43,556 nt of DNA from a virus, in IMG/VR virus record IMGVR_UViG_3300045741_000256, positions 1 to 43,556 of that record. One strand, 5' to 3'. This document shows, piece after piece, positions 1 to 43,556 of this stretch. The translations under genes were made by a program, and so were the position numbers. Below the pieces are notes generated by a model. The model made no database searches. It was not told the origin of the DNA and saw only the letters and a list, made by a program, of their open reading frames with translations. Within the stretch, counting starts at the first letter, position 1; each line of letters begins with the position of its first letter.

Positions 1-468
1 GATTGCAGAGTTGTGGACCAAAAGGTCTGAAACCTGCACCAAGATACCGTACTGGAACGGACCAGAGGTGTAAGCCGTAGCTCCCCACGTGACTGCCGTA
101 GGGTTTGTACCTTCTGTGATAGCGGCGACGCCTTCAGTAGAAGATACAGGGAAGCCAGGAGCTGTTGCTGCTGCGCCACCCATAATAGAAGCTCCAGCAC
201 CAAACACTGAACCTCCTGATGCTGCGCCAAGCGCAGAACCACCTGAAGTAGGATTTGGACCCGATACGTTAATTTTCATCGGGAGCTGGTTGGTCTGGGG
301 GAAGTTCATGCGATCAAAACCTTTTGGAACATCGCGTTGAACACCAAGTCGCGCCCACTGGAGCTGCGGTTCCAAGACTTTAATCTCGGAATTGATGTAC
401 GACACGAGAAGTTCCGAAGTGTTGGTCGAAGCACCGCCCCAACTTGAATTTCGTACTGTTACTGCCAT
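1..468 (-). CDS. Major capsid protein, N-terminal part (cut by window edge)
   Basis: This is the first 156 codons of the major capsid protein, which builds the icosahedral shell. The reading frame is open from the ATG at 468 to base 1 and leaves the window at a codon boundary. The rest of the gene is at 42976-43556, so the window is a circular or circularly permuted genome opened inside this gene. The protein has a Gly/Ser/Ala-rich loop around residues 65-85 and a VSDLLVHNSAI segment near the cut, both typical of capsid proteins of the HK97 fold. It follows the scaffold gene with 15 nt between. No Shine-Dalgarno is visible; the ATG sits in an A/T run. Confidence 0.85.
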   Translation of the reverse strand, partial: MAVTVRNSSWGGASTNTSELLVSYINSEIKVLEPQLQWARLGVQRDVPKGFDRMNFPQTNQLPMKINVSGPNPTSGGSALGAASGGSVFGAGASIMGGAAATAPGFPVSSTEGVAAITEGTNPTAVTWGATAYTSGPFQYGILVQVSDLLVHNSAI

Positions 469-483
469 ATATATTTTTAATCT

Positions 484-954
484 TTAGGAAAGATACAAGT
501 CACCTCGGTTCTGGGCCTCAACGAGCTGTGCTCGCAATTCAGCGGATGTCATATCATTGACTGCTTTTGCTGTATTGCCAGTGATTTGAGTCGCTGAGGA
601 ACCTCCGGCAGCAGTTGGCATACGTTCTATTGCTGGAGCACCAAGTTTCCCTAGTGGCCCAAGAACAGCGTAAGTCGCATCCTGCACAGAGTATCCTGCC
701 ATTACCTTCGCCTCGATATCAGCTTTGTGTTCCTTCGCAGCGGGATTTCCTGCTACGACATCAACAAAACCTTCTGCAAACATGGCTTTCTTTTCGGCGG
801 CAGCGGCTTTTTCCTCTGCTGCTTTCTGTGCGGCCATAGCTGCATCTCTCTCGGTTGCGGTATCTTTTACCTTCCCTGAAAGGTCTTTAATCCGTTTCTC
901 CGCATCGGAGACTACGGGCTCAATAATTTGATTACCTTGCTCATCTACAGCCAT
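484..954 (-). CDS. Probable capsid scaffold protein
   Basis: This 156-residue protein is encoded directly before the capsid gene, the usual place for a scaffold that guides procapsid assembly and is then expelled. Residues 15-55 are a heptad-like helix rich in Ala, Lys and Glu, a probable coiled coil. The C-terminal third is predicted to be flexible, ending with a short Leu/Glu-rich helix. This matches the general architecture of phage scaffolds, but no diagnostic motif is seen, so the call rests on position, length and composition. It could instead be a head-decoration or capsid-assembly protease-fused protein, though no protease motif is visible. Confidence 0.65.
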   Translation of the reverse strand: MAVDEQGNQIIEPVVSDAEKRIKDLSGKVKDTATERDAAMAAQKAAEEKAAAAEKKAMFAEGFVDVVAGNPAAKEHKADIEAKVMAGYSVQDATYAVLGPLGKLGAPAIERMPTAAGGSSATQITGNTAKAVNDMTSAELRAQLVEAQNRGDLYLS

Positions 955-1043
955 ATAGTTAATTTATTTTGTCATAGTTCCAGGATGGCGAGACCCTGGC
1001 CTAGTAATGGACTCTTACAGGAAACGAGGGGTCCAAATCTCGT

Positions 1044-1643
1044 TTACGCTTTGACTCTCTGGAAACGCTTGAGGTGTGCGTCCGAGCAGTTAAAGCTGTC
1101 ACACCAGACAATCAGAGTGTTCGGATTATCAGGATGTGAAGCGATGTTCAAGTTGGAGTGGTAATTGATTTCATCGGGGTCTTTGTTCTCAGGGCAATAT
1201 GAGCACCTAAGTTGCATACCTCGATAATGACCACACAACTTGTACTGGAACTGACTCGGGACGTTTGGGTCTAAAACTCCACAGAACTCACAGACTCCTC
1301 CGCGAACTTGCGGAAAACGACGAGTGTAGGGTTCAGACTTTGCCCCTTGGCGTTCAACTTGCATCTGTCTCGGAGCTACGGCTTGTGGAGCTGGTGCTGG
1401 AGTCGGGACATATACTATCTTCTCGACTTCAACAATCTTCTCTACAACCTGTACTTCCGGCTGGACAGGTTCAGTTGCTAAAACGGCTGGTTCCGTGACT
1501 GTATCAGGAGCAATTACGCGCTCCGTCGCGGATGCCGCTGCCTTATTTGCTGCTCGAGTTGCTCTTGCCTTTGCCATCTTTGCAAGCATCGCTTCTCTTT
1601 TTGCAACCTCTTCAGGAGAGACATCTTGATTTTCTTCTACCAT
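1044..1643 (-). CDS. Late-operon protein with Ala/Pro/Val-rich linker and C-terminal Cys cluster
   Basis: This 199-residue protein has three parts. Residues 1-45 are a charged Ala/Lys-rich helix, about 45-110 are a low-complexity Val/Glu/Pro/Ala linker with repeated VEKIV and PAPAP units, and 115-199 form a Cys-rich domain. That domain has CEFC, a later C-x2-H, CSYC and two more cysteines near the end, a pattern that would bind zinc. It lies between portal and scaffold in the late operon, so it is probably a virion or head-assembly protein. I do not recognise the family. A 7-bp inverted repeat (AAACGAG/CTCGTTT, 1022-1045) overlaps its stop codon. Confidence 0.7.
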   Translation of the reverse strand: MVEENQDVSPEEVAKREAMLAKMAKARATRAANKAAASATERVIAPDTVTEPAVLATEPVQPEVQVVEKIVEVEKIVYVPTPAPAPQAVAPRQMQVERQGAKSEPYTRRFPQVRGGVCEFCGVLDPNVPSQFQYKLCGHYRGMQLRCSYCPENKDPDEINYHSNLNIASHPDNPNTLIVWCDSFNCSDAHLKRFQRVKA

Positions 1644-1646
1644 AGT

Positions 1647-2000
1647 TTATTTACCTAGTTGTTTTTTAACATTGCTTAATTCTATTCTGAAGACATCTGC
1701 CATCTTTTCCAAGTCGGCATACTTCTTCGCCCAGACTAACTGGCCGTTCAAACGGGCCAAGACTAAGTTATCGGGACTATCTTTTTTAGCTTCGGAGAGT
1801 AAATCTCTTTCGAGCTTCTCTACGACTCCATCAAAGATTCGATTTTTCAAAGAACGCCAGTCTTTCGACTGTGAGACATTTTTCAATGCCTCAATCACAT
1901 TTATCAGGTCACTTTCTTTCTGCTGTAACATCGGCGTGATGTCATTTGGCTTCTCCTCAATGCTGAACTGGTCCAGCGCAAACTTACTGTTGTTACTCAT
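1647..2000 (-). CDS. Small helical head-region protein, unknown
   Basis: This 117-residue, highly charged protein appears fully helical, with probable coiled-coil stretches at residues 20-60 and 85-115. It has no cysteine, signal or membrane segment. Its ATG overlaps the stop codon of the preceding gene by one base (TAATG), so translation is probably coupled. The position between portal and scaffold suggests a structural or assembly role. The family is not recognised. Confidence 0.7.
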   Translation of the reverse strand: MSNNSKFALDQFSIEEKPNDITPMLQQKESDLINVIEALKNVSQSKDWRSLKNRIFDGVVEKLERDLLSEAKKDSPDNLVLARLNGQLVWAKKYADLEKMADVFRIELSNVKKQLGK

Positions 2001-2506
2001 TACGCGGTTGCAGATTGGCTGTTCGCCTTGACCTGGACCGTGTATGTGTTAGCAGCTGCCGAAGTGACCGTACCAGTGATTCGGACAAAGACGCGGTTTT
2101 GGACACCCAAGATTGGGAGACCAGAAACTTGTTTGTTGCCCAAGACCGATGCTGCGGCAGAACCGATTGAACCGCCAAGAACCGAGCCAGCATTCACCGT
2201 TGAAATCACCTGTGGGTTGATACCTGTCGTGATGACTGGCACTGAAAGCCACTCTGCTGTCGTGTTGTTCGCGTTCGATACGATGCTGGTTCGTGCTACG
2301 TCGTAGTACGTGGTTCCACCATCGTCAGAAGTCTGGAATGTTGCGGAATACGCGCCAACAACCGATGCAGTGAATTTCACCACCACGTTATCGGTGTCTT
2401 GCTGAATTAGGAATGGATGTGCAACACCTCCAGCGACTGAACCAACACCTAATTCGTTGGCATTTGTCGCACTGAGAACTGTTTGTAACGGGATTCTTAT
2501 TGACAT
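2000..2506 (-). CDS. Probable head decoration or minor structural protein
   Basis: This 168-residue protein is rich in Val, Thr, Ser, Ala and Asn with alternating hydrophobic residues, which suggests a beta-sandwich. It contains an SDDGGTTYYDV segment around residue 60 and a long Gly/Ser/Ala stretch around 110-130. It lies two genes before the Cys-rich protein in the portal-capsid interval, where decoration proteins are often encoded. The composition resembles the beta-rich tail proteins of the right half, so a neck or tail role is also possible. No Shine-Dalgarno is seen before the ATG; the upstream 20 bases are almost all A and T. Confidence 0.65.
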   Translation of the reverse strand: MSIRIPLQTVLSATNANELGVGSVAGGVAHPFLIQQDTDNVVVKFTASVVGAYSATFQTSDDGGTTYYDVARTSIVSNANNTTAEWLSVPVITTGINPQVISTVNAGSVLGGSIGSAAASVLGNKQVSGLPILGVQNRVFVRITGTVTSAAANTYTVQVKANSQSATA

Positions 2507-2529
2507 AATTTTGTTTTTTTATTTAGTAA

Positions 2530-2664
2530 TTATCGACCTCCAAACGCTTTGGATGCAGCTTTCGCCACCTTAGCCTTCATTTTTGATTTGCCCTTCGCGT
2601 TCGGGGCACCTTCTTTTCCGTCTACCATCTTGTCTATTTTCCCTTCTTTCGGTATTTTTTTCAT
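2530..2664 (-). CDS. Tiny Lys-rich basic protein
   Basis: This 44-residue ORF runs from an ATG one base after the stop of the 73-residue gene (TAATATG) to a TAA. About a third of its residues are Lys or Arg and it has almost no large hydrophobics, ending in FGGR. Such a small basic protein could bind DNA or act inside the capsid, but nothing in the sequence decides this. The tight junction and shared orientation make it a credible gene. Confidence 0.55.
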   Translation of the reverse strand: MKKIPKEGKIDKMVDGKEGAPNAKGKSKMKAKVAKAASKAFGGR

Positions 2665-2665
2665 A

Positions 2666-2887
2666 TTAGTTCATTGATTGCTCAGACCCGCTTGCTTCAA
2701 CGCTATCGCTAACGCTTGCTTCCTTGACTTCACCTTCGGTCCCTTCTTCGACCCCGAGTGGAGCTGATGCTTCTTGAACTCCCCCATCACTAACTTCACT
2801 TTCGCTTGTCCCTTTGACATGTTCTTCTGGGAATCCTAGACCAAAGTTAGGGATTCCATTTAGGTTATTAACATTCGACTTCTCCAT
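2666..2887 (-). CDS. Small acidic Ser/Glu-rich protein
   Basis: This 73-residue protein is strongly acidic and low in complexity, with repeats of EASV and VEEG type and no cysteine. It is probably disordered. It starts one base after the stop of the 142-residue gene (TAATATG) and is followed one base later by the basic 44-residue protein. An acidic and a basic small protein side by side may form a pair; that is inference. Confidence 0.6.
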   Translation of the reverse strand: MEKSNVNNLNGIPNFGLGFPEEHVKGTSESEVSDGGVQEASAPLGVEEGTEGEVKEASVSDSVEASGSEQSMN

Positions 2888-2888
2888 A

Positions 2889-3317
2889 TTAGTACTCTGT
2901 TACTAGGACTGACGATGTTCCCGCTGTGGAGATGACCGCCAGACGCTTATAAAGTCCATTCTGCACATTTGCTCCAACGACACTATATTGCGTGACAACA
3001 TTTTCAATCGGAACGACAAATCTCCTCACCTGCGCGGCAGGGATTACATGGTCGAAGTTTAATCCCGCACCTGCGGCAATGACTGACCCTGCTGGAGCAA
3101 CCGCCGCTGTTTCTGTTGCTGGAACCCATCGAACTACTGCTCCTCCGGTGCCTTGTGCGGCAACTTCCACCATCGTGGTGTTGTCAGTTAGGGTAATTAC
3201 TGATGATGCTGCTTGATTTGTGTTTGCATTACGAGCAATAGCTGGGAATGGTGAGGGTAGGTTCACCATTGGTGCTCCATTTACATCTACTGCCTGTCTC
3301 TTCGCATATTGATTCAT
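2889..3317 (-). CDS. Small beta-rich structural protein
   Basis: This 142-residue protein is rich in Ala, Val and Thr in alternating pattern, consistent with a beta-barrel or jelly-roll. It follows the portal gene with a 19-nt gap and shares the beta-rich style of the 168-residue protein downstream. A head-decoration role is the most natural reading. No specific family motif is visible. Confidence 0.65.
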   Translation of the reverse strand: MNQYAKRQAVDVNGAPMVNLPSPFPAIARNANTNQAASSVITLTDNTTMVEVAAQGTGGAVVRWVPATETAAVAPAGSVIAAGAGLNFDHVIPAAQVRRFVVPIENVVTQYSVVGANVQNGLYKRLAVISTAGTSSVLVTEY

Positions 3318-3336
3318 AAACGTAGTATATCAATTA

Positions 3337-5343
3337 CTAAAATTTGGTCTGTTGGACCGTTTTTAATGGTGATGCTGCTGCCATCGGACTCGACTTCTGT
3401 ACTCCTGGCTTTATCTGGCTTCCCTGTGCCTTATTCAATGCCTTCTGACTCCCAGGAGCTGCATCTTGGCCTGGTTTTGCCTGGTCTTGTGGTGCAGGAG
3501 TACTTATTTTGATTCCAGCTTGCCCTGCCATCTGAACCTGGCCGTCTGGCGGCAAATCTTTGAAGTTAATTGACTCACTTATCTTCTGTTGACCTCCTTG
3601 TGCGCCTCCGGCTCCCTGTTGTTGCTTCTTTTGCTGTGCCAAGAGCTCTTCATGCCACGCCATGTGCATCCAGGTGGCCCAGGTCTTCTTTGCCATCTGG
3701 TGAATGATGAGATGCTGTTCATGGTTGTCAGTATCGGCTACTTGCGCGAGCTTATTTGTTGCCAGAGTGTCGTTTTCCTCCTCTGCCTTTATTTCATCGA
3801 CCGATTTAGGGAACAAAAGGTCCATCATAGTCGGGTCTGAGAGGAATTTAGGGAAGAAAACATACTTATTGAAGTTTCTCATGCCATCTGGGTCGAGGCT
3901 TGCCTGGAGATTTGGATACATCTGCATCAAATCTCGTCGCAAAACGAGCTCTTTGTACTCTGCATCCTTCGCTGAGTATATGAGAATACCTGGTGGGAAG
4001 TCAGTTTTGAAGTCTCCGAGGTCTATTTTCTCGAATGTCATGCCTTTTACGCCGACAATCGTGGCGATTTTCTCATCTCCTTCCTTGGAATTGGCTCGAT
4101 AGCGGTGATACCAGTCCTCCCAGAAGTCTTTGATACCGAACTGCATCACTTTTGACTGCAACGACTGCGCCAAATCGTTGAGTTGCTGGTTGATTGCCGA
4201 CTCTGTGGCTGTTTGCTCACCCTTTTTCGCAGGTGAAAGAGCTAGCCCAGTACCCATTGGGTCTGTTGCCTCTTGGGTGAGCGTCTGGATGAATGACATT
4301 AGGCTTGGATCCATCGCTGAGTCCTTTTGAAGAGGCCAGACAGACTTATCATCCTCCATTGGGATGTGCTGGCTAAGTTGTCGGTTGTAAAGTTGCGTTA
4401 TATCCTTCACTTTGTCGGGGTTGTAGCCGTAGAGAGGATTTGCTTTGTCCTTCGCGGCGATGAAGGCGAGGTTCAAGAGCACTGACTTCGCTCGGTGCTT
4501 ATCGTCGAGGAGGTCGGCAACTGAGAACACCACCGATGAGTGTGGGAGTCGGAATGCTTCTTTGATACAGAGAGGCCACTCACTGTCTCCGTCCTCACCA
4601 TCTTTGAGATTAAGTTCTTCTTCGTAGAGAATCTTGGCGAAGTTCTTGTCAGTCCAATAGACACACTTCTTTCCGTTCTCGTTGTAGCCGAAGAACTCCA
4701 GTATCTGGTAGACATCCCCATCGAATGAATTGGTCGGAACTGCGATTGCCTTGAGAGCCTGGTCGCGGCGCACTTTGTAGTTCCACAAATATGGGTCCAT
4801 ACCCGATGGGATGTCTTCAATTCTTATATCAGATTTCAAGACTCCCTTGTCTTTGAGCTTTTTCATCTCCCACTTACTCTTGGTAATCCATTTCCAGTAG
4901 TATCTCCACTGTTTTGGGTCAGCAAAGTAGGGGTCATATCCAAATACGAGGGGGTTGATTACCTCGGGCATCATAAGACGGCGTGCTTTGTCGAATCGGA
5001 GAGTCTCCATGTAGCCACGGCCAAAGAAGAGTGTGTCCCAGGTCCAGTCGTAGTCCTTTGACTGCATGTCCATCTCTCGGTAGTCGTTCTGGGCCAGGAT
5101 GTTCAGACTGTTTACCTTCTTCTGGTCGAGTTCCTCAGCAGGGACAAACTTCACTTGCATCTTATCGTCGTAGAGGTTAGAAAGCATTCGATTGAACAGA
5201 GTGATGAGCATTGTGGATGCTATTGACTCGTCGCCCTTTTGGAGGTTGTTGAGGAGAATGAGTTGGGATACCTGGCGTTGCTTCCTGTTCTGAAGGAAGA
5301 TAAATGATTCTTCGTAGAGGGTATGGATGTCACTAGCTTGCAT
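3337..5343 (-). CDS. Portal protein
   Basis: This 668-residue protein lies between the large terminase (plus two small genes) and the head genes, the classic portal position. The portal is the dodecameric ring through which DNA is packed and ejected. The N-terminal half carries helix-rich segments with a W-rich core (YDWTWDTLFFGRGY near residue 100; QWRYYWKW near 145), typical of portals. A long helical region follows around residues 330-420, and the last 110 residues are a Gln/Gly/Pro/Lys-rich tail that is probably disordered. The size fits short-tailed phage portals. It starts one base after the stop of the previous gene. Confidence 0.85.
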   Translation of the reverse strand: MQASDIHTLYEESFIFLQNRKQRQVSQLILLNNLQKGDESIASTMLITLFNRMLSNLYDDKMQVKFVPAEELDQKKVNSLNILAQNDYREMDMQSKDYDWTWDTLFFGRGYMETLRFDKARRLMMPEVINPLVFGYDPYFADPKQWRYYWKWITKSKWEMKKLKDKGVLKSDIRIEDIPSGMDPYLWNYKVRRDQALKAIAVPTNSFDGDVYQILEFFGYNENGKKCVYWTDKNFAKILYEEELNLKDGEDGDSEWPLCIKEAFRLPHSSVVFSVADLLDDKHRAKSVLLNLAFIAAKDKANPLYGYNPDKVKDITQLYNRQLSQHIPMEDDKSVWPLQKDSAMDPSLMSFIQTLTQEATDPMGTGLALSPAKKGEQTATESAINQQLNDLAQSLQSKVMQFGIKDFWEDWYHRYRANSKEGDEKIATIVGVKGMTFEKIDLGDFKTDFPPGILIYSAKDAEYKELVLRRDLMQMYPNLQASLDPDGMRNFNKYVFFPKFLSDPTMMDLLFPKSVDEIKAEEENDTLATNKLAQVADTDNHEQHLIIHQMAKKTWATWMHMAWHEELLAQQKKQQQGAGGAQGGQQKISESINFKDLPPDGQVQMAGQAGIKISTPAPQDQAKPGQDAAPGSQKALNKAQGSQIKPGVQKSSPMAAASPLKTVQQTKF

Positions 5344-5344
5344 A

Positions 5345-5719
5345 TTATTGCGGTTCGCGCTCTTCAGCGAGCTTATCTTGTAGCGGTTTTAGCTGGTCTC
5401 TATGAGCGGATTCTATCAAATTTCCCTTCTTGGCTTGGCACGTTGCAAATACTGTGATGTGTTTTTTATCAATCACAACCTTCGGTTCCATTATCATTTC
5501 CATGTTGTCTGCCCAGAGACCGTTCTCCAAGTATTTTATGTACCCAGGAGTGAGGACGTCTTCTTTGGTTGGCTTTCTTTTTATTGCGGGGTTACGGGCG
5601 TATTGAAATCGTCTGAGAATGATTGGCTTGCCTGTACCTGGCTCATCAATACGATGGCCCTCGGTCTCCATGTTACCTGCATACCATCCATCCTTGTCGG
5701 GTGTATCTAGTCCTATCAT
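5345..5719 (-). CDS. Small conserved-looking protein between terminase and portal
   Basis: This 124-residue protein has no cysteine pair, signal or membrane segment. The middle holds a basic stretch (RNPAIKRKPTKED, about residues 42-54) and the C-terminus is a charged helix. It starts inside the stop of the 53-residue gene (ATGA overlap) and ends one base before the portal start, so the three genes are translationally coupled. Its place suggests a packaging or neck role, but I cannot assign one. Confidence 0.65.
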   Translation of the reverse strand: MIGLDTPDKDGWYAGNMETEGHRIDEPGTGKPIILRRFQYARNPAIKRKPTKEDVLTPGYIKYLENGLWADNMEMIMEPKVVIDKKHITVFATCQAKKGNLIESAHRDQLKPLQDKLAEEREPQ

Positions 5720-5877
5720 ACTTTTGGTTTGAATCCTTTAACCTCTACAGAGTCTTCTGGCTGGTCTTTTTCTCCTGCGAGTGAAACCTCGTAGATAAAT
5801 CCGCGTGCCTTGAGAGCTTGCTCCATGCTTCGAGCAATCACTTCCCGCTTCACGTAATATTTCTTTAGCCTCTCCAT
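5716..5877 (-). CDS. Tiny protein between terminase and portal
   Basis: This 53-residue ORF starts 13 bases inside the end of the large terminase gene and ends in an ATGA overlap with the next gene. It has a basic N-terminal helix (MERLKKYYVKREVIARS) and an acidic, proline-containing C-terminal part. The overlaps at both ends and unbroken operon spacing support it. Function unknown. Confidence 0.6.
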   Translation of the reverse strand: MERLKKYYVKREVIARSMEQALKARGFIYEVSLAGEKDQPEDSVEVKGFKPKV

Positions 5878-7328
5878 ACAGTGTGTGGTTGATTAGTCTC
5901 TGCTCCTGTAGTGGGCATGTTCATCATGTTTGCCATTCTATCAAAAAACACTCCTTGCCTTTGACGGAGGCTTTGATTGTTCTTGATTGCGGTCTCTGAA
6001 ATGAACTGTGTAAGCACTGCGGCATCGACAACGTTCGGGGACTTGATACCACGCTTGAATAGGTTCTCCTTTGGCTCAATACATATCTTGCGGTCATCGT
6101 TTTCCCATCGGATATCGCCAAACTCAGACCAAGCATGGTGCTCCATGAGGCGACCACCTCCGAGAATCCAATTCCTTTCGCGCCAGTAGAGCTCTGCTTT
6201 GAGGTTCTTAAACATCTCATCTTCAGATTTACTGCCGAATGACACACCTCGGACGGGAATGTCCATTTGCTGGAGTCTCCTGAACACTCCTTCTCCAACC
6301 CCTGTGCGGTCTACGACAACCATCGCGGCTCCTCTGGCTCTGAAGAGGTCGGCAGTTATGTCTGCGAGCTTGAGGATGTCATCGAGTCGCTGGTTAAATA
6401 GTATTTCCTGGGCATTTGCTGATTTCAAGACTATGGCTGAGTTATCACCTCCCGCTGCGGGGTCAACACCAAGAATGCAGAGACCTGCGTGCATACCTGG
6501 TGGGATGATTGCTTTCTTGAGGTCGGCATCTGGCAGGAGCTTCATGTAGCCATCAGAGGACATGATATCTCCATCTGGGAAGAGACAGCCGTAGAGGATG
6601 TCAAAGTTAGGCTTACCCCTCGCCTCCTCGATGAAGTCGATGTCGTAGCGTTGCTCACGGATACCTTGCTTGTAGTCAATGAATATCTGGAGGTATCGGG
6701 GGTCGTTTGCTGACTTGTAGAAATGGTTGCGGTAGAAAGGGTTGCCAATCTTCACATACATGGCCTCCTTACCCTTACCAGCGATCATACGGAAAATGGT
6801 TGCTTCGATGTTATCTGGGATGAGGCAAGACTCATCTTCGATAACGATTCGTGAGCCCTCGCCCATCGCTGCTTCAAATCCCTTCTGAGAGTCCTTGGCA
6901 TGGACGGAGAGGATGAAAACACCTCCTCGATTCTTGAGGACAAGGCGGTCTCTACTGGTTTCCATGATGAGTCTATCGAGCTTATCTCCGCGCTCAAGCT
7001 GGCTATAGAACAGTGGATGGTCTCCGAGGTGTTGGAGGTAGTACCGCATGATGATTTTCGCCTTATCCTCACTAGGGGCAGGAATGGAAATCATCTCTCC
7101 GTCGATGCAGCTGAGTACGATACACGCGAGAGCGACAATCAGGGACTTGCCGTACTGGGTAGACGTGATGATGTTAATACGATTCTTCTTACGAAGGACC
7201 AGAGCACCAAAGATGGTGAGCTGTCCCTCTGAAATCATGGTATCTGCGGGCTTCCCATCTATTTTGAACAGAGAGAGAAGCTTCTTGCAGAATACCTTCT
7301 CCTCTTCGGTGAGCTTAAATGTTTCCAT
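5865..7328 (-). CDS. terL: Terminase large subunit
   Basis: This 487-residue protein is the ATPase and nuclease motor that packs DNA into the capsid. The Walker A-type motif is STQYGKS (residues 56-62), and the Walker B with catalytic Glu is IVIEDE (161-166). The C-terminal RNase H-like nuclease domain shows its acidic residues in LGVDPA (D289), VVVDRTGVG (D340) and VVDAAV near the end. I chose the ATG at 7328, one base after the stop of the upstream gene, over an in-frame start at 7358 that would overlap it. An array of inverted repeats lies in that upstream gene and may be a packaging or control site. Confidence 0.95.
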   Translation of the reverse strand: METFKLTEEEKVFCKKLLSLFKIDGKPADTMISEGQLTIFGALVLRKKNRINIITSTQYGKSLIVALACIVLSCIDGEMISIPAPSEDKAKIIMRYYLQHLGDHPLFYSQLERGDKLDRLIMETSRDRLVLKNRGGVFILSVHAKDSQKGFEAAMGEGSRIVIEDESCLIPDNIEATIFRMIAGKGKEAMYVKIGNPFYRNHFYKSANDPRYLQIFIDYKQGIREQRYDIDFIEEARGKPNFDILYGCLFPDGDIMSSDGYMKLLPDADLKKAIIPPGMHAGLCILGVDPAAGGDNSAIVLKSANAQEILFNQRLDDILKLADITADLFRARGAAMVVVDRTGVGEGVFRRLQQMDIPVRGVSFGSKSEDEMFKNLKAELYWRERNWILGGGRLMEHHAWSEFGDIRWENDDRKICIEPKENLFKRGIKSPNVVDAAVLTQFISETAIKNNQSLRQRQGVFFDRMANMMNMPTTGAETNQPHTVWRG

Positions 7329-7329
7329 A

Positions 7330-7623
7330 TTAGTCTTCGATGTACTGCCACTTACCACTAAATGAGTTCTTCATCTCCCATTGGAACCCAGGCTTTCTGC
7401 GAATGACACATCCAAATTCTTCGGACTTCGACCACTCGTAACCATCTCGGAGTGTAACGCTAGGGTTACTTGGTAACTTATGCGTTACAACAAGTTCAGA
7501 TTTTGACGGGTTTTGTAACGATGGAGTTACACTTCTGAGCTTTCTTACTCGACAGGCACCAGAGAAAAACGAGGGTCTTTCAAACCTTTCACCACATCCG
7601 CAATCACATAGGATTTGAGCCAT
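7330..7623 (-). CDS. Small Cys-rich protein upstream of terL, gene carries GTAAC dyads
   Basis: This 97-residue protein begins with a cysteine cluster (CDCGCGERF, then a further Cys at about 24) that looks like half of a zinc ribbon, and ends with an aromatic basic domain (GYEWSKSEEFGCVIRRK). It is the first gene after the promoter at 7639-7668. The middle of its coding sequence holds three perfect dyads GTAAC-N6-GTTAC, so the DNA may serve a second purpose. Function unknown; a small packaging accessory is possible from position. Confidence 0.65.
   Translation of the reverse strand: MAQILCDCGCGERFERPSFFSGACRVRKLRSVTPSLQNPSKSELVVTHKLPSNPSVTLRDGYEWSKSEEFGCVIRRKPGFQWEMKNSFSGKWQYIED
7454..7530. 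promoter_or_regulatory. Three dyads GTAAC-N6-GTTAC: candidate packaging or operator array
   Basis: Perfect inverted repeats lie at 7454-7469, 7473-7488 and 7515-7530. In each, the half-site centres are 11 bp apart, about one helical turn. The first two dyads are separated by 3 bp, which also makes GTTAC-TTG-GTAAC at 7465-7477. A similar GTTAC-N3-GTAAC occurs at 16703-16715 in the replication promoter. The array lies inside the gene between the small and large terminase genes, a classic position for terminase recognition. The binding protein is unknown. Confidence 0.55.
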
Positions 7624-7638
7624 ATATTAGGAATAAAA

Positions 7639-7668
7639 AGTGTACGGGGAAAAAATTTTATCTGTCAA
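7639..7668 (-). promoter_or_regulatory. Promoter of the late (terminase-structural) operon
   Basis: On the minus strand there is a perfect TTGACA (-35, 7663-7668), an 18-bp spacer and TACACT (-10, 7639-7644). The predicted start is about 10 nt upstream of the ATG at 7623, so the leader would be very short. It precedes the whole late gene set, though late transcription may need extra factors. Confidence 0.55.
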
Positions 7669-7772
7669 CTCCTTCACTAATGGGACCCAAAGAAAAAGCG
7701 GACTACCCACCCGGCACCCTTCCCTCAAAATACCGCACAACAGAGCCATATAATAGCTGTAAACAAGTACCA

Positions 7773-8180
7773 TTAGGCTTCTCCCCTAAAGCGGGATAGA
7801 CCATCATTAATCATGGATTTGAGCTCATCCGCTGTTACATCTAGGTTGATACTCTTCTCTGCGGCATAAGCGCCTTCGACTTTGAAGATTAATTCAGCGG
7901 CTTTTAATCTGTCTTTATTCTCAGCATGAGCTTGATTTAGTATATTCTGCACCACTCTCTTTGCATTCTCAGTTGTAAATCCTTCCTGTTCTAGAGCCAC
8001 ATTTATGGCATTGATTGTGCCTGGTTGCTTAAAAACAACATGCGGCGAGTGTCTGGCATGAGTTTCACTATATCCACTAGCTACCATTAACTGCATCTTA
8101 TTGCGGGGCTTTTTTAGTGATTTGAGGTCTTTTGCTAGTTCTCTACCTAGTTTCATTTGTTTTATTGTTGATACACTCAT
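7773..8180 (-). CDS. terS: Probable terminase small subunit
   Basis: This 135-residue protein has an N-terminal helix-turn-helix-like region (LMVASGYSETHARHSPHVV, about residues 32-50) that matches the style of small terminase subunits, which bind the packaging site and hand the genome to the large subunit. A helical oligomerisation region follows (residues 65-105, with NKDRLKAAELIFKVEGAY). It lies just upstream of the large terminase block. I chose the ATG at 8180 because a TATAAT box ends 7 nt before it; an in-frame start at 8222 would add 14 residues. The last 20 residues are a short charged tail. Confidence 0.75.
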   Translation of the reverse strand: MSVSTIKQMKLGRELAKDLKSLKKPRNKMQLMVASGYSETHARHSPHVVFKQPGTINAINVALEQEGFTTENAKRVVQNILNQAHAENKDRLKAAELIFKVEGAYAAEKSINLDVTADELKSMINDGLSRFRGEA

Positions 8181-8187
8181 AATCTGC

Positions 8188-8193
8188 ATTATA
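8188..8193 (-). promoter_or_regulatory. -10 box (TATAAT) giving a leaderless terS transcript
   Basis: A perfect TATAAT on the minus strand ends 7 nt before the ATG at 8180, so transcription would begin at or next to the start codon. The -35 is weak (TGAGCA about 16 bp upstream). The same spacing recurs at 14647 and 16737. Confidence 0.4.
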
Positions 8194-8237
8194 CCTGAAT
8201 CGCGTGTTTTGCTCATCGTCACAAAGAGGCGTGCGAG

Positions 8238-8246
8238 TTATCCACA
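8238..8246 (+). promoter_or_regulatory. DnaA box
   Basis: Perfect TTATCCACA consensus between the divergent small terminase gene and the 8.3-9.6 kb plus operon. It is one of four perfect copies in the window. Confidence 0.5.
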
Positions 8247-8265
8247 TGCCAATGCTATCTATGTG

Positions 8266-8294
8266 TTGACACGTTGACAGTAATAGAATAGTAT
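8266..8294 (+). promoter_or_regulatory. Promoter of the 8.3-9.6 kb plus-strand operon
   Basis: TTGACA at 8266-8271, 17-bp spacer, TAGTAT at 8289-8294. A second TTGACA overlaps at 8274-8279. The predicted start is about 22 nt before the ATG at 8323. Confidence 0.5.
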
Positions 8295-8322
8295 TAGGGT
8301 ATTAAAGGTTAATTGATTATTT

Positions 8323-8499
8323 ATGTATACAACACCAATATCAGTGCATAAAAAGAACAAGACAAAACGAGCCTTTAAGCTACTTTGTGCGACACTTAAC
8401 CATTATTTTGCACGGAAGACATTGCAGAATAGTGCGGTGAGTCTTCTAGTGGCCTTTGGTGCTGGTTCGATGCTTGTATCTAGTGTTTGCTTTGCGTAG
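8323..8499 (+). CDS. Small membrane-anchored basic peptide
   Basis: This 58-residue ORF has a Lys/Arg-rich first half and a hydrophobic C-terminal segment (residues 39-57, SLLVAFGAGSMLVSSVCFA) that could be a membrane helix or end in a signal-peptidase-like site. It is the first ORF after a good promoter. Function unknown; a small membrane protein made early in infection is likely. Confidence 0.5.
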   Translation: MYTTPISVHKKNKTKRAFKLLCATLNHYFARKTLQNSAVSLLVAFGAGSMLVSSVCFA

Positions 8500-8533
8500 T
8501 TTATCCCTAGAGCGCATTTATATGCGTTCTATG

Positions 8534-8546
8534 GGGCAAATTGCCC
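8534..8546. repeat. Perfect palindrome upstream of the 194-residue gene
   Basis: GGGCAA-A-TTGCCC is a perfect 6-bp inverted repeat around one base, just after an imperfect hairpin at about 8507-8535. The two structures lie between the small membrane peptide gene and the ATG at 8594. They could be an operator or an mRNA processing or translation-control element. Confidence 0.35.
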
Positions 8547-8593
8547 TCGTCGCGTGATTGTGGCGATGTACATTGATAAATGAATATGGATTT

Positions 8594-9178
8594 ATGAAAA
8601 CACGACAAGAATACTTGGCGGGAGAAATCTCGCACCGCGCATATTACGCGCAATTCATCACCAATGAAATGCGCGAACAGGTACGCGACAAAATAGGCAT
8701 AGAGCGCATACGCGCGTCAAAAGATGAACATTACAACGATATACCGTTAAGAGAGTGGGACGCACTAAGCGGCCATAGTTTTCGAGGTTCGGAAATGATA
8801 GGTCGGCCGCAAGTGTCGCGTGAGTTTGCGGAATTGTGCAAACAAGCAAATGAGGGTATATCAAGCGCAACGCTCACATGTGTATACAAAGAGATAGCGC
8901 GGCAACTAGCGGAAAATCGACAACGCATAGAGCCGCTACAACTTGAAATCGACGTGCGAGACTTGGAAAACTTTCCCGCATGGTCTACGACTTCAATCGC
9001 GCATGTTCGCGTGAACAATGGTAAAAAGTGGACCGATGTTTGGGTTAGTGCGATTGTAAAAAATGGCCGTGTGCGTTTCACTCTATCCCACGAAAAAGGA
9101 TATCCAAGTGAAGAAAAGGGAACTACTGCGCGACATATAACCGCGAATTGGTTAGATGCTAAGACTCCGATTGTATGA
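8594..9178 (+). CDS. Conserved-type phage protein, unknown function
   Basis: This 194-residue soluble protein begins MKTRQEYLAGEISHR and carries FNDIPLREWD-like text (YNDIPLREWD, residues 50-59). The middle is a charged helix and the C-terminal part is beta-like (VRVNNGKKWTDVWVSAIVKNG). I recall the N-terminal pattern from other phage and plasmid proteins but know no function. The ATG at 8594 is the first ATG in frame. Base use differs from neighbours, with many CGC codons. It ends in an ATGA overlap with the next gene. Confidence 0.65.
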   Translation: MKTRQEYLAGEISHRAYYAQFITNEMREQVRDKIGIERIRASKDEHYNDIPLREWDALSGHSFRGSEMIGRPQVSREFAELCKQANEGISSATLTCVYKEIARQLAENRQRIEPLQLEIDVRDLENFPAWSTTSIAHVRVNNGKKWTDVWVSAIVKNGRVRFTLSHEKGYPSEEKGTTARHITANWLDAKTPIV

Positions 9179-9348
9179 GTCAAACACCTTTGACCGTAAT
9201 ACAAGCCAAGTTATTGCACACACAATGCCCAAACTGTAACGAAAGCGAATTGACCGCGCTTGATTCGATTATGCCCGATGCACCTTTCTTGTGGTGTCCT
9301 AGTTGCGACATTACGATCGACGGTGACGGTAAAATAGAGCAAAACTAG
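9175..9348 (+). CDS. Zinc-ribbon mini-protein
   Basis: This 57-residue protein has CPNC (residues 18-21) and CPSC (41-44), a two-knuckle zinc ribbon. It starts within the stop codon of the preceding gene (ATGA) and ends TAGT just before the next ATG. Such proteins usually bind nucleic acid or a partner protein; the target is unknown. Confidence 0.6.
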   Translation: MSQTPLTVIQAKLLHTQCPNCNESELTALDSIMPDAPFLWCPSCDITIDGDGKIEQN

Positions 9349-9349
9349 T

Positions 9350-9640
9350 ATGAAACTCTACGCAACGGTGGAAAGTAATAGGGCTAAAAAAGGACAAGGC
9401 GGGGACTATCTCAAGATACGGGCGCAAGATGCTGATAGAAATACGTTTATTAGTCTCGATTGTTACCCTGAAGCAAATGGCGATATACGGATAGTAGGCA
9501 ATATTTCGGGCCTAAAATCCATTATATCCACATACAAAAAAGGCAATAAGCAAAAAGGCGAACAGAAAAAAGACAACGGCGAGTGCGCCGTATGTGATGC
9601 ACCATTAGGCAATGACTTAATGTGCCCGTACGGTTGTTGA
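9350..9640 (+). CDS. Small protein with beta-like domain and C-terminal zinc ribbon
   Basis: This 96-residue protein has an N-terminal beta-rich part (residues 1-60, with DIRIVGNISGLKS), a Lys-rich linker (63-77), and a C-terminal CAVC...CPYGC cluster. It follows the zinc-ribbon mini-protein by one base (TAGTATG). The basic linker and zinc knuckle suggest nucleic-acid binding. The terminators at 9706-9778 follow it. Confidence 0.6.
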   Translation: MKLYATVESNRAKKGQGGDYLKIRAQDADRNTFISLDCYPEANGDIRIVGNISGLKSIISTYKKGNKQKGEQKKDNGECAVCDAPLGNDLMCPYGC

Positions 9641-9705
9641 GCTCAAAAGTCAAAAAGCAAAAAGGCGAACAGCAAAAGACCTCTCAAGAGGTGAAAAGCA
9701 ATAGG

Positions 9706-9740
9706 CCGCATACGATTACACAATCGCGTATGCGGTTTTT
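9706..9740 (+). terminator. Rho-independent terminator 1
   Basis: CCGCATACG (9706-9714) pairs with CGTATGCGG (9727-9735), followed by TTTTT. It closes the 8.3-9.6 kb plus operon. Confidence 0.75.
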
Positions 9741-9754
9741 GCGTTGGTACACGC

Positions 9755-9778
9755 AAGCCGCTACGATTGCGGCTTTTT
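9755..9778 (+). terminator. Rho-independent terminator 2
   Basis: GCCGC (9757-9761) pairs with GCGGC (9769-9773), extended by AA/TT pairs, followed by TTTTT. It backs up the first terminator 15 nt downstream. Confidence 0.65.
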
Positions 9779-9950
9779 ACGTGTGGAAACAGATACCTAA
9801 CGGTGGAAAGGATTTGGAATTTTCGCCTTTGGTTTCCGATTTTGAAATACCTGATTTTTTGGCTAAAGACACCCCCTTGCGTAAATAGCCATTGAGCTTG
9901 AAAAAGCGCTACGATTTTTGCCTTGTTCGATTTTTGAACGTTGGACATTC

Positions 9951-9963
9951 TTTCGCTGCGAAA
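9951..9963. repeat. TTTCGCTGCGAAA palindrome, copy 1 of 11
   Basis: Exact 13-bp copy of TTTCGCNGCGAAA, a 6-bp inverted repeat around one free base. This is the only copy that lies outside a credible gene. About 0.003 exact copies would be expected by chance in a window of this size (12 fixed bases), so the family of eleven is strongly non-random. Confidence 0.9.
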
Positions 9964-9979
9964 CTCTGGCGTGGCTTTG

Positions 9980-10243
9980 TTAAGACGTTTTTGTGATTCT
10001 AAAGTACCATTTCGGCTTTTCAAGTTTCTTGAATTTATTTATTCTCTTTTTAGCTTCCTCCATTCTCTTCTTACGAATAGGAGCCATTTTCTTATTATAT
10101 TGAGCCAAAATTTGAGCATAGCTTTTGGGCTTTTTATCCATTCCTTTTCTCCACGTTATAGGTAGTTTTTCTCTCATAGTTGGGGCAGTTTCGGTTAAGG
10201 TGTGAACTGCCAAGCCACCATCTCGCTTATTTGCCACAGACAA
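9980..10243 (-). CDS. Small basic protein
   Basis: This frame encodes up to 87 residues; the C-terminal 53 (from MDKKPKSYAQILAQYNKKM) are extremely rich in Lys and Arg and form a probable basic helix. The start is uncertain: internal ATGs would remove 22 or 34 residues and avoid the 17-nt overlap with the upstream signal-peptide gene. It is the last credible gene of the minus-strand early operon. It may bind nucleic acid. Confidence 0.45.
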   Translation of the reverse strand: MSVANKRDGGLAVHTLTETAPTMREKLPITWRKGMDKKPKSYAQILAQYNKKMAPIRKKRMEEAKKRINKFKKLEKPKWYFRITKTS

Positions 10244-10475
10244 TTTTGGCTATTTCATCCGTGGCGACCAAATCAGCCGTAGATGCCGAGAATTGTTGAC
10301 TCGCTGAAATGAGACATCCTGTGGGGATCGACGGCTGGACGTATATTGTAAACACAATACGCGCCGTTTCTGGAGTGCAATCCACCACATTCTTGTTACA
10401 AATCAGTATCAACGCTTCACCTGCATTGGCTAGATTGGCAAAGAGCAGAGATAACAAGAGAATAACGCTTCTCAT
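10227..10475 (-). CDS. Small secreted or periplasmic Cys-containing protein
   Basis: This 82-residue protein begins with a clear signal peptide (MRSVILLLSLLFANLANA then GEA), leaving about 64 residues with four cysteines that could form two disulfides. It has one of the few strong Shine-Dalgarno sequences in the window, AAAGGAGGG, 4 nt before the ATG. The host ribosome therefore uses Shine-Dalgarno pairing at least for some genes. A phage-encoded exported protein made early could change the envelope, for example to block superinfection; this is inference. Confidence 0.65.
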   Translation of the reverse strand: MRSVILLLSLLFANLANAGEALILICNKNVVDCTPETARIVFTIYVQPSIPTGCLISASQQFSASTADLVATDEIAKIVCGK

Positions 10476-10521
10476 CGTACCCTCCTTTGTGATGAACGCA
10501 AAAGCTCATCTATTGAATTAT

Positions 10522-10538
10522 ATCACTACAAGAGTGAT
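10522..10538. repeat. Inverted repeat in early minus operon
   Basis: ATCACT-ACAAG-AGTGAT is a perfect 6-bp hairpin just after the stop of the 68-residue gene and before the signal-peptide gene. It lacks a clear T-run, so it may be an mRNA processing or operator site rather than a terminator. Confidence 0.4.
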
Positions 10539-10543
10539 GTACT

Positions 10544-10750
10544 TCATATAGATTGAATCCCCGCCTCTTTCTTTGATAATCCGCAACGGGGACAAAAATC
10601 TAGCGGTTTTGAAACAAGGTGATAGTCACTAGGTATTGTAATTACAACAGGAAGCCCTTTTTCAAGAGCTTTCAAGTAAGCGGGGGTATATTCTCTTACA
10701 TATCCACGCCATCTATGCCCAAACAACAAACACCATAGTGAGTACTTCAT
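10544..10750 (-). CDS. Small CLLFGHRW/CPRCG zinc-binding phage protein
   Basis: This 68-residue protein has WCLLFGHRW at residues 6-14 and DFCPRCG near residue 52, a split zinc-binding pattern (Cys, His, CxxC) common in small phage proteins. The function of that group is unknown. Its start shares an upstream AATCTATATGA element with the next gene on the operon. Confidence 0.6.
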   Translation of the reverse strand: MKYSLWCLLFGHRWRGYVREYTPAYLKALEKGLPVVITIPSDYHLVSKPLDFCPRCGLSKKEAGIQSI

Positions 10751-10756
10751 ATAGAT

Positions 10757-10876
10757 TCAAAGGTGGTCATAATCAGGGTAATAAAACAATCGTTCGCCCA
10801 TTATCTTATTGGCGCTCCAAAAGCAGAAACTTCCAAGTAAGACAAAAGGTAGGACAATTATTTCTCTGAGTGTCAT
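10757..10876 (-). CDS. Tiny single-span membrane protein (paralogue of the one at 25618)
   Basis: This 39-residue ORF has one hydrophobic segment (residues 5-22, EIIVLPFVLLGSFCFWSA) and a charged, Tyr-rich C-terminus. It matches the N-terminal half of the 52-residue protein at 25618-25776: R-x-I-x-x-x-P-F-V-L-x-G is shared at the same positions. The two lie in different operons on opposite strands. Membrane insertion is likely; role unknown. Confidence 0.55.
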   Translation of the reverse strand: MTLREIIVLPFVLLGSFCFWSANKIMGERLFYYPDYDHL

Positions 10877-10941
10877 ATAGATTCAAAGAATGACTCTGGG
10901 GTGCCCACAGCCTCCCGTATACAGCGTTGTGTGTGAGGCAT
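10873..10941 (-). CDS. Possible 22-residue peptide
   Basis: A short ORF (starting MPHTQRCIREAVGTP) ends in an ATGA overlap with the 39-residue membrane protein gene. The coupling is the only support. It may be a translated leader. Confidence 0.25.
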   Translation of the reverse strand: MPHTQRCIREAVGTPESFFESI

Positions 10942-11023
10942 ATCATTATTTGTTGCTCTTAATGGTGGAGAGGGCGTATGATTCCATAGTTATTTGTTGG
11001 ATTCGTCTAATGAGTTGTTAAGG

Positions 11024-11680
11024 TTATCTTTGGGGGGCTAGTCTCTTGTTGATAATGTCTATGTATTTCTTGTCTTGCTCAATCATTATAAATTGTCTTC
11101 CTAGTTCCTTGCATGCGACTGCTGTCGTTCCACTTCCCGCAAATGGGTCTACAATTATATAATCTTCGGGGAGTATCGCTATTATTCTTTTCATTACTTC
11201 TAAAGGCATTTGACAAGGATGTTCTGTTTTATCTTTTGATACATTCTTAACTTGATTTATTTCCCACCAATCATAAAGTCTTGCTCGCTTTCCGTCTGAT
11301 ATTCTTTTAGCTATTCTCTTATCTGTTGGATTTTTATAATCCTGCCCGTATTTTTTAAGGTCTGGTTTTACATCAAAGAAAGCAATATCTCTATGTTGTT
11401 TTGCGGTGTTGGAGTTATATACCCAAGAAATCACCTTATCTGGAAATCTACCTACCTGAAATGCTATCTTGTATATTTCTTCTGGGTAGAGAATAACTAC
11501 AAAAGGATAGTCTTGAAAAACACTCTGCAACATCTCGTAATACTCATCTGCTCCCATATTGTCTTTGTAATCATTGTAGTGATAGCCAACATTAAATGGG
11601 GGATCGGTAACAATAATAAACTTTTCCTTTATAGTTGGAAGTATCTCTAAACAATCTCCTTGTATTACTTCTTCTTTCAT
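11024..11680 (-). CDS. DNA methyltransferase (beta-type, adenine-N6 or cytosine-N4)
   Basis: This 218-residue protein has the catalytic DPPF motif near its N-terminus (residues 26-29) and the AdoMet-binding DPFAGSGTT motif near its C-terminus (about 180-188). That order defines the beta class of N6-adenine/N4-cytosine methyltransferases. The phage-sized protein has a short target-recognition region between them. No restriction gene is nearby, so it is an orphan enzyme, perhaps protecting phage DNA or changing gene control. I used the ATG at 11680; a GTG at 11695 would overlap the upstream stop (GTGA), as other genes in this operon do. Confidence 0.85.
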   Translation of the reverse strand: MKEEVIQGDCLEILPTIKEKFIIVTDPPFNVGYHYNDYKDNMGADEYYEMLQSVFQDYPFVVILYPEEIYKIAFQVGRFPDKVISWVYNSNTAKQHRDIAFFDVKPDLKKYGQDYKNPTDKRIAKRISDGKRARLYDWWEINQVKNVSKDKTEHPCQMPLEVMKRIIAILPEDYIIVDPFAGSGTTAVACKELGRQFIMIEQDKKYIDIINKRLAPQR

Positions 11681-11691
11681 ATCTTTATTTA

Positions 11692-11943
11692 TCACTCGTT
11701 AGATTGTGCTTCTCCCATAAAGGTGTTCCATTTGGTGAGCAACCATGCTCTTGCCCATTGTCGTGCGGCATTATCATCTTCTTCAGGTAGCAATTCCTCT
11801 TTCACCACCCGTGCGACTGTTTCTGTGTGTTGGTCGAGGAAGTCAGCCATATCGGATAATATTTCTTTGAAATCACCAGAACTACGACTAAATTTCTCTT
11901 CAAACTCCTTCCTTCCTTGTGCTTTCAATTCTGAGAGGGTCAT
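11692..11943 (-). CDS. Small acidic helical protein
   Basis: This 83-residue protein is all-helical in composition, with a probable coiled coil in residues 1-60 and a Trp-rich end (WARAWLLTKWNTF). It is not recognised. It sits 3 nt after the 46-residue gene and directly before the methyltransferase, in an operon of similar small proteins. Confidence 0.6.
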   Translation of the reverse strand: MTLSELKAQGRKEFEEKFSRSSGDFKEILSDMADFLDQHTETVARVVKEELLPEEDDNAARQWARAWLLTKWNTFMGEAQSNE

Positions 11944-11946
11944 AGG

Positions 11947-12087
11947 TCATTCAGTTTCTTTAGTGAGTAAGTCACGGATGTCTAAAAGAAGGATTATCTG
12001 TATTTGCAGTAAGTTTGGTATTTGCACAAGCGGAACCTCGTAGATGGTGGTGTCAATCAATTTCGCAATTTCTTCTCGTGTTCTCAT
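11947..12087 (-). CDS. 46-residue small protein
   Basis: This ORF encodes 46 residues with a charged N-terminus and a Leu/Ile-rich stretch (residues 20-40) ending in acidic residues. The hydrophobic part is amphipathic rather than a clear membrane helix. It fits the operon spacing; function unknown. Confidence 0.5.
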   Translation of the reverse strand: MRTREEIAKLIDTTIYEVPLVQIPNLLQIQIILLLDIRDLLTKETE

Positions 12088-12099
12088 ACGTATATCTAT

Positions 12100-12336
12100 C
12101 TACTTTTGTAAGGGGTCAGAAAACATTTCCTTGATTTCTTTGTCTGAGAGTCCCGCCAATTCCTTAAAGGCCACCGCGAGCATCTTAAGTTTCTTCCATT
12201 TAGGCGCAGCTCGGAATAACTGTTCCCATATCTTCATTTGGTGGTCAGCAGCCCGATAAGCGGCCATCTCGTCCTCCATTTCCGCAATCATTTCACCGAC
12301 CGACTTCTTCTCACTATCTCGGGATGGGGGGGTCAT
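12100..12336 (-). CDS. Small helical protein of early operon
   Basis: This 78-residue protein has an acidic N-terminal helix (SVGEMIAEMEDEMAAY), a middle WKKLKMLAVAFKEL helix and an acidic end. I chose the ATG at 12336 because it overlaps the preceding stop (ATGA). It resembles other short regulators in composition only; function unknown. Confidence 0.55.
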   Translation of the reverse strand: MTPPSRDSEKKSVGEMIAEMEDEMAAYRAADHQMKIWEQLFRAAPKWKKLKMLAVAFKELAGLSDKEIKEMFSDPLQK

Positions 12337-12545
12337 ACTTTGGTTTCTGTGTCGTGTTCGCAAGTGCATTCGTGCGTCGCGATTTCGTCATTTAACTTTT
12401 CTATCTGACTGTTGAGGTCTTCAATGGCTTCACATGCAGGGCAGCTAGAAAATCTGCCGCCTTCAAAACAAACTTCTTCGTGTCCTTCGCTACAGAGTTC
12501 CATATCATCATCCATTACTGTTAGTAAGTTCGGTTGTTTCGTCAT
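12333..12545 (-). CDS. Small Cys-rich protein
   Basis: This 70-residue acidic protein has cysteines at about 18, 26, 35, 38 (CPAC), 60 and 62 (CTC), enough for zinc binding, and a helical segment between (LNSQIEKLNDEIA). It ends in an ATGA overlap with the next gene. Function unknown. Confidence 0.55.
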   Translation of the reverse strand: MTKQPNLLTVMDDDMELCSEGHEEVCFEGGRFSSCPACEAIEDLNSQIEKLNDEIATHECTCEHDTETKV

Positions 12546-12660
12546 TTTCTATAGCATCCAATTCCGAGTACATTTTCACTGCAAAACGGCTATCATATAA
12601 ACCTGCTATCAGTGCGCGTATCTTGCTGAGTACTCTTTGTGCTGCTTCGTTGATCTTCAT
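12508..12660 (-). CDS. 50-residue small protein
   Basis: This ORF encodes a helical N-terminus (MKINEAAQRVLSKIRALIAG) and an acidic C-terminus. It overlaps the next gene by 38 nt in another frame, more than usual here, which lowers confidence; the junction fills an otherwise unused stretch before the SSB-like gene. Confidence 0.4.
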   Translation of the reverse strand: MKINEAAQRVLSKIRALIAGLYDSRFAVKMYSELDAIENDETTELTNSNG

Positions 12661-12706
12661 ACCTGTGTATCGTTAGTGAGTTCTTTTTCTAGGGTGTCCA
12701 TGTAGG

Positions 12707-13156
12707 TTAGAAAGGTACATCATCTGGGTTAATTTCCTTTGTCGGGACATCCTTTTTTCTTTGTGGAACTTGTGGACCATCTACTTTTTCAACGGTGTAG
12801 CGAGTTTCATCGGTCTTACCAGTTCTGGTTATTTTTATCCAATCTCCTATGCCTAATTCCTCTACTTGCTTAAAAGCAATGAAGAATGGAGCTGACTTTG
12901 TGTTGAATTTGCGTTCTTCACCACTCGTTGAATTGAAGGTAAACATGAGACACTCTCCTTTCTCTAGGATGTCATTCTTTACTAGAAAATCTGAGTCTTG
13001 ACCACCATATTTAGGGTTACTCGATACTTTCTTTTCCATTGGTTTTGCTATTTGAAGAACTAATCCCACCTCAAATTCACTAGCCTTTACCCACTCACCA
13101 CCCATCTTATCTGATGCTTCTTTTATATCGTCAGGAAAAATTGATTCTTTAGTCAT
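12707..13156 (-). CDS. Single-stranded DNA-binding-like protein
   Basis: This 149-residue protein ends with NPDDVPF, the acidic tip that SSB proteins use to recruit repair and replication partners. The body is beta-rich with basic and aromatic residues (residues 20-125), consistent with an OB fold, and a Pro/Lys linker precedes the tip. The usual SSB N-terminal motifs are not evident, so this is a divergent phage SSB. It is in the early operon, opposite the RecA and initiator genes with which it probably works. Confidence 0.65.
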   Translation of the reverse strand: MTKESIFPDDIKEASDKMGGEWVKASEFEVGLVLQIAKPMEKKVSSNPKYGGQDSDFLVKNDILEKGECLMFTFNSTSGEERKFNTKSAPFFIAFKQVEELGIGDWIKITRTGKTDETRYTVEKVDGPQVPQRKKDVPTKEINPDDVPF

Positions 13157-13158
13157 AG

Positions 13159-13431
13159 TTAGTTTTTACGATTAAGTGCGTTCTTTAATAGTTTAACAAA
13201 TGTTTTCTGGGCTGGATTCATCTTTTCCCATGTCTCAGTTTCATTTGGCGTTCCTTTTAACTGATTTTGGATGAAGTCAGTCATTGATTTATCGTCGAGT
13301 CCTTCTAGTTTCGCTGCGAAAGAGTCCTTTATCGCATCATACGTCTCACGAACTTGAGCGTAATCCGTAGTCTCAATATCAGCAGAAACAAATCCATATT
13401 GTTCTACTGGTACATGAAGTTCAAATTTCAT
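13159..13431 (-). CDS. Small early protein next to SSB-like gene
   Basis: This 90-residue protein begins MKFELHVPVEQYGFVS, a beta-like start, then turns helical. It ends in KLLKNALNRKN. I chose the ATG at 13431 because the stop of the upstream gene is one base away; the longer frame would run inside that gene. It carries one 13-bp palindrome encoding SFAAKLE. Coupling to the SSB-like gene suggests a role in DNA metabolism. Confidence 0.6.
   Translation of the reverse strand: MKFELHVPVEQYGFVSADIETTDYAQVRETYDAIKDSFAAKLEGLDDKSMTDFIQNQLKGTPNETETWEKMNPAQKTFVKLLKNALNRKN
13309..13321. repeat. TTTCGCTGCGAAA palindrome, copy 2
   Basis: In the 90-residue early gene, read as FAAK. Confidence 0.9.
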
Positions 13432-13432
13432 A

Positions 13433-13702
13433 CTAAAAAGGAAACTTCCAAGGGTAATTTTGGTAAAACTCACCTCTGTCGTCCTTTGCTTGCAATTCTT
13501 TGAATAATGCCCATCCCTTACTGCTTCCCACCCAGTCAAGCTCTTGTTTCCTATCTACATCGTGAAATTCACCACACTCACAGTTGCATCCATTGTGACG
13601 GCACATTGAAGTGCAATCGTGGGAACAGTCAATTACAGGCTGAATATTCATCGAAAGCCCAGCGATTCGTGCGAACTGAATCTCTTTTGCGGTAGTCATC
13701 AT
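13433..13702 (-). CDS. Small Cys/His-rich protein
   Basis: This 89-residue protein has a dense cluster C-x3-H... CTSMCRHNGCNCECGEFH (about residues 25-47), which would bind one or more zinc ions. A WVGSSKGWALF segment and a basic/aromatic end follow. It starts in an ATGA overlap with the previous gene. I do not recognise the family. Confidence 0.6.
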   Translation of the reverse strand: MMTTAKEIQFARIAGLSMNIQPVIDCSHDCTSMCRHNGCNCECGEFHDVDRKQELDWVGSSKGWALFKELQAKDDRGEFYQNYPWKFPF

Positions 13703-13989
13703 ACGATGTGGAATAGTACTAATAATGCAAGAACAAATAATCCCAAGGCTGTGCCGTATTTTATACCCCTTACCTTTGCTCTTTCTTTCAACCACCACTT
13801 TCGATACTCGTGAGCAGATTCTAGTGTGTTTAAGTATTTCTCCTTCCAAGCACTTCTATCATTATCCTTGTCTTTGTATAACTGCTCCCAATTTGCAATC
13901 TGCACATCCCTGTCTCTAAGCATGGCTTTATACTTTCCGTGACATGCTTCCATTTCCTTTTCCACTAATGTGTGTTTTTTGTTTTTCAT
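13699..13989 (-). CDS. Tail-anchored coiled-coil membrane protein
   Basis: This 96-residue protein has a long charged helix (residues 1-75, probable coiled coil) followed by a C-terminal membrane span (about 77-95, ALGLFVLALLVLFHIV). The layout resembles small tail-anchored phage proteins, for example spanin-like or superinfection-exclusion proteins, but it is in the early operon, away from the lysis genes. I chose the ATG at 13989 for its ATGA overlap with the upstream stop. Confidence 0.6.
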   Translation of the reverse strand: MKNKKHTLVEKEMEACHGKYKAMLRDRDVQIANWEQLYKDKDNDRSAWKEKYLNTLESAHEYRKWWLKERAKVRGIKYGTALGLFVLALLVLFHIV

Positions 13990-14174
13990 ACGAGCCATGT
14001 CATTACATCTCTCCTCTCATCCTCTGCTAATAGCCATTTTAGTTGGGCAGCACGTTTCTTCTGTTCTTGTTGTGCCTCTTCCTTACAAGCATTAAACTTT
14101 TCTACTGCGGCTTCCTTAGAGTAATCATACGCTGCTCTGATACGTTCTTCAGGCGTTTTAAGTGTAGTAGGCAT
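13986..14174 (-). CDS. Small charged helical protein
   Basis: This 62-residue protein is rich in Lys, Glu and Ala with one cysteine, likely a helical hairpin. It begins one base after the stop of the 61-residue gene. Function unknown. Confidence 0.55.
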   Translation of the reverse strand: MPTTLKTPEERIRAAYDYSKEAAVEKFNACKEEAQQEQKKRAAQLKWLLAEDERRDVMTWLV

Positions 14175-14175
14175 A

Positions 14176-14361
14176 TTATTCTTTGTCAGGGTTTAGAATG
14201 TTTCGCAGTCTCCTTTCTAAGACTACTGCTGAATCTGCGAATCCACCTTCCTTCAGATCACCTATAACAGCTCTCGCCATTGCCCACTGTTCAGTCTCGA
14301 TGGCTTCCTCAAAGTGCATATTTGCATCTTCGAGCCAGACATCATTATATTTGTCAGACAT
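14176..14361 (-). CDS. First gene of the early minus operon, small acidic protein
   Basis: This 61-residue acidic protein looks like two or three short helices with a TPR-like feel (NMHFEEAIETEQWAMARAVIGDLKEGG broken over residues 14-40). It is preceded by a leader of about 200 nt from the promoter at 14571-14599. First place in the operon suggests early, strong expression; the function is unknown. Confidence 0.55.
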   Translation of the reverse strand: MSDKYNDVWLEDANMHFEEAIETEQWAMARAVIGDLKEGGFADSAVVLERRLRNILNPDKE

Positions 14362-14570
14362 ATTTTTCTAATTAACTAATAGCGACCCCCTCTAACCCTC
14401 AAATAACAGCAGTCTTCGTGACTCTGCTCTCAAAAGTGCGCTTAATACTTTGGCGTTACTTGAAGGTTAAAGAGCACGAAGAAGCGAAGTTGTATTAAAA
14501 CCTCTAAACTACTCTGCTGACGAGAAACAGCAGTCGTAACCACCGTAACCGTTGCATTTCATCTACAGCA

Positions 14571-14599
14571 ATAGTAATGCTTATCATAATAGTTGTCAA
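14571..14599 (-). promoter_or_regulatory. Promoter of early minus operon
   Basis: Minus strand: TTGACA (14594-14599), 17-bp spacer, TACTAT (14571-14576). It faces away from the RecA-operon promoter, with 12 bp between the two -35 boxes. Confidence 0.6.
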
Positions 14600-14611
14600 C
14601 AGGTATACTTA

Positions 14612-14639
14612 TTGACATATGTGGATAACCTGCTATCCT
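14612..14639 (+). promoter_or_regulatory. Promoter of the RHH-RecA operon, DnaA box in the spacer
   Basis: TTGACA (14612-14617), 16-bp spacer, TG-extended TATCCT (14634-14639). A perfect DnaA box in reverse orientation (TGTGGATAA, 14620-14628) fills the spacer, so bound DnaA should block the promoter. The -10 ends 7 nt before the ATG at 14647, which predicts a leaderless mRNA. Confidence 0.6.
14620..14628 (-). promoter_or_regulatory. DnaA box
   Basis: Perfect TTATCCACA on the minus strand, inside the spacer of the RecA-operon promoter. Confidence 0.55.
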
Positions 14640-14646
14640 TGTCTTT

Positions 14647-14793
14647 ATGGATAAACCAAACATGGAAACAGAACAAATGCGGGTTAGGACCTTTGATTAT
14701 GAAATGGTGCGAGAAGAAGCGTTTAGAACACATAGGCCAATGACAGAGGTGTTATCAGAGGTAATTCAATTCTTTTTCGCAGCGAAAAAATAA
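14647..14793 (+). CDS. Ribbon-helix-helix-like small protein, possible autorepressor
   Basis: This 48-residue ORF starts at the predicted transcription start. Residues 11-45 (MRVRTFDYEMVREEAFRTH then RPMTEVLSEVIQFF) match the layout of ribbon-helix-helix DNA-binding proteins: one short basic beta strand and two helices. Such proteins act as dimers and often repress their own operon. Its stop lies 1 nt before the RecA start. The C-terminus FFAAKK is encoded by one of the 13-bp palindromes. The operator is unknown; the GTATAC-centred region between the divergent promoters is a candidate. Confidence 0.6.
   Translation: MDKPNMETEQMRVRTFDYEMVREEAFRTHRPMTEVLSEVIQFFFAAKK
14775..14787. repeat. TTTCGCAGCGAAA palindrome, copy 3
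   Basis: End of the ribbon-helix-helix gene, read as FAAK; longest copy (TTTTTCGC-A-GCGAAAAA), 7 nt before the RecA start codon. Confidence 0.9.
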
Positions 14794-14794
14794 C

Positions 14795-15691
14795 ATGGTT
14801 ATTTACTTGGCTTCTGAAGCACCGTATCGTGAAGTTGATGTCATTCCTACGGGTATGCCTAATTTGGACCGTTCTACGGGCATTGGTGGCGTTCCTACGC
14901 GAAGAATCACTGAAATCTATGGCCATAAGTCAGTCGGCAAGAGTACCCTTGCTCTTCAACTTGTGGCTCAAGCTCAAAAGGAAGGAAGGAAATGTTTATG
15001 GCTCGATCAGGAGTTTACTTTTGATTTTGGTGCCTATGCTACAGGCTTAGGCGTTAATATGGAGAAACTATTCTTTGTACGAGAACAAATTGCTGAAGAT
15101 GCACTAGATGATGCGCTCTCTTTCGCGGCGAAAGAAAAAAATAGTCTGATTGTTATTGATTCTATTGGAGCACTACATCCTAGAGTCGAAGCTGAGAAGT
15201 CTTCAGACGGCAAAACCATTGGTAGTCAGTCAAAACTTGTTTCAACATTCTGTCGGAGGATTGTACCGATACTCATGGTGCAAAATCATGCACTATTTGT
15301 TATTAACCACTCTTTTGCTGATGTTATGGGACATGGAGTTGAAAAAACTTCAGGGGGAGCTAAATTGGACTACCACAAGGCATTGTCCATACGCCTCAAA
15401 AATTCGTTTGGAAAGGCTGTTAAACGCGCCTCAGATGGTGCAAAAATAGGTATTGTCATTGAGGCTGAGATTATGAAGAATAAGATGGCTGCCACACAAG
15501 GGAGTAAAATAGATTTAATGATGATTCCTGGCCAAGGGTTTTCTATTGAGCACGATAAGCTGGCCGATATGATTGCAAGTGGGGAAGTAGTCAAAAAGGG
15601 TAACAGCTTCTTTCGCGGCGAAACAAAACTTGGTGTCGGCATGAAAGCTGCTCGTCAATTCCTCAAAGATGAAACCGCAAAAACAGCCTAG
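14795..15691 (+). CDS. recA: RecA-type recombinase
   Basis: This 298-residue ATP-dependent strand-exchange protein has the Walker A motif GHKSVGKST (residues 43-51), Walker B SLIVIDSIGAL (D122), and the RecA-style YGHKS entry after a PTGMPNLD start. It is shorter than cellular RecA (about 350 residues) because the C-terminal domain is reduced, as is usual for phage RecA-like proteins. Cytoplasmic; with the SSB-like and NinG-like proteins it gives a phage recombination set. Two TTTCGCGGCGAAA palindromes lie in the gene. Confidence 0.9.
   Translation: MVIYLASEAPYREVDVIPTGMPNLDRSTGIGGVPTRRITEIYGHKSVGKSTLALQLVAQAQKEGRKCLWLDQEFTFDFGAYATGLGVNMEKLFFVREQIAEDALDDALSFAAKEKNSLIVIDSIGALHPRVEAEKSSDGKTIGSQSKLVSTFCRRIVPILMVQNHALFVINHSFADVMGHGVEKTSGGAKLDYHKALSIRLKNSFGKAVKRASDGAKIGIVIEAEIMKNKMAATQGSKIDLMMIPGQGFSIEHDKLADMIASGEVVKKGNSFFRGETKLGVGMKAARQFLKDETAKTA
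15121..15133. repeat. TTTCGCGGCGAAA palindrome, copy 4
   Basis: Within recA, G at the centre, read as FAAK. Confidence 0.9.
15611..15623. repeat. TTTCGCGGCGAAA palindrome, copy 5
   Basis: Within recA, read in a different frame as FRGE. Confidence 0.9.
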
Positions 15692-15824
15692 GTCTTGGTC
15701 ATTCTGCGAGAAGTGCGAAAAGGCATACACATTTGTTTCTTGTCGAGTCACAAAAGCAGACAGAACTAACTGGTGTCTGCATTGTATTGTTATTGACGAA
15801 AGAGAGTTATCCACAACACAATAA
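15669..15824 (+). CDS. Zinc-ribbon mini-protein overlapping recA end
   Basis: This 51-residue ORF overlaps the end of recA by 23 nt. It has FCEKC (C13, C16) and WCLHC (C36, C39), a standard two-knuckle zinc ribbon. Its reading frame carries a DnaA box (15807-15815) near the stop, and the hairpin at 15823-15842 overlaps its stop codon. Probably binds nucleic acid or a partner of RecA; inference only. Confidence 0.5.
   Translation: MKPQKQPRSWSFCEKCEKAYTFVSCRVTKADRTNWCLHCIVIDERELSTTQ
15807..15815 (+). promoter_or_regulatory. DnaA box
   Basis: Perfect TTATCCACA in the last codons of the zinc-ribbon gene, about 60 nt before the next promoter. Confidence 0.45.
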
Positions 15825-15842
15825 TGGCTCAACAAAGCCATT
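15823..15842 (+). terminator. Hairpin after the recA operon, possible terminator
   Basis: AATGGCT (15823-15829) pairs with AGCCATT (15836-15842) around CAACAA. The following bases are T/A rich (TCTATATT) but not a clean T-run, so termination may be partial. Confidence 0.4.
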
Positions 15843-15871
15843 TCTATATTAAAATTTGATGAAAACCCAAT

Positions 15872-15899
15872 TTGACCTTTTTTCACCTGTTGCTATCAT
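15872..15899 (+). promoter_or_regulatory. Promoter of the secreted-protein gene
   Basis: TTGACC (15872-15877), 16-bp spacer, TG-extended TATCAT (15894-15899). A purine run (AAAGGGAGGGGG) lies about 22 nt before the ATG at 15945, rather far to be a Shine-Dalgarno. Confidence 0.55.
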
Positions 15900-15944
15900 T
15901 AAACTATTATTAAAGGGAGGGGGTCTCTCTTAATCAATTTATAC

Positions 15945-16631
15945 ATGAAAACAGTAAAACTGAGAACCGCTCTTATTGGTTTAATCATAGTTGCGATTGC
16001 GGGGTATGTAGCTGGCATTGCACTAGCCGCTAACGCCGCAACTGCAAGTATCACCGCTAATGCTTCTGACACATTGGCCGCTATCTGTGCAAGGCTTGCG
16101 GGTGTTGTCGTGCCGCCAGTGGTTACTCCCCCAGTCGTACCCCCTGTTACTCCTCCGGTTACGCCGCCAGTTGTTCCACCAACAACCGGAGGCATTTCTC
16201 TCTCTAATGTTTACATTACGGGGTATGCCGATGGAGATAACACACCACCGGGATCGCCCGAGACGTACCTGAATGGAATTAGTGGTACAGCAAAGGGGGA
16301 TTGTACCTATAACAACCCAACGACAATGGCAGTGGGACACGTAATTACAAACGGAAAAGATGTTGGAGACTTTGCCTACGGAACTAAGTTCTATGTACCA
16401 GAACTTCAATGTTACTTCTCTGCCCAGGATACGTGCGGCGATGGTCCTACACCTCAGAACCAGCCTTGCCACTCACTCAAAACAGCCGACAAGGGCGCAA
16501 CACTATGGCTAGATGCTTATGTAGGACCAAAAGGAACTGCATCTTGTGAGGAGGCGATGACCAAGCTCTACAGTGTCGTTCAGAACCCGGTAGCTGGTCT
16601 TCCGGTCAAACAGGGGAACATTTGTAAGTAG
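15945..16631 (+). CDS. Exported protein with Pro/Val linker and double-psi barrel-like domain
   Basis: This 228-residue protein has a signal or anchor sequence (residues 8-29, ALIGLIIVAIAGYVAGIALA), a Pro/Val/Thr linker (57-80, repeats of PPVVTPPVVPP type) and a C-terminal Cys-rich domain. The domain shows GTKFYVP (146-152), DTCG (162-165) and LDAYVG (189-194), the order seen in 3D-type double-psi beta-barrels used by wall-active enzymes such as MltA- and Rpf-related proteins. It has its own promoter and terminator, so it behaves as an independent cargo gene. A role at the cell wall or in superinfection exclusion is inference. Confidence 0.7.
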   Translation: MKTVKLRTALIGLIIVAIAGYVAGIALAANAATASITANASDTLAAICARLAGVVVPPVVTPPVVPPVTPPVTPPVVPPTTGGISLSNVYITGYADGDNTPPGSPETYLNGISGTAKGDCTYNNPTTMAVGHVITNGKDVGDFAYGTKFYVPELQCYFSAQDTCGDGPTPQNQPCHSLKTADKGATLWLDAYVGPKGTASCEEAMTKLYSVVQNPVAGLPVKQGNICK

Positions 16632-16645
16632 TTTTACAGGTAGAA

Positions 16646-16678
16646 CAAACGCCCCGCCTACAAGCGGGGTTTTTGTTT
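16646..16678 (+). terminator. Rho-independent terminator
   Basis: CCCCGC (16652-16657) pairs with GCGGGG (16664-16669), flanked by AAAC/GTTT and followed by TTTTT. It ends the secreted-protein gene just before the replication promoter. Confidence 0.85.
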
Positions 16679-16680
16679 AG

Positions 16681-16689
16681 TTATCCACA
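16681..16689 (+). promoter_or_regulatory. DnaA box
   Basis: Perfect TTATCCACA between the terminator and the replication-operon -10 box. Confidence 0.55.
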
Positions 16690-16702
16690 TTTTTGCACAT
16701 CT

Positions 16703-16728
16703 GTTACCTTGTAACCTCATGCTATCTT
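16703..16728 (+). promoter_or_regulatory. Replication-operon -10 box with GTTAC-N3-GTAAC operator
   Basis: The palindrome GTTAC-CTT-GTAAC (16703-16715) sits where a -35 would be, and a TG-extended TATCTT follows at 16723-16728. No good -35 exists, so an activator bound at the palindrome may be needed, or a repressor sits there. The half-sites match those upstream of the large terminase. The -10 ends 8 nt before an ATG at 16737. Confidence 0.5.
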
Positions 16729-16736
16729 AATCAGAT

Positions 16737-16808
16737 ATGAGTCTGACTCTCAAGCTTAATCACGACCACAGGTGTTGTCAGACTCCCTGTGGTCTTTATT
16801 GCGCTTGA
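16737..16808 (+). CDS. Possible 23-residue leader peptide
   Basis: A short ORF from the predicted transcription start to a TGA 2 nt before the initiator ATG. It encodes five cysteines' worth of unusual text (HDHRCCQTPCGLYC) over two interleaved inverted repeats. Translation of it could decide which hairpin forms. It may equally be an untranslated leader. Confidence 0.35.
   Translation: MSLTLKLNHDHRCCQTPCGLYCA
16739..16794 (+). promoter_or_regulatory. Interleaved inverted repeats: candidate RNA switch
   Basis: Two perfect 9-bp pairs are interleaved: GAGTCTGAC (16739-16747) with GTCAGACTC (16777-16785), and GACCACAGG (16764-16772) with CCTGTGGTC (16786-16794). The order A-B-A'-B' means the two stems compete, since A' and B' touch and leave no linker for a pseudoknot. 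The element ends 16 nt before the initiator ATG at 16811. Confidence 0.55.
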
Positions 16809-16810
16809 GT

Positions 16811-17503
16811 ATGAAATACGAGAAAGGTTCATTCTTAGTAGTTCCAAATAAAAAAACACTCGAAGGTCTTGATGTTCATGCACAGGTTGTTTATTTTTGG
16901 CTATGTGATTTTTCCGATGAAAACGGAGAATGTTTTCCTAGTAGGTCTACTTTAGCTGAACTTGGAAATATTTCTCTTAGTTCCGTTGATAAGGCTCTCA
17001 CAATTCTCGAAACCACAGGACTTATCGTAAAATTCAAAAGATTCTACGAGCAAGCTCCCACTTCAAACATGTATCAGCTTAATATTGTCCAGGGGGGTAG
17101 CGTTTTAGGGACGCTAGGTAGCGTGCCACAGACGCTAGGGGTAGCGTCCCAGAAACGCACTAACTCAACCCAGTATTTAACTCAATCCATTAACTCTGGC
17201 AATTCTGAAGAATTGCAGATAGTAAGTGTGGAACCCGAAGAGAAGAAATCCACCAGAAAGGATACAGCGTACCTAGCGGTTTTCGCATTGTGGGGTAACT
17301 ACCCCGCCAACTGGCGAATGAATAAGACTCAGATACAGGCCGCTAAGAACCTCCTTACCGAACAAACCCTCGATGGTGCCGCCCAAGCGTTACGTTTCGC
17401 AGCGAAATTTAAGGACGACCCATTCTGCCCTGAAGTCCTTTCTCCCTATGACCTTGACTCAAAGTGGGTGAAATTATTAGCCTTTAAGCGAAAAAGAGCA
17501 TGA
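16811..17503 (+). CDS. Replication initiator (phage O-like, winged helix)
   Basis: This 230-residue protein has an N-terminal winged helix-turn-helix (residues 20-75, with CFPSRSTLAELGNISLSSVDKAL), typical of phage replication initiators. A linker (90-160) is encoded by DNA with five alternating TAGCGT/ACGCTA hexamers, then comes a C-terminal domain (165-228) with DnaD/O-like helical character. In lambda the O gene also contains the origin iterons in its middle, so this layout supports the call. I chose the ATG at 16811; the longer frame to 16772 runs through the hairpin leader. The gene carries a TTTCGCAGCGAAA palindrome. Confidence 0.75.
   Translation: MKYEKGSFLVVPNKKTLEGLDVHAQVVYFWLCDFSDENGECFPSRSTLAELGNISLSSVDKALTILETTGLIVKFKRFYEQAPTSNMYQLNIVQGGSVLGTLGSVPQTLGVASQKRTNSTQYLTQSINSGNSEELQIVSVEPEEKKSTRKDTAYLAVFALWGNYPANWRMNKTQIQAAKNLLTEQTLDGAAQALRFAAKFKDDPFCPEVLSPYDLDSKWVKLLAFKRKRA
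17098..17147. other. Iteron cluster, candidate origin of replication
   Basis: Five hexamers alternate in orientation: TAGCGT at 17098, 17119 and 17142; ACGCTA at 17111 and 17132. Centre spacings are 13, 8, 13 and 10 bp. The next 50 bases are A/T richer, as expected for an unwinding element. The cluster lies in the linker-coding part of the initiator gene, as in lambda-type origins. Confidence 0.6.
17395..17407. repeat. TTTCGCAGCGAAA palindrome, copy 6
   Basis: Within the initiator gene, read as FAAK. Confidence 0.9.
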
Positions 17504-17844
17504 AAAACGATTTTGAAGACACTAAGCAGGATAAGTGGGAACCTACCTCGAAAGAAATGGATGACCTTGAGCTTGCCTTAAAGGATTTCCCTCAAAAAGA
17601 AATTAGAGGTCGCCTAAAAAGCCCTTTTGACCAATATCTGAAGTTTCTTGGAGTAATTAGATTCGGAGAATACGTTGAGCCAATATGTCGTGATGTTTCA
17701 GGTCATACACGCCTTTCAAAGATAAATGCTCGTCTTGAGTACCGCCAAGCTAAAAGGGATGAGAGGTTTTTTCAGAAGTTTCCTGAAGAACGAATCGCTC
17801 TCGTTAATAGCATGAAGAGCTTAATGGCATCGAAAAAAGTATGA
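17500..17844 (+). CDS. Small charged replication-operon protein
   Basis: This 114-residue soluble protein is rich in Lys, Arg, Glu and Asp. Its start overlaps the initiator stop (ATGA) and its end overlaps the next start, so the three are coupled. Position after an O-like initiator suggests a helicase-loader or accessory role, like lambda P, but it is much smaller than P and has no clear motif. Confidence 0.6.
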   Translation: MKNDFEDTKQDKWEPTSKEMDDLELALKDFPQKEIRGRLKSPFDQYLKFLGVIRFGEYVEPICRDVSGHTRLSKINARLEYRQAKRDERFFQKFPEERIALVNSMKSLMASKKV

Positions 17845-18269
17845 CCCCCTCAAACACAATCCTCGTTAGAGCCGCCAAGTGCTTTGTTTCAGCTCGTCAG
17901 GGACTGATTGAAGGCGCAAGTCTTCTCCACGAAATATCCACAAAGGGATTATGGAAAGGAGAATATGGCTCATTTGGTGAATATCTTGAGAGGGAGTGCC
18001 AAATTTCACAGTCTTTCGCAGCGAAACTCATCAAAGTCTACGACACCTACGCTATTCAAGGGCAAGTCTCTCCTGAAAAGTTAAAGGAGATTGATTCAGA
18101 GAAGCTATACCTCGCAATCGGACTTCCTGGCTCGGCAGGAGACAGACTAGCGCGTGCAGAGACCCTTTCTCGTTCCGAGCTAAAAGCAGAACTTGCCTCT
18201 GATGAAAACGGAGACTGCCAACATGAAAGTATCATTAACATTTGCGCCGCGTGCCACGCCCGAGTCTAG
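17841..18269 (+). CDS. Helix-turn-helix-like protein with C-terminal Cys pair
   Basis: This 142-residue protein has KGLWKGEYGSFGEYLERECQIS then QSFAAKLIKVY (residues 33-66), which looks like a ParB- or Spo0J-style helix-turn-helix core without the nuclease-like N-terminus. The C-terminus has CQHES...CAACHA, a probable zinc site. It carries a 13-bp palindrome in the helix-turn-helix codons. I recall the central pattern from other phage-related proteins but know no role. Confidence 0.55.
   Translation: MTPSNTILVRAAKCFVSARQGLIEGASLLHEISTKGLWKGEYGSFGEYLERECQISQSFAAKLIKVYDTYAIQGQVSPEKLKEIDSEKLYLAIGLPGSAGDRLARAETLSRSELKAELASDENGDCQHESIINICAACHARV
18014..18026. repeat. TTTCGCAGCGAAA palindrome, copy 7
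   Basis: Within the helix-turn-helix-like gene, read as FAAK. Confidence 0.9.
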
Positions 18270-18270
18270 T

Positions 18271-18786
18271 ATGGCCACCAAACGAACAAAAAGGGGTGTA
18301 GGACGAAAGAAGACTAATCTTTCGATATCTGATACCAAAAGAAAATTTGATGTCCCTGTGACCGCCTGGATGCGTTACAAGAACCCTATCCAAAAAGGCA
18401 TCCTGTGGTACTTGTTTTCAATAGCCATTCGTAAACGAGATGTTGCAAAATACGGAACTTGTATTTCTTGTGGGAAAAGAATCACCGTTGAGACTTCCGA
18501 CTGCGGTCATTTTATCCCCGCTGCTTCATGTGGAAGGGATTTACTTTTCAATCCGTATAACAACAATGCTGAATGTACCCAGTGCAATGCCTGGGATGAA
18601 CTTCATCTTTTTGGATACGCAAAAGGGCTTGATAACCGTTATGGTGTTGGGACAGCTGAGATGCTTTTGGCGCAACATCGTCACTTGAAATACATGGAAC
18701 CTACTGAGAAGCTCAAGGCTAACAAGGATTTTTCAGCCAAAGAATACGAAGAAAAGATTACCCACCTCAAGTTACATGGCCTATGA
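18271..18786 (+). CDS. ninG: NinG/Rap-like recombination protein
   Basis: This 171-residue protein has CISCGKR (about residues 64-70) and, after a short gap, DCGHFIPAASCGRDLLFNPYNNNAECTQCNAW, the cysteine and histidine pattern of the NinG (Rap) family. In lambda NinG is a Holliday-junction-type structure-specific endonuclease that aids RecA-dependent recombination. The ATG at 18271 follows the previous stop by one base (TAGTATG); a longer frame runs into the preceding gene. It ends in an ATGA overlap with the first glycosyltransferase, which ties the glycan island to the replication operon. Confidence 0.8.
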   Translation: MATKRTKRGVGRKKTNLSISDTKRKFDVPVTAWMRYKNPIQKGILWYLFSIAIRKRDVAKYGTCISCGKRITVETSDCGHFIPAASCGRDLLFNPYNNNAECTQCNAWDELHLFGYAKGLDNRYGVGTAEMLLAQHRHLKYMEPTEKLKANKDFSAKEYEEKITHLKLHGL

Positions 18787-19877
18787 AAGTAGCCCTGTTG
18801 TTCGTGTGTCTTAATCCGCGCTACTGGCCGTTTCTCAAGAACATCAGTGAGGATGTCGATAAGCACTTTCTCAAGAATCACCAGGTAGATAAATTTGTGT
18901 GGACTGATGTGCCTGAAATTGGCTCTAAAGAATACGATGCCGTCCTTGCCGGACTCAACCCCGCTGAAAACATAGCTGCCCGAATCCGCGAACTGAATGC
19001 ACTCTTGCCGACTGCCGCTGATCCACAAGCTGTCAATCTTGAAATGCTGGCTACTCAAAAACTGGACTCCCGAGAGTCAATCGACGAGGCAATCAAGTTC
19101 CTTAGAGAGAAGAACAACTTCACCATCATTCCTACAGGACCCTCAGAGTGGCCGCTACCGACTCTGATGCGCTACCACCTATTTCTACAGGAGGAAGAAA
19201 AGCTCAAGGAGTACGACTACATCTTTTACCTCGATGCAGATATGCGAATGGTTGGGACCGTTGGTGATGAGATTCTTGGAAATGGCCTCACGATGGCGCA
19301 GCACCCAATGTACGCCCTGGCACGTCGCTACATCCCGCCGTATGAGCCAAACCCAAACTCCACAGCGTTCATACCGCGATTCGGCAGAATCCAGGCAAGC
19401 CAGGGAACTCCCTACTTCGATCCTCTCTACGCAGCTGGCGGTTTCCAAGGTGGCAGATCGGCTGACTTCATCACGGCAATGTGGGCAATGAAGCGCAACA
19501 TCGACAAGGATTTCCACAACATCAACTACACCGCCATTTGGAACGACGAGTCCCACTGGAACAAGTACCTTTCAGAGCACCCACCAGTGGTTGTCTTGGA
19601 CCCAGGATATATCTACCCAGATTCACTCATCAACGAGTACTACATCCCAACCTGGGGCCGCAACTACGAACCAAAGATAATCACCCTCACCAAGAAGTTC
19701 TCCCTATCTCCACAGGGAATGGACGCTCTCAAGAAGATGGTTGGTCCTGTCACTGACAGTCCCTTTATTTGTCCAACGTGTGGTAGTTCAATCGTTGACC
19801 CAAAGATACGAGTCACCAAAGTTAATAAGTGTGGTGGCTCTGGTGGGCCACACGAAGTCGAAGGAGTACTGATATGA
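18783..19877 (+). CDS. Family 6 glycosyltransferase (ABO blood-group type) with zinc-ribbon-like tail
   Basis: GT6 enzymes move Gal or GalNAc in alpha-1,3 linkage onto an acceptor sugar; the human members make A and B antigens. The match rests on WPLPTLMRYHLF (residues 123-134), YIFYLDADM with DAD at 151-153 in the metal-binding DxD place, YAAGGFQGG (216-224) and WNDESHWNKYL (253-263), all in the family's order. It has DAD where most bacterial relatives I know of have NxN. At 364 residues it is longer than bacterial GT6 (about 250) because of an insert at roughly 50-118 and a C-terminal tail with CPTCG (330-334) and C350. Soluble, no signal. The codon use looks more G/C rich than the following gene. 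Confidence 0.8.
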   Translation: MKVALLFVCLNPRYWPFLKNISEDVDKHFLKNHQVDKFVWTDVPEIGSKEYDAVLAGLNPAENIAARIRELNALLPTAADPQAVNLEMLATQKLDSRESIDEAIKFLREKNNFTIIPTGPSEWPLPTLMRYHLFLQEEEKLKEYDYIFYLDADMRMVGTVGDEILGNGLTMAQHPMYALARRYIPPYEPNPNSTAFIPRFGRIQASQGTPYFDPLYAAGGFQGGRSADFITAMWAMKRNIDKDFHNINYTAIWNDESHWNKYLSEHPPVVVLDPGYIYPDSLINEYYIPTWGRNYEPKIITLTKKFSLSPQGMDALKKMVGPVTDSPFICPTCGSSIVDPKIRVTKVNKCGGSGGPHEVEGVLI

Positions 19878-20542
19878 CCATCTCAGTGATAATTCCGAGT
19901 TACAACCAACAAGAGTACCTTGCGGATTGTATTGAGTCTGTACTCACACAGACGATAAAACCTTACGAGATTATTGTGGTCGATGATGGCAGTACCGATA
20001 ACTCTTTGGAGATTGCTCGTAAGTATCCCGTTACTGTAGTTTCGCAGCGAAACAAGGGCCTGTCTGCCGCTAGAAACACTGGCATAATGAACTCTTCCGG
20101 AGACTACATTTTGCCGCTAGACGCTGACGACATGCTGATGGAAAACTGCATAGAAGTAATGACGAAGGCAATCAACGAAACCAAGTGCGACATTATCGCG
20201 CCATCGTTCAAGGAATTTGGTGTACGAAATCAACCCCTGATTCTTACAGGAATGCCCACTCTCGAAGATTTCAAGACTGCAAACAGACTCCCGTACTTCT
20301 GCGCCATCAGGCGTTCTGCTCTTCTCGAATGTGGTGGTTACTCTCCCCGTATGACCTGGGGTTGGGAAGATTTCCACATTTGGTTCGATCTCATTACTAG
20401 AAATAAATCAATTTGCATTATTCAAATCCCATTAGTCCTGTATCGCACAAAGGCGCAGTCAATGATTCATGTCGCTAATGCACATGCCGCTGAACTACAC
20501 GCGCAGATTATTAAAGACTTCCCTAGCGTTTTCTCAGTATGA
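19874..20542 (+). CDS. Family 2 glycosyltransferase
   Basis: This 222-residue GT-A enzyme transfers a sugar from a nucleotide donor with inversion. It shows the GT2 start SVIIPSYNQ, VVDDGSTDNS (residues 36-44), LSAARNTG and LDADD (82-86) for nucleotide and metal binding, and WGWEDFHIW as the ED acceptor/base motif. The ATG at 19874 overlaps the GT6 stop (ATGA) and has an AAGGAG 8 nt upstream. It carries a 13-bp palindrome read as SQRN. No membrane helix, so it is a soluble or peripheral enzyme. Confidence 0.9.
   Translation: MTISVIIPSYNQQEYLADCIESVLTQTIKPYEIIVVDDGSTDNSLEIARKYPVTVVSQRNKGLSAARNTGIMNSSGDYILPLDADDMLMENCIEVMTKAINETKCDIIAPSFKEFGVRNQPLILTGMPTLEDFKTANRLPYFCAIRRSALLECGGYSPRMTWGWEDFHIWFDLITRNKSICIIQIPLVLYRTKAQSMIHVANAHAAELHAQIIKDFPSVFSV
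20040..20052. repeat. TTTCGCAGCGAAA palindrome, copy 8
   Basis: Within the first GT2 gene, in a different frame (SQRN), showing that DNA rather than protein sequence is conserved. Confidence 0.9.
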
Positions 20543-21270
20543 AAATATCCGTAGTAATTCCATGCCACCAAATGGAAAACTGGCAATTCTTTCTAAAGAG
20601 GAGCATTGAGAGTGTGAAAAATCAGTCTTTCAAAGATTATGAAATAGTCATTTCTGATGACTCAGGAGTTGATGACAGAAAATTGATGGAATTTTTGTGG
20701 AATGAAATTGACATTGGGCCATTTACGTGGGCTCAAAGAGTAAAAGGTGAACTTAAGGGTATGGCTCGAAACTCTAACAGAGCTATAAAATATGCTAGGG
20801 GAGAGCTGATAAAAATACTGTACATGGATGATTACCTAGCTCACGAAAATTCTCTACAAATGATTGTTGATAAATTCAAAGAAAATGATACTTGGCTCGT
20901 AACAGGGTGTATACATCAAGATAAAACAAATCAACTTACAAACCCACATGTGCCTACATATTCAGAAGAGATATACACAGGTAAAAATACTATTGGCTCT
21001 CCAAGCGTGCTAACATTTAAGCGTGAAAGAGGACTCTTATTTGATGAACGTCTTAGTTGGTTGCTCGATTGCGACCTCTACAAGCGTTACTTTGACGCTT
21101 ATGGTAGACCCAAAATCCTCGACGACATCAACGTGGTCATCGGACTCCATGATGGTCAAACCTCAAATCTTATGAGCTACGCTGATAAGTCTCTTGAGCA
21201 CGGATTAGTTATGGGAAAACATTATAAGGGTGAAACTAAAGTTAAAGAGATGTACAAGTATGAAAACTAA
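20539..21270 (+). CDS. Family 2-like glycosyltransferase
   Basis: This 243-residue protein begins KISVVIPCHQM and has EIVISDDSG (residues 35-43) and ILYMDDYL (about 93-100) in place of the usual DxD. The ends of the domain differ from the neighbouring GT2 and the DNA is visibly more A/T rich in its first two-thirds, suggesting separate acquisition. It starts in the codon after the previous stop (AGTATG overlap) and its end overlaps the next start. Likely a GT2 member; donor and acceptor unknown. Confidence 0.75.
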   Translation: MKISVVIPCHQMENWQFFLKRSIESVKNQSFKDYEIVISDDSGVDDRKLMEFLWNEIDIGPFTWAQRVKGELKGMARNSNRAIKYARGELIKILYMDDYLAHENSLQMIVDKFKENDTWLVTGCIHQDKTNQLTNPHVPTYSEEIYTGKNTIGSPSVLTFKRERGLLFDERLSWLLDCDLYKRYFDAYGRPKILDDINVVIGLHDGQTSNLMSYADKSLEHGLVMGKHYKGETKVKEMYKYEN

Positions 21271-22282
21271 AGTTCTTCTTACAGGTATTGGTGGGAGTAT
21301 TTCAGCACACTTCCTCAAATACATCCTTACAAACTCAGATTGGGATGTGATAGGAATTGACTCCTTCAGGCATAAGGGTTGGTCAGATCGTGTCAACATG
21401 GTAATTGGAGAAAACGAGGAATGGCGTAAGCGCTTAACTATCATTACCCATGACTTAACAGCTCCGTTATCCCCAGTTGCCAAGAGCAAAATCGGGTACG
21501 TTGATTATATAATCTCAATGGCTGCTTTGTCTGATGTAGAGGCAAGTATCCAAAATCCTGAGTATTACATAAAAAATAACGTTGACTTGGTAATTAACTT
21601 GCTTGAGTATGCCAGAGAAATCAAACCTAAAGTATTCGTACAGATCTCCACAGATGAAGTCTATGGTGCAGTGTCTTCAAAACATGATGACCTTAGAAGA
21701 GAGTGGGACGCCATTATCCCATCAAACCCGTATGCAGCTTCTAAAGCTTGCCAAGAAGCAATCGCAATTAGCTACTGGCGAACTTACGGTGTTCCAGTAA
21801 TCATCACTAACACGATGAACAACTTTGGGGAAATGCAACAATCCTCAAAATTCCCTGCAATGCTCCAAAAATGGATTGCAGCAGGTAAAAAAGTAACCAT
21901 ACACGGAAAGCCAGGTGAAATAGGCTCTCGTTCGTATATTCACTCTTGGAACTTTGCTAGTGCCATTATGTTTATTTTGGAGAAATTGCCGCCGCACATG
22001 CACGTGCCGAACGCCGTTGATAAACCTGACAGGTACAACATTGCAGGTGATAAACAGTTGGATAATCTTGAACTTGCAGAACTAATCTCAAGCCTCATGG
22101 GAGAAACAAAATTAGACTACGAACTTGTCGACACTCACTCTCAGCGACCTGGGCATGACCCGCACTACGGACTTGATTCATCGAAACTCTACGCTCTCGG
22201 ATGGAAGCCACCACTCACCTTTGAAGAGTCCCTAAAAAATACTATCGAGTGGCAATCAAAGCATCCTGAATGGATGGCCTAA
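21260..22282 (+). CDS. Sugar-nucleotide 4,6-dehydratase-like SDR enzyme
   Basis: This 340-residue extended short-chain dehydrogenase has an N-terminal Rossmann motif TGIGGSIS (last Gly replaced by Ser), ISTDEVYG (residues 129-136) with the T-D-E triad typical of 4,6-dehydratases such as RmlB, and YAASK (158-162) with catalytic Tyr and Lys. It probably makes a 4-keto-6-deoxy sugar nucleotide, the first step to deoxysugars. The nucleotide (CDP, dTDP or GDP) cannot be read from motifs. I chose the ATG at 21260 inside the end of the previous gene; the longer frame has no family match. Confidence 0.8.
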   Translation: MKTKVLLTGIGGSISAHFLKYILTNSDWDVIGIDSFRHKGWSDRVNMVIGENEEWRKRLTIITHDLTAPLSPVAKSKIGYVDYIISMAALSDVEASIQNPEYYIKNNVDLVINLLEYAREIKPKVFVQISTDEVYGAVSSKHDDLRREWDAIIPSNPYAASKACQEAIAISYWRTYGVPVIITNTMNNFGEMQQSSKFPAMLQKWIAAGKKVTIHGKPGEIGSRSYIHSWNFASAIMFILEKLPPHMHVPNAVDKPDRYNIAGDKQLDNLELAELISSLMGETKLDYELVDTHSQRPGHDPHYGLDSSKLYALGWKPPLTFEESLKNTIEWQSKHPEWMA

Positions 22283-22283
22283 T

Positions 22284-22886
22284 ATGAAATCTGTACGCAA
22301 ACAAATAGGTGGTCTAGGTAATCTAATGTTCAAAGAAGCCTATCTTATTGGAAAGACCCTTGATGGAGAAATTCCTGATGTTTACCTTCAAAGTCAGAAG
22401 TATTGGGAAAAACACACTGATAGAATACGCGCTACCTTTTCAGAAGGGATAAGCCCAACCATAGACAAAGTTGCTCTTCATATTCGTCGTGGGGATTACA
22501 AGGGAAATCCATTCTATGTCAATCTTTGGGAAACTGAATACTACAAGCAAGCAACTCGAATGTTCCCCAATGACCAATTCATTGTGTTTTGCAAAGATAA
22601 TCAGGGCTGGGACACTGATAAAAATGACCGCCAGTGGTGCCGAATTGCTCTCCTACCGTTGATTGGTACAAGATTTGAGCTTCCTCCCAAAGAACTTACT
22701 GAAGCAGAAGACATGAATCTCATGGCTTCCTGCAAGCACATTATTATGGCTAACAGCAGTTTCTCTTGGTGGGCCGCAATGCTTAACAAGAATCCTAATA
22801 AGATTGTTGTAGCTCCTAGCGTTGATAAATGGTATTCGGATGGCGTTGAACGAACCGAATGTCCTAAAGAATGGATACGCCTATGA
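22284..22886 (+). CDS. Family 11 glycosyltransferase (alpha-1,2-fucosyltransferase type)
   Basis: This 200-residue enzyme has GGLGNLMF (residues 9-16), HIRRGDY (66-72) and NSSFSWWAAML (157-167), the three hallmark motifs of GT11. Known members add L-fucose in alpha-1,2 linkage; at least one bacterial member adds colitose, a 3-deoxyfucose. It is shorter than typical GT11 (280-300 residues), losing most of the middle, and may be a minimal enzyme. It lies 1 nt after the dehydratase gene and overlaps the next. Confidence 0.8.
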   Translation: MKSVRKQIGGLGNLMFKEAYLIGKTLDGEIPDVYLQSQKYWEKHTDRIRATFSEGISPTIDKVALHIRRGDYKGNPFYVNLWETEYYKQATRMFPNDQFIVFCKDNQGWDTDKNDRQWCRIALLPLIGTRFELPPKELTEAEDMNLMASCKHIIMANSSFSWWAAMLNKNPNKIVVAPSVDKWYSDGVERTECPKEWIRL

Positions 22887-23869
22887 ACAGAAGAATACTC
22901 ATCACAGGTAGCTCAGGTCTTGTTGGTTCGGCCTGTATGGAACTGTTTATCGAAAAGGGCTGGTATGTAACTGGAATTGACAACAATGGCCGATCAAAAT
23001 TCTTTGGGACAGAGAAGAGACCTGTCTTCAACGAGATTGATATTCGAGATGAAGTTGCAATCAATAAACTATTCTCAGAGAAGACGTTCGACGCCATCAT
23101 TCATGCTGCAGGTCAGCCATCCCATGATTACGCTACCGACCATGTGCTTGAAGACTTCGATATCAATGCGCGTGGCACTCTAATCCTCTTGGAGGCAACT
23201 AGAAAGTACTGCCCAGAAGCAGTCTTTGTCTATGTCTCTACGGATAAGGTGTATGGGGAGAATATGAAGGCAATTACGCTTCAGGAAGAAACGATGCGTT
23301 ATCAACCTTGGGGGAAGGACGACGAAAAAGGGTTTTCCGAATCACTTGGTCTCGACTTCGCAGGAGACCGTTCATTCTTCGGTTGTTCCAAAGCCGCCGC
23401 AGATATGTACGCCCAACAATATGCAGCCCGTTTCGGCATGAAGGTCGGGGTCTTTCGACCGGGCTGTATCACTGGCAGGAACCATGCTGGAGCCGAACAG
23501 CATGGGTTCCTAGCCTATTTAGCAAAGTGTATTAAAGGAGGTAAGACCTATAAAATATATGGCAACGGGAAACAAGTCAGAGACCAAATCCATTCGAGTG
23601 ACTTGGCATCGGCTCTCTATGAGTTCATCCAGTCCCCCAAAGTGGGAGGAGTGTACAACATTGGAGGAGGCCCAGAAAGGAGCGTATCTGTCCTTGAAGC
23701 GGGAACGCTTCTTGGAGAAGCTATAGGCCGCCCATTTATTAAGACATGGACCTCACCTAGGAAAGGAGACAGACTATGGGATGTTCACGATGTCAGCAAG
23801 TTTCGCAGAGATTACCCAGAGTGGGACTACAAGTATGCTTTATCAGCGATTATAAAAGACTTAGTATGA
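22883..23869 (+). CDS. CDP-paratose 2-epimerase-like SDR enzyme
   Basis: This 328-residue protein has TGSSGLVGSA (residues 8-17), VTGIDNNGRSKFFG (29-42), STDKVYGEN (119-127), FFGCSK (165-170), a TGRNHAGAEQHGFLAYL stretch and YGNGKQVRDQIHSSD, a series that resembles the tyvelose-pathway 2-epimerase group. That group turns CDP-paratose to CDP-tyvelose. The catalytic Tyr of the Y-x3-K motif is Phe166 here. Related proteins I recall also have Phe at this place, so activity is not excluded. The ATG at 22883 overlaps the previous stop. Confidence 0.75.
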   Translation: MNRRILITGSSGLVGSACMELFIEKGWYVTGIDNNGRSKFFGTEKRPVFNEIDIRDEVAINKLFSEKTFDAIIHAAGQPSHDYATDHVLEDFDINARGTLILLEATRKYCPEAVFVYVSTDKVYGENMKAITLQEETMRYQPWGKDDEKGFSESLGLDFAGDRSFFGCSKAAADMYAQQYAARFGMKVGVFRPGCITGRNHAGAEQHGFLAYLAKCIKGGKTYKIYGNGKQVRDQIHSSDLASALYEFIQSPKVGGVYNIGGGPERSVSVLEAGTLLGEAIGRPFIKTWTSPRKGDRLWDVHDVSKFRRDYPEWDYKYALSAIIKDLV

Positions 23870-25032
23870 AAAGAGACATTAAATACGGCGGTATGCTTCT
23901 TGGGAAAGAAGAGATAGCTGCTGTTAATAAAGTAATGAAACGTAATTGGTGGCCACTAGGGGAAGAGGGAAAATTAATGGAAGCTGAAGCAGCTAAATTT
24001 CTTGGAATGAAACATGGCATACTTGCAAATTCTGGTTCTAGTGCTGGTTTACTGGCTCTTATGGCGTTGGAGCTTCCTAAGGGAAGTGAAGTCATCATAC
24101 CTGCTGTTACTTTCCCTACTATATTTAACATTATTGTTCACTGTGGTCTTGTCCCTGTGGTAGTTGATTCAAAGATTGGTTCGTACAATCTTGACCCTGA
24201 AGAACTTGAGGAGGCAATTTCTGATAAAACAAAGGCAATCATCTGTGTCCATGCCGTAGGCAATCCGTGTGATATGCCGAAGATTATTAAGATAGCTAAG
24301 AGGAATAAATTATATGTTCTTGAGGACAACTGTGACGGGTGGGGCGGAACTATCGGAACAAGAAAGGTCGGCTCTTTTGGTACATTATCTTTTACATCGT
24401 TCCACGCGGCTCACATTGTGTCCATGGGACAAGGAGGAGGAGTATTTACAAATGACGCGGAACTTGCACGTAAAGTGCGAATGTACCGAGACTGGGGAAG
24501 ACAGGCTGACTTGAATGGCCGCACAAACGATAAGTGGCCGTCCCTACCGAAAGATTACGACAATCGCTTCATCTACGAAAAGATGGGATTAAATCTCTCA
24601 CCACTTGAACTTCAAGCTGCAATGGGACGTATACAGCTTAAAAAGACCGCTAAGATAAAGAGATTGCGGCAGAGGAATTTTACCTATCTATATAAACACC
24701 TCAGTAAGTTTGAAGACCTTATTATGCCTACATGGGTTAATGGTGCTGAACCTAGCTGGTTTTCTTTTCCTATTACAACAATGGGAAAGCGCGGTCCCCT
24801 TGTAGCTCATCTTGAGGAACACGGTATTGAGACTCGGAGCATGTTCGCTGGCAATATCATTAAGCACCCTGCGTATAAAAATGTCCATTACCGCATTGGT
24901 TTTTCGCTTGACCACGCTGACTATATTCTCAAGCATAGTTTTTGGATAGGTTGCCATCCTCGAATGACACAGGAAGACCGAGAGTACGTTGTTGACGTTT
25001 TCAAGGACTACTACGAAAATCATGCAGAGTAA
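23866..25032 (+). CDS. PLP-dependent sugar 3-dehydratase-like protein (DegT fold, His for Lys)
   Basis: This 388-residue DegT/DnrJ/EryC1/StrS-fold protein has the motif SFHAAHIVSMGQGGG (178-191) with His183 at the position of the PLP-binding Lys. His at this site marks the 3-dehydratases ColD and E1 (RfbH/AscC type), which remove the 3-hydroxyl of a 4-keto-6-deoxy sugar nucleotide on the way to 3,6-dideoxyhexoses. The RDWGR segment is followed by QADLNGRTNDKW with none of the cysteines that E1 uses to hold its 2Fe-2S cluster, and its length is near ColD's (about 390). It is therefore more ColD-like in chemistry though E1-like in sequence around RDWGR. Confidence 0.85.
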   Translation: MKRDIKYGGMLLGKEEIAAVNKVMKRNWWPLGEEGKLMEAEAAKFLGMKHGILANSGSSAGLLALMALELPKGSEVIIPAVTFPTIFNIIVHCGLVPVVVDSKIGSYNLDPEELEEAISDKTKAIICVHAVGNPCDMPKIIKIAKRNKLYVLEDNCDGWGGTIGTRKVGSFGTLSFTSFHAAHIVSMGQGGGVFTNDAELARKVRMYRDWGRQADLNGRTNDKWPSLPKDYDNRFIYEKMGLNLSPLELQAAMGRIQLKKTAKIKRLRQRNFTYLYKHLSKFEDLIMPTWVNGAEPSWFSFPITTMGKRGPLVAHLEEHGIETRSMFAGNIIKHPAYKNVHYRIGFSLDHADYILKHSFWIGCHPRMTQEDREYVVDVFKDYYENHAE

Positions 25033-25621
25033 ATTACTACTTCCCGAAGTAACTCTTATTGCAGTTACGAGTAAAGATATTCCCTCTCATAAAGAGGCTA
25101 TTGAAAAGTCTACGGAGGCAGTTTATTTTGGCGATGTTCGATTGATTGAAGAGCCAACGCTTACATCGATTGATGCTTGGAATAAATACATCATCTTTGA
25201 CCTGTGGAAGCACGTTGATACAGAATTTGCCATGCTTATTCATGCGGATGGATACGTTAAAAATCCCTCAGCATGGCGCAATGACTTCCTTGAGTATGAC
25301 TATATTGGTGCTCCGTGGCCTCTCCCAAGAGATAATTATTCCTACCGTGACCAGAACGGGGAGATAGTACGGGTAGGAAATAGTGTCTCAATTCGTAGCC
25401 AGAAAATGCTTCGAGCACCAACTACGCAGAACTTCGAGTGGAAATCTTTCTATGGGAACACAAACGAAGATGGATTTCTTTGTTGCCACCACAGACAAGA
25501 TTTAGAGGCTCTTGGATGCACGTTTGCTCCACTTGAGGTTGCCAAATACTTTAGTAAAGAACACGAAATTCCTGAGAACGAAGGTATTGATACCTTTGCG
25601 TTCCACCAGACCGATATATGA
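25022..25621 (+). CDS. DUF5672-like putative glycosyltransferase
   Basis: This 199-residue protein has WNKYIIFDLWKHVDTEFAM then LIHADGYV (an HADG in place of DxD) and EYDYIGAPWPL (about residues 90-100), features of the DUF5672 family, which is thought to hold glycosyltransferases. It ends with HxTDI-like AFHQTDI. It starts inside the end of the dehydratase gene and overlaps the next by ATGA. Donor and acceptor unknown. Confidence 0.65.
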   Translation: MQSKLLLPEVTLIAVTSKDIPSHKEAIEKSTEAVYFGDVRLIEEPTLTSIDAWNKYIIFDLWKHVDTEFAMLIHADGYVKNPSAWRNDFLEYDYIGAPWPLPRDNYSYRDQNGEIVRVGNSVSIRSQKMLRAPTTQNFEWKSFYGNTNEDGFLCCHHRQDLEALGCTFAPLEVAKYFSKEHEIPENEGIDTFAFHQTDI

Positions 25622-25776
25622 TAATCAGAAAGATATTGGCGATACCATTTGTCCTCGTTGGTCTCTGGACTAGCCTGGTTGCAAAAATCATTATTGGTAA
25701 TGATAAAATCTACGTTGCTTGGTTACAAGAAATCGCCCATGCGCTGATTCATCCTTTTCACAAACACAAAGTATGA
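25618..25776 (+). CDS. Tiny membrane protein, paralogue of the one at 10757
   Basis: This 52-residue ORF overlaps both neighbours by ATGA. It has one hydrophobic span (residues 5-26, KILAIPFVLVGLWTSLVAKIII) and a His-rich end. Residues 1-16 align with the 39-residue protein at 10757-10876 (R-x-I, P-F-V-L-x-G). Its place inside the glycan operon suggests it could hold soluble glycosyltransferases at the membrane, which is inference. Confidence 0.55.
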   Translation: MIIRKILAIPFVLVGLWTSLVAKIIIGNDKIYVAWLQEIAHALIHPFHKHKV

Positions 25777-26510
25777 TATTTGGTTTATGGCATCCAGGTA
25801 GTGGAGTAGGAGACCAAATCTTCAGCTATTTGGCTGCTCGGGTTACTGCTAAGAGACTTGGTGTTCCTTTTACGATGTATGGGGATTTCAAGGGAAAAGG
25901 TTTCATTACACTTGAGAATTTCAATGTTAATCAATTCTCGCACCATGTTGAGATGCCAGCAGGTAAGCTAGTTGTTGATTGCGACTGGCCCACCTACGAA
26001 GGCAAGACCTACTACGACCCTGAGTTCAACTTCATAGGGGACAACACCATTGTGGATGGTTGTTACTGTCAGGATGAGCGGTATTGGGCTGGTTATCCTA
26101 TTGCTGACTGGCTTCAAACAGAGCCTCTTGATATGCCTGACGACCTCTGTGTCATTAACTTCCGAGGTGGTGAGTTCTCTGCGTTCCCTGATCTGTTCCT
26201 GCCTCAGAGTTATTGGGATGAGGCTATTGAAATGATGAAGGTAAATGGATTCAAACAATTCCAAGTACATACTGATGACCCTGCTACGGCAAATAAATTC
26301 TTTCCTGACTTTGATATTATCCACGATGTCGGTCTGAACTGGCGGTCAGTTCGCTATGCTAAAGGGGCCATCATTGCCAATTCAGCGTTCGGTATCATCC
26401 CTCGTCTTCTCAATGGTGGCACAACGATTGCTCCTCGATACTGGGCTCGTAGGAACATCAAGCAGTGGTCCACTCCCCAGAATTACTATCCTAATTTCAT
26501 TTATATATGA
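25773..26510 (+). CDS. Divergent GT11-like glycosyltransferase
   Basis: This 245-residue protein carries GSGVGDQIFSYLAARVTAKRLG (the place of GGLGNQ-F in GT11), VINFRGGEF (in place of H-x-RRGD) with PQSYWDEAIEMM after it, and IIANSAFGIIPRLL in place of NSTFSWWAAWL. The pattern order is that of GT11, but key residues differ, so the sugar moved may not be fucose. It begins in an ATGA overlap with the small membrane gene. Confidence 0.6.
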   Translation: MIFGLWHPGSGVGDQIFSYLAARVTAKRLGVPFTMYGDFKGKGFITLENFNVNQFSHHVEMPAGKLVVDCDWPTYEGKTYYDPEFNFIGDNTIVDGCYCQDERYWAGYPIADWLQTEPLDMPDDLCVINFRGGEFSAFPDLFLPQSYWDEAIEMMKVNGFKQFQVHTDDPATANKFFPDFDIIHDVGLNWRSVRYAKGAIIANSAFGIIPRLLNGGTTIAPRYWARRNIKQWSTPQNYYPNFIYI

Positions 26511-26677
26511 AATATCCTGTTCGACAGGTTCCTTATGGAAATTCAGGAAAACAATTTTGGAGAAAAAGATTTTGGAGATTTCATGTAAGTTGTTGTGAAC
26601 GTGGTGGGACAGAACAGGCTGGAAACTATATTTGTCTCTTTTTATCAGACAGAAAATTGTACCTTTCTTTCTTATGA
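26507..26677 (+). CDS. 56-residue Arg/aromatic protein in glycan operon
   Basis: This ORF is joined by ATGA overlaps at both ends. It is rich in Arg, Phe and Trp (KQFWRKRFWRFHVSCCERGG) and has an amphipathic, membrane-seeking character near its end. No family is recognised. The double coupling supports its reality. Confidence 0.5.
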   Translation: MKYPVRQVPYGNSGKQFWRKRFWRFHVSCCERGGTEQAGNYICLFLSDRKLYLSFL

Positions 26678-27300
26678 ACGCATGTCTTGTAAACTACAAC
26701 TTCGACCCGAAGGATTGGTGGCTCAAGTATGGTATGGAGGCCCGAGTCTACGACAGGTCTGATGATGGCATAGAAAGGAGTTTCGCTGCGAAAGTCGTAA
26801 TGTCCGAGAATCGTGGAAATGTCGATTACGACAAGCTGATGTTCCTGGTGGAGTTCTACGATGAGCTGCCCGAGGTTTTCTTGTGGGGTAAGACCAACCT
26901 ATTCAAATACATCACTGAGTCCGAATTTGCTGAGAAGCTAGAGAAGTGTGAAGGTTTCACACCGCTGATACGCCAGGACCACCTTACCTACCGTGACCAG
27001 TACGGTCTGGTTAATTATTACGACTCAAGCGGTATGTACTACGAGAAGAACAATTCCTGGTATCTCAATGTCCATCCGGCACACAATATCTATTCGTGGC
27101 ATGACTGGGCTCAGATGTTCCGACTCCCAGAGCCAGCCTTCATCCCCTTCGCACCTGGAGGCAATTACATTCTTACACGTGAAACAGTTCACAAACACTC
27201 GCGTGACCTCTATCGAGAGATGGCTGAGACTATGCCCTACACGACCCTTCCAGGAGAGGCTCAATTAGCAGAGAGAAGTTACTACCTTCTATGGTCTTAA
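26674..27300 (+). CDS. DUF3431-like protein, putative glycan enzyme
   Basis: This 208-residue protein has SENRGNVDYDKLMFLVEFYDELPEVFLWGK broken over residues 45-75 and a closing FIPFAPGGNYILTRETV region, which match in style the DUF3431 family (N-x-G-x2...YxxLP; F-x2-GxxF-x-V). Proteins of this family lie in glycan clusters and are thought to be glycosyltransferases. It contains a 13-bp palindrome read as FAAK. Overlaps both neighbours. Confidence 0.55.
   Translation: MNACLVNYNFDPKDWWLKYGMEARVYDRSDDGIERSFAAKVVMSENRGNVDYDKLMFLVEFYDELPEVFLWGKTNLFKYITESEFAEKLEKCEGFTPLIRQDHLTYRDQYGLVNYYDSSGMYYEKNNSWYLNVHPAHNIYSWHDWAQMFRLPEPAFIPFAPGGNYILTRETVHKHSRDLYREMAETMPYTTLPGEAQLAERSYYLLWS
26781..26793. repeat. 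TTTCGCTGCGAAA palindrome, copy 9
   Basis: Within the DUF3431-like gene, read as FAAK. Confidence 0.9.
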
Positions 27301-27449
27301 CCGCTTGTGTAAAGAAAAGCTACGCCACTGAGCGTGATGCGCTCGACAAGCGCAAGGTCATTAAACAAGAACAGGGAAAGAAAAGTCTCCATGCTTACAG
27401 GTGTCCATATTGTAAATTCTGGCATTTAACACATCAAAAACAACGATGA
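27291..27449 (+). CDS. Zinc-finger-like mini-protein between glycosyltransferase genes
   Basis: This 52-residue basic protein ends in YRCPYCKFWHLTH, a C-x2-C-x3-H-x2-H zinc-binding pattern seen in small phage proteins. It overlaps the previous gene by 10 nt and the next by ATGA. A DNA- or RNA-binding protein inside a glycan operon is unusual. Confidence 0.55.
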   Translation: MVLTACVKKSYATERDALDKRKVIKQEQGKKSLHAYRCPYCKFWHLTHQKQR

Positions 27450-28303
27450 AGATTTCCGCTTTTACATACAATGGCGAGTCTGAGATGCTCAGGCTCCATG
27501 TTGGTTCTCTTCATAAGGAAATTGACCACTTCTTTGTAGTCGAATCGACAAAAACCTTTTCTGGTGCTTACAAGCCCCTCTATTACCCACGCGATAAGCA
27601 TTGTATTGAAGAATGGAAGAATCAAGTGACTCATTTTGTTACTGACGATTCTTTGTCTGATTATTGGGATTTAGCACGTTCCTCACCCAACACCGTAGGT
27701 GCTGAACATTGGAAGCGCGAGTTCGTACAAAAAGAGGCAATTCGTGATGCCCTACAATACCTTGAAGATGATGACATTGTGTATATCGGGGATGTTGATG
27801 AGATACCTGACATGCGGTATGTGCCGAAAAATAAGGTAGAGAAACTCAAGCTCCGAGTGTATGCCTACTATATGGACAATAGGTCTTCGGAAGAGTTCTG
27901 GGGACCTATTGTTGGTCGCTGGAAAGACATAAAGGGCAAGTGTCTCAACCACATCCGTTCCGATGTTTCGCTGCGAAACACTGAGTACGCTGGGTGGCAC
28001 TTCACTTCACAGGGAGGGTATGCCGAATTAAAAAGGAAGTTACGAGACTCATATACCTCAGAGAGCTACTTCACTCCTGAAGTTGAGCGTAATCTTTCAT
28101 ATAATTACATGAATGGTGTTGACTTCCTTGGCAGGAACTTTACCTTCAAAGTCGATGAGTCCGAGTGGCCAACCTATCTAAAAAAGCATCGGGTTGAATA
28201 CGCTCACCTGTGTCGTGGTGTTGGCAAATTTGCTTCTCACCGTCGTAAACTTCGTAAAAAAGATACTCACTCTCAATATAACCCCGCCGAAGCGGGGGAT
28301 TAA
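27446..28303 (+). CDS. Family 17-like glycosyltransferase
   Basis: This 285-residue protein starts MKISAFTYNGESEMLRLHVG, has FFVVESTKTFSG (residues 29-40) and DDIVYIGDVDEIP (about 109-121), the motifs of GT17, the family of beta-1,4-N-acetylglucosaminyltransferase III. The acidic GDVDE holds the metal and donor. Bacterial and phage members have unknown donors. It is the last gene of the plus-strand island; its final codons form the arm of a terminator hairpin. It carries a 13-bp palindrome read as SLRN. Confidence 0.8.
   Translation: MKISAFTYNGESEMLRLHVGSLHKEIDHFFVVESTKTFSGAYKPLYYPRDKHCIEEWKNQVTHFVTDDSLSDYWDLARSSPNTVGAEHWKREFVQKEAIRDALQYLEDDDIVYIGDVDEIPDMRYVPKNKVEKLKLRVYAYYMDNRSSEEFWGPIVGRWKDIKGKCLNHIRSDVSLRNTEYAGWHFTSQGGYAELKRKLRDSYTSESYFTPEVERNLSYNYMNGVDFLGRNFTFKVDESEWPTYLKKHRVEYAHLCRGVGKFASHRRKLRKKDTHSQYNPAEAGD
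27966..27978. repeat. TTTCGCTGCGAAA palindrome, copy 10
   Basis: Within the GT17-like gene, read in another frame as SLRN. Confidence 0.9.
28282..28297. terminator. Shared terminator hairpin between converging operons
   Basis: CCCCGC pairs with GCGGGG around four bases. On the minus strand the loop is TTCG (stable UUCG tetraloop) followed by TTATATTG, so it best fits ending the late operon. On the plus strand it lies in the last codons (NPAEAGD) of the GT17-like gene and has a weaker T-run. Confidence 0.65.
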
Positions 28304-28304
28304 A

Positions 28305-28472
28305 TTACGCCTCTAACTGAGAAGCGATGAAATGGACGACAGCGGCTCCGATTGAGCCAATGGTGACTGTTCCCCACTCAGGATTCCCTGCTAACATCGT
28401 TGTTATTGCAAATGCTAAAAATACAAGAACCCCTCGATACGCTGAATGTAAGACTGTTCCTTTTGTAAACAT
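28305..28472 (-). CDS. Second small holin-like membrane protein
   Basis: This 55-residue ORF directly follows the endolysin gene (2 nt gap). It has two hydrophobic segments (about residues 12-28 and 33-50) with a short hydrophilic turn, like class II holins or antiholins. As the last gene of the late operon it may set lysis timing. Its stop faces the stop of the GT17-like gene with 1 nt between. Confidence 0.55.
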   Translation of the reverse strand: MFTKGTVLHSAYRGVLVFLAFAITTMLAGNPEWGTVTIGSIGAAVVHFIASQLEA

Positions 28473-28474
28473 AT

Positions 28475-29044
28475 TTATTTCTTTAGTTGACTTATAATCT
28501 TCTGTAACACGCCGACCAACGTGGTGTAATATGAGATAAGCACTCCGTAATCTTGGGCATAATACCCTGTAGCGTATTCCATTAAATCAAAAGAATTGTC
28601 AGCATCATTATTGTCTATCAAATTACCTTCGTCATCAATCCTCCTCCCCATTATATGGGTATGTGGTCCTGTTGAAAAGCCTGTATTGTCAGGAATACCC
28701 GAATAAGTCCCCACATCAACAATCTGCCCAACAGTGAGAGGACTCTTCTCCTCTAGGTGCATTAAAATGAGATTCACTCGACATATTTTTCCGTCAGGAA
28801 ACAGGTATTTATCGTTAGTATTTGCTTTGATACACCACCCCGTATATTTGCCAAAATCGCTGTAATAGACGGTGCAGTTTTTCACTGGCCACCAGAGCTT
28901 CTTATCTGTTCCTATCTTGAAATCTGTACCATTATGCTTGGAATACCCAAACTGTTGGTACGCAGGATTATAAATACCCCATGATTGAGATACCATCATC
29001 GGCTTCATTGCATAATAAAAAGCAAGTCGTTCAGAAGGTTTCAT
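28475..29044 (-). CDS. Endolysin, M23-family peptidase
   Basis: This 189-residue protein has the metal-binding motifs of M23 (LytM-type) peptidases: H37-x3-D41 (HNGTD), MHL with H96 and H128-T-H130 (GPHTH). Such enzymes cut peptide bridges of peptidoglycan and here would lyse the host. There is no signal peptide, so it needs the holins encoded on both sides. I chose the ATG at 29044, which overlaps the holin stop (ATGA), over the start at 29062. The last 35 residues are an extra helix. Confidence 0.85.
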   Translation of the reverse strand: MKPSERLAFYYAMKPMMVSQSWGIYNPAYQQFGYSKHNGTDFKIGTDKKLWWPVKNCTVYYSDFGKYTGWCIKANTNDKYLFPDGKICRVNLILMHLEEKSPLTVGQIVDVGTYSGIPDNTGFSTGPHTHIMGRRIDDEGNLIDNNDADNSFDLMEYATGYYAQDYGVLISYYTTLVGVLQKIISQLKK

Positions 29045-29325
29045 ATTTTGTTTTGTAACCACTCATAAATAAATTTCAGTGTTTGTTCTCCGAAAAAGCC
29101 ACCTACTCCGGCCATAATGTGTGTCATTGTAGCTGGGAGGTTCAATGATTCCCCGAGTAAGGCAAACATGTAGCCAGAGAATCCCGCTACGAATGCACTC
29201 GCTAGGAATACAGTGAAGTGAAACTTTTTACCACTTGCGAAACTATTCAAATATCGGGCACATCCTCCCAATACTGCGATTATTCCATATATTAACTCCA
29301 CTGGTATTTGTTCAATCCATTTCAT
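29041..29325 (-). CDS. Holin
   Basis: This 94-residue protein has three hydrophobic segments (about residues 9-25, 37-57 and 67-82) with charged ends, as in three-span phage holins that open the inner membrane for the endolysin. It begins in an ATGA overlap with the Gly-rich tail protein gene and overlaps the endolysin start. A longer frame from 29376 would lie inside the upstream gene. Confidence 0.75.
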   Translation of the reverse strand: MKWIEQIPVELIYGIIAVLGGCARYLNSFASGKKFHFTVFLASAFVAGFSGYMFALLGESLNLPATMTHIMAGVGGFFGEQTLKFIYEWLQNKI

Positions 29326-30176
29326 GTTCCTGTTCCTATAAGGGATAAATTTCTTGCTGTTGCTACCATTGTCCACGTTCCACTTGTATTAAAAGTGTGT
29401 ATTTGTTGATTAGAAACAGTTGTAATAGTTCCGCCACTTGATGAAGTTGAGACACCTGTTGAGCCATCGACTGGGAAGGAAATTATTACTACTCCATCTC
29501 CTCCGTTTGCACCTGCTTGAGCACCGCCACCGTTTCCTGCGCCACCACCGCCGCCTCCTAGGTTAGCTGTTCCCGCTGTTGGGACTGTTGCACCTTGTCC
29601 TCCGTTTCCACCACCCCCAGCTCCACCAGTACCCTTTAGATTGTTATATCCACCTCCACCGCCTCCCGCATAGGTGACGGATGCTCCACTAATTGAATTA
29701 GCTGTCCCAGCACCTCCGTTACCGCCATTAGTGTTAGCGACTGCATCTGCACCAACTGCACTCGCACCTCCCCCACCTCCTCCTGCGTTGTTACCACCTG
29801 ATTTTCCAACGCCACCATTCGAACCTTGAGAGCCAGTACCGCCAGTACCAGTACTTGTTCCACCGCCAGAACCACCGCCAGAACCACCGTTTAATCCGTT
29901 ACGTACTAAACCGTCGTCGCGTCCACCGCCGCCACCACCATTTGCTGTTATGGTGCTGAATGATGAGTTATTACCTGATGTTCCATCAGCTGGTGTTGAA
30001 GCTCCACCTGCTCCCCCTGTACCGACGGTAATCGTATACGCTTGAGGCGTAACCGTGAGTGAGGTATTGGATTGATATCCACCTGCTCCTCCACCAGCCC
30101 CACCGCCAAAACCACCTGCTTGAGCCCCGCCGCCACCTCCTCCTCCTCCAATAACTAATGTGTTTACTGTTGCCAT
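29322..30176 (-). CDS. Glycine-rich tail fibre or tip protein
   Basis: This 284-residue protein is dominated by Gly runs (GGGGGGGGAQAGG near residue 12, later GGGAGG, GGGGGG) and forms a polyglycine type II-like domain, seen in receptor-binding tips of several phages. The last 45 residues are a different beta-rich end (HTFNTSGTWTMV). It probably contacts the host surface. It follows the 104-residue protein. Confidence 0.75.
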   Translation of the reverse strand: MATVNTLVIGGGGGGGGAQAGGFGGGAGGGAGGYQSNTSLTVTPQAYTITVGTGGAGGASTPADGTSGNNSSFSTITANGGGGGGRDDGLVRNGLNGGSGGGSGGGTSTGTGGTGSQGSNGGVGKSGGNNAGGGGGGASAVGADAVANTNGGNGGAGTANSISGASVTYAGGGGGGYNNLKGTGGAGGGGNGGQGATVPTAGTANLGGGGGGAGNGGGAQAGANGGDGVVIISFPVDGSTGVSTSSSGGTITTVSNQQIHTFNTSGTWTMVATARNLSLIGTGT

Positions 30177-30180
30177 AATA

Positions 30181-30495
30181 TTAGACTACCTTCCAAGAAG
30201 TTGTCGCTTCATCCCAAACAGATTTGATGCTTGGAATTGGAATTGGCGGTACGTAAACTCCTTTTACTGAGTCAAGAACCCATGAATTAAATGGCTTTGG
30301 AGGAATAAAACAATCAAGAGAAGGATTATACTGATACCCAATACCAGCAAAATTCTTTCTCATTGAACTATTTTCTGCTGTTTCAATCCATGTTTTTGGA
30401 TCTCCTACAAGACTAGATTGAATAAAAGTTGTACTCGCAACAATTACTCTGGTTACAATACTACTTGAATCAATTTGAGCAAAATACTGCGCCAT
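30181..30495 (-). CDS. Small tail-fibre-associated protein of aquatic-phage type
   Basis: This 104-residue protein has FAQIDSSSIVTRVIV at the start and YNPSLDCFIPPKPFNSWVLD near residue 60, a signature I know from cyanophage and other aquatic-phage structural proteins, where the domain is near tail fibres. Its biochemical role is unknown. It is encoded one base after the repetitive 690-residue protein. Confidence 0.65.
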   Translation of the reverse strand: MAQYFAQIDSSSIVTRVIVASTTFIQSSLVGDPKTWIETAENSSMRKNFAGIGYQYNPSLDCFIPPKPFNSWVLDSVKGVYVPPIPIPSIKSVWDEATTSWKVV

Positions 30496-30496
30496 A

Positions 30497-32569
30497 CTAT
30501 GTCTTAGAGATGAACCCTTGGGCAGTTATGTACACTGATGCTCCTGTACCAGAGCCTGATATTGATGCAGTAAACGCTCCATTTGCGTTCGTCTTTAGGC
30601 CATTCGGGAAGTTCATGTTTGTTCCACCTCCAGCAGGTGCAATTGCGTAACCAATAGTCGAACTTGTCGCTCCTTCTAATTTAAGCCACTGGGTAGTCGC
30701 CCCTGCGTTTATGATGTGAAGTCCTGTGATATAGGTGAAGATTGAGGCTCCCTGAGCTGCGATTACCGCAACAGAACCACCCGTTAGTGGGACACCACCG
30801 AGTATAGAAGCATTACCATTCACCCATTTTGTTATTGGGGCATTAGCAACAATCGTTTCACCTACCGGACCGTATGTTGGGTTTACGAACGTTCCGTCGG
30901 CCCCGAGAATAGATGCCATTGCATCGTTTCGGGCTCCAAGCACATATACACCCTTATCTCCAGCTGCGTGCGTACCAGCGACAGAGTATGTCCCAACGAT
31001 TGACTGTGCTTGCTGGATTGTGATTACAGAAGTGTTTGTAGAGGCAGTGAGCTGTGCAGCCACTGAGCCTGACCAGCCAGTACCCTGATAGACTGAGCCG
31101 ACTGTGACCCAGGGGGTTGCTCCTTGATAGGCAACAACAGAGCCAATCATTGTCGCCCCTATTCCAAGGTTTACCGTACCAGAGACTGATTGGTTTCCTT
31201 GAGCTACAACTGCAAAAGGTCGTGCATCTTCAGGACTAGCGACAACACGTGCAGTTATACTACCGACAGTCCAGTTTGAGACTCTCGCTCGCATTCCCTG
31301 TAGTCCTGCGGTGTTGAAAGCCCAGTTACCTTCAACTGTTGCCATTGAAGAAATGACGTTCGTCGATATGTTGTAGCCTTGGATTGGAACGAACTGAGTT
31401 CCGTCAAGAGTTCCTTCAAAGTTAATTGCTCCTGTTATTGAAGCTCCTGGGCCAGAGGTTATCTGCATCAGGGTTTGTTGATACCCTGTCGTTGTAAATA
31501 CAGAACCGTTGGTATTTGCGGTAACACCGACAAGAATTGAGGCTGTTGATGAATATATATCAGCTCCAGCTGAATTGATTACTGTACCTGAAACTGACTG
31601 GTTTCCTGTTGGTACAGCAAGCACTGAACCTGCCCATCCAGCACCTTGAAAGGCGACCACTGAGCCGGATACGTTTCCATACACTGAGCCGACGACTATC
31701 CAGGGGTTAGTCCCTTGAAGTGCCGCTACTGAGCCAATTACGTTGGGGCTATTCAAGAGCATCACCGAGGAATTGCTCATAGTAACCGTTGCCGAAGTCG
31801 CCATGATAGACCCCGCCAACTGCATTGTGATGACTGATGCGTTTGTTGATGTCGTTAGCGCAGCGGCCACAGAACCTGCGATGTTCCAAGGGCTTGTGCC
31901 TTGCAAGGCAGTAACAGAACCGATGACATTGGCTCCGTTAAGGAGCATCACTGAGGTATTACCAGCAGAGAAGGAGCCAGAGACTGCAAGTATCGAGCCA
32001 GCTGGTTGCAATGAGAACAGCGACGAGTTATTCGGTGCCGTTGTCCAAGGCGCGGCTCCCTGGAAAGCAACAACTGAACCAGACACGTTCTGAGTAGTAG
32101 GGAAGTTGGTTACTGTGGCTGCCACCGAACCAGAAATCGGAAAGATTCCTCCTGCTATTGAGCTGACCACAGTGACTGTGTTTGTGACGGTTGCAGCGAC
32201 CGAACCACTGATATTTCCATATATTGAGCCGATTATCCACGGAGTAGTCCCTTGAGTAGCTGAGACTGCCATGACTGAACCTGCTGGAGCTGTGACCGCA
32301 CCACTAACACTCTGGTTGGCTGCTGGGCTGAAGGAGCCTTGAACTGAACCTGTGATAATCCACGGGTTTGAGGCTGTTGCCTGAGTCACAGGAACTGTTC
32401 CGAGCACTGACATCGTTCCCTGTACGGAACCAGTCATTACATAGGGATTTGTACCTTGGAGAGCCGTAACCGAGCCTATTGTGGCTGTTCCAGCAGGAAG
32501 TTGACCTATGATACTAGCTCCGACGGTTCCGCTGACTGACTGATTCGTTTGGTAAGGGTTATATGCCAT
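30497..32569 (-). CDS. Long repetitive tail protein
   Basis: This 690-residue protein is built of many imperfect repeats of the type GSV-x-ALQGT-x-PW-x-GSV-x-G and SGSV-AATVT. It is rich in Ser, Ala, Val, Thr and Gly with few charged residues, so it is likely a fibrous beta structure such as a tail fibre. The final 100 residues are a separate domain (TTQWLKLEGATSSTIGYAI). The repeat number could vary by recombination. A 196-residue protein at 40806-41396 has the same GTV-type repeats and a similar end. Confidence 0.75.
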   Translation of the reverse strand: MAYNPYQTNQSVSGTVGASIIGQLPAGTATIGSVTALQGTNPYVMTGSVQGTMSVLGTVPVTQATASNPWIITGSVQGSFSPAANQSVSGAVTAPAGSVMAVSATQGTTPWIIGSIYGNISGSVAATVTNTVTVVSSIAGGIFPISGSVAATVTNFPTTQNVSGSVVAFQGAAPWTTAPNNSSLFSLQPAGSILAVSGSFSAGNTSVMLLNGANVIGSVTALQGTSPWNIAGSVAAALTTSTNASVITMQLAGSIMATSATVTMSNSSVMLLNSPNVIGSVAALQGTNPWIVVGSVYGNVSGSVVAFQGAGWAGSVLAVPTGNQSVSGTVINSAGADIYSSTASILVGVTANTNGSVFTTTGYQQTLMQITSGPGASITGAINFEGTLDGTQFVPIQGYNISTNVISSMATVEGNWAFNTAGLQGMRARVSNWTVGSITARVVASPEDARPFAVVAQGNQSVSGTVNLGIGATMIGSVVAYQGATPWVTVGSVYQGTGWSGSVAAQLTASTNTSVITIQQAQSIVGTYSVAGTHAAGDKGVYVLGARNDAMASILGADGTFVNPTYGPVGETIVANAPITKWVNGNASILGGVPLTGGSVAVIAAQGASIFTYITGLHIINAGATTQWLKLEGATSSTIGYAIAPAGGGTNMNFPNGLKTNANGAFTASISGSGTGASVYITAQGFISKT

Positions 32570-32579
32570 ATAGTTACTA

Positions 32580-33077
32580 TTATACTAAAGCGACGTTCCA
32601 GCCTCCCACAGCTGCGGGTCCAACTACTGCGTAATAAGAATAGGAAAATGCTGACGTAGATAGACTATGCCAGGTAGTAGGGAGCGGTCCGGCTCCATCC
32701 ACTAAGTCAAGAGAGTAATTACCGACTGCATCACGGTATACATTTGTTGCTGTCCCGACTTGATTACCAATAGCTACAGTATAAGTAGTCCCGTTAGTAA
32801 GAGCTATTGATGTATTCGCACTCCACCATTGAGGAGTAGTTGAATTTATCGTAACTTTTCCTGTACCAATCAGAGTCACTGGAAGACCCCCTGAGAATGT
32901 GTAGATTCCAACATCCTGAGTTGAGCTCCCTGAGACAGTCAGAGCAGCGTAAACTTGAACACTTGTGACTGTATCTCCGCTTCCAGCTGTATAGGTGTTT
33001 GTTATATTCCCAGTACTCAAAGCTCCAGCCAATGAAACTGGTGTACCTCCTATTGTTGTATATCCTATGTTAGCCAT
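32580..33077 (-). CDS. Beta-rich tail-appendage protein
   Basis: This 165-residue protein has an alternating beta pattern with YTFSGGLPVTL and LTNGTTYTVAIGN, similar in style to the 191-residue protein at 40229-40804 (GTISS...YWLVL). Both may be jelly-roll modules that bind sugars. I chose the start at 33077; the longer frame overlaps the previous gene. Confidence 0.6.
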   Translation of the reverse strand: MANIGYTTIGGTPVSLAGALSTGNITNTYTAGSGDTVTSVQVYAALTVSGSSTQDVGIYTFSGGLPVTLIGTGKVTINSTTPQWWSANTSIALTNGTTYTVAIGNQVGTATNVYRDAVGNYSLDLVDGAGPLPTTWHSLSTSAFSYSYYAVVGPAAVGGWNVALV

Positions 33078-33078
33078 A

Positions 33079-34836
33079 TTATACGACTCCCCAGACGGAG
33101 TTATTACTAACGATATCAAGAGAGATGTTTTGAATCGGTATTAAAGCTGAGGCAGAGCCGTCAATAGTCTCTCCACCTGTAGTGGTCACAATGACACTAC
33201 TGGCACTTGTATTTTTGATGGTATAGAGGTTGTTATTACCCACCGCAGTCGGAAGCGTTAAATTTAGCCCTGCATTGCAGAAATATACATAGTCTTTACT
33301 TCCAGCTGAGGCGGCTGTTTGGCTTGCCGTTATCACGCTCGTTATCCTGGTGATACCGCTACCACCCGAAGCTGTCACAGAGGCCCATTGGGTAATTCCA
33401 TTACCATCCGTAATCAAATATTGTCCTGTTGAGCCAGCTGTTGTTGGCAATGTAAGTGTCCAAGTTCCTGCAGCCGACGCCACTTGCGTTGTAACCGTAC
33501 CTGAAGTGGCTCCAGGCAGGAGCAAACGACCAACAACACTTGCTGATTGATTCCCGAGGGTCAAACCTGTTGGTCCGAGACGGCCAACTTCATTAGTAGC
33601 GCCCCAGCCACCTGTATGAAATTTTATTATTTTCCCCGCAACATTTCCATCAGTTCCTAGAGTTAGGTTCCCTCCTGAAACGTATAAATATCCATCATTA
33701 GCACTCCAAATTGTCTGGTCAACTAGAGTAAGAACATTTATCTTTCCTCCACTCCCTGTCCCACCAGTAAGTGAAAGTCCTGACGCGATTGAATATCCTG
33801 TTCCAGCATCTCCAAGTGAAACTGTTAAAATACCACCTCCTCCATTTATTGTAAGAACAATAACATTCGCGTTACTATCACCCCCAACTATTGTTAAAAT
33901 ATCATTAACTGTATATCCCGTCCCCGCAGTATTAACAGAAACTCCACGTATTAAACCAGAATTAACAGGTGTGAAGCCTGAACCATTTATGCCAACATCA
34001 GTATAGTGACCAATTTCCGAAGGAGAATCATTATCGGCTGATACAGACACATCAGTACTCGCAGTATCTCCGGTGCTTGTGTTCTGCACTTCTACTGCAA
34101 GAAAAGTATTAGTATTCCCCGTAACGGTCACCGGGAATTTGGAGTCAACACCAGCTGTCGCATTTGGACCACCAACAATAAACTGATTACTGGTTGGATT
34201 AAATTGAAGTAGGGAACTCTGTGCAATCACTGATGCAGGATGTACATATAGAATACTCAAATCTTGTCCCCCTGTGATGCCACCTCCTATAGAGGGAGTC
34301 CCGCCTCCACCACCACCTGATGAAGCAAAGGTTATGTCAGTCTGCTTAGTGGTGTCGTTATTGGCGTAAGTTATCGTGGTATTCGCACCTGCTTTGAGAT
34401 TGATGTCGGTATAGCGTGAGAGGGTACTTGAGTTACCGTTTACCGCAATGTTTCTATTGGCATTCCCACCTCCATGATTAGAGATGCGAGACATCACTGA
34501 AGGCATGATTGCCGCGATCACTTGCTTAAATGTAGGGGCAACCCCATCGTCGCCCTTGTCACCTTTTGGGCCAGGTTTGCCATCTTTTCCAGGCTTTCCA
34601 TCTGTCCCAGGGAGCCCTCGCTCACCTTCTGGTCCCTGGTCGCCCTTCGGACCCTTATCACCTTTATCTCCCTTGGGGCCTACAGTCTCGTCAGGTTCAG
34701 CATCAACTTTGACTCCGAGGTCAATGACCTCATTTTGAAGTTCCTCTACCTTATCTACCAGTTCCTGAACGTACTCAAGTAGAGTCTCCTCCTCGGGAGA
34801 AACGTCGGGGATATCTGGTAAATCATCGAATTGCAT
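33079..34836 (-). CDS. Collagen-like tail fibre protein
   Basis: This 585-residue protein has a coiled coil (residues 15-45), fifteen uninterrupted Gly-X-Y triplets rich in Lys, Asp and Pro (53-98, GPKGDKGDKGPK type), and then a long Gly/Ser/Thr-rich beta region, with several glycine-led repeats around 270-340. The end has a SASALIPIQNISLDIV motif typical of phage fibre C-termini. Such fibres form trimeric triple helices. It is a strong candidate receptor-binding fibre. Confidence 0.8.
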   Translation of the reverse strand: MQFDDLPDIPDVSPEEETLLEYVQELVDKVEELQNEVIDLGVKVDAEPDETVGPKGDKGDKGPKGDQGPEGERGLPGTDGKPGKDGKPGPKGDKGDDGVAPTFKQVIAAIMPSVMSRISNHGGGNANRNIAVNGNSSTLSRYTDINLKAGANTTITYANNDTTKQTDITFASSGGGGGGTPSIGGGITGGQDLSILYVHPASVIAQSSLLQFNPTSNQFIVGGPNATAGVDSKFPVTVTGNTNTFLAVEVQNTSTGDTASTDVSVSADNDSPSEIGHYTDVGINGSGFTPVNSGLIRGVSVNTAGTGYTVNDILTIVGGDSNANVIVLTINGGGGILTVSLGDAGTGYSIASGLSLTGGTGSGGKINVLTLVDQTIWSANDGYLYVSGGNLTLGTDGNVAGKIIKFHTGGWGATNEVGRLGPTGLTLGNQSASVVGRLLLPGATSGTVTTQVASAAGTWTLTLPTTAGSTGQYLITDGNGITQWASVTASGGSGITRITSVITASQTAASAGSKDYVYFCNAGLNLTLPTAVGNNNLYTIKNTSASSVIVTTTGGETIDGSASALIPIQNISLDIVSNNSVWGVV

Positions 34837-34850
34837 GGTATAATGTTGGT

Positions 34851-34916
34851 ATGATTACTTTCATCTTATTTGTGTTGCTCGTCGGCACAGCTTTGTACGT
34901 TGTCTTTGAATACTAA
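34851..34916 (+). CDS. Possible 21-residue membrane peptide, antisense to late operon
   Basis: This ORF is in the 76-nt gap between two late genes, on the opposite strand. It encodes only a hydrophobic helix (ITFILFVLLVGTALYVVF). A TATAAT at 34839-34844 ends 6 nt before the ATG, the same leaderless spacing seen elsewhere. Chance is possible because the region is A/T rich. Confidence 0.3.
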   Translation: MITFILFVLLVGTALYVVFEY

Positions 34917-36289
34917 AAGGCTTTGTGGAATAAGTTGACACCTTCAGACCCCGCTGCTGTTCCAATACCAGCTCCAATTACCCATTTAAGTATTGGGTAC
35001 TCTTTCAAGAGAAGCTGTATCTTGTTAGAACCTATTACCTTCTGATTATTTGCTCCTATATTTCCAAGTGCCTCAATCATGCGACTTTCCGCTTGCATTG
35101 CCTTCCTATAAGGGTTATTTGCAGGTAGCGCATCAGCGATATATTGGTTGGCTGCATTACGGACTCCAAGGACAACCTCACGTCTTACGTTTTCCCCCAT
35201 TCCCTCAGTGTTCAAAAGTTTCTGTATTGCTGGTAGCTGGTCAAAAGACTGCCTTCCATCAAAAACTCCCATCGTATCAGGTGACGCAATATTTCTTCTA
35301 AAGGCATCAATAACAGCGTCGTAGGTACGTTCAGCTGTTGGATCAGAGGCAAAAATCAATTTACTATCTTCTTTTGCTTTAGCGAAGTACGAATCAAGCT
35401 TATTGACATCAAGAGGAGCATTCCTTTGGGCAATCATTTCTCTTGCGCCAAGATTAGTCTGGCTTATCTTCTGACTGATTGCGTCTACGTTCTCAGACAA
35501 AGAACCTTTTGGTTGCACCACATCAGCAACTGATTCAGCAACGAGATTATCATGGGGTGTCGGAAGTGCCTTCCCTTTTGCTAAAATCCCTTGGTCTTGG
35601 AAATTATTCTTTGCAATCGTTCCTCCTGCTTCAGTTGGAGTTAGTCTTGGTGCTGTAATTTTTAAGGCATACGAGTTCGCTTGTTTTGCAGCTCTCTTTT
35701 CTGCGTAGTCCTGCACAATACCTCTTGCTCCTTTTAGGCCATTTGAGAATAGTTCCCCTGATTTTAGGGCATCATAGGCAGCTGGAATGATCCTAGCGGC
35801 TTCTGGTGCTGCCTTAATAGCAGCGTAGCCAAGTTTTGCTCCTTCAACTACTGGTGCAGCAAATTGTGCCACTTGTGACGCAGTTTGCCCAAAAGCTTGC
35901 ATAGGGTTATCCGACTTGGTTAAATCACCGATTTGCTTTGTATTCTGTGCGAGTTCTGGTTGTGCATTCACAGTAGGGATGTGAGTTCCTGCCACAGCAT
36001 TGATACCTCCAATAGCTGTGTTGGTCGCCCCCTCAGCAACATTCTGACCCATGTTACTGAAATCATTTCCAGTTCTGATTAAATCTTTTGTCACGCCAAT
36101 ACTGAAATCCTTTATTCCCCCTCCAATCTTGTCCATCATGCTTTGAGAATGGCTCAGAGCTGCTTGGGAAGTTCCTAACGCTGTCTCGCCAGTCTCTTTT
36201 GCAGGAGGTGGATTATTCCATTTAATACCACCTGAGGAAGAACCCCCTGAGGAAACTGGTTGTACTGGTTGATTCCATGTGATTGCCAT
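34913..36289 (-). CDS. Probable internal virion (ejection) protein
   Basis: This 458-residue protein is mostly helical, rich in Ala, Gly, Asn and Gln, with a membrane-like segment near its end (LKWVIGAGIGTAAG) and a disordered N-terminus. Together with the 639-residue protein encoded just upstream in the same operon, it has the look of proteins stored in short-tailed phage heads and ejected ahead of DNA. No enzymatic motif is seen. Confidence 0.55.
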   Translation of the reverse strand: MAITWNQPVQPVSSGGSSSGGIKWNNPPPAKETGETALGTSQAALSHSQSMMDKIGGGIKDFSIGVTKDLIRTGNDFSNMGQNVAEGATNTAIGGINAVAGTHIPTVNAQPELAQNTKQIGDLTKSDNPMQAFGQTASQVAQFAAPVVEGAKLGYAAIKAAPEAARIIPAAYDALKSGELFSNGLKGARGIVQDYAEKRAAKQANSYALKITAPRLTPTEAGGTIAKNNFQDQGILAKGKALPTPHDNLVAESVADVVQPKGSLSENVDAISQKISQTNLGAREMIAQRNAPLDVNKLDSYFAKAKEDSKLIFASDPTAERTYDAVIDAFRRNIASPDTMGVFDGRQSFDQLPAIQKLLNTEGMGENVRREVVLGVRNAANQYIADALPANNPYRKAMQAESRMIEALGNIGANNQKVIGSNKIQLLLKEYPILKWVIGAGIGTAAGSEGVNLFHKAF

Positions 36290-36291
36290 AA

Positions 36292-38211
36292 TTATATTGG
36301 GTTACCTTCTGAATCGTACTTTGTTCCATTAGCATCTACAATGGACTTATCTGGCATTAGATACACTGTCGTTTTGCCATCAGCTGCCGTTCCTTGGTTA
36401 ATAAATCCTTCGGGAATCATTGCTGCTTGCAACTGAGGAAGACTGTATGAATCTGATACCCCACGTTGGGCCAACGCACTATTTATATTAGTGGTCGCAT
36501 CTACCGCAGCGATTCTTTTCTGGACAAGATTACTCGTTGCAAGGTCTCTAATCGCTGTTCTGGTTCCAGTATCAAGAAGACCACTGATGCCAGTTACTTT
36601 ACCTCCTTCAACCGTTATCTTACCAGGCCATCCAATAGCTTTTTGGAGAGCATCTACTTGCACTTGAGTTACCTGTTGACCGCCGTTGTTCAACTTCACA
36701 GCGGCATCAATCAGTTCAAGGTCGGAAGGCCCTTTATTTGCATTTGCAGGGTCGATTGATTTTGCATAGGCAGCATTGACATTCCCTATCCAAATACTTG
36801 CTGTTCTATACGCCGTGATTGGGTTTGATGCCGCTGTTCCATACAGAGATTTGATTGTTGAATTGACCGTGTTTGCTTGAGCTTGAAGTGTGCGCGCACC
36901 TGCTAAATCAGTCAGAGCCTGACGATATTGGTCAAGACTACCTGCATTATTCAAAGAAATCTGAACCTTTTGTCCCGCTTGAGCTAGTTGCTGCTGTTTC
37001 AAAGCAGAAGCGGTCAAATACGCTAATTCGTCTTTGTTGGATAGGGTGCCAGGAGCTAATCCCATTAACCTCTCAACTTTTGGCTTCATTCCATCTGGGA
37101 TTGTTGATGCAAAAGCCGTGTAGTTACCTCCTAAATTGGTTAAGTTCTTATCGTATTGACCTGTTTGGGCTGTGTCAGCAGTTTGTTGAAACTGGAGCAT
37201 CTTGAAGTAATTATCTTTCGCGGCATTGTCGAGGTTAATTTGCATCTCAGCCACCTTTTCATCAAGACCTATTTGCTCTGATACCTGCTTATCAGCTTCA
37301 GCGTAGTCTGCCTGAGTCAGGGACATGATTTGCTTTACATAGTCTTCCTTCGCGGTTATTTGGTCTTGCAGTAGCGAGGCTTGATTGATTAGAACTTTAT
37401 TTCTTGCTCCCGTGAGCGCGGCAACTTGTGACTCAGTTGCAAAACCACCTGCTTTGGTTATTTCGCTACGGATATCATCAGCTGTTCCTTTCATTATGTT
37501 ATTGATATTTACCAGGGCCAACTTATCGGCTGTGAGACCCATATCAGTGTTCAACTTTGTATATTCATTTACAAGAGAGGTTCTCGTACTCTGAGAACTA
37601 ATCAAGTTGTTGATGTTGTCGTACATCGTCTTGACCACAGGATTCATGTTGCTGTACTTGTCCATGAATTGAGCCTGTGGATCTGGCTTTGTCTCAGGAG
37701 CATTCTTGAACATCGCATCTGCTGCTGCCACACGTGCTGCGGCACCGTCGGTCGGTGCAGGAGTATCCTTTACGCTATTAAAAGCGTCATTTATTTTCTT
37801 TCCTATGTCAGCGTTATTTGGTTGAGCTGCTGTTCCCTGAGTTCCGTACTTTGAAAGATCAGTTGTTGGTGCCGCTGGCGTATTCAGCATCTGAGTCACT
37901 GTTGGCTGTGGCTGATTCGTTGTCGGACCCTGGCCTCCTTGGATAGTTTGACTTGCTGGAGCTTGGACATTGTTCTGAAAAGCGACATTAGGGTTTACTG
38001 TTGGCAGGGGGAGCGAGGAACCTGGTTGTGCGCCTGGAGTTCCAGCGATTCCTGTCTTACCCATTACTGGGGAGGTGTCGATAGAGCCACTTGCTGCGGC
38101 TGCGGCAACGTTCTGTGCCGCCATTGGAGCTGTTGTTGAATTGGCGAGTTGCCCTGGCTGTAGCTGGGCTCCTGCTGTTCCTCCTCCTAATCCTGGTAAT
38201 AGTGTTGCCAT
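36292..38211 (-). CDS. Large Ala/Gln-rich probable internal virion protein
   Basis: This 639-residue protein has a Pro/Thr/Gln-rich disordered first 150 residues and long helices after, with likely coiled coils between residues 190 and 350. It has no membrane span or catalytic motif. By analogy with the internal core proteins of T7- and P22-like phages, it may form an ejection complex with its neighbour. It is too short and non-repetitive for a tape measure. Confidence 0.55.
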   Translation of the reverse strand: MATLLPGLGGGTAGAQLQPGQLANSTTAPMAAQNVAAAAASGSIDTSPVMGKTGIAGTPGAQPGSSLPLPTVNPNVAFQNNVQAPASQTIQGGQGPTTNQPQPTVTQMLNTPAAPTTDLSKYGTQGTAAQPNNADIGKKINDAFNSVKDTPAPTDGAAARVAAADAMFKNAPETKPDPQAQFMDKYSNMNPVVKTMYDNINNLISSQSTRTSLVNEYTKLNTDMGLTADKLALVNINNIMKGTADDIRSEITKAGGFATESQVAALTGARNKVLINQASLLQDQITAKEDYVKQIMSLTQADYAEADKQVSEQIGLDEKVAEMQINLDNAAKDNYFKMLQFQQTADTAQTGQYDKNLTNLGGNYTAFASTIPDGMKPKVERLMGLAPGTLSNKDELAYLTASALKQQQLAQAGQKVQISLNNAGSLDQYRQALTDLAGARTLQAQANTVNSTIKSLYGTAASNPITAYRTASIWIGNVNAAYAKSIDPANANKGPSDLELIDAAVKLNNGGQQVTQVQVDALQKAIGWPGKITVEGGKVTGISGLLDTGTRTAIRDLATSNLVQKRIAAVDATTNINSALAQRGVSDSYSLPQLQAAMIPEGFINQGTAADGKTTVYLMPDKSIVDANGTKYDSEGNPI

Positions 38212-38212
38212 A

Positions 38213-38626
38213 TTAAAGAGTTCTCATTACGATAAAGTTGAAAGATAGATTTTCTCCTCCTGTATTGGTTGCGTTGCCAATGTTTACCTGAAAGCTACCT
38301 GAAGCTATATTGTTTGCGGTACAAGCTCTTGTTGATAGACCAAGAACTGTCACTACAACACGGTAATCACTATCGGTAATAGTATTCGTTATCTGGTACT
38401 GCCCTGTTGCAGTCTGTGAAGAAGCCCATCCCGTTGGTAAATAGACTGCTGTTCCTGAAGGGTCAACTCTTCCACTGTAAAGTTTTGTGGTCAAAAAGTT
38501 GTCCACGTATCCCTTCGGGACTAGCTGGTTCACATCCGTTGGAGTATCACCACGTTTAATAGTGGCAAAACCCATTGCTTCGGTTACCTTCTCATCAATC
38601 ATTCTCTTAATGGTATCTTCATCCAT
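38213..38626 (-). CDS. Small tail-fibre-like protein
   Basis: This 137-residue protein begins with a short helix (DEDTIKRMIDEKVTEAMGF), has LVPKGYVD (about residues 32-39) and then a beta domain. The PKGYVD type of text is common in phage fibre and baseplate attachment domains. Probably a tail appendage. Confidence 0.6.
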   Translation of the reverse strand: MDEDTIKRMIDEKVTEAMGFATIKRGDTPTDVNQLVPKGYVDNFLTTKLYSGRVDPSGTAVYLPTGWASSQTATGQYQITNTITDSDYRVVVTVLGLSTRACTANNIASGSFQVNIGNATNTGGENLSFNFIVMRTL

Positions 38627-38628
38627 AG

Positions 38629-40227
38629 CTATTTCCCCGAAGGCATGGTGTCAATTTCAATCTTGTTGAAGGTCATGTTGGTGGTCCCTGTATTGGTTAT
38701 TCTAACACCTATGGCATAAGTGTTCATCGCAGCAGGGTTAAAGTTTATGCGGTCTAAGCCCCCCTGTAGCTTGGTAACGTCTGTTCCAGCAGCGTAGGTA
38801 TAGGTAAAAGTCCCATTTGTGATAACCGTGCCGTCAGGACCCATTAAATCAAGTTGGAAACCATTGCCAGCTATTGTCGTTGAGGTATAGACTCGTATCT
38901 GCTTTGCAGTCACCTTCATAGGGAACATCTGCGCCTGAGTCTCGTAGACCCCCAGAATAGGGCTGGTATTGGCTGCTGGTGGCATTACCAACCTATAAAA
39001 CTTGAAAGCGTCAGGGCTTCCGTCTTCCCAGACCGATATATAGTGCTTACCCCATCCTGAGACAAATTGATCTGAGAATGAGTAGCTGTTCACCATCATA
39101 TTCAGAGGGCACCTCCAGGTCTTGTTAGAGCCTGTTGGAACCTGCCGCATGAGCCTCCACAGGCCTACGGGCATACTGGTATCAAGCTGTCCGTAGTAGT
39201 AGAGCGAGGCAAATGTTGCACTTCCTGCTCCTGTTGAGCTGTTTATCGTACCCGTCACTTCAGGGTTAATCCATGAAAGGAAAGTGCCTGTCGAGGTTGT
39301 GCCCTCTGGCATTGCCGCAAGATTCCCTGGTAGAGTCAGAATCTTCTTCTTGTTCTCAAAGAGAGCTGCTCCGATGTTATCGTTTGATTGAAAATAGGTC
39401 TTATCCAAGAAGACGTTGAGACCCGTTGCAGGGTATGATGACAGGGAGGTAAATGTGGTAACTCCAGCATCTGAACCATTCCAGTAGAAGAGGTACGAAT
39501 CTACAGAATACTGGTTTCCTCTGTCTCCCCCTACAGGGGAATCAATTCTTTCTGGGTAGAGGTACGACGCTGAGATAATAAGGTACGCTCCGTCAGGGGA
39601 CACATCTAGGTCATGTACAAACATTCCATTTGGCAGAGCTGGTGATAGTTTTGTTGATGTGGTGACCAGGTTGGTTGAGTCAATCTCACCTATGTTATTA
39701 CCGTTGGCGAAGTAGAGTTTGCCTTCGAACTCCTTGAGTACTCTATCAACTGCTCCAACATACGAACCTGATATTACAGTTTCTGAACCGCCCGCGAACG
39801 TAAGGCTTGTCACTCCTGAGTCACTCCCTATCCACAGCTTACCGTTGTAGAACTCAAGTGAAGCTCCATATTGAAATGTTGGACTACCACTTACGAGTGT
39901 TGTTAGCAACGATGGTGAATCATAAAGAGGGGTAATTGAACTCGACGAGTTGGTGGGGTCGATTTTATAGACTCGTCCCGTACTTCCAACTGCGTATACA
40001 TAGCGAGCAGTTGAATCAAATGACCATATTTTTGCAGTCAGAATACAGTCTGTTATGACTGCACCTGAAATATCAGTTGGTTGGTACATCCAAGTAAGCT
40101 GCCCTGGATTCGAGAATGGGTCGTAGCCAAATGAGGAGTCAAAGATGGCAAGACCAGAGTTAATATCTCCGAAGTTGTTTCGGGTTAGTGCTCCACTGAA
40201 GTTTGTGATAGTTAGTGTCTGTGCCAT
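38629..40227 (-). CDS. Propeller-like tail hub or nozzle protein
   Basis: This 532-residue protein is beta-rich with several blades of the form YVYAVGSTGRVYKID, KLWIGSDSGV, KLYFANGNNIGEID and GAYLIISASYLYPE (residues 85-260), which suggest a beta-propeller. A beta-rich domain follows. P22 gp10 and T7 gp12 have propellers in this tail position, so a hub or nozzle role is likely. Confidence 0.6.
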   Translation of the reverse strand: MAQTLTITNFSGALTRNNFGDINSGLAIFDSSFGYDPFSNPGQLTWMYQPTDISGAVITDCILTAKIWSFDSTARYVYAVGSTGRVYKIDPTNSSSSITPLYDSPSLLTTLVSGSPTFQYGASLEFYNGKLWIGSDSGVTSLTFAGGSETVISGSYVGAVDRVLKEFEGKLYFANGNNIGEIDSTNLVTTSTKLSPALPNGMFVHDLDVSPDGAYLIISASYLYPERIDSPVGGDRGNQYSVDSYLFYWNGSDAGVTTFTSLSSYPATGLNVFLDKTYFQSNDNIGAALFENKKKILTLPGNLAAMPEGTTSTGTFLSWINPEVTGTINSSTGAGSATFASLYYYGQLDTSMPVGLWRLMRQVPTGSNKTWRCPLNMMVNSYSFSDQFVSGWGKHYISVWEDGSPDAFKFYRLVMPPAANTSPILGVYETQAQMFPMKVTAKQIRVYTSTTIAGNGFQLDLMGPDGTVITNGTFTYTYAAGTDVTKLQGGLDRINFNPAAMNTYAIGVRITNTGTTNMTFNKIEIDTMPSGK

Positions 40228-40228
40228 A

Positions 40229-40804
40229 TTATGAACCTACTCCTAGAAGGATTCGATAGTGACCTCCAGTCGCATCAGTGACTGTGATTACGGCATACAC
40301 TGAGCCACCATTTGCAGCCCCCCATGTTGTTGGAGTCGTTGTTGAGTCTTTACAATTCTGTCCATTTGCATTTGAAGTATCGCCACACCATCGTGGGTTA
40401 TTGGTCGCATCATAAACACCTTTTGTTGTAAGAACGAGCCAGTATGTTGTAAACGCTGCTACTGTAGGTGGAGTCGGCCATGTAAAAGTAACGGCTGAAG
40501 GGCTAGTTGCAAAGCAACTTGCGGTAACTATTGGAGTAAAATCACTCAATGGATGCGAATTTGATTCACCATTCGTTATCATTGAGCCTGGTGATCCTGA
40601 AGAGTCACTGAAAATCTGCAAATAAAATGCGGTTGACGTACTTGAACCGTCATACGCACATTTGATATTGCAAGAAGATATTGTTCCGGCTCCTACGGTA
40701 GTGAATGATTGCGCTGCCTGGGCTGAGTCATTTGAGGCTAACCCCACTGAATTAACAACATTACCTGCATTATTTATGGTCGTATTAACGGTAATCGTAG
40801 ACAT
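40229..40804 (-). CDS. Beta-rich tail protein, jelly-roll-like
   Basis: This 191-residue protein has AQSFTT...GTISSCNIK, FYLQIFSDSSGSPGSMI and FTTYWLVLTTKG, a pattern typical of jelly-roll domains that bind carbohydrates in phage tails. Its neighbour at 32580 looks similar. Five cysteines could form disulfides. Confidence 0.6.
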   Translation of the reverse strand: MSTITVNTTINNAGNVVNSVGLASNDSAQAAQSFTTVGAGTISSCNIKCAYDGSSTSTAFYLQIFSDSSGSPGSMITNGESNSHPLSDFTPIVTASCFATSPSAVTFTWPTPPTVAAFTTYWLVLTTKGVYDATNNPRWCGDTSNANGQNCKDSTTTPTTWGAANGGSVYAVITVTDATGGHYRILLGVGS

Positions 40805-40805
40805 A

Positions 40806-41396
40806 TCATGCGGTAAATCCTGTCATGGCTACTATGATGCTTGCCTGTGTCCGTGCCACCGCATCAACTGATTTGTTTGCACTTCCTACGAGAGGAGGAT
40901 TGATGTTTGCAACGAAACCACCTCCACTTGCTGCTGCATAACCTGAGTACATTACGTTACCACCACCATCTTTGATATCCACGAATGTACCTACCAAAGC
41001 TGCATTTGTTGCAATGATATGCGTGACATAGTTCTTTATTGCTCCACCTGCGGCAACTAGGACTGAAGTTGGCGTTGTAGCGGTAATCAATGATGTTACA
41101 CCTGAAACATATGAAGCAGTCGGTGCCAGTTGTGTCAAAACAGAACCGTTCATCGCTGTCAAAACAGTCCCAGTTACCGTAGTTGTGACTGTTCCTGAGA
41201 TTGAGGTAGTTACAGTACCAGACTGGACTGCATTTATAGTTCCTATCACTGATACTTTTATTGATCCATCAGGAGAAATGCTCACAATACTTGAACCTCC
41301 TGCTCCCCAGAGTTGAATCTTCTGAAACTCAGCACCTCCTGCTGATTCAGTTGCTACTGTTTTCCCTGTCCCTGGTGTTACATCAATGTTACTCAT
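40806..41396 (-). CDS. Tail protein with GTV repeats
   Basis: This 196-residue protein has short repeats SGTVTTSISGTV then TVTGTVLTAMNGSV (residues 55-85), like the 690-residue protein, and a second domain (KNYVTHIIATNAALVGTFVDIKDG split over 120-145). It begins in an ATGA overlap with the 67-residue gene. Tail fibre or decoration role likely. Confidence 0.65.
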   Translation of the reverse strand: MSNIDVTPGTGKTVATESAGGAEFQKIQLWGAGGSSIVSISPDGSIKVSVIGTINAVQSGTVTTSISGTVTTTVTGTVLTAMNGSVLTQLAPTASYVSGVTSLITATTPTSVLVAAGGAIKNYVTHIIATNAALVGTFVDIKDGGGNVMYSGYAAASGGGFVANINPPLVGSANKSVDAVARTQASIIVAMTGFTA

Positions 41397-41596
41397 GTTG
41401 CTTTTGGAAGTTTAGTCCAGCTAGTGCCAGTCGGCTTGGTAAGTTTTGTCCAGCTTGTACCTGCTGCTTTAGTTACTTTTGTCCAACCTGTACCTGTCGT
41501 TCGAGCATAGGTGAGTGCCAAAAGGAGTCCGATTGGAGAACCTCCTGTGTTTACGAGAGGTGCTGGTTTCGGTAGTTTTGTCCAGGTAGTTGCCAT
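41393..41596 (-). CDS. Short Trp/Thr/Lys repeat protein
   Basis: This 67-residue protein has about four 10-residue repeats of the type GTSWTKLTKP, each with one Trp. Similar strings are found in small phage virion proteins, but their job is unknown. The repeats are near-identical in DNA and could expand or contract. Confidence 0.6.
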   Translation of the reverse strand: MATTWTKLPKPAPLVNTGGSPIGLLLALTYARTTGTGWTKVTKAAGTSWTKLTKPTGTSWTKLPKAT

Positions 41597-41597
41597 A

Positions 41598-42308
41598 TTA
41601 GAATTGCCAGCCTGTTACTTGTATTGGCGTAGCCTGAACTGGTTGCTGTGAAGAAGGAGCCAAGATATTGATGATGTCTTTGAGGCGTTTTTCGTACTCC
41701 TGACCCATCGCTGATACCAGAGAAACAGCATAGCGACTTCTCGCAGCTCCTTCACCAAGAGACAAGGCATAGAGTTCTGCAATTCGAGCTGAGAGACACT
41801 TATAGTCGAGTGTATACGGGTACACGATGGTATCTGAAGTTGAGGTATAGTCGGCAGGAGTCACGTAGTAGATGATTCTGATTGTTGTTGCTACTTTCGG
41901 TGTCGGAAATAGCTCTCCGACATCGCCACTGTTATCAATCAGCGGCATTGTTATCGGCTGGTTCGCTCTCAGGTAGTCAAAAGAGATGTTTTGCAGGTTC
42001 GCAACTTCAACTGGCTGCGTCTGTAGGAAGTTTTGACCACCTGAGCCAGTGTAATCAACCTCAATCGTCTTTACTGCGTACATATCAGAAGGCCATGCGA
42101 ACTTTCCTGCGGGGTTATCGCTTGGGGAGAGGGTTGCATATGATTCTGCCGTTCCCATTGCATCTACGTTGCGCTCCAAAAGAGCTCGGGCGATGTTTTG
42201 TTTCGCATCCGAGGCAAAAAGAATACCTGATGCATCGCTGATTCCGTTGGAGTCAGTTTGGGCCAGGGTTCGTGCGTATGTGATAACGTCAGCAACTGTG
42301 TAACTCAT
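41598..42308 (-). CDS. Head-tail adaptor protein
   Basis: This 236-residue protein has an N-terminal helical part (TVADVITYARTLAQTDSNG) and alternating beta and helix after (WPSDMYAVKTIEVDYTG; YPYTLDYKCLSARIAELYAL), as in adaptors of short-tailed phages such as T7 gp11 and P22 gp4. It joins portal to tail. It lies close to the capsid gene, separated by the HNH gene, and starts in an ATGA overlap with that gene's stop. Confidence 0.65.
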   Translation of the reverse strand: MSYTVADVITYARTLAQTDSNGISDASGILFASDAKQNIARALLERNVDAMGTAESYATLSPSDNPAGKFAWPSDMYAVKTIEVDYTGSGGQNFLQTQPVEVANLQNISFDYLRANQPITMPLIDNSGDVGELFPTPKVATTIRIIYYVTPADYTSTSDTIVYPYTLDYKCLSARIAELYALSLGEGAARSRYAVSLVSAMGQEYEKRLKDIINILAPSSQQPVQATPIQVTGWQF

Positions 42309-42907
42309 ACTCTTTTGAAGTTATTAGCTTTACCTTTGTAGGTCGGAGTCTTTTCGTGACAAGGAACACAGAGCGTGCGTCCATTGTCAATAGCAAATCG
42401 TAATTCTGGAAAATAGGCCCACGGTTTGATATGGTCAGCGTTTAATTCGCAACCACGCTTTCCGCATTCCTCCCCTTGGCATGTCCAATTATCTCTCGCA
42501 AACACTGCCTCGCGCCATAGGCGATATTGATAGGAATTTCGGAGTGCTTTGTTAATTGGGGTTCGGCCATCAATGTAGAAATTGTGTACTCCTGCTGCGA
42601 CACGCTCTTTCGCAGCGAAACTCTTCTTTGTCTTGGTCTCCACCGACTGTTTCTTGCCGAGCATCCACTTGCCGAAGCCGAGTTCTTTGGCATATTCACC
42701 ATTTCCTTTATTCCAGGCAACCTGAAGCCCCTTCTTTCCCCTGTTCCAGATATTGGGATGTTTCTTATCGCGTCGAAAAGTATTCCCCTGCTTTGAACAG
42801 GAAATTGAGCAGAAATTTCTAACAGAAAGCCACCTCTTCATCGAGCAGCATGGAGGCTTGGTAAATTCAGTCGAACAGACGAGGCAGTTTTTCTTTAATT
42901 GTTTCAT
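42305..42907 (-). CDS. HNH homing-type endonuclease
   Basis: This 200-residue protein has an N-terminal Cys cluster (CLVCSTEF, then CCS, FCSISC), a NUMOD3-like region (WNRGKKGLQVAWNKG; LGKKQSVETKTKKS) and a C-terminal HNH domain (C-x4-C, ADHIKPW and NGRTLCVPCH). Free-standing HNH genes insert between structural genes and cut copies without them. It separates the capsid and adaptor genes. It carries the only 13-bp palindrome of the structural region, a sign that it came from another source. Confidence 0.85.
   Translation of the reverse strand: MKQLKKNCLVCSTEFTKPPCCSMKRWLSVRNFCSISCSKQGNTFRRDKKHPNIWNRGKKGLQVAWNKGNGEYAKELGFGKWMLGKKQSVETKTKKSFAAKERVAAGVHNFYIDGRTPINKALRNSYQYRLWREAVFARDNWTCQGEECGKRGCELNADHIKPWAYFPELRFAIDNGRTLCVPCHEKTPTYKGKANNFKRV
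42608..42620. repeat. TTTCGCAGCGAAA palindrome, copy 11
   Basis: Within the HNH gene, read as FAAK on the minus strand. Confidence 0.9.
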
Positions 42908-42975
42908 ATTCTGCTGCTTACCTCCCATTTTATCATAAATGAGAGGTTAAAGCAGGACACGATAATTAACTTACG

Positions 42976-43556
42976 TCAATTACTTATAGCACTTTCCACA
43001 CGAATGATTCGCTGGTTGCCAGGCGTATCCTCAAATCGCGTCGCACCGACGGTGACTTTTCCACCAATCGAGTTGAAGAGATTCAACGGGTTGTTGGAGT
43101 CAGCGGAAGTAACGAGGATAGGAGTTGGCTGTTGGAAGTAACCCCAACCGAACGACTGGTCGCCAACGAGAGTCGTTGGGAAGACTGCGGTCGTAGAGTT
43201 GTAGTAGTTCACATAAGCCGAACGCAAGTAGCGGATGCCTCGGAAGTCTCCGAGAGCACCAGCGCGAAGGTCGTCAACACTGGTGTAGCGACCAACATCG
43301 TTGAAGGAACCTGTCTGAGTGTTACTCATTAGGTCACCTTCTACTTGTGGATGCACTACAGCTGCGTAGTATTTACCTTCAAACGGCATCAATCCTGCAC
43401 CATTACTAGATGCGAGGTATTTGTATGCGCGTTGCATTTCAACCTGAGTTGCGAGGTCGCCAGCAGCGAGACCTGAGCGAGATGTTTTACCACCTGCGTA
43501 GATTACACCGTTGACACCTGAGTTGACGACAGTCTGAATGACTGAATCAACGAGAC
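42976..43556 (-). CDS. Major capsid protein, C-terminal part (cut by window edge)
   Basis: This is the last 192 codons of the capsid gene, ending at a TAA at 42976. It has HK97-like text: NGVIYAGGKTSRSGL then MQRAYKYL, GKYYAAVVHPQVEGDL and GDFRGIRYLRS. The start of the gene is at 468 and runs off base 1. If the window ends are simply joined the frame is off by one base, and compared with similar proteins about 15-25 residues seem absent. Confidence 0.85.
   Translation of the reverse strand, partial: LVDSVIQTVVNSGVNGVIYAGGKTSRSGLAAGDLATQVEMQRAYKYLASSNGAGLMPFEGKYYAAVVHPQVEGDLMSNTQTGSFNDVGRYTSVDDLRAGALGDFRGIRYLRSAYVNYYNSTTAVFPTTLVGDQSFGWGYFQQPTPILVTSADSNNPLNLFNSIGGKVTVGATRFEDTPGNQRIIRVESAISN

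Follow-up and report, generated by a model that had tools for sequence, protein, structure and literature searches.

3-Dehydratases with and without an iron-sulfur cluster

All 3-dehydratases form a Schiff base between PMP and the sugar, from which a histidine takes a proton and the C3 hydroxyl leaves (PMC8987622). The resulting intermediate is reduced through an iron-sulfur cluster and a reductase in case of E1 and SpnQ, whereas ColD hydrolyses it without a cluster and regenerates PMP by means of glutamate (PMC8987622). Cluster-free C3 deoxygenation is thus already known from ColD. No relevant paper on Fe-S-free relatives of E1 or on dideoxyhexose synthesis by phages was found in a literature search whose coverage was far from complete.

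The IMG/VR virus record IMGVR_UViG_3300045741_000256 was analysed in its entire length of 43,556 bases (the window). It encodes an E1-like, His-type protein of the DegT fold (P0001; 23866..25032, plus strand), predicted to be a PMP-dependent NDP-4-keto-6-deoxyhexose 3-dehydratase devoid of an Fe-S cluster. The open reading frame extends from ATG 23866 to the stop at 25032 (388 amino acids) and is a real gene: its start overlaps by 4 bases with the stop of SDR2, the SDR gene lying upstream, and PF01041 is matched over the full length of the product (290 bits).

Virus record and glycan cassette

The record probably represents a nearly complete, circularly permuted genome, since the major head protein gene is divided over both ends (1-550 and 42976-43556, minus strand); the two parts differ in frame, so a few bases are probably missing or surplus at the join. 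Related viruses of about 43-44 kb are consistent with this size. The portal protein (3337-5343) matches the SU10 portal family PF23899 weakly (35 bits) and yielded no match among 50,697 phage records. Two repetitive ORFs on the minus strand, one glycine-rich (29322-30176) and one GSV-rich (30497-32569), are located near a tail-fibre-like gene at 33079-34836.

The P0001 gene belongs to a glycan cassette (18783-28303), the content of which is conserved in related viruses, as is largely its order. All genes of the cassette listed here are on the plus strand. Upstream of the two SDR genes are located (i) a GT6-like glycosyltransferase-like gene (18783-19877) and (ii) two GT2 glycosyltransferase-like genes (19874-20542 and 20539-21270), while a glycosyltransferase family 11-like gene (22284..22886, PF01531) lies between SDR1 and SDR2. 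Downstream of P0001 follow a DUF5672 gene (ATG near 25022 to 25621), an ORF at 25719-26510, a DUF3431-like ORF scoring below the cut-off (26632-27300) and a further ORF at 27446-28303.

SDR1 (21260..22282, plus strand) is a dTDP-glucose 4,6-dehydratase-like protein with the motifs STDEVYG and YAASK; ATG 21260 is its likely start within an ORF that opens at GTG 21230. In each of the 26 loci with contig sequence reaching this far, bacterial loci included, it lies beside the DegT gene. STDEVYG is present in 25 of the 26 aligned rows, the catalytic TDE and YxxxK are retained, and the RmlB-like match reaches 201.6 bits, which is under the cut-off of 365.1. The 4,6-dehydratase-like neighbour reported in the first-pass annotation is thereby corroborated, and its motifs suggest that SDR1 is in all likelihood a 4,6-dehydratase, catalysing the step that yields the substrate for a 3-dehydratase.

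SDR2 (22871..23869, plus strand) is closest to CDP-tyvelose 2-epimerase, in line with the tyvelose-epimerase-like neighbour of the same annotation, but has its catalytic Tyr replaced by Phe170. The YxxxK site reads FGCSK in the record and in all 12 viral orthologues, as compared to YGCSK in 9rl0 and 1orr, and the kin of SDR2 appear to form an entire clade of epimerase-like SDRs lacking this Tyr. Only around one in two viral loci contains SDR2, at 58 % identity or more. Because of this restricted occurrence and the missing Tyr, no particular sugar, be it tyvelose or another one, is assigned to the cassette.

Active site of P0001

The first-pass annotation had described P0001 as a protein with His at the PLP-lysine, with an E1-like RDWGR region and without the Cys-x-Cys-x7-Cys part of the E1 cluster site; all three observations hold. 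In the motif S178-F179-H180-A181-A182-H183-I184, His183 (codon 24412..24414, plus strand) aligns with E1 His220, ColD His188 and the PLP-lysine of aminotransferases; in the alignment with PDB sequences, the same column holds the Lys of the E1 H220K mutant (3bb8). This column is occupied by His in all 68 dehydratase-like rows and by Lys in all 13 aminotransferases. Chance or a sequencing error at His183 was ruled out, since His is kept in all relatives; a lysine at the PLP position, named at the outset as evidence to the contrary, appears in the sequence of none of them.

For comparison of the cluster ligands, the E1 numbering was verified in the alignment (C193, D194, Y217, H220, C251, C253 and C261). 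P0001 possesses Cys156 at the position of C193, but the positions of C251 and C253 are taken by Ala and Leu and that of C261 falls in a gap, i.e., three of the four E1 [2Fe-2S] cysteines (Cys251, Cys253 and Cys261) are absent. They are gone because the loop following RDWGR is shortened (approximately residues 213-224; 24502..24537, plus strand) relative to its E1 counterpart, which carries all three. RDWGR itself is shared with E1, the best sequence match. Cys156 (codon 24331..24333, plus strand) was rejected as a leftover of a cluster: Cys is found here in all 68 His-type rows, including ColD, and the residue is therefore uninformative about a cluster.

A feature overlooked by the first-pass annotation is His180 (codon 24403..24405, plus strand) at the position of E1 Tyr217. 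His is present here in all 19 members of the P0001 clade in the tree set and in 10 of the 13 aminotransferases, as opposed to Tyr in E1, ColD and nearly all His-type rows outside the P0001 clade. Moreover, the clade has Ile184 where E1 and ColD have the second His of an HH pair. Together with G61, I89 and G192, H180 and I184 are specific for the P0001 group. Invariant in the family are S56-G57-S58, F83, D154, S178, H183, N243, R324 and G329, of which S56-G57-S58, F83, D154, S178 and N243 are cofactor-pocket positions. R324, Cys156 and G329 separate the His-type group from the aminotransferases, and H183, R324, D157 and Cys156 of P0001 side with the dehydratases. F83, D157 and N133 are E1-like; the corresponding residues in ColD rows are Trp, Glu and, in most cases, Phe. 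By its aligned residues, the active site of P0001 is thus a natural mix of dehydratase and aminotransferase features.

Relatives in viruses and bacteria

Two scans of viral contigs retrieved 26 distinct contigs encoding products 57-75 % identical to P0001. A search for phage homologues with His at the PLP-lysine position, proposed with the initial description, is hence answered by all 26 of them: SFHAAH is kept and the three cluster cysteines are missing throughout, as also in both bacterial-binned relatives. One of the latter two is encoded within a polysaccharide locus of Zambryskibacteria (flippase-like gene, glycosyltransferases, polysaccharide deacetylase), the other on a contig of 6 kb that was assigned to a Coxiella bin but may be a mis-binned phage. 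On this short contig, the DegT gene is adjoined by a gene for a 496-aa Cpn60/TCP-1-family chaperonin (L088:1771-3261), which is possibly phage-borne. In the bacterial locus L022, a 132-aa ORF without Pfam match (7506-7904) is located between SDR1 and the DegT gene; by eye it resembles a small cupin and might serve the pathway as a sugar isomerase.

Three further Cys-free His-type DegT groups, 31-40 % identical to P0001, were found in Patescibacteria (L064/L065/L069/L071; L075/L077-L079; L081-L083/L085-L087). With these and the bacterial-binned relatives, the notion that P0001-type proteins are unique to phages was discarded. Viral contigs are also abundant in ColD-type (184 stretches; the best 80 of 184 are L198-L277) and Fe-S E1-type relatives (196 stretches; the best 80 of 196 are L118-L197), so P0001 is not the sole Fe-S-free 3-dehydratase type among phages, given the ColD-type genes. 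Where annotated, these viral genes are mostly labelled aminotransferase or hypothetical protein. The cyanophages ACG-2014f and S-H68, for example, carry such genes under the labels 'aminotransferase' and 'CDP-4-dehydro-6-deoxy-D-glucose 3-dehydratase'; the cyanophage genes of ColD type bear no label beyond 'aminotransferase' or 'hypothetical protein'.

Placement by fold and phylogeny

The best NCBIfam model for P0001 is RfbH (NF011936) with 362.6 bits, which is under the curated cut-off of 423. The closest PDB sequences are E1 (3bcx; 37 % identity, TM 0.93) followed by ColD (2gms; about 31 % identity, TM 0.90). AlphaFold modelled the active site with low confidence when given 17 close sequences, and did better with an alignment of 60 rows (pLDDT 94.8, pTM 0.92). 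In the comparison with E1 and ColD that had been recommended for the predicted structure, the fold best matches E1, then ColD, with E-values ahead of aminotransferases.

A maximum-likelihood tree of 82 proteins splits all His-type rows from the Lys-type aminotransferases (support 100/99). The grouping of P0001 among true aminotransferases, which the first-pass annotation had named as a possible refutation, is rejected (AU p=0.005), and a Lys-type aminotransferase is ruled out by tree and residues alike. The P0001 clade is placed inside an E1-like superclade (99/95), which also comprises the Fe-S E1 enzymes and, from Patescibacteria, the first two of the Cys-free groups listed above. The ColD clade is separate from P0001 in the best tree (100/99). 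Since a joint clade of P0001 and ColD is nevertheless compatible with the data (AU p=0.325), the phylogeny makes a position of P0001 on the E1 branch likely, short of proof. A single clade of all Fe-S rows is likewise compatible with the data (AU p=0.433), and the support for grouping the Cys-free E1-like rows is only 74/38; the cluster may accordingly have been lost in the P0001 line or gained in that of E1. By sequence, fold and tree, P0001 is kin to the His-type 3-dehydratases.

Search for an E3-type reductase

No E3-type reductase domain (NAD_binding_1) was detected in the 43,556-base record or in five related virus records; all virus records may be fragments, and a reductase might come from the host. 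The Zambryskibacteria genome that encodes the P0001 homologue, possibly incomplete, likewise contains no NAD_binding_1 domain. In a survey of 28 patescibacterial genomes, this domain was present in 9 of the 14 with an Fe-S E1, in 2 of these within 1 kb of the E1 gene. Of the 14 with Cys-free types, 8 had it, never on the same contig stretch as the gene for the Cys-free protein. The survey is only suggestive.

Proposed mechanism and alternatives

P0001 is probably a PMP-dependent nucleotide-sugar 3-dehydratase that has an E1 scaffold and operates with neither an iron-sulfur cluster nor an E3 reductase. For such an enzyme we infer the chemical steps, as well as amino donor, nucleotide, final sugar and role for the phage, along the following lines. 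SDR1 would convert an NDP-hexose to the 4-keto-6-deoxy sugar, the C4 ketone of which would condense with the PMP amino group in P0001. His183 would then remove a proton from PMP C4' and the C3 hydroxyl would depart, yielding a cofactor-bound NDP-3,4-hexoseen. ColD-like hydrolysis of this adduct would release PLP and an enamine that sheds ammonia to form an NDP-4-keto-3,6-dideoxyhexose, while PLP would be returned to PMP by an amino donor, probably glutamate. The finished sugar would finally be used by the glycosyltransferases of the cassette.

The ColD route is the simplest one for P0001, because the cluster ligands are absent and no reductase gene was seen; this type of turnover is accordingly suggested by missing features. 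Counting against this reading are H180, a feature of aminotransferases, and I184, which are unlike E1 and ColD, and the RfbH score below the cut-off. The more detailed proposal of an E1-branch dehydratase that dispenses with Fe-S/E3 electron delivery and combines ColD-style hydrolysis, regeneration by an amino donor and a mixed H183 and H180 site is put forward tentatively, with somewhat less than even confidence. Of the earlier claim that a phage encodes an Fe-S-free, ColD-like 3-dehydratase, the His-type character, the distinction from aminotransferases and the lack of an E3-type domain in the record are supported by the sequence data, but such an enzyme is not new per se.

Because of H180, transamination is the strongest rival to dehydration: P0001 could be a His-type aminotransferase that uses the PMP amino group to aminate either the 4-keto sugar or a 3-deoxy intermediate at C4 and thus generates a 4-amino sugar. 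This is considered unlikely. The His at position 180 is that of most sugar aminotransferases (10 of 13 rows) and invariant in the P0001 clade, and Tyr217His is reportedly among the changes by which E1 was steered toward transamination. However, P0001 has no Lys and shares H183, R324, D157 and Cys156 with the dehydratases, and the tree rejects a grouping with aminotransferases (AU p=0.005). The His-type SpnQ does transaminate with PLP and glutamate when its reductase is omitted, but ColD and E1 lack such an activity under the SpnQ conditions (PMC8987622).

It is rather improbable that P0001 has ceased to dehydrate and acts as an epimerase, an isomerase or a non-catalytic partner of the SDR enzymes. 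The clade-specific residues G61, I89, H180, I184 and G192 point to an altered active site, and the adjoining SDR2 has an altered catalytic residue as well; yet the pocket positions and H183 are invariant among proteins of only 57-75 % identity to P0001, as expected for a working PMP enzyme. An E1-type 3-dehydratase without a cluster of its own, fed with electrons by an outside reductant such as a host ferredoxin or flavodoxin, is highly improbable. It would agree with the proximity of P0001 to the Fe-S E1 enzymes in the tree, and a host could provide the reductase missing from the virus records. Conversely, the ligands of the electron-relay cluster of E1 are absent in all relatives of P0001, the Zambryskibacteria carrier genome (possibly incomplete) has no NAD_binding_1 domain, and to our knowledge there is no cluster-free enzyme with such outside electron delivery.

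If P0001 is an E1-branch dehydratase of the kind tentatively proposed above, cluster-free C3 deoxygenation would occur on the E1 branch besides ColD, with a large pool of such predicted enzymes in viruses and Patescibacteria. The new element is a coherent viral clade that lacks the cluster, has a mixed active site and probably belongs to the E1 branch. A cluster-free enzyme on an E1 scaffold would constitute a natural experiment on one chemistry turning into another, and would provide 3,6-dideoxy sugars from a single protein that requires no redox partner. In addition, some of the genes labelled 'aminotransferase' (PF01041) in phages and candidate-phylum bacteria encode His-type proteins, which are most unlikely to be ordinary aminotransferases.

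Comparison with known systems

The Lys-type sugar aminotransferases (ArnB, PseC, WecE) belong to the fold family of P0001 and most of them have His at position 180, but they differ by Lys at 183 and by lacking R324 and Cys156. The patescibacterial Cys-free groups, whose function is predicted, share with P0001 the His at 183 and the absence of cluster cysteines, but have Tyr at position 180 and a different loop. SpnQ (dTDP-4-keto-2,6-dideoxyglucose 3-dehydratase), likened here by description, is of the His type as P0001, but has cluster cysteines and ferredoxin or flavodoxin systems (PMC8987622). With E1/RfbH/DdhC (CDP-4-keto-6-deoxy-D-glucose 3-dehydrase), P0001 shares His183, the Asp at E1 Asp194, RDWGR, Phe83 and Asn133; in contrast to E1, it lacks Cys251/Cys253/Cys261 and part of the loop, has Tyr217 replaced by His180 and the second HH-pair His by Ile184, and no E3 reductase domain was found near its gene. 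With ColD (GDP-4-keto-6-deoxy-D-mannose 3-dehydratase) it has in common His instead of Lys, the absence of a cluster, R324, the G329-N330 region and the fold, whereas ColD and its viral relatives show Trp, Glu and (mostly) Phe at the positions of Phe83, Asp157 and Asn133. P0001 is thus best read as E1-like in its scaffold and ColD-like in being metal-free.
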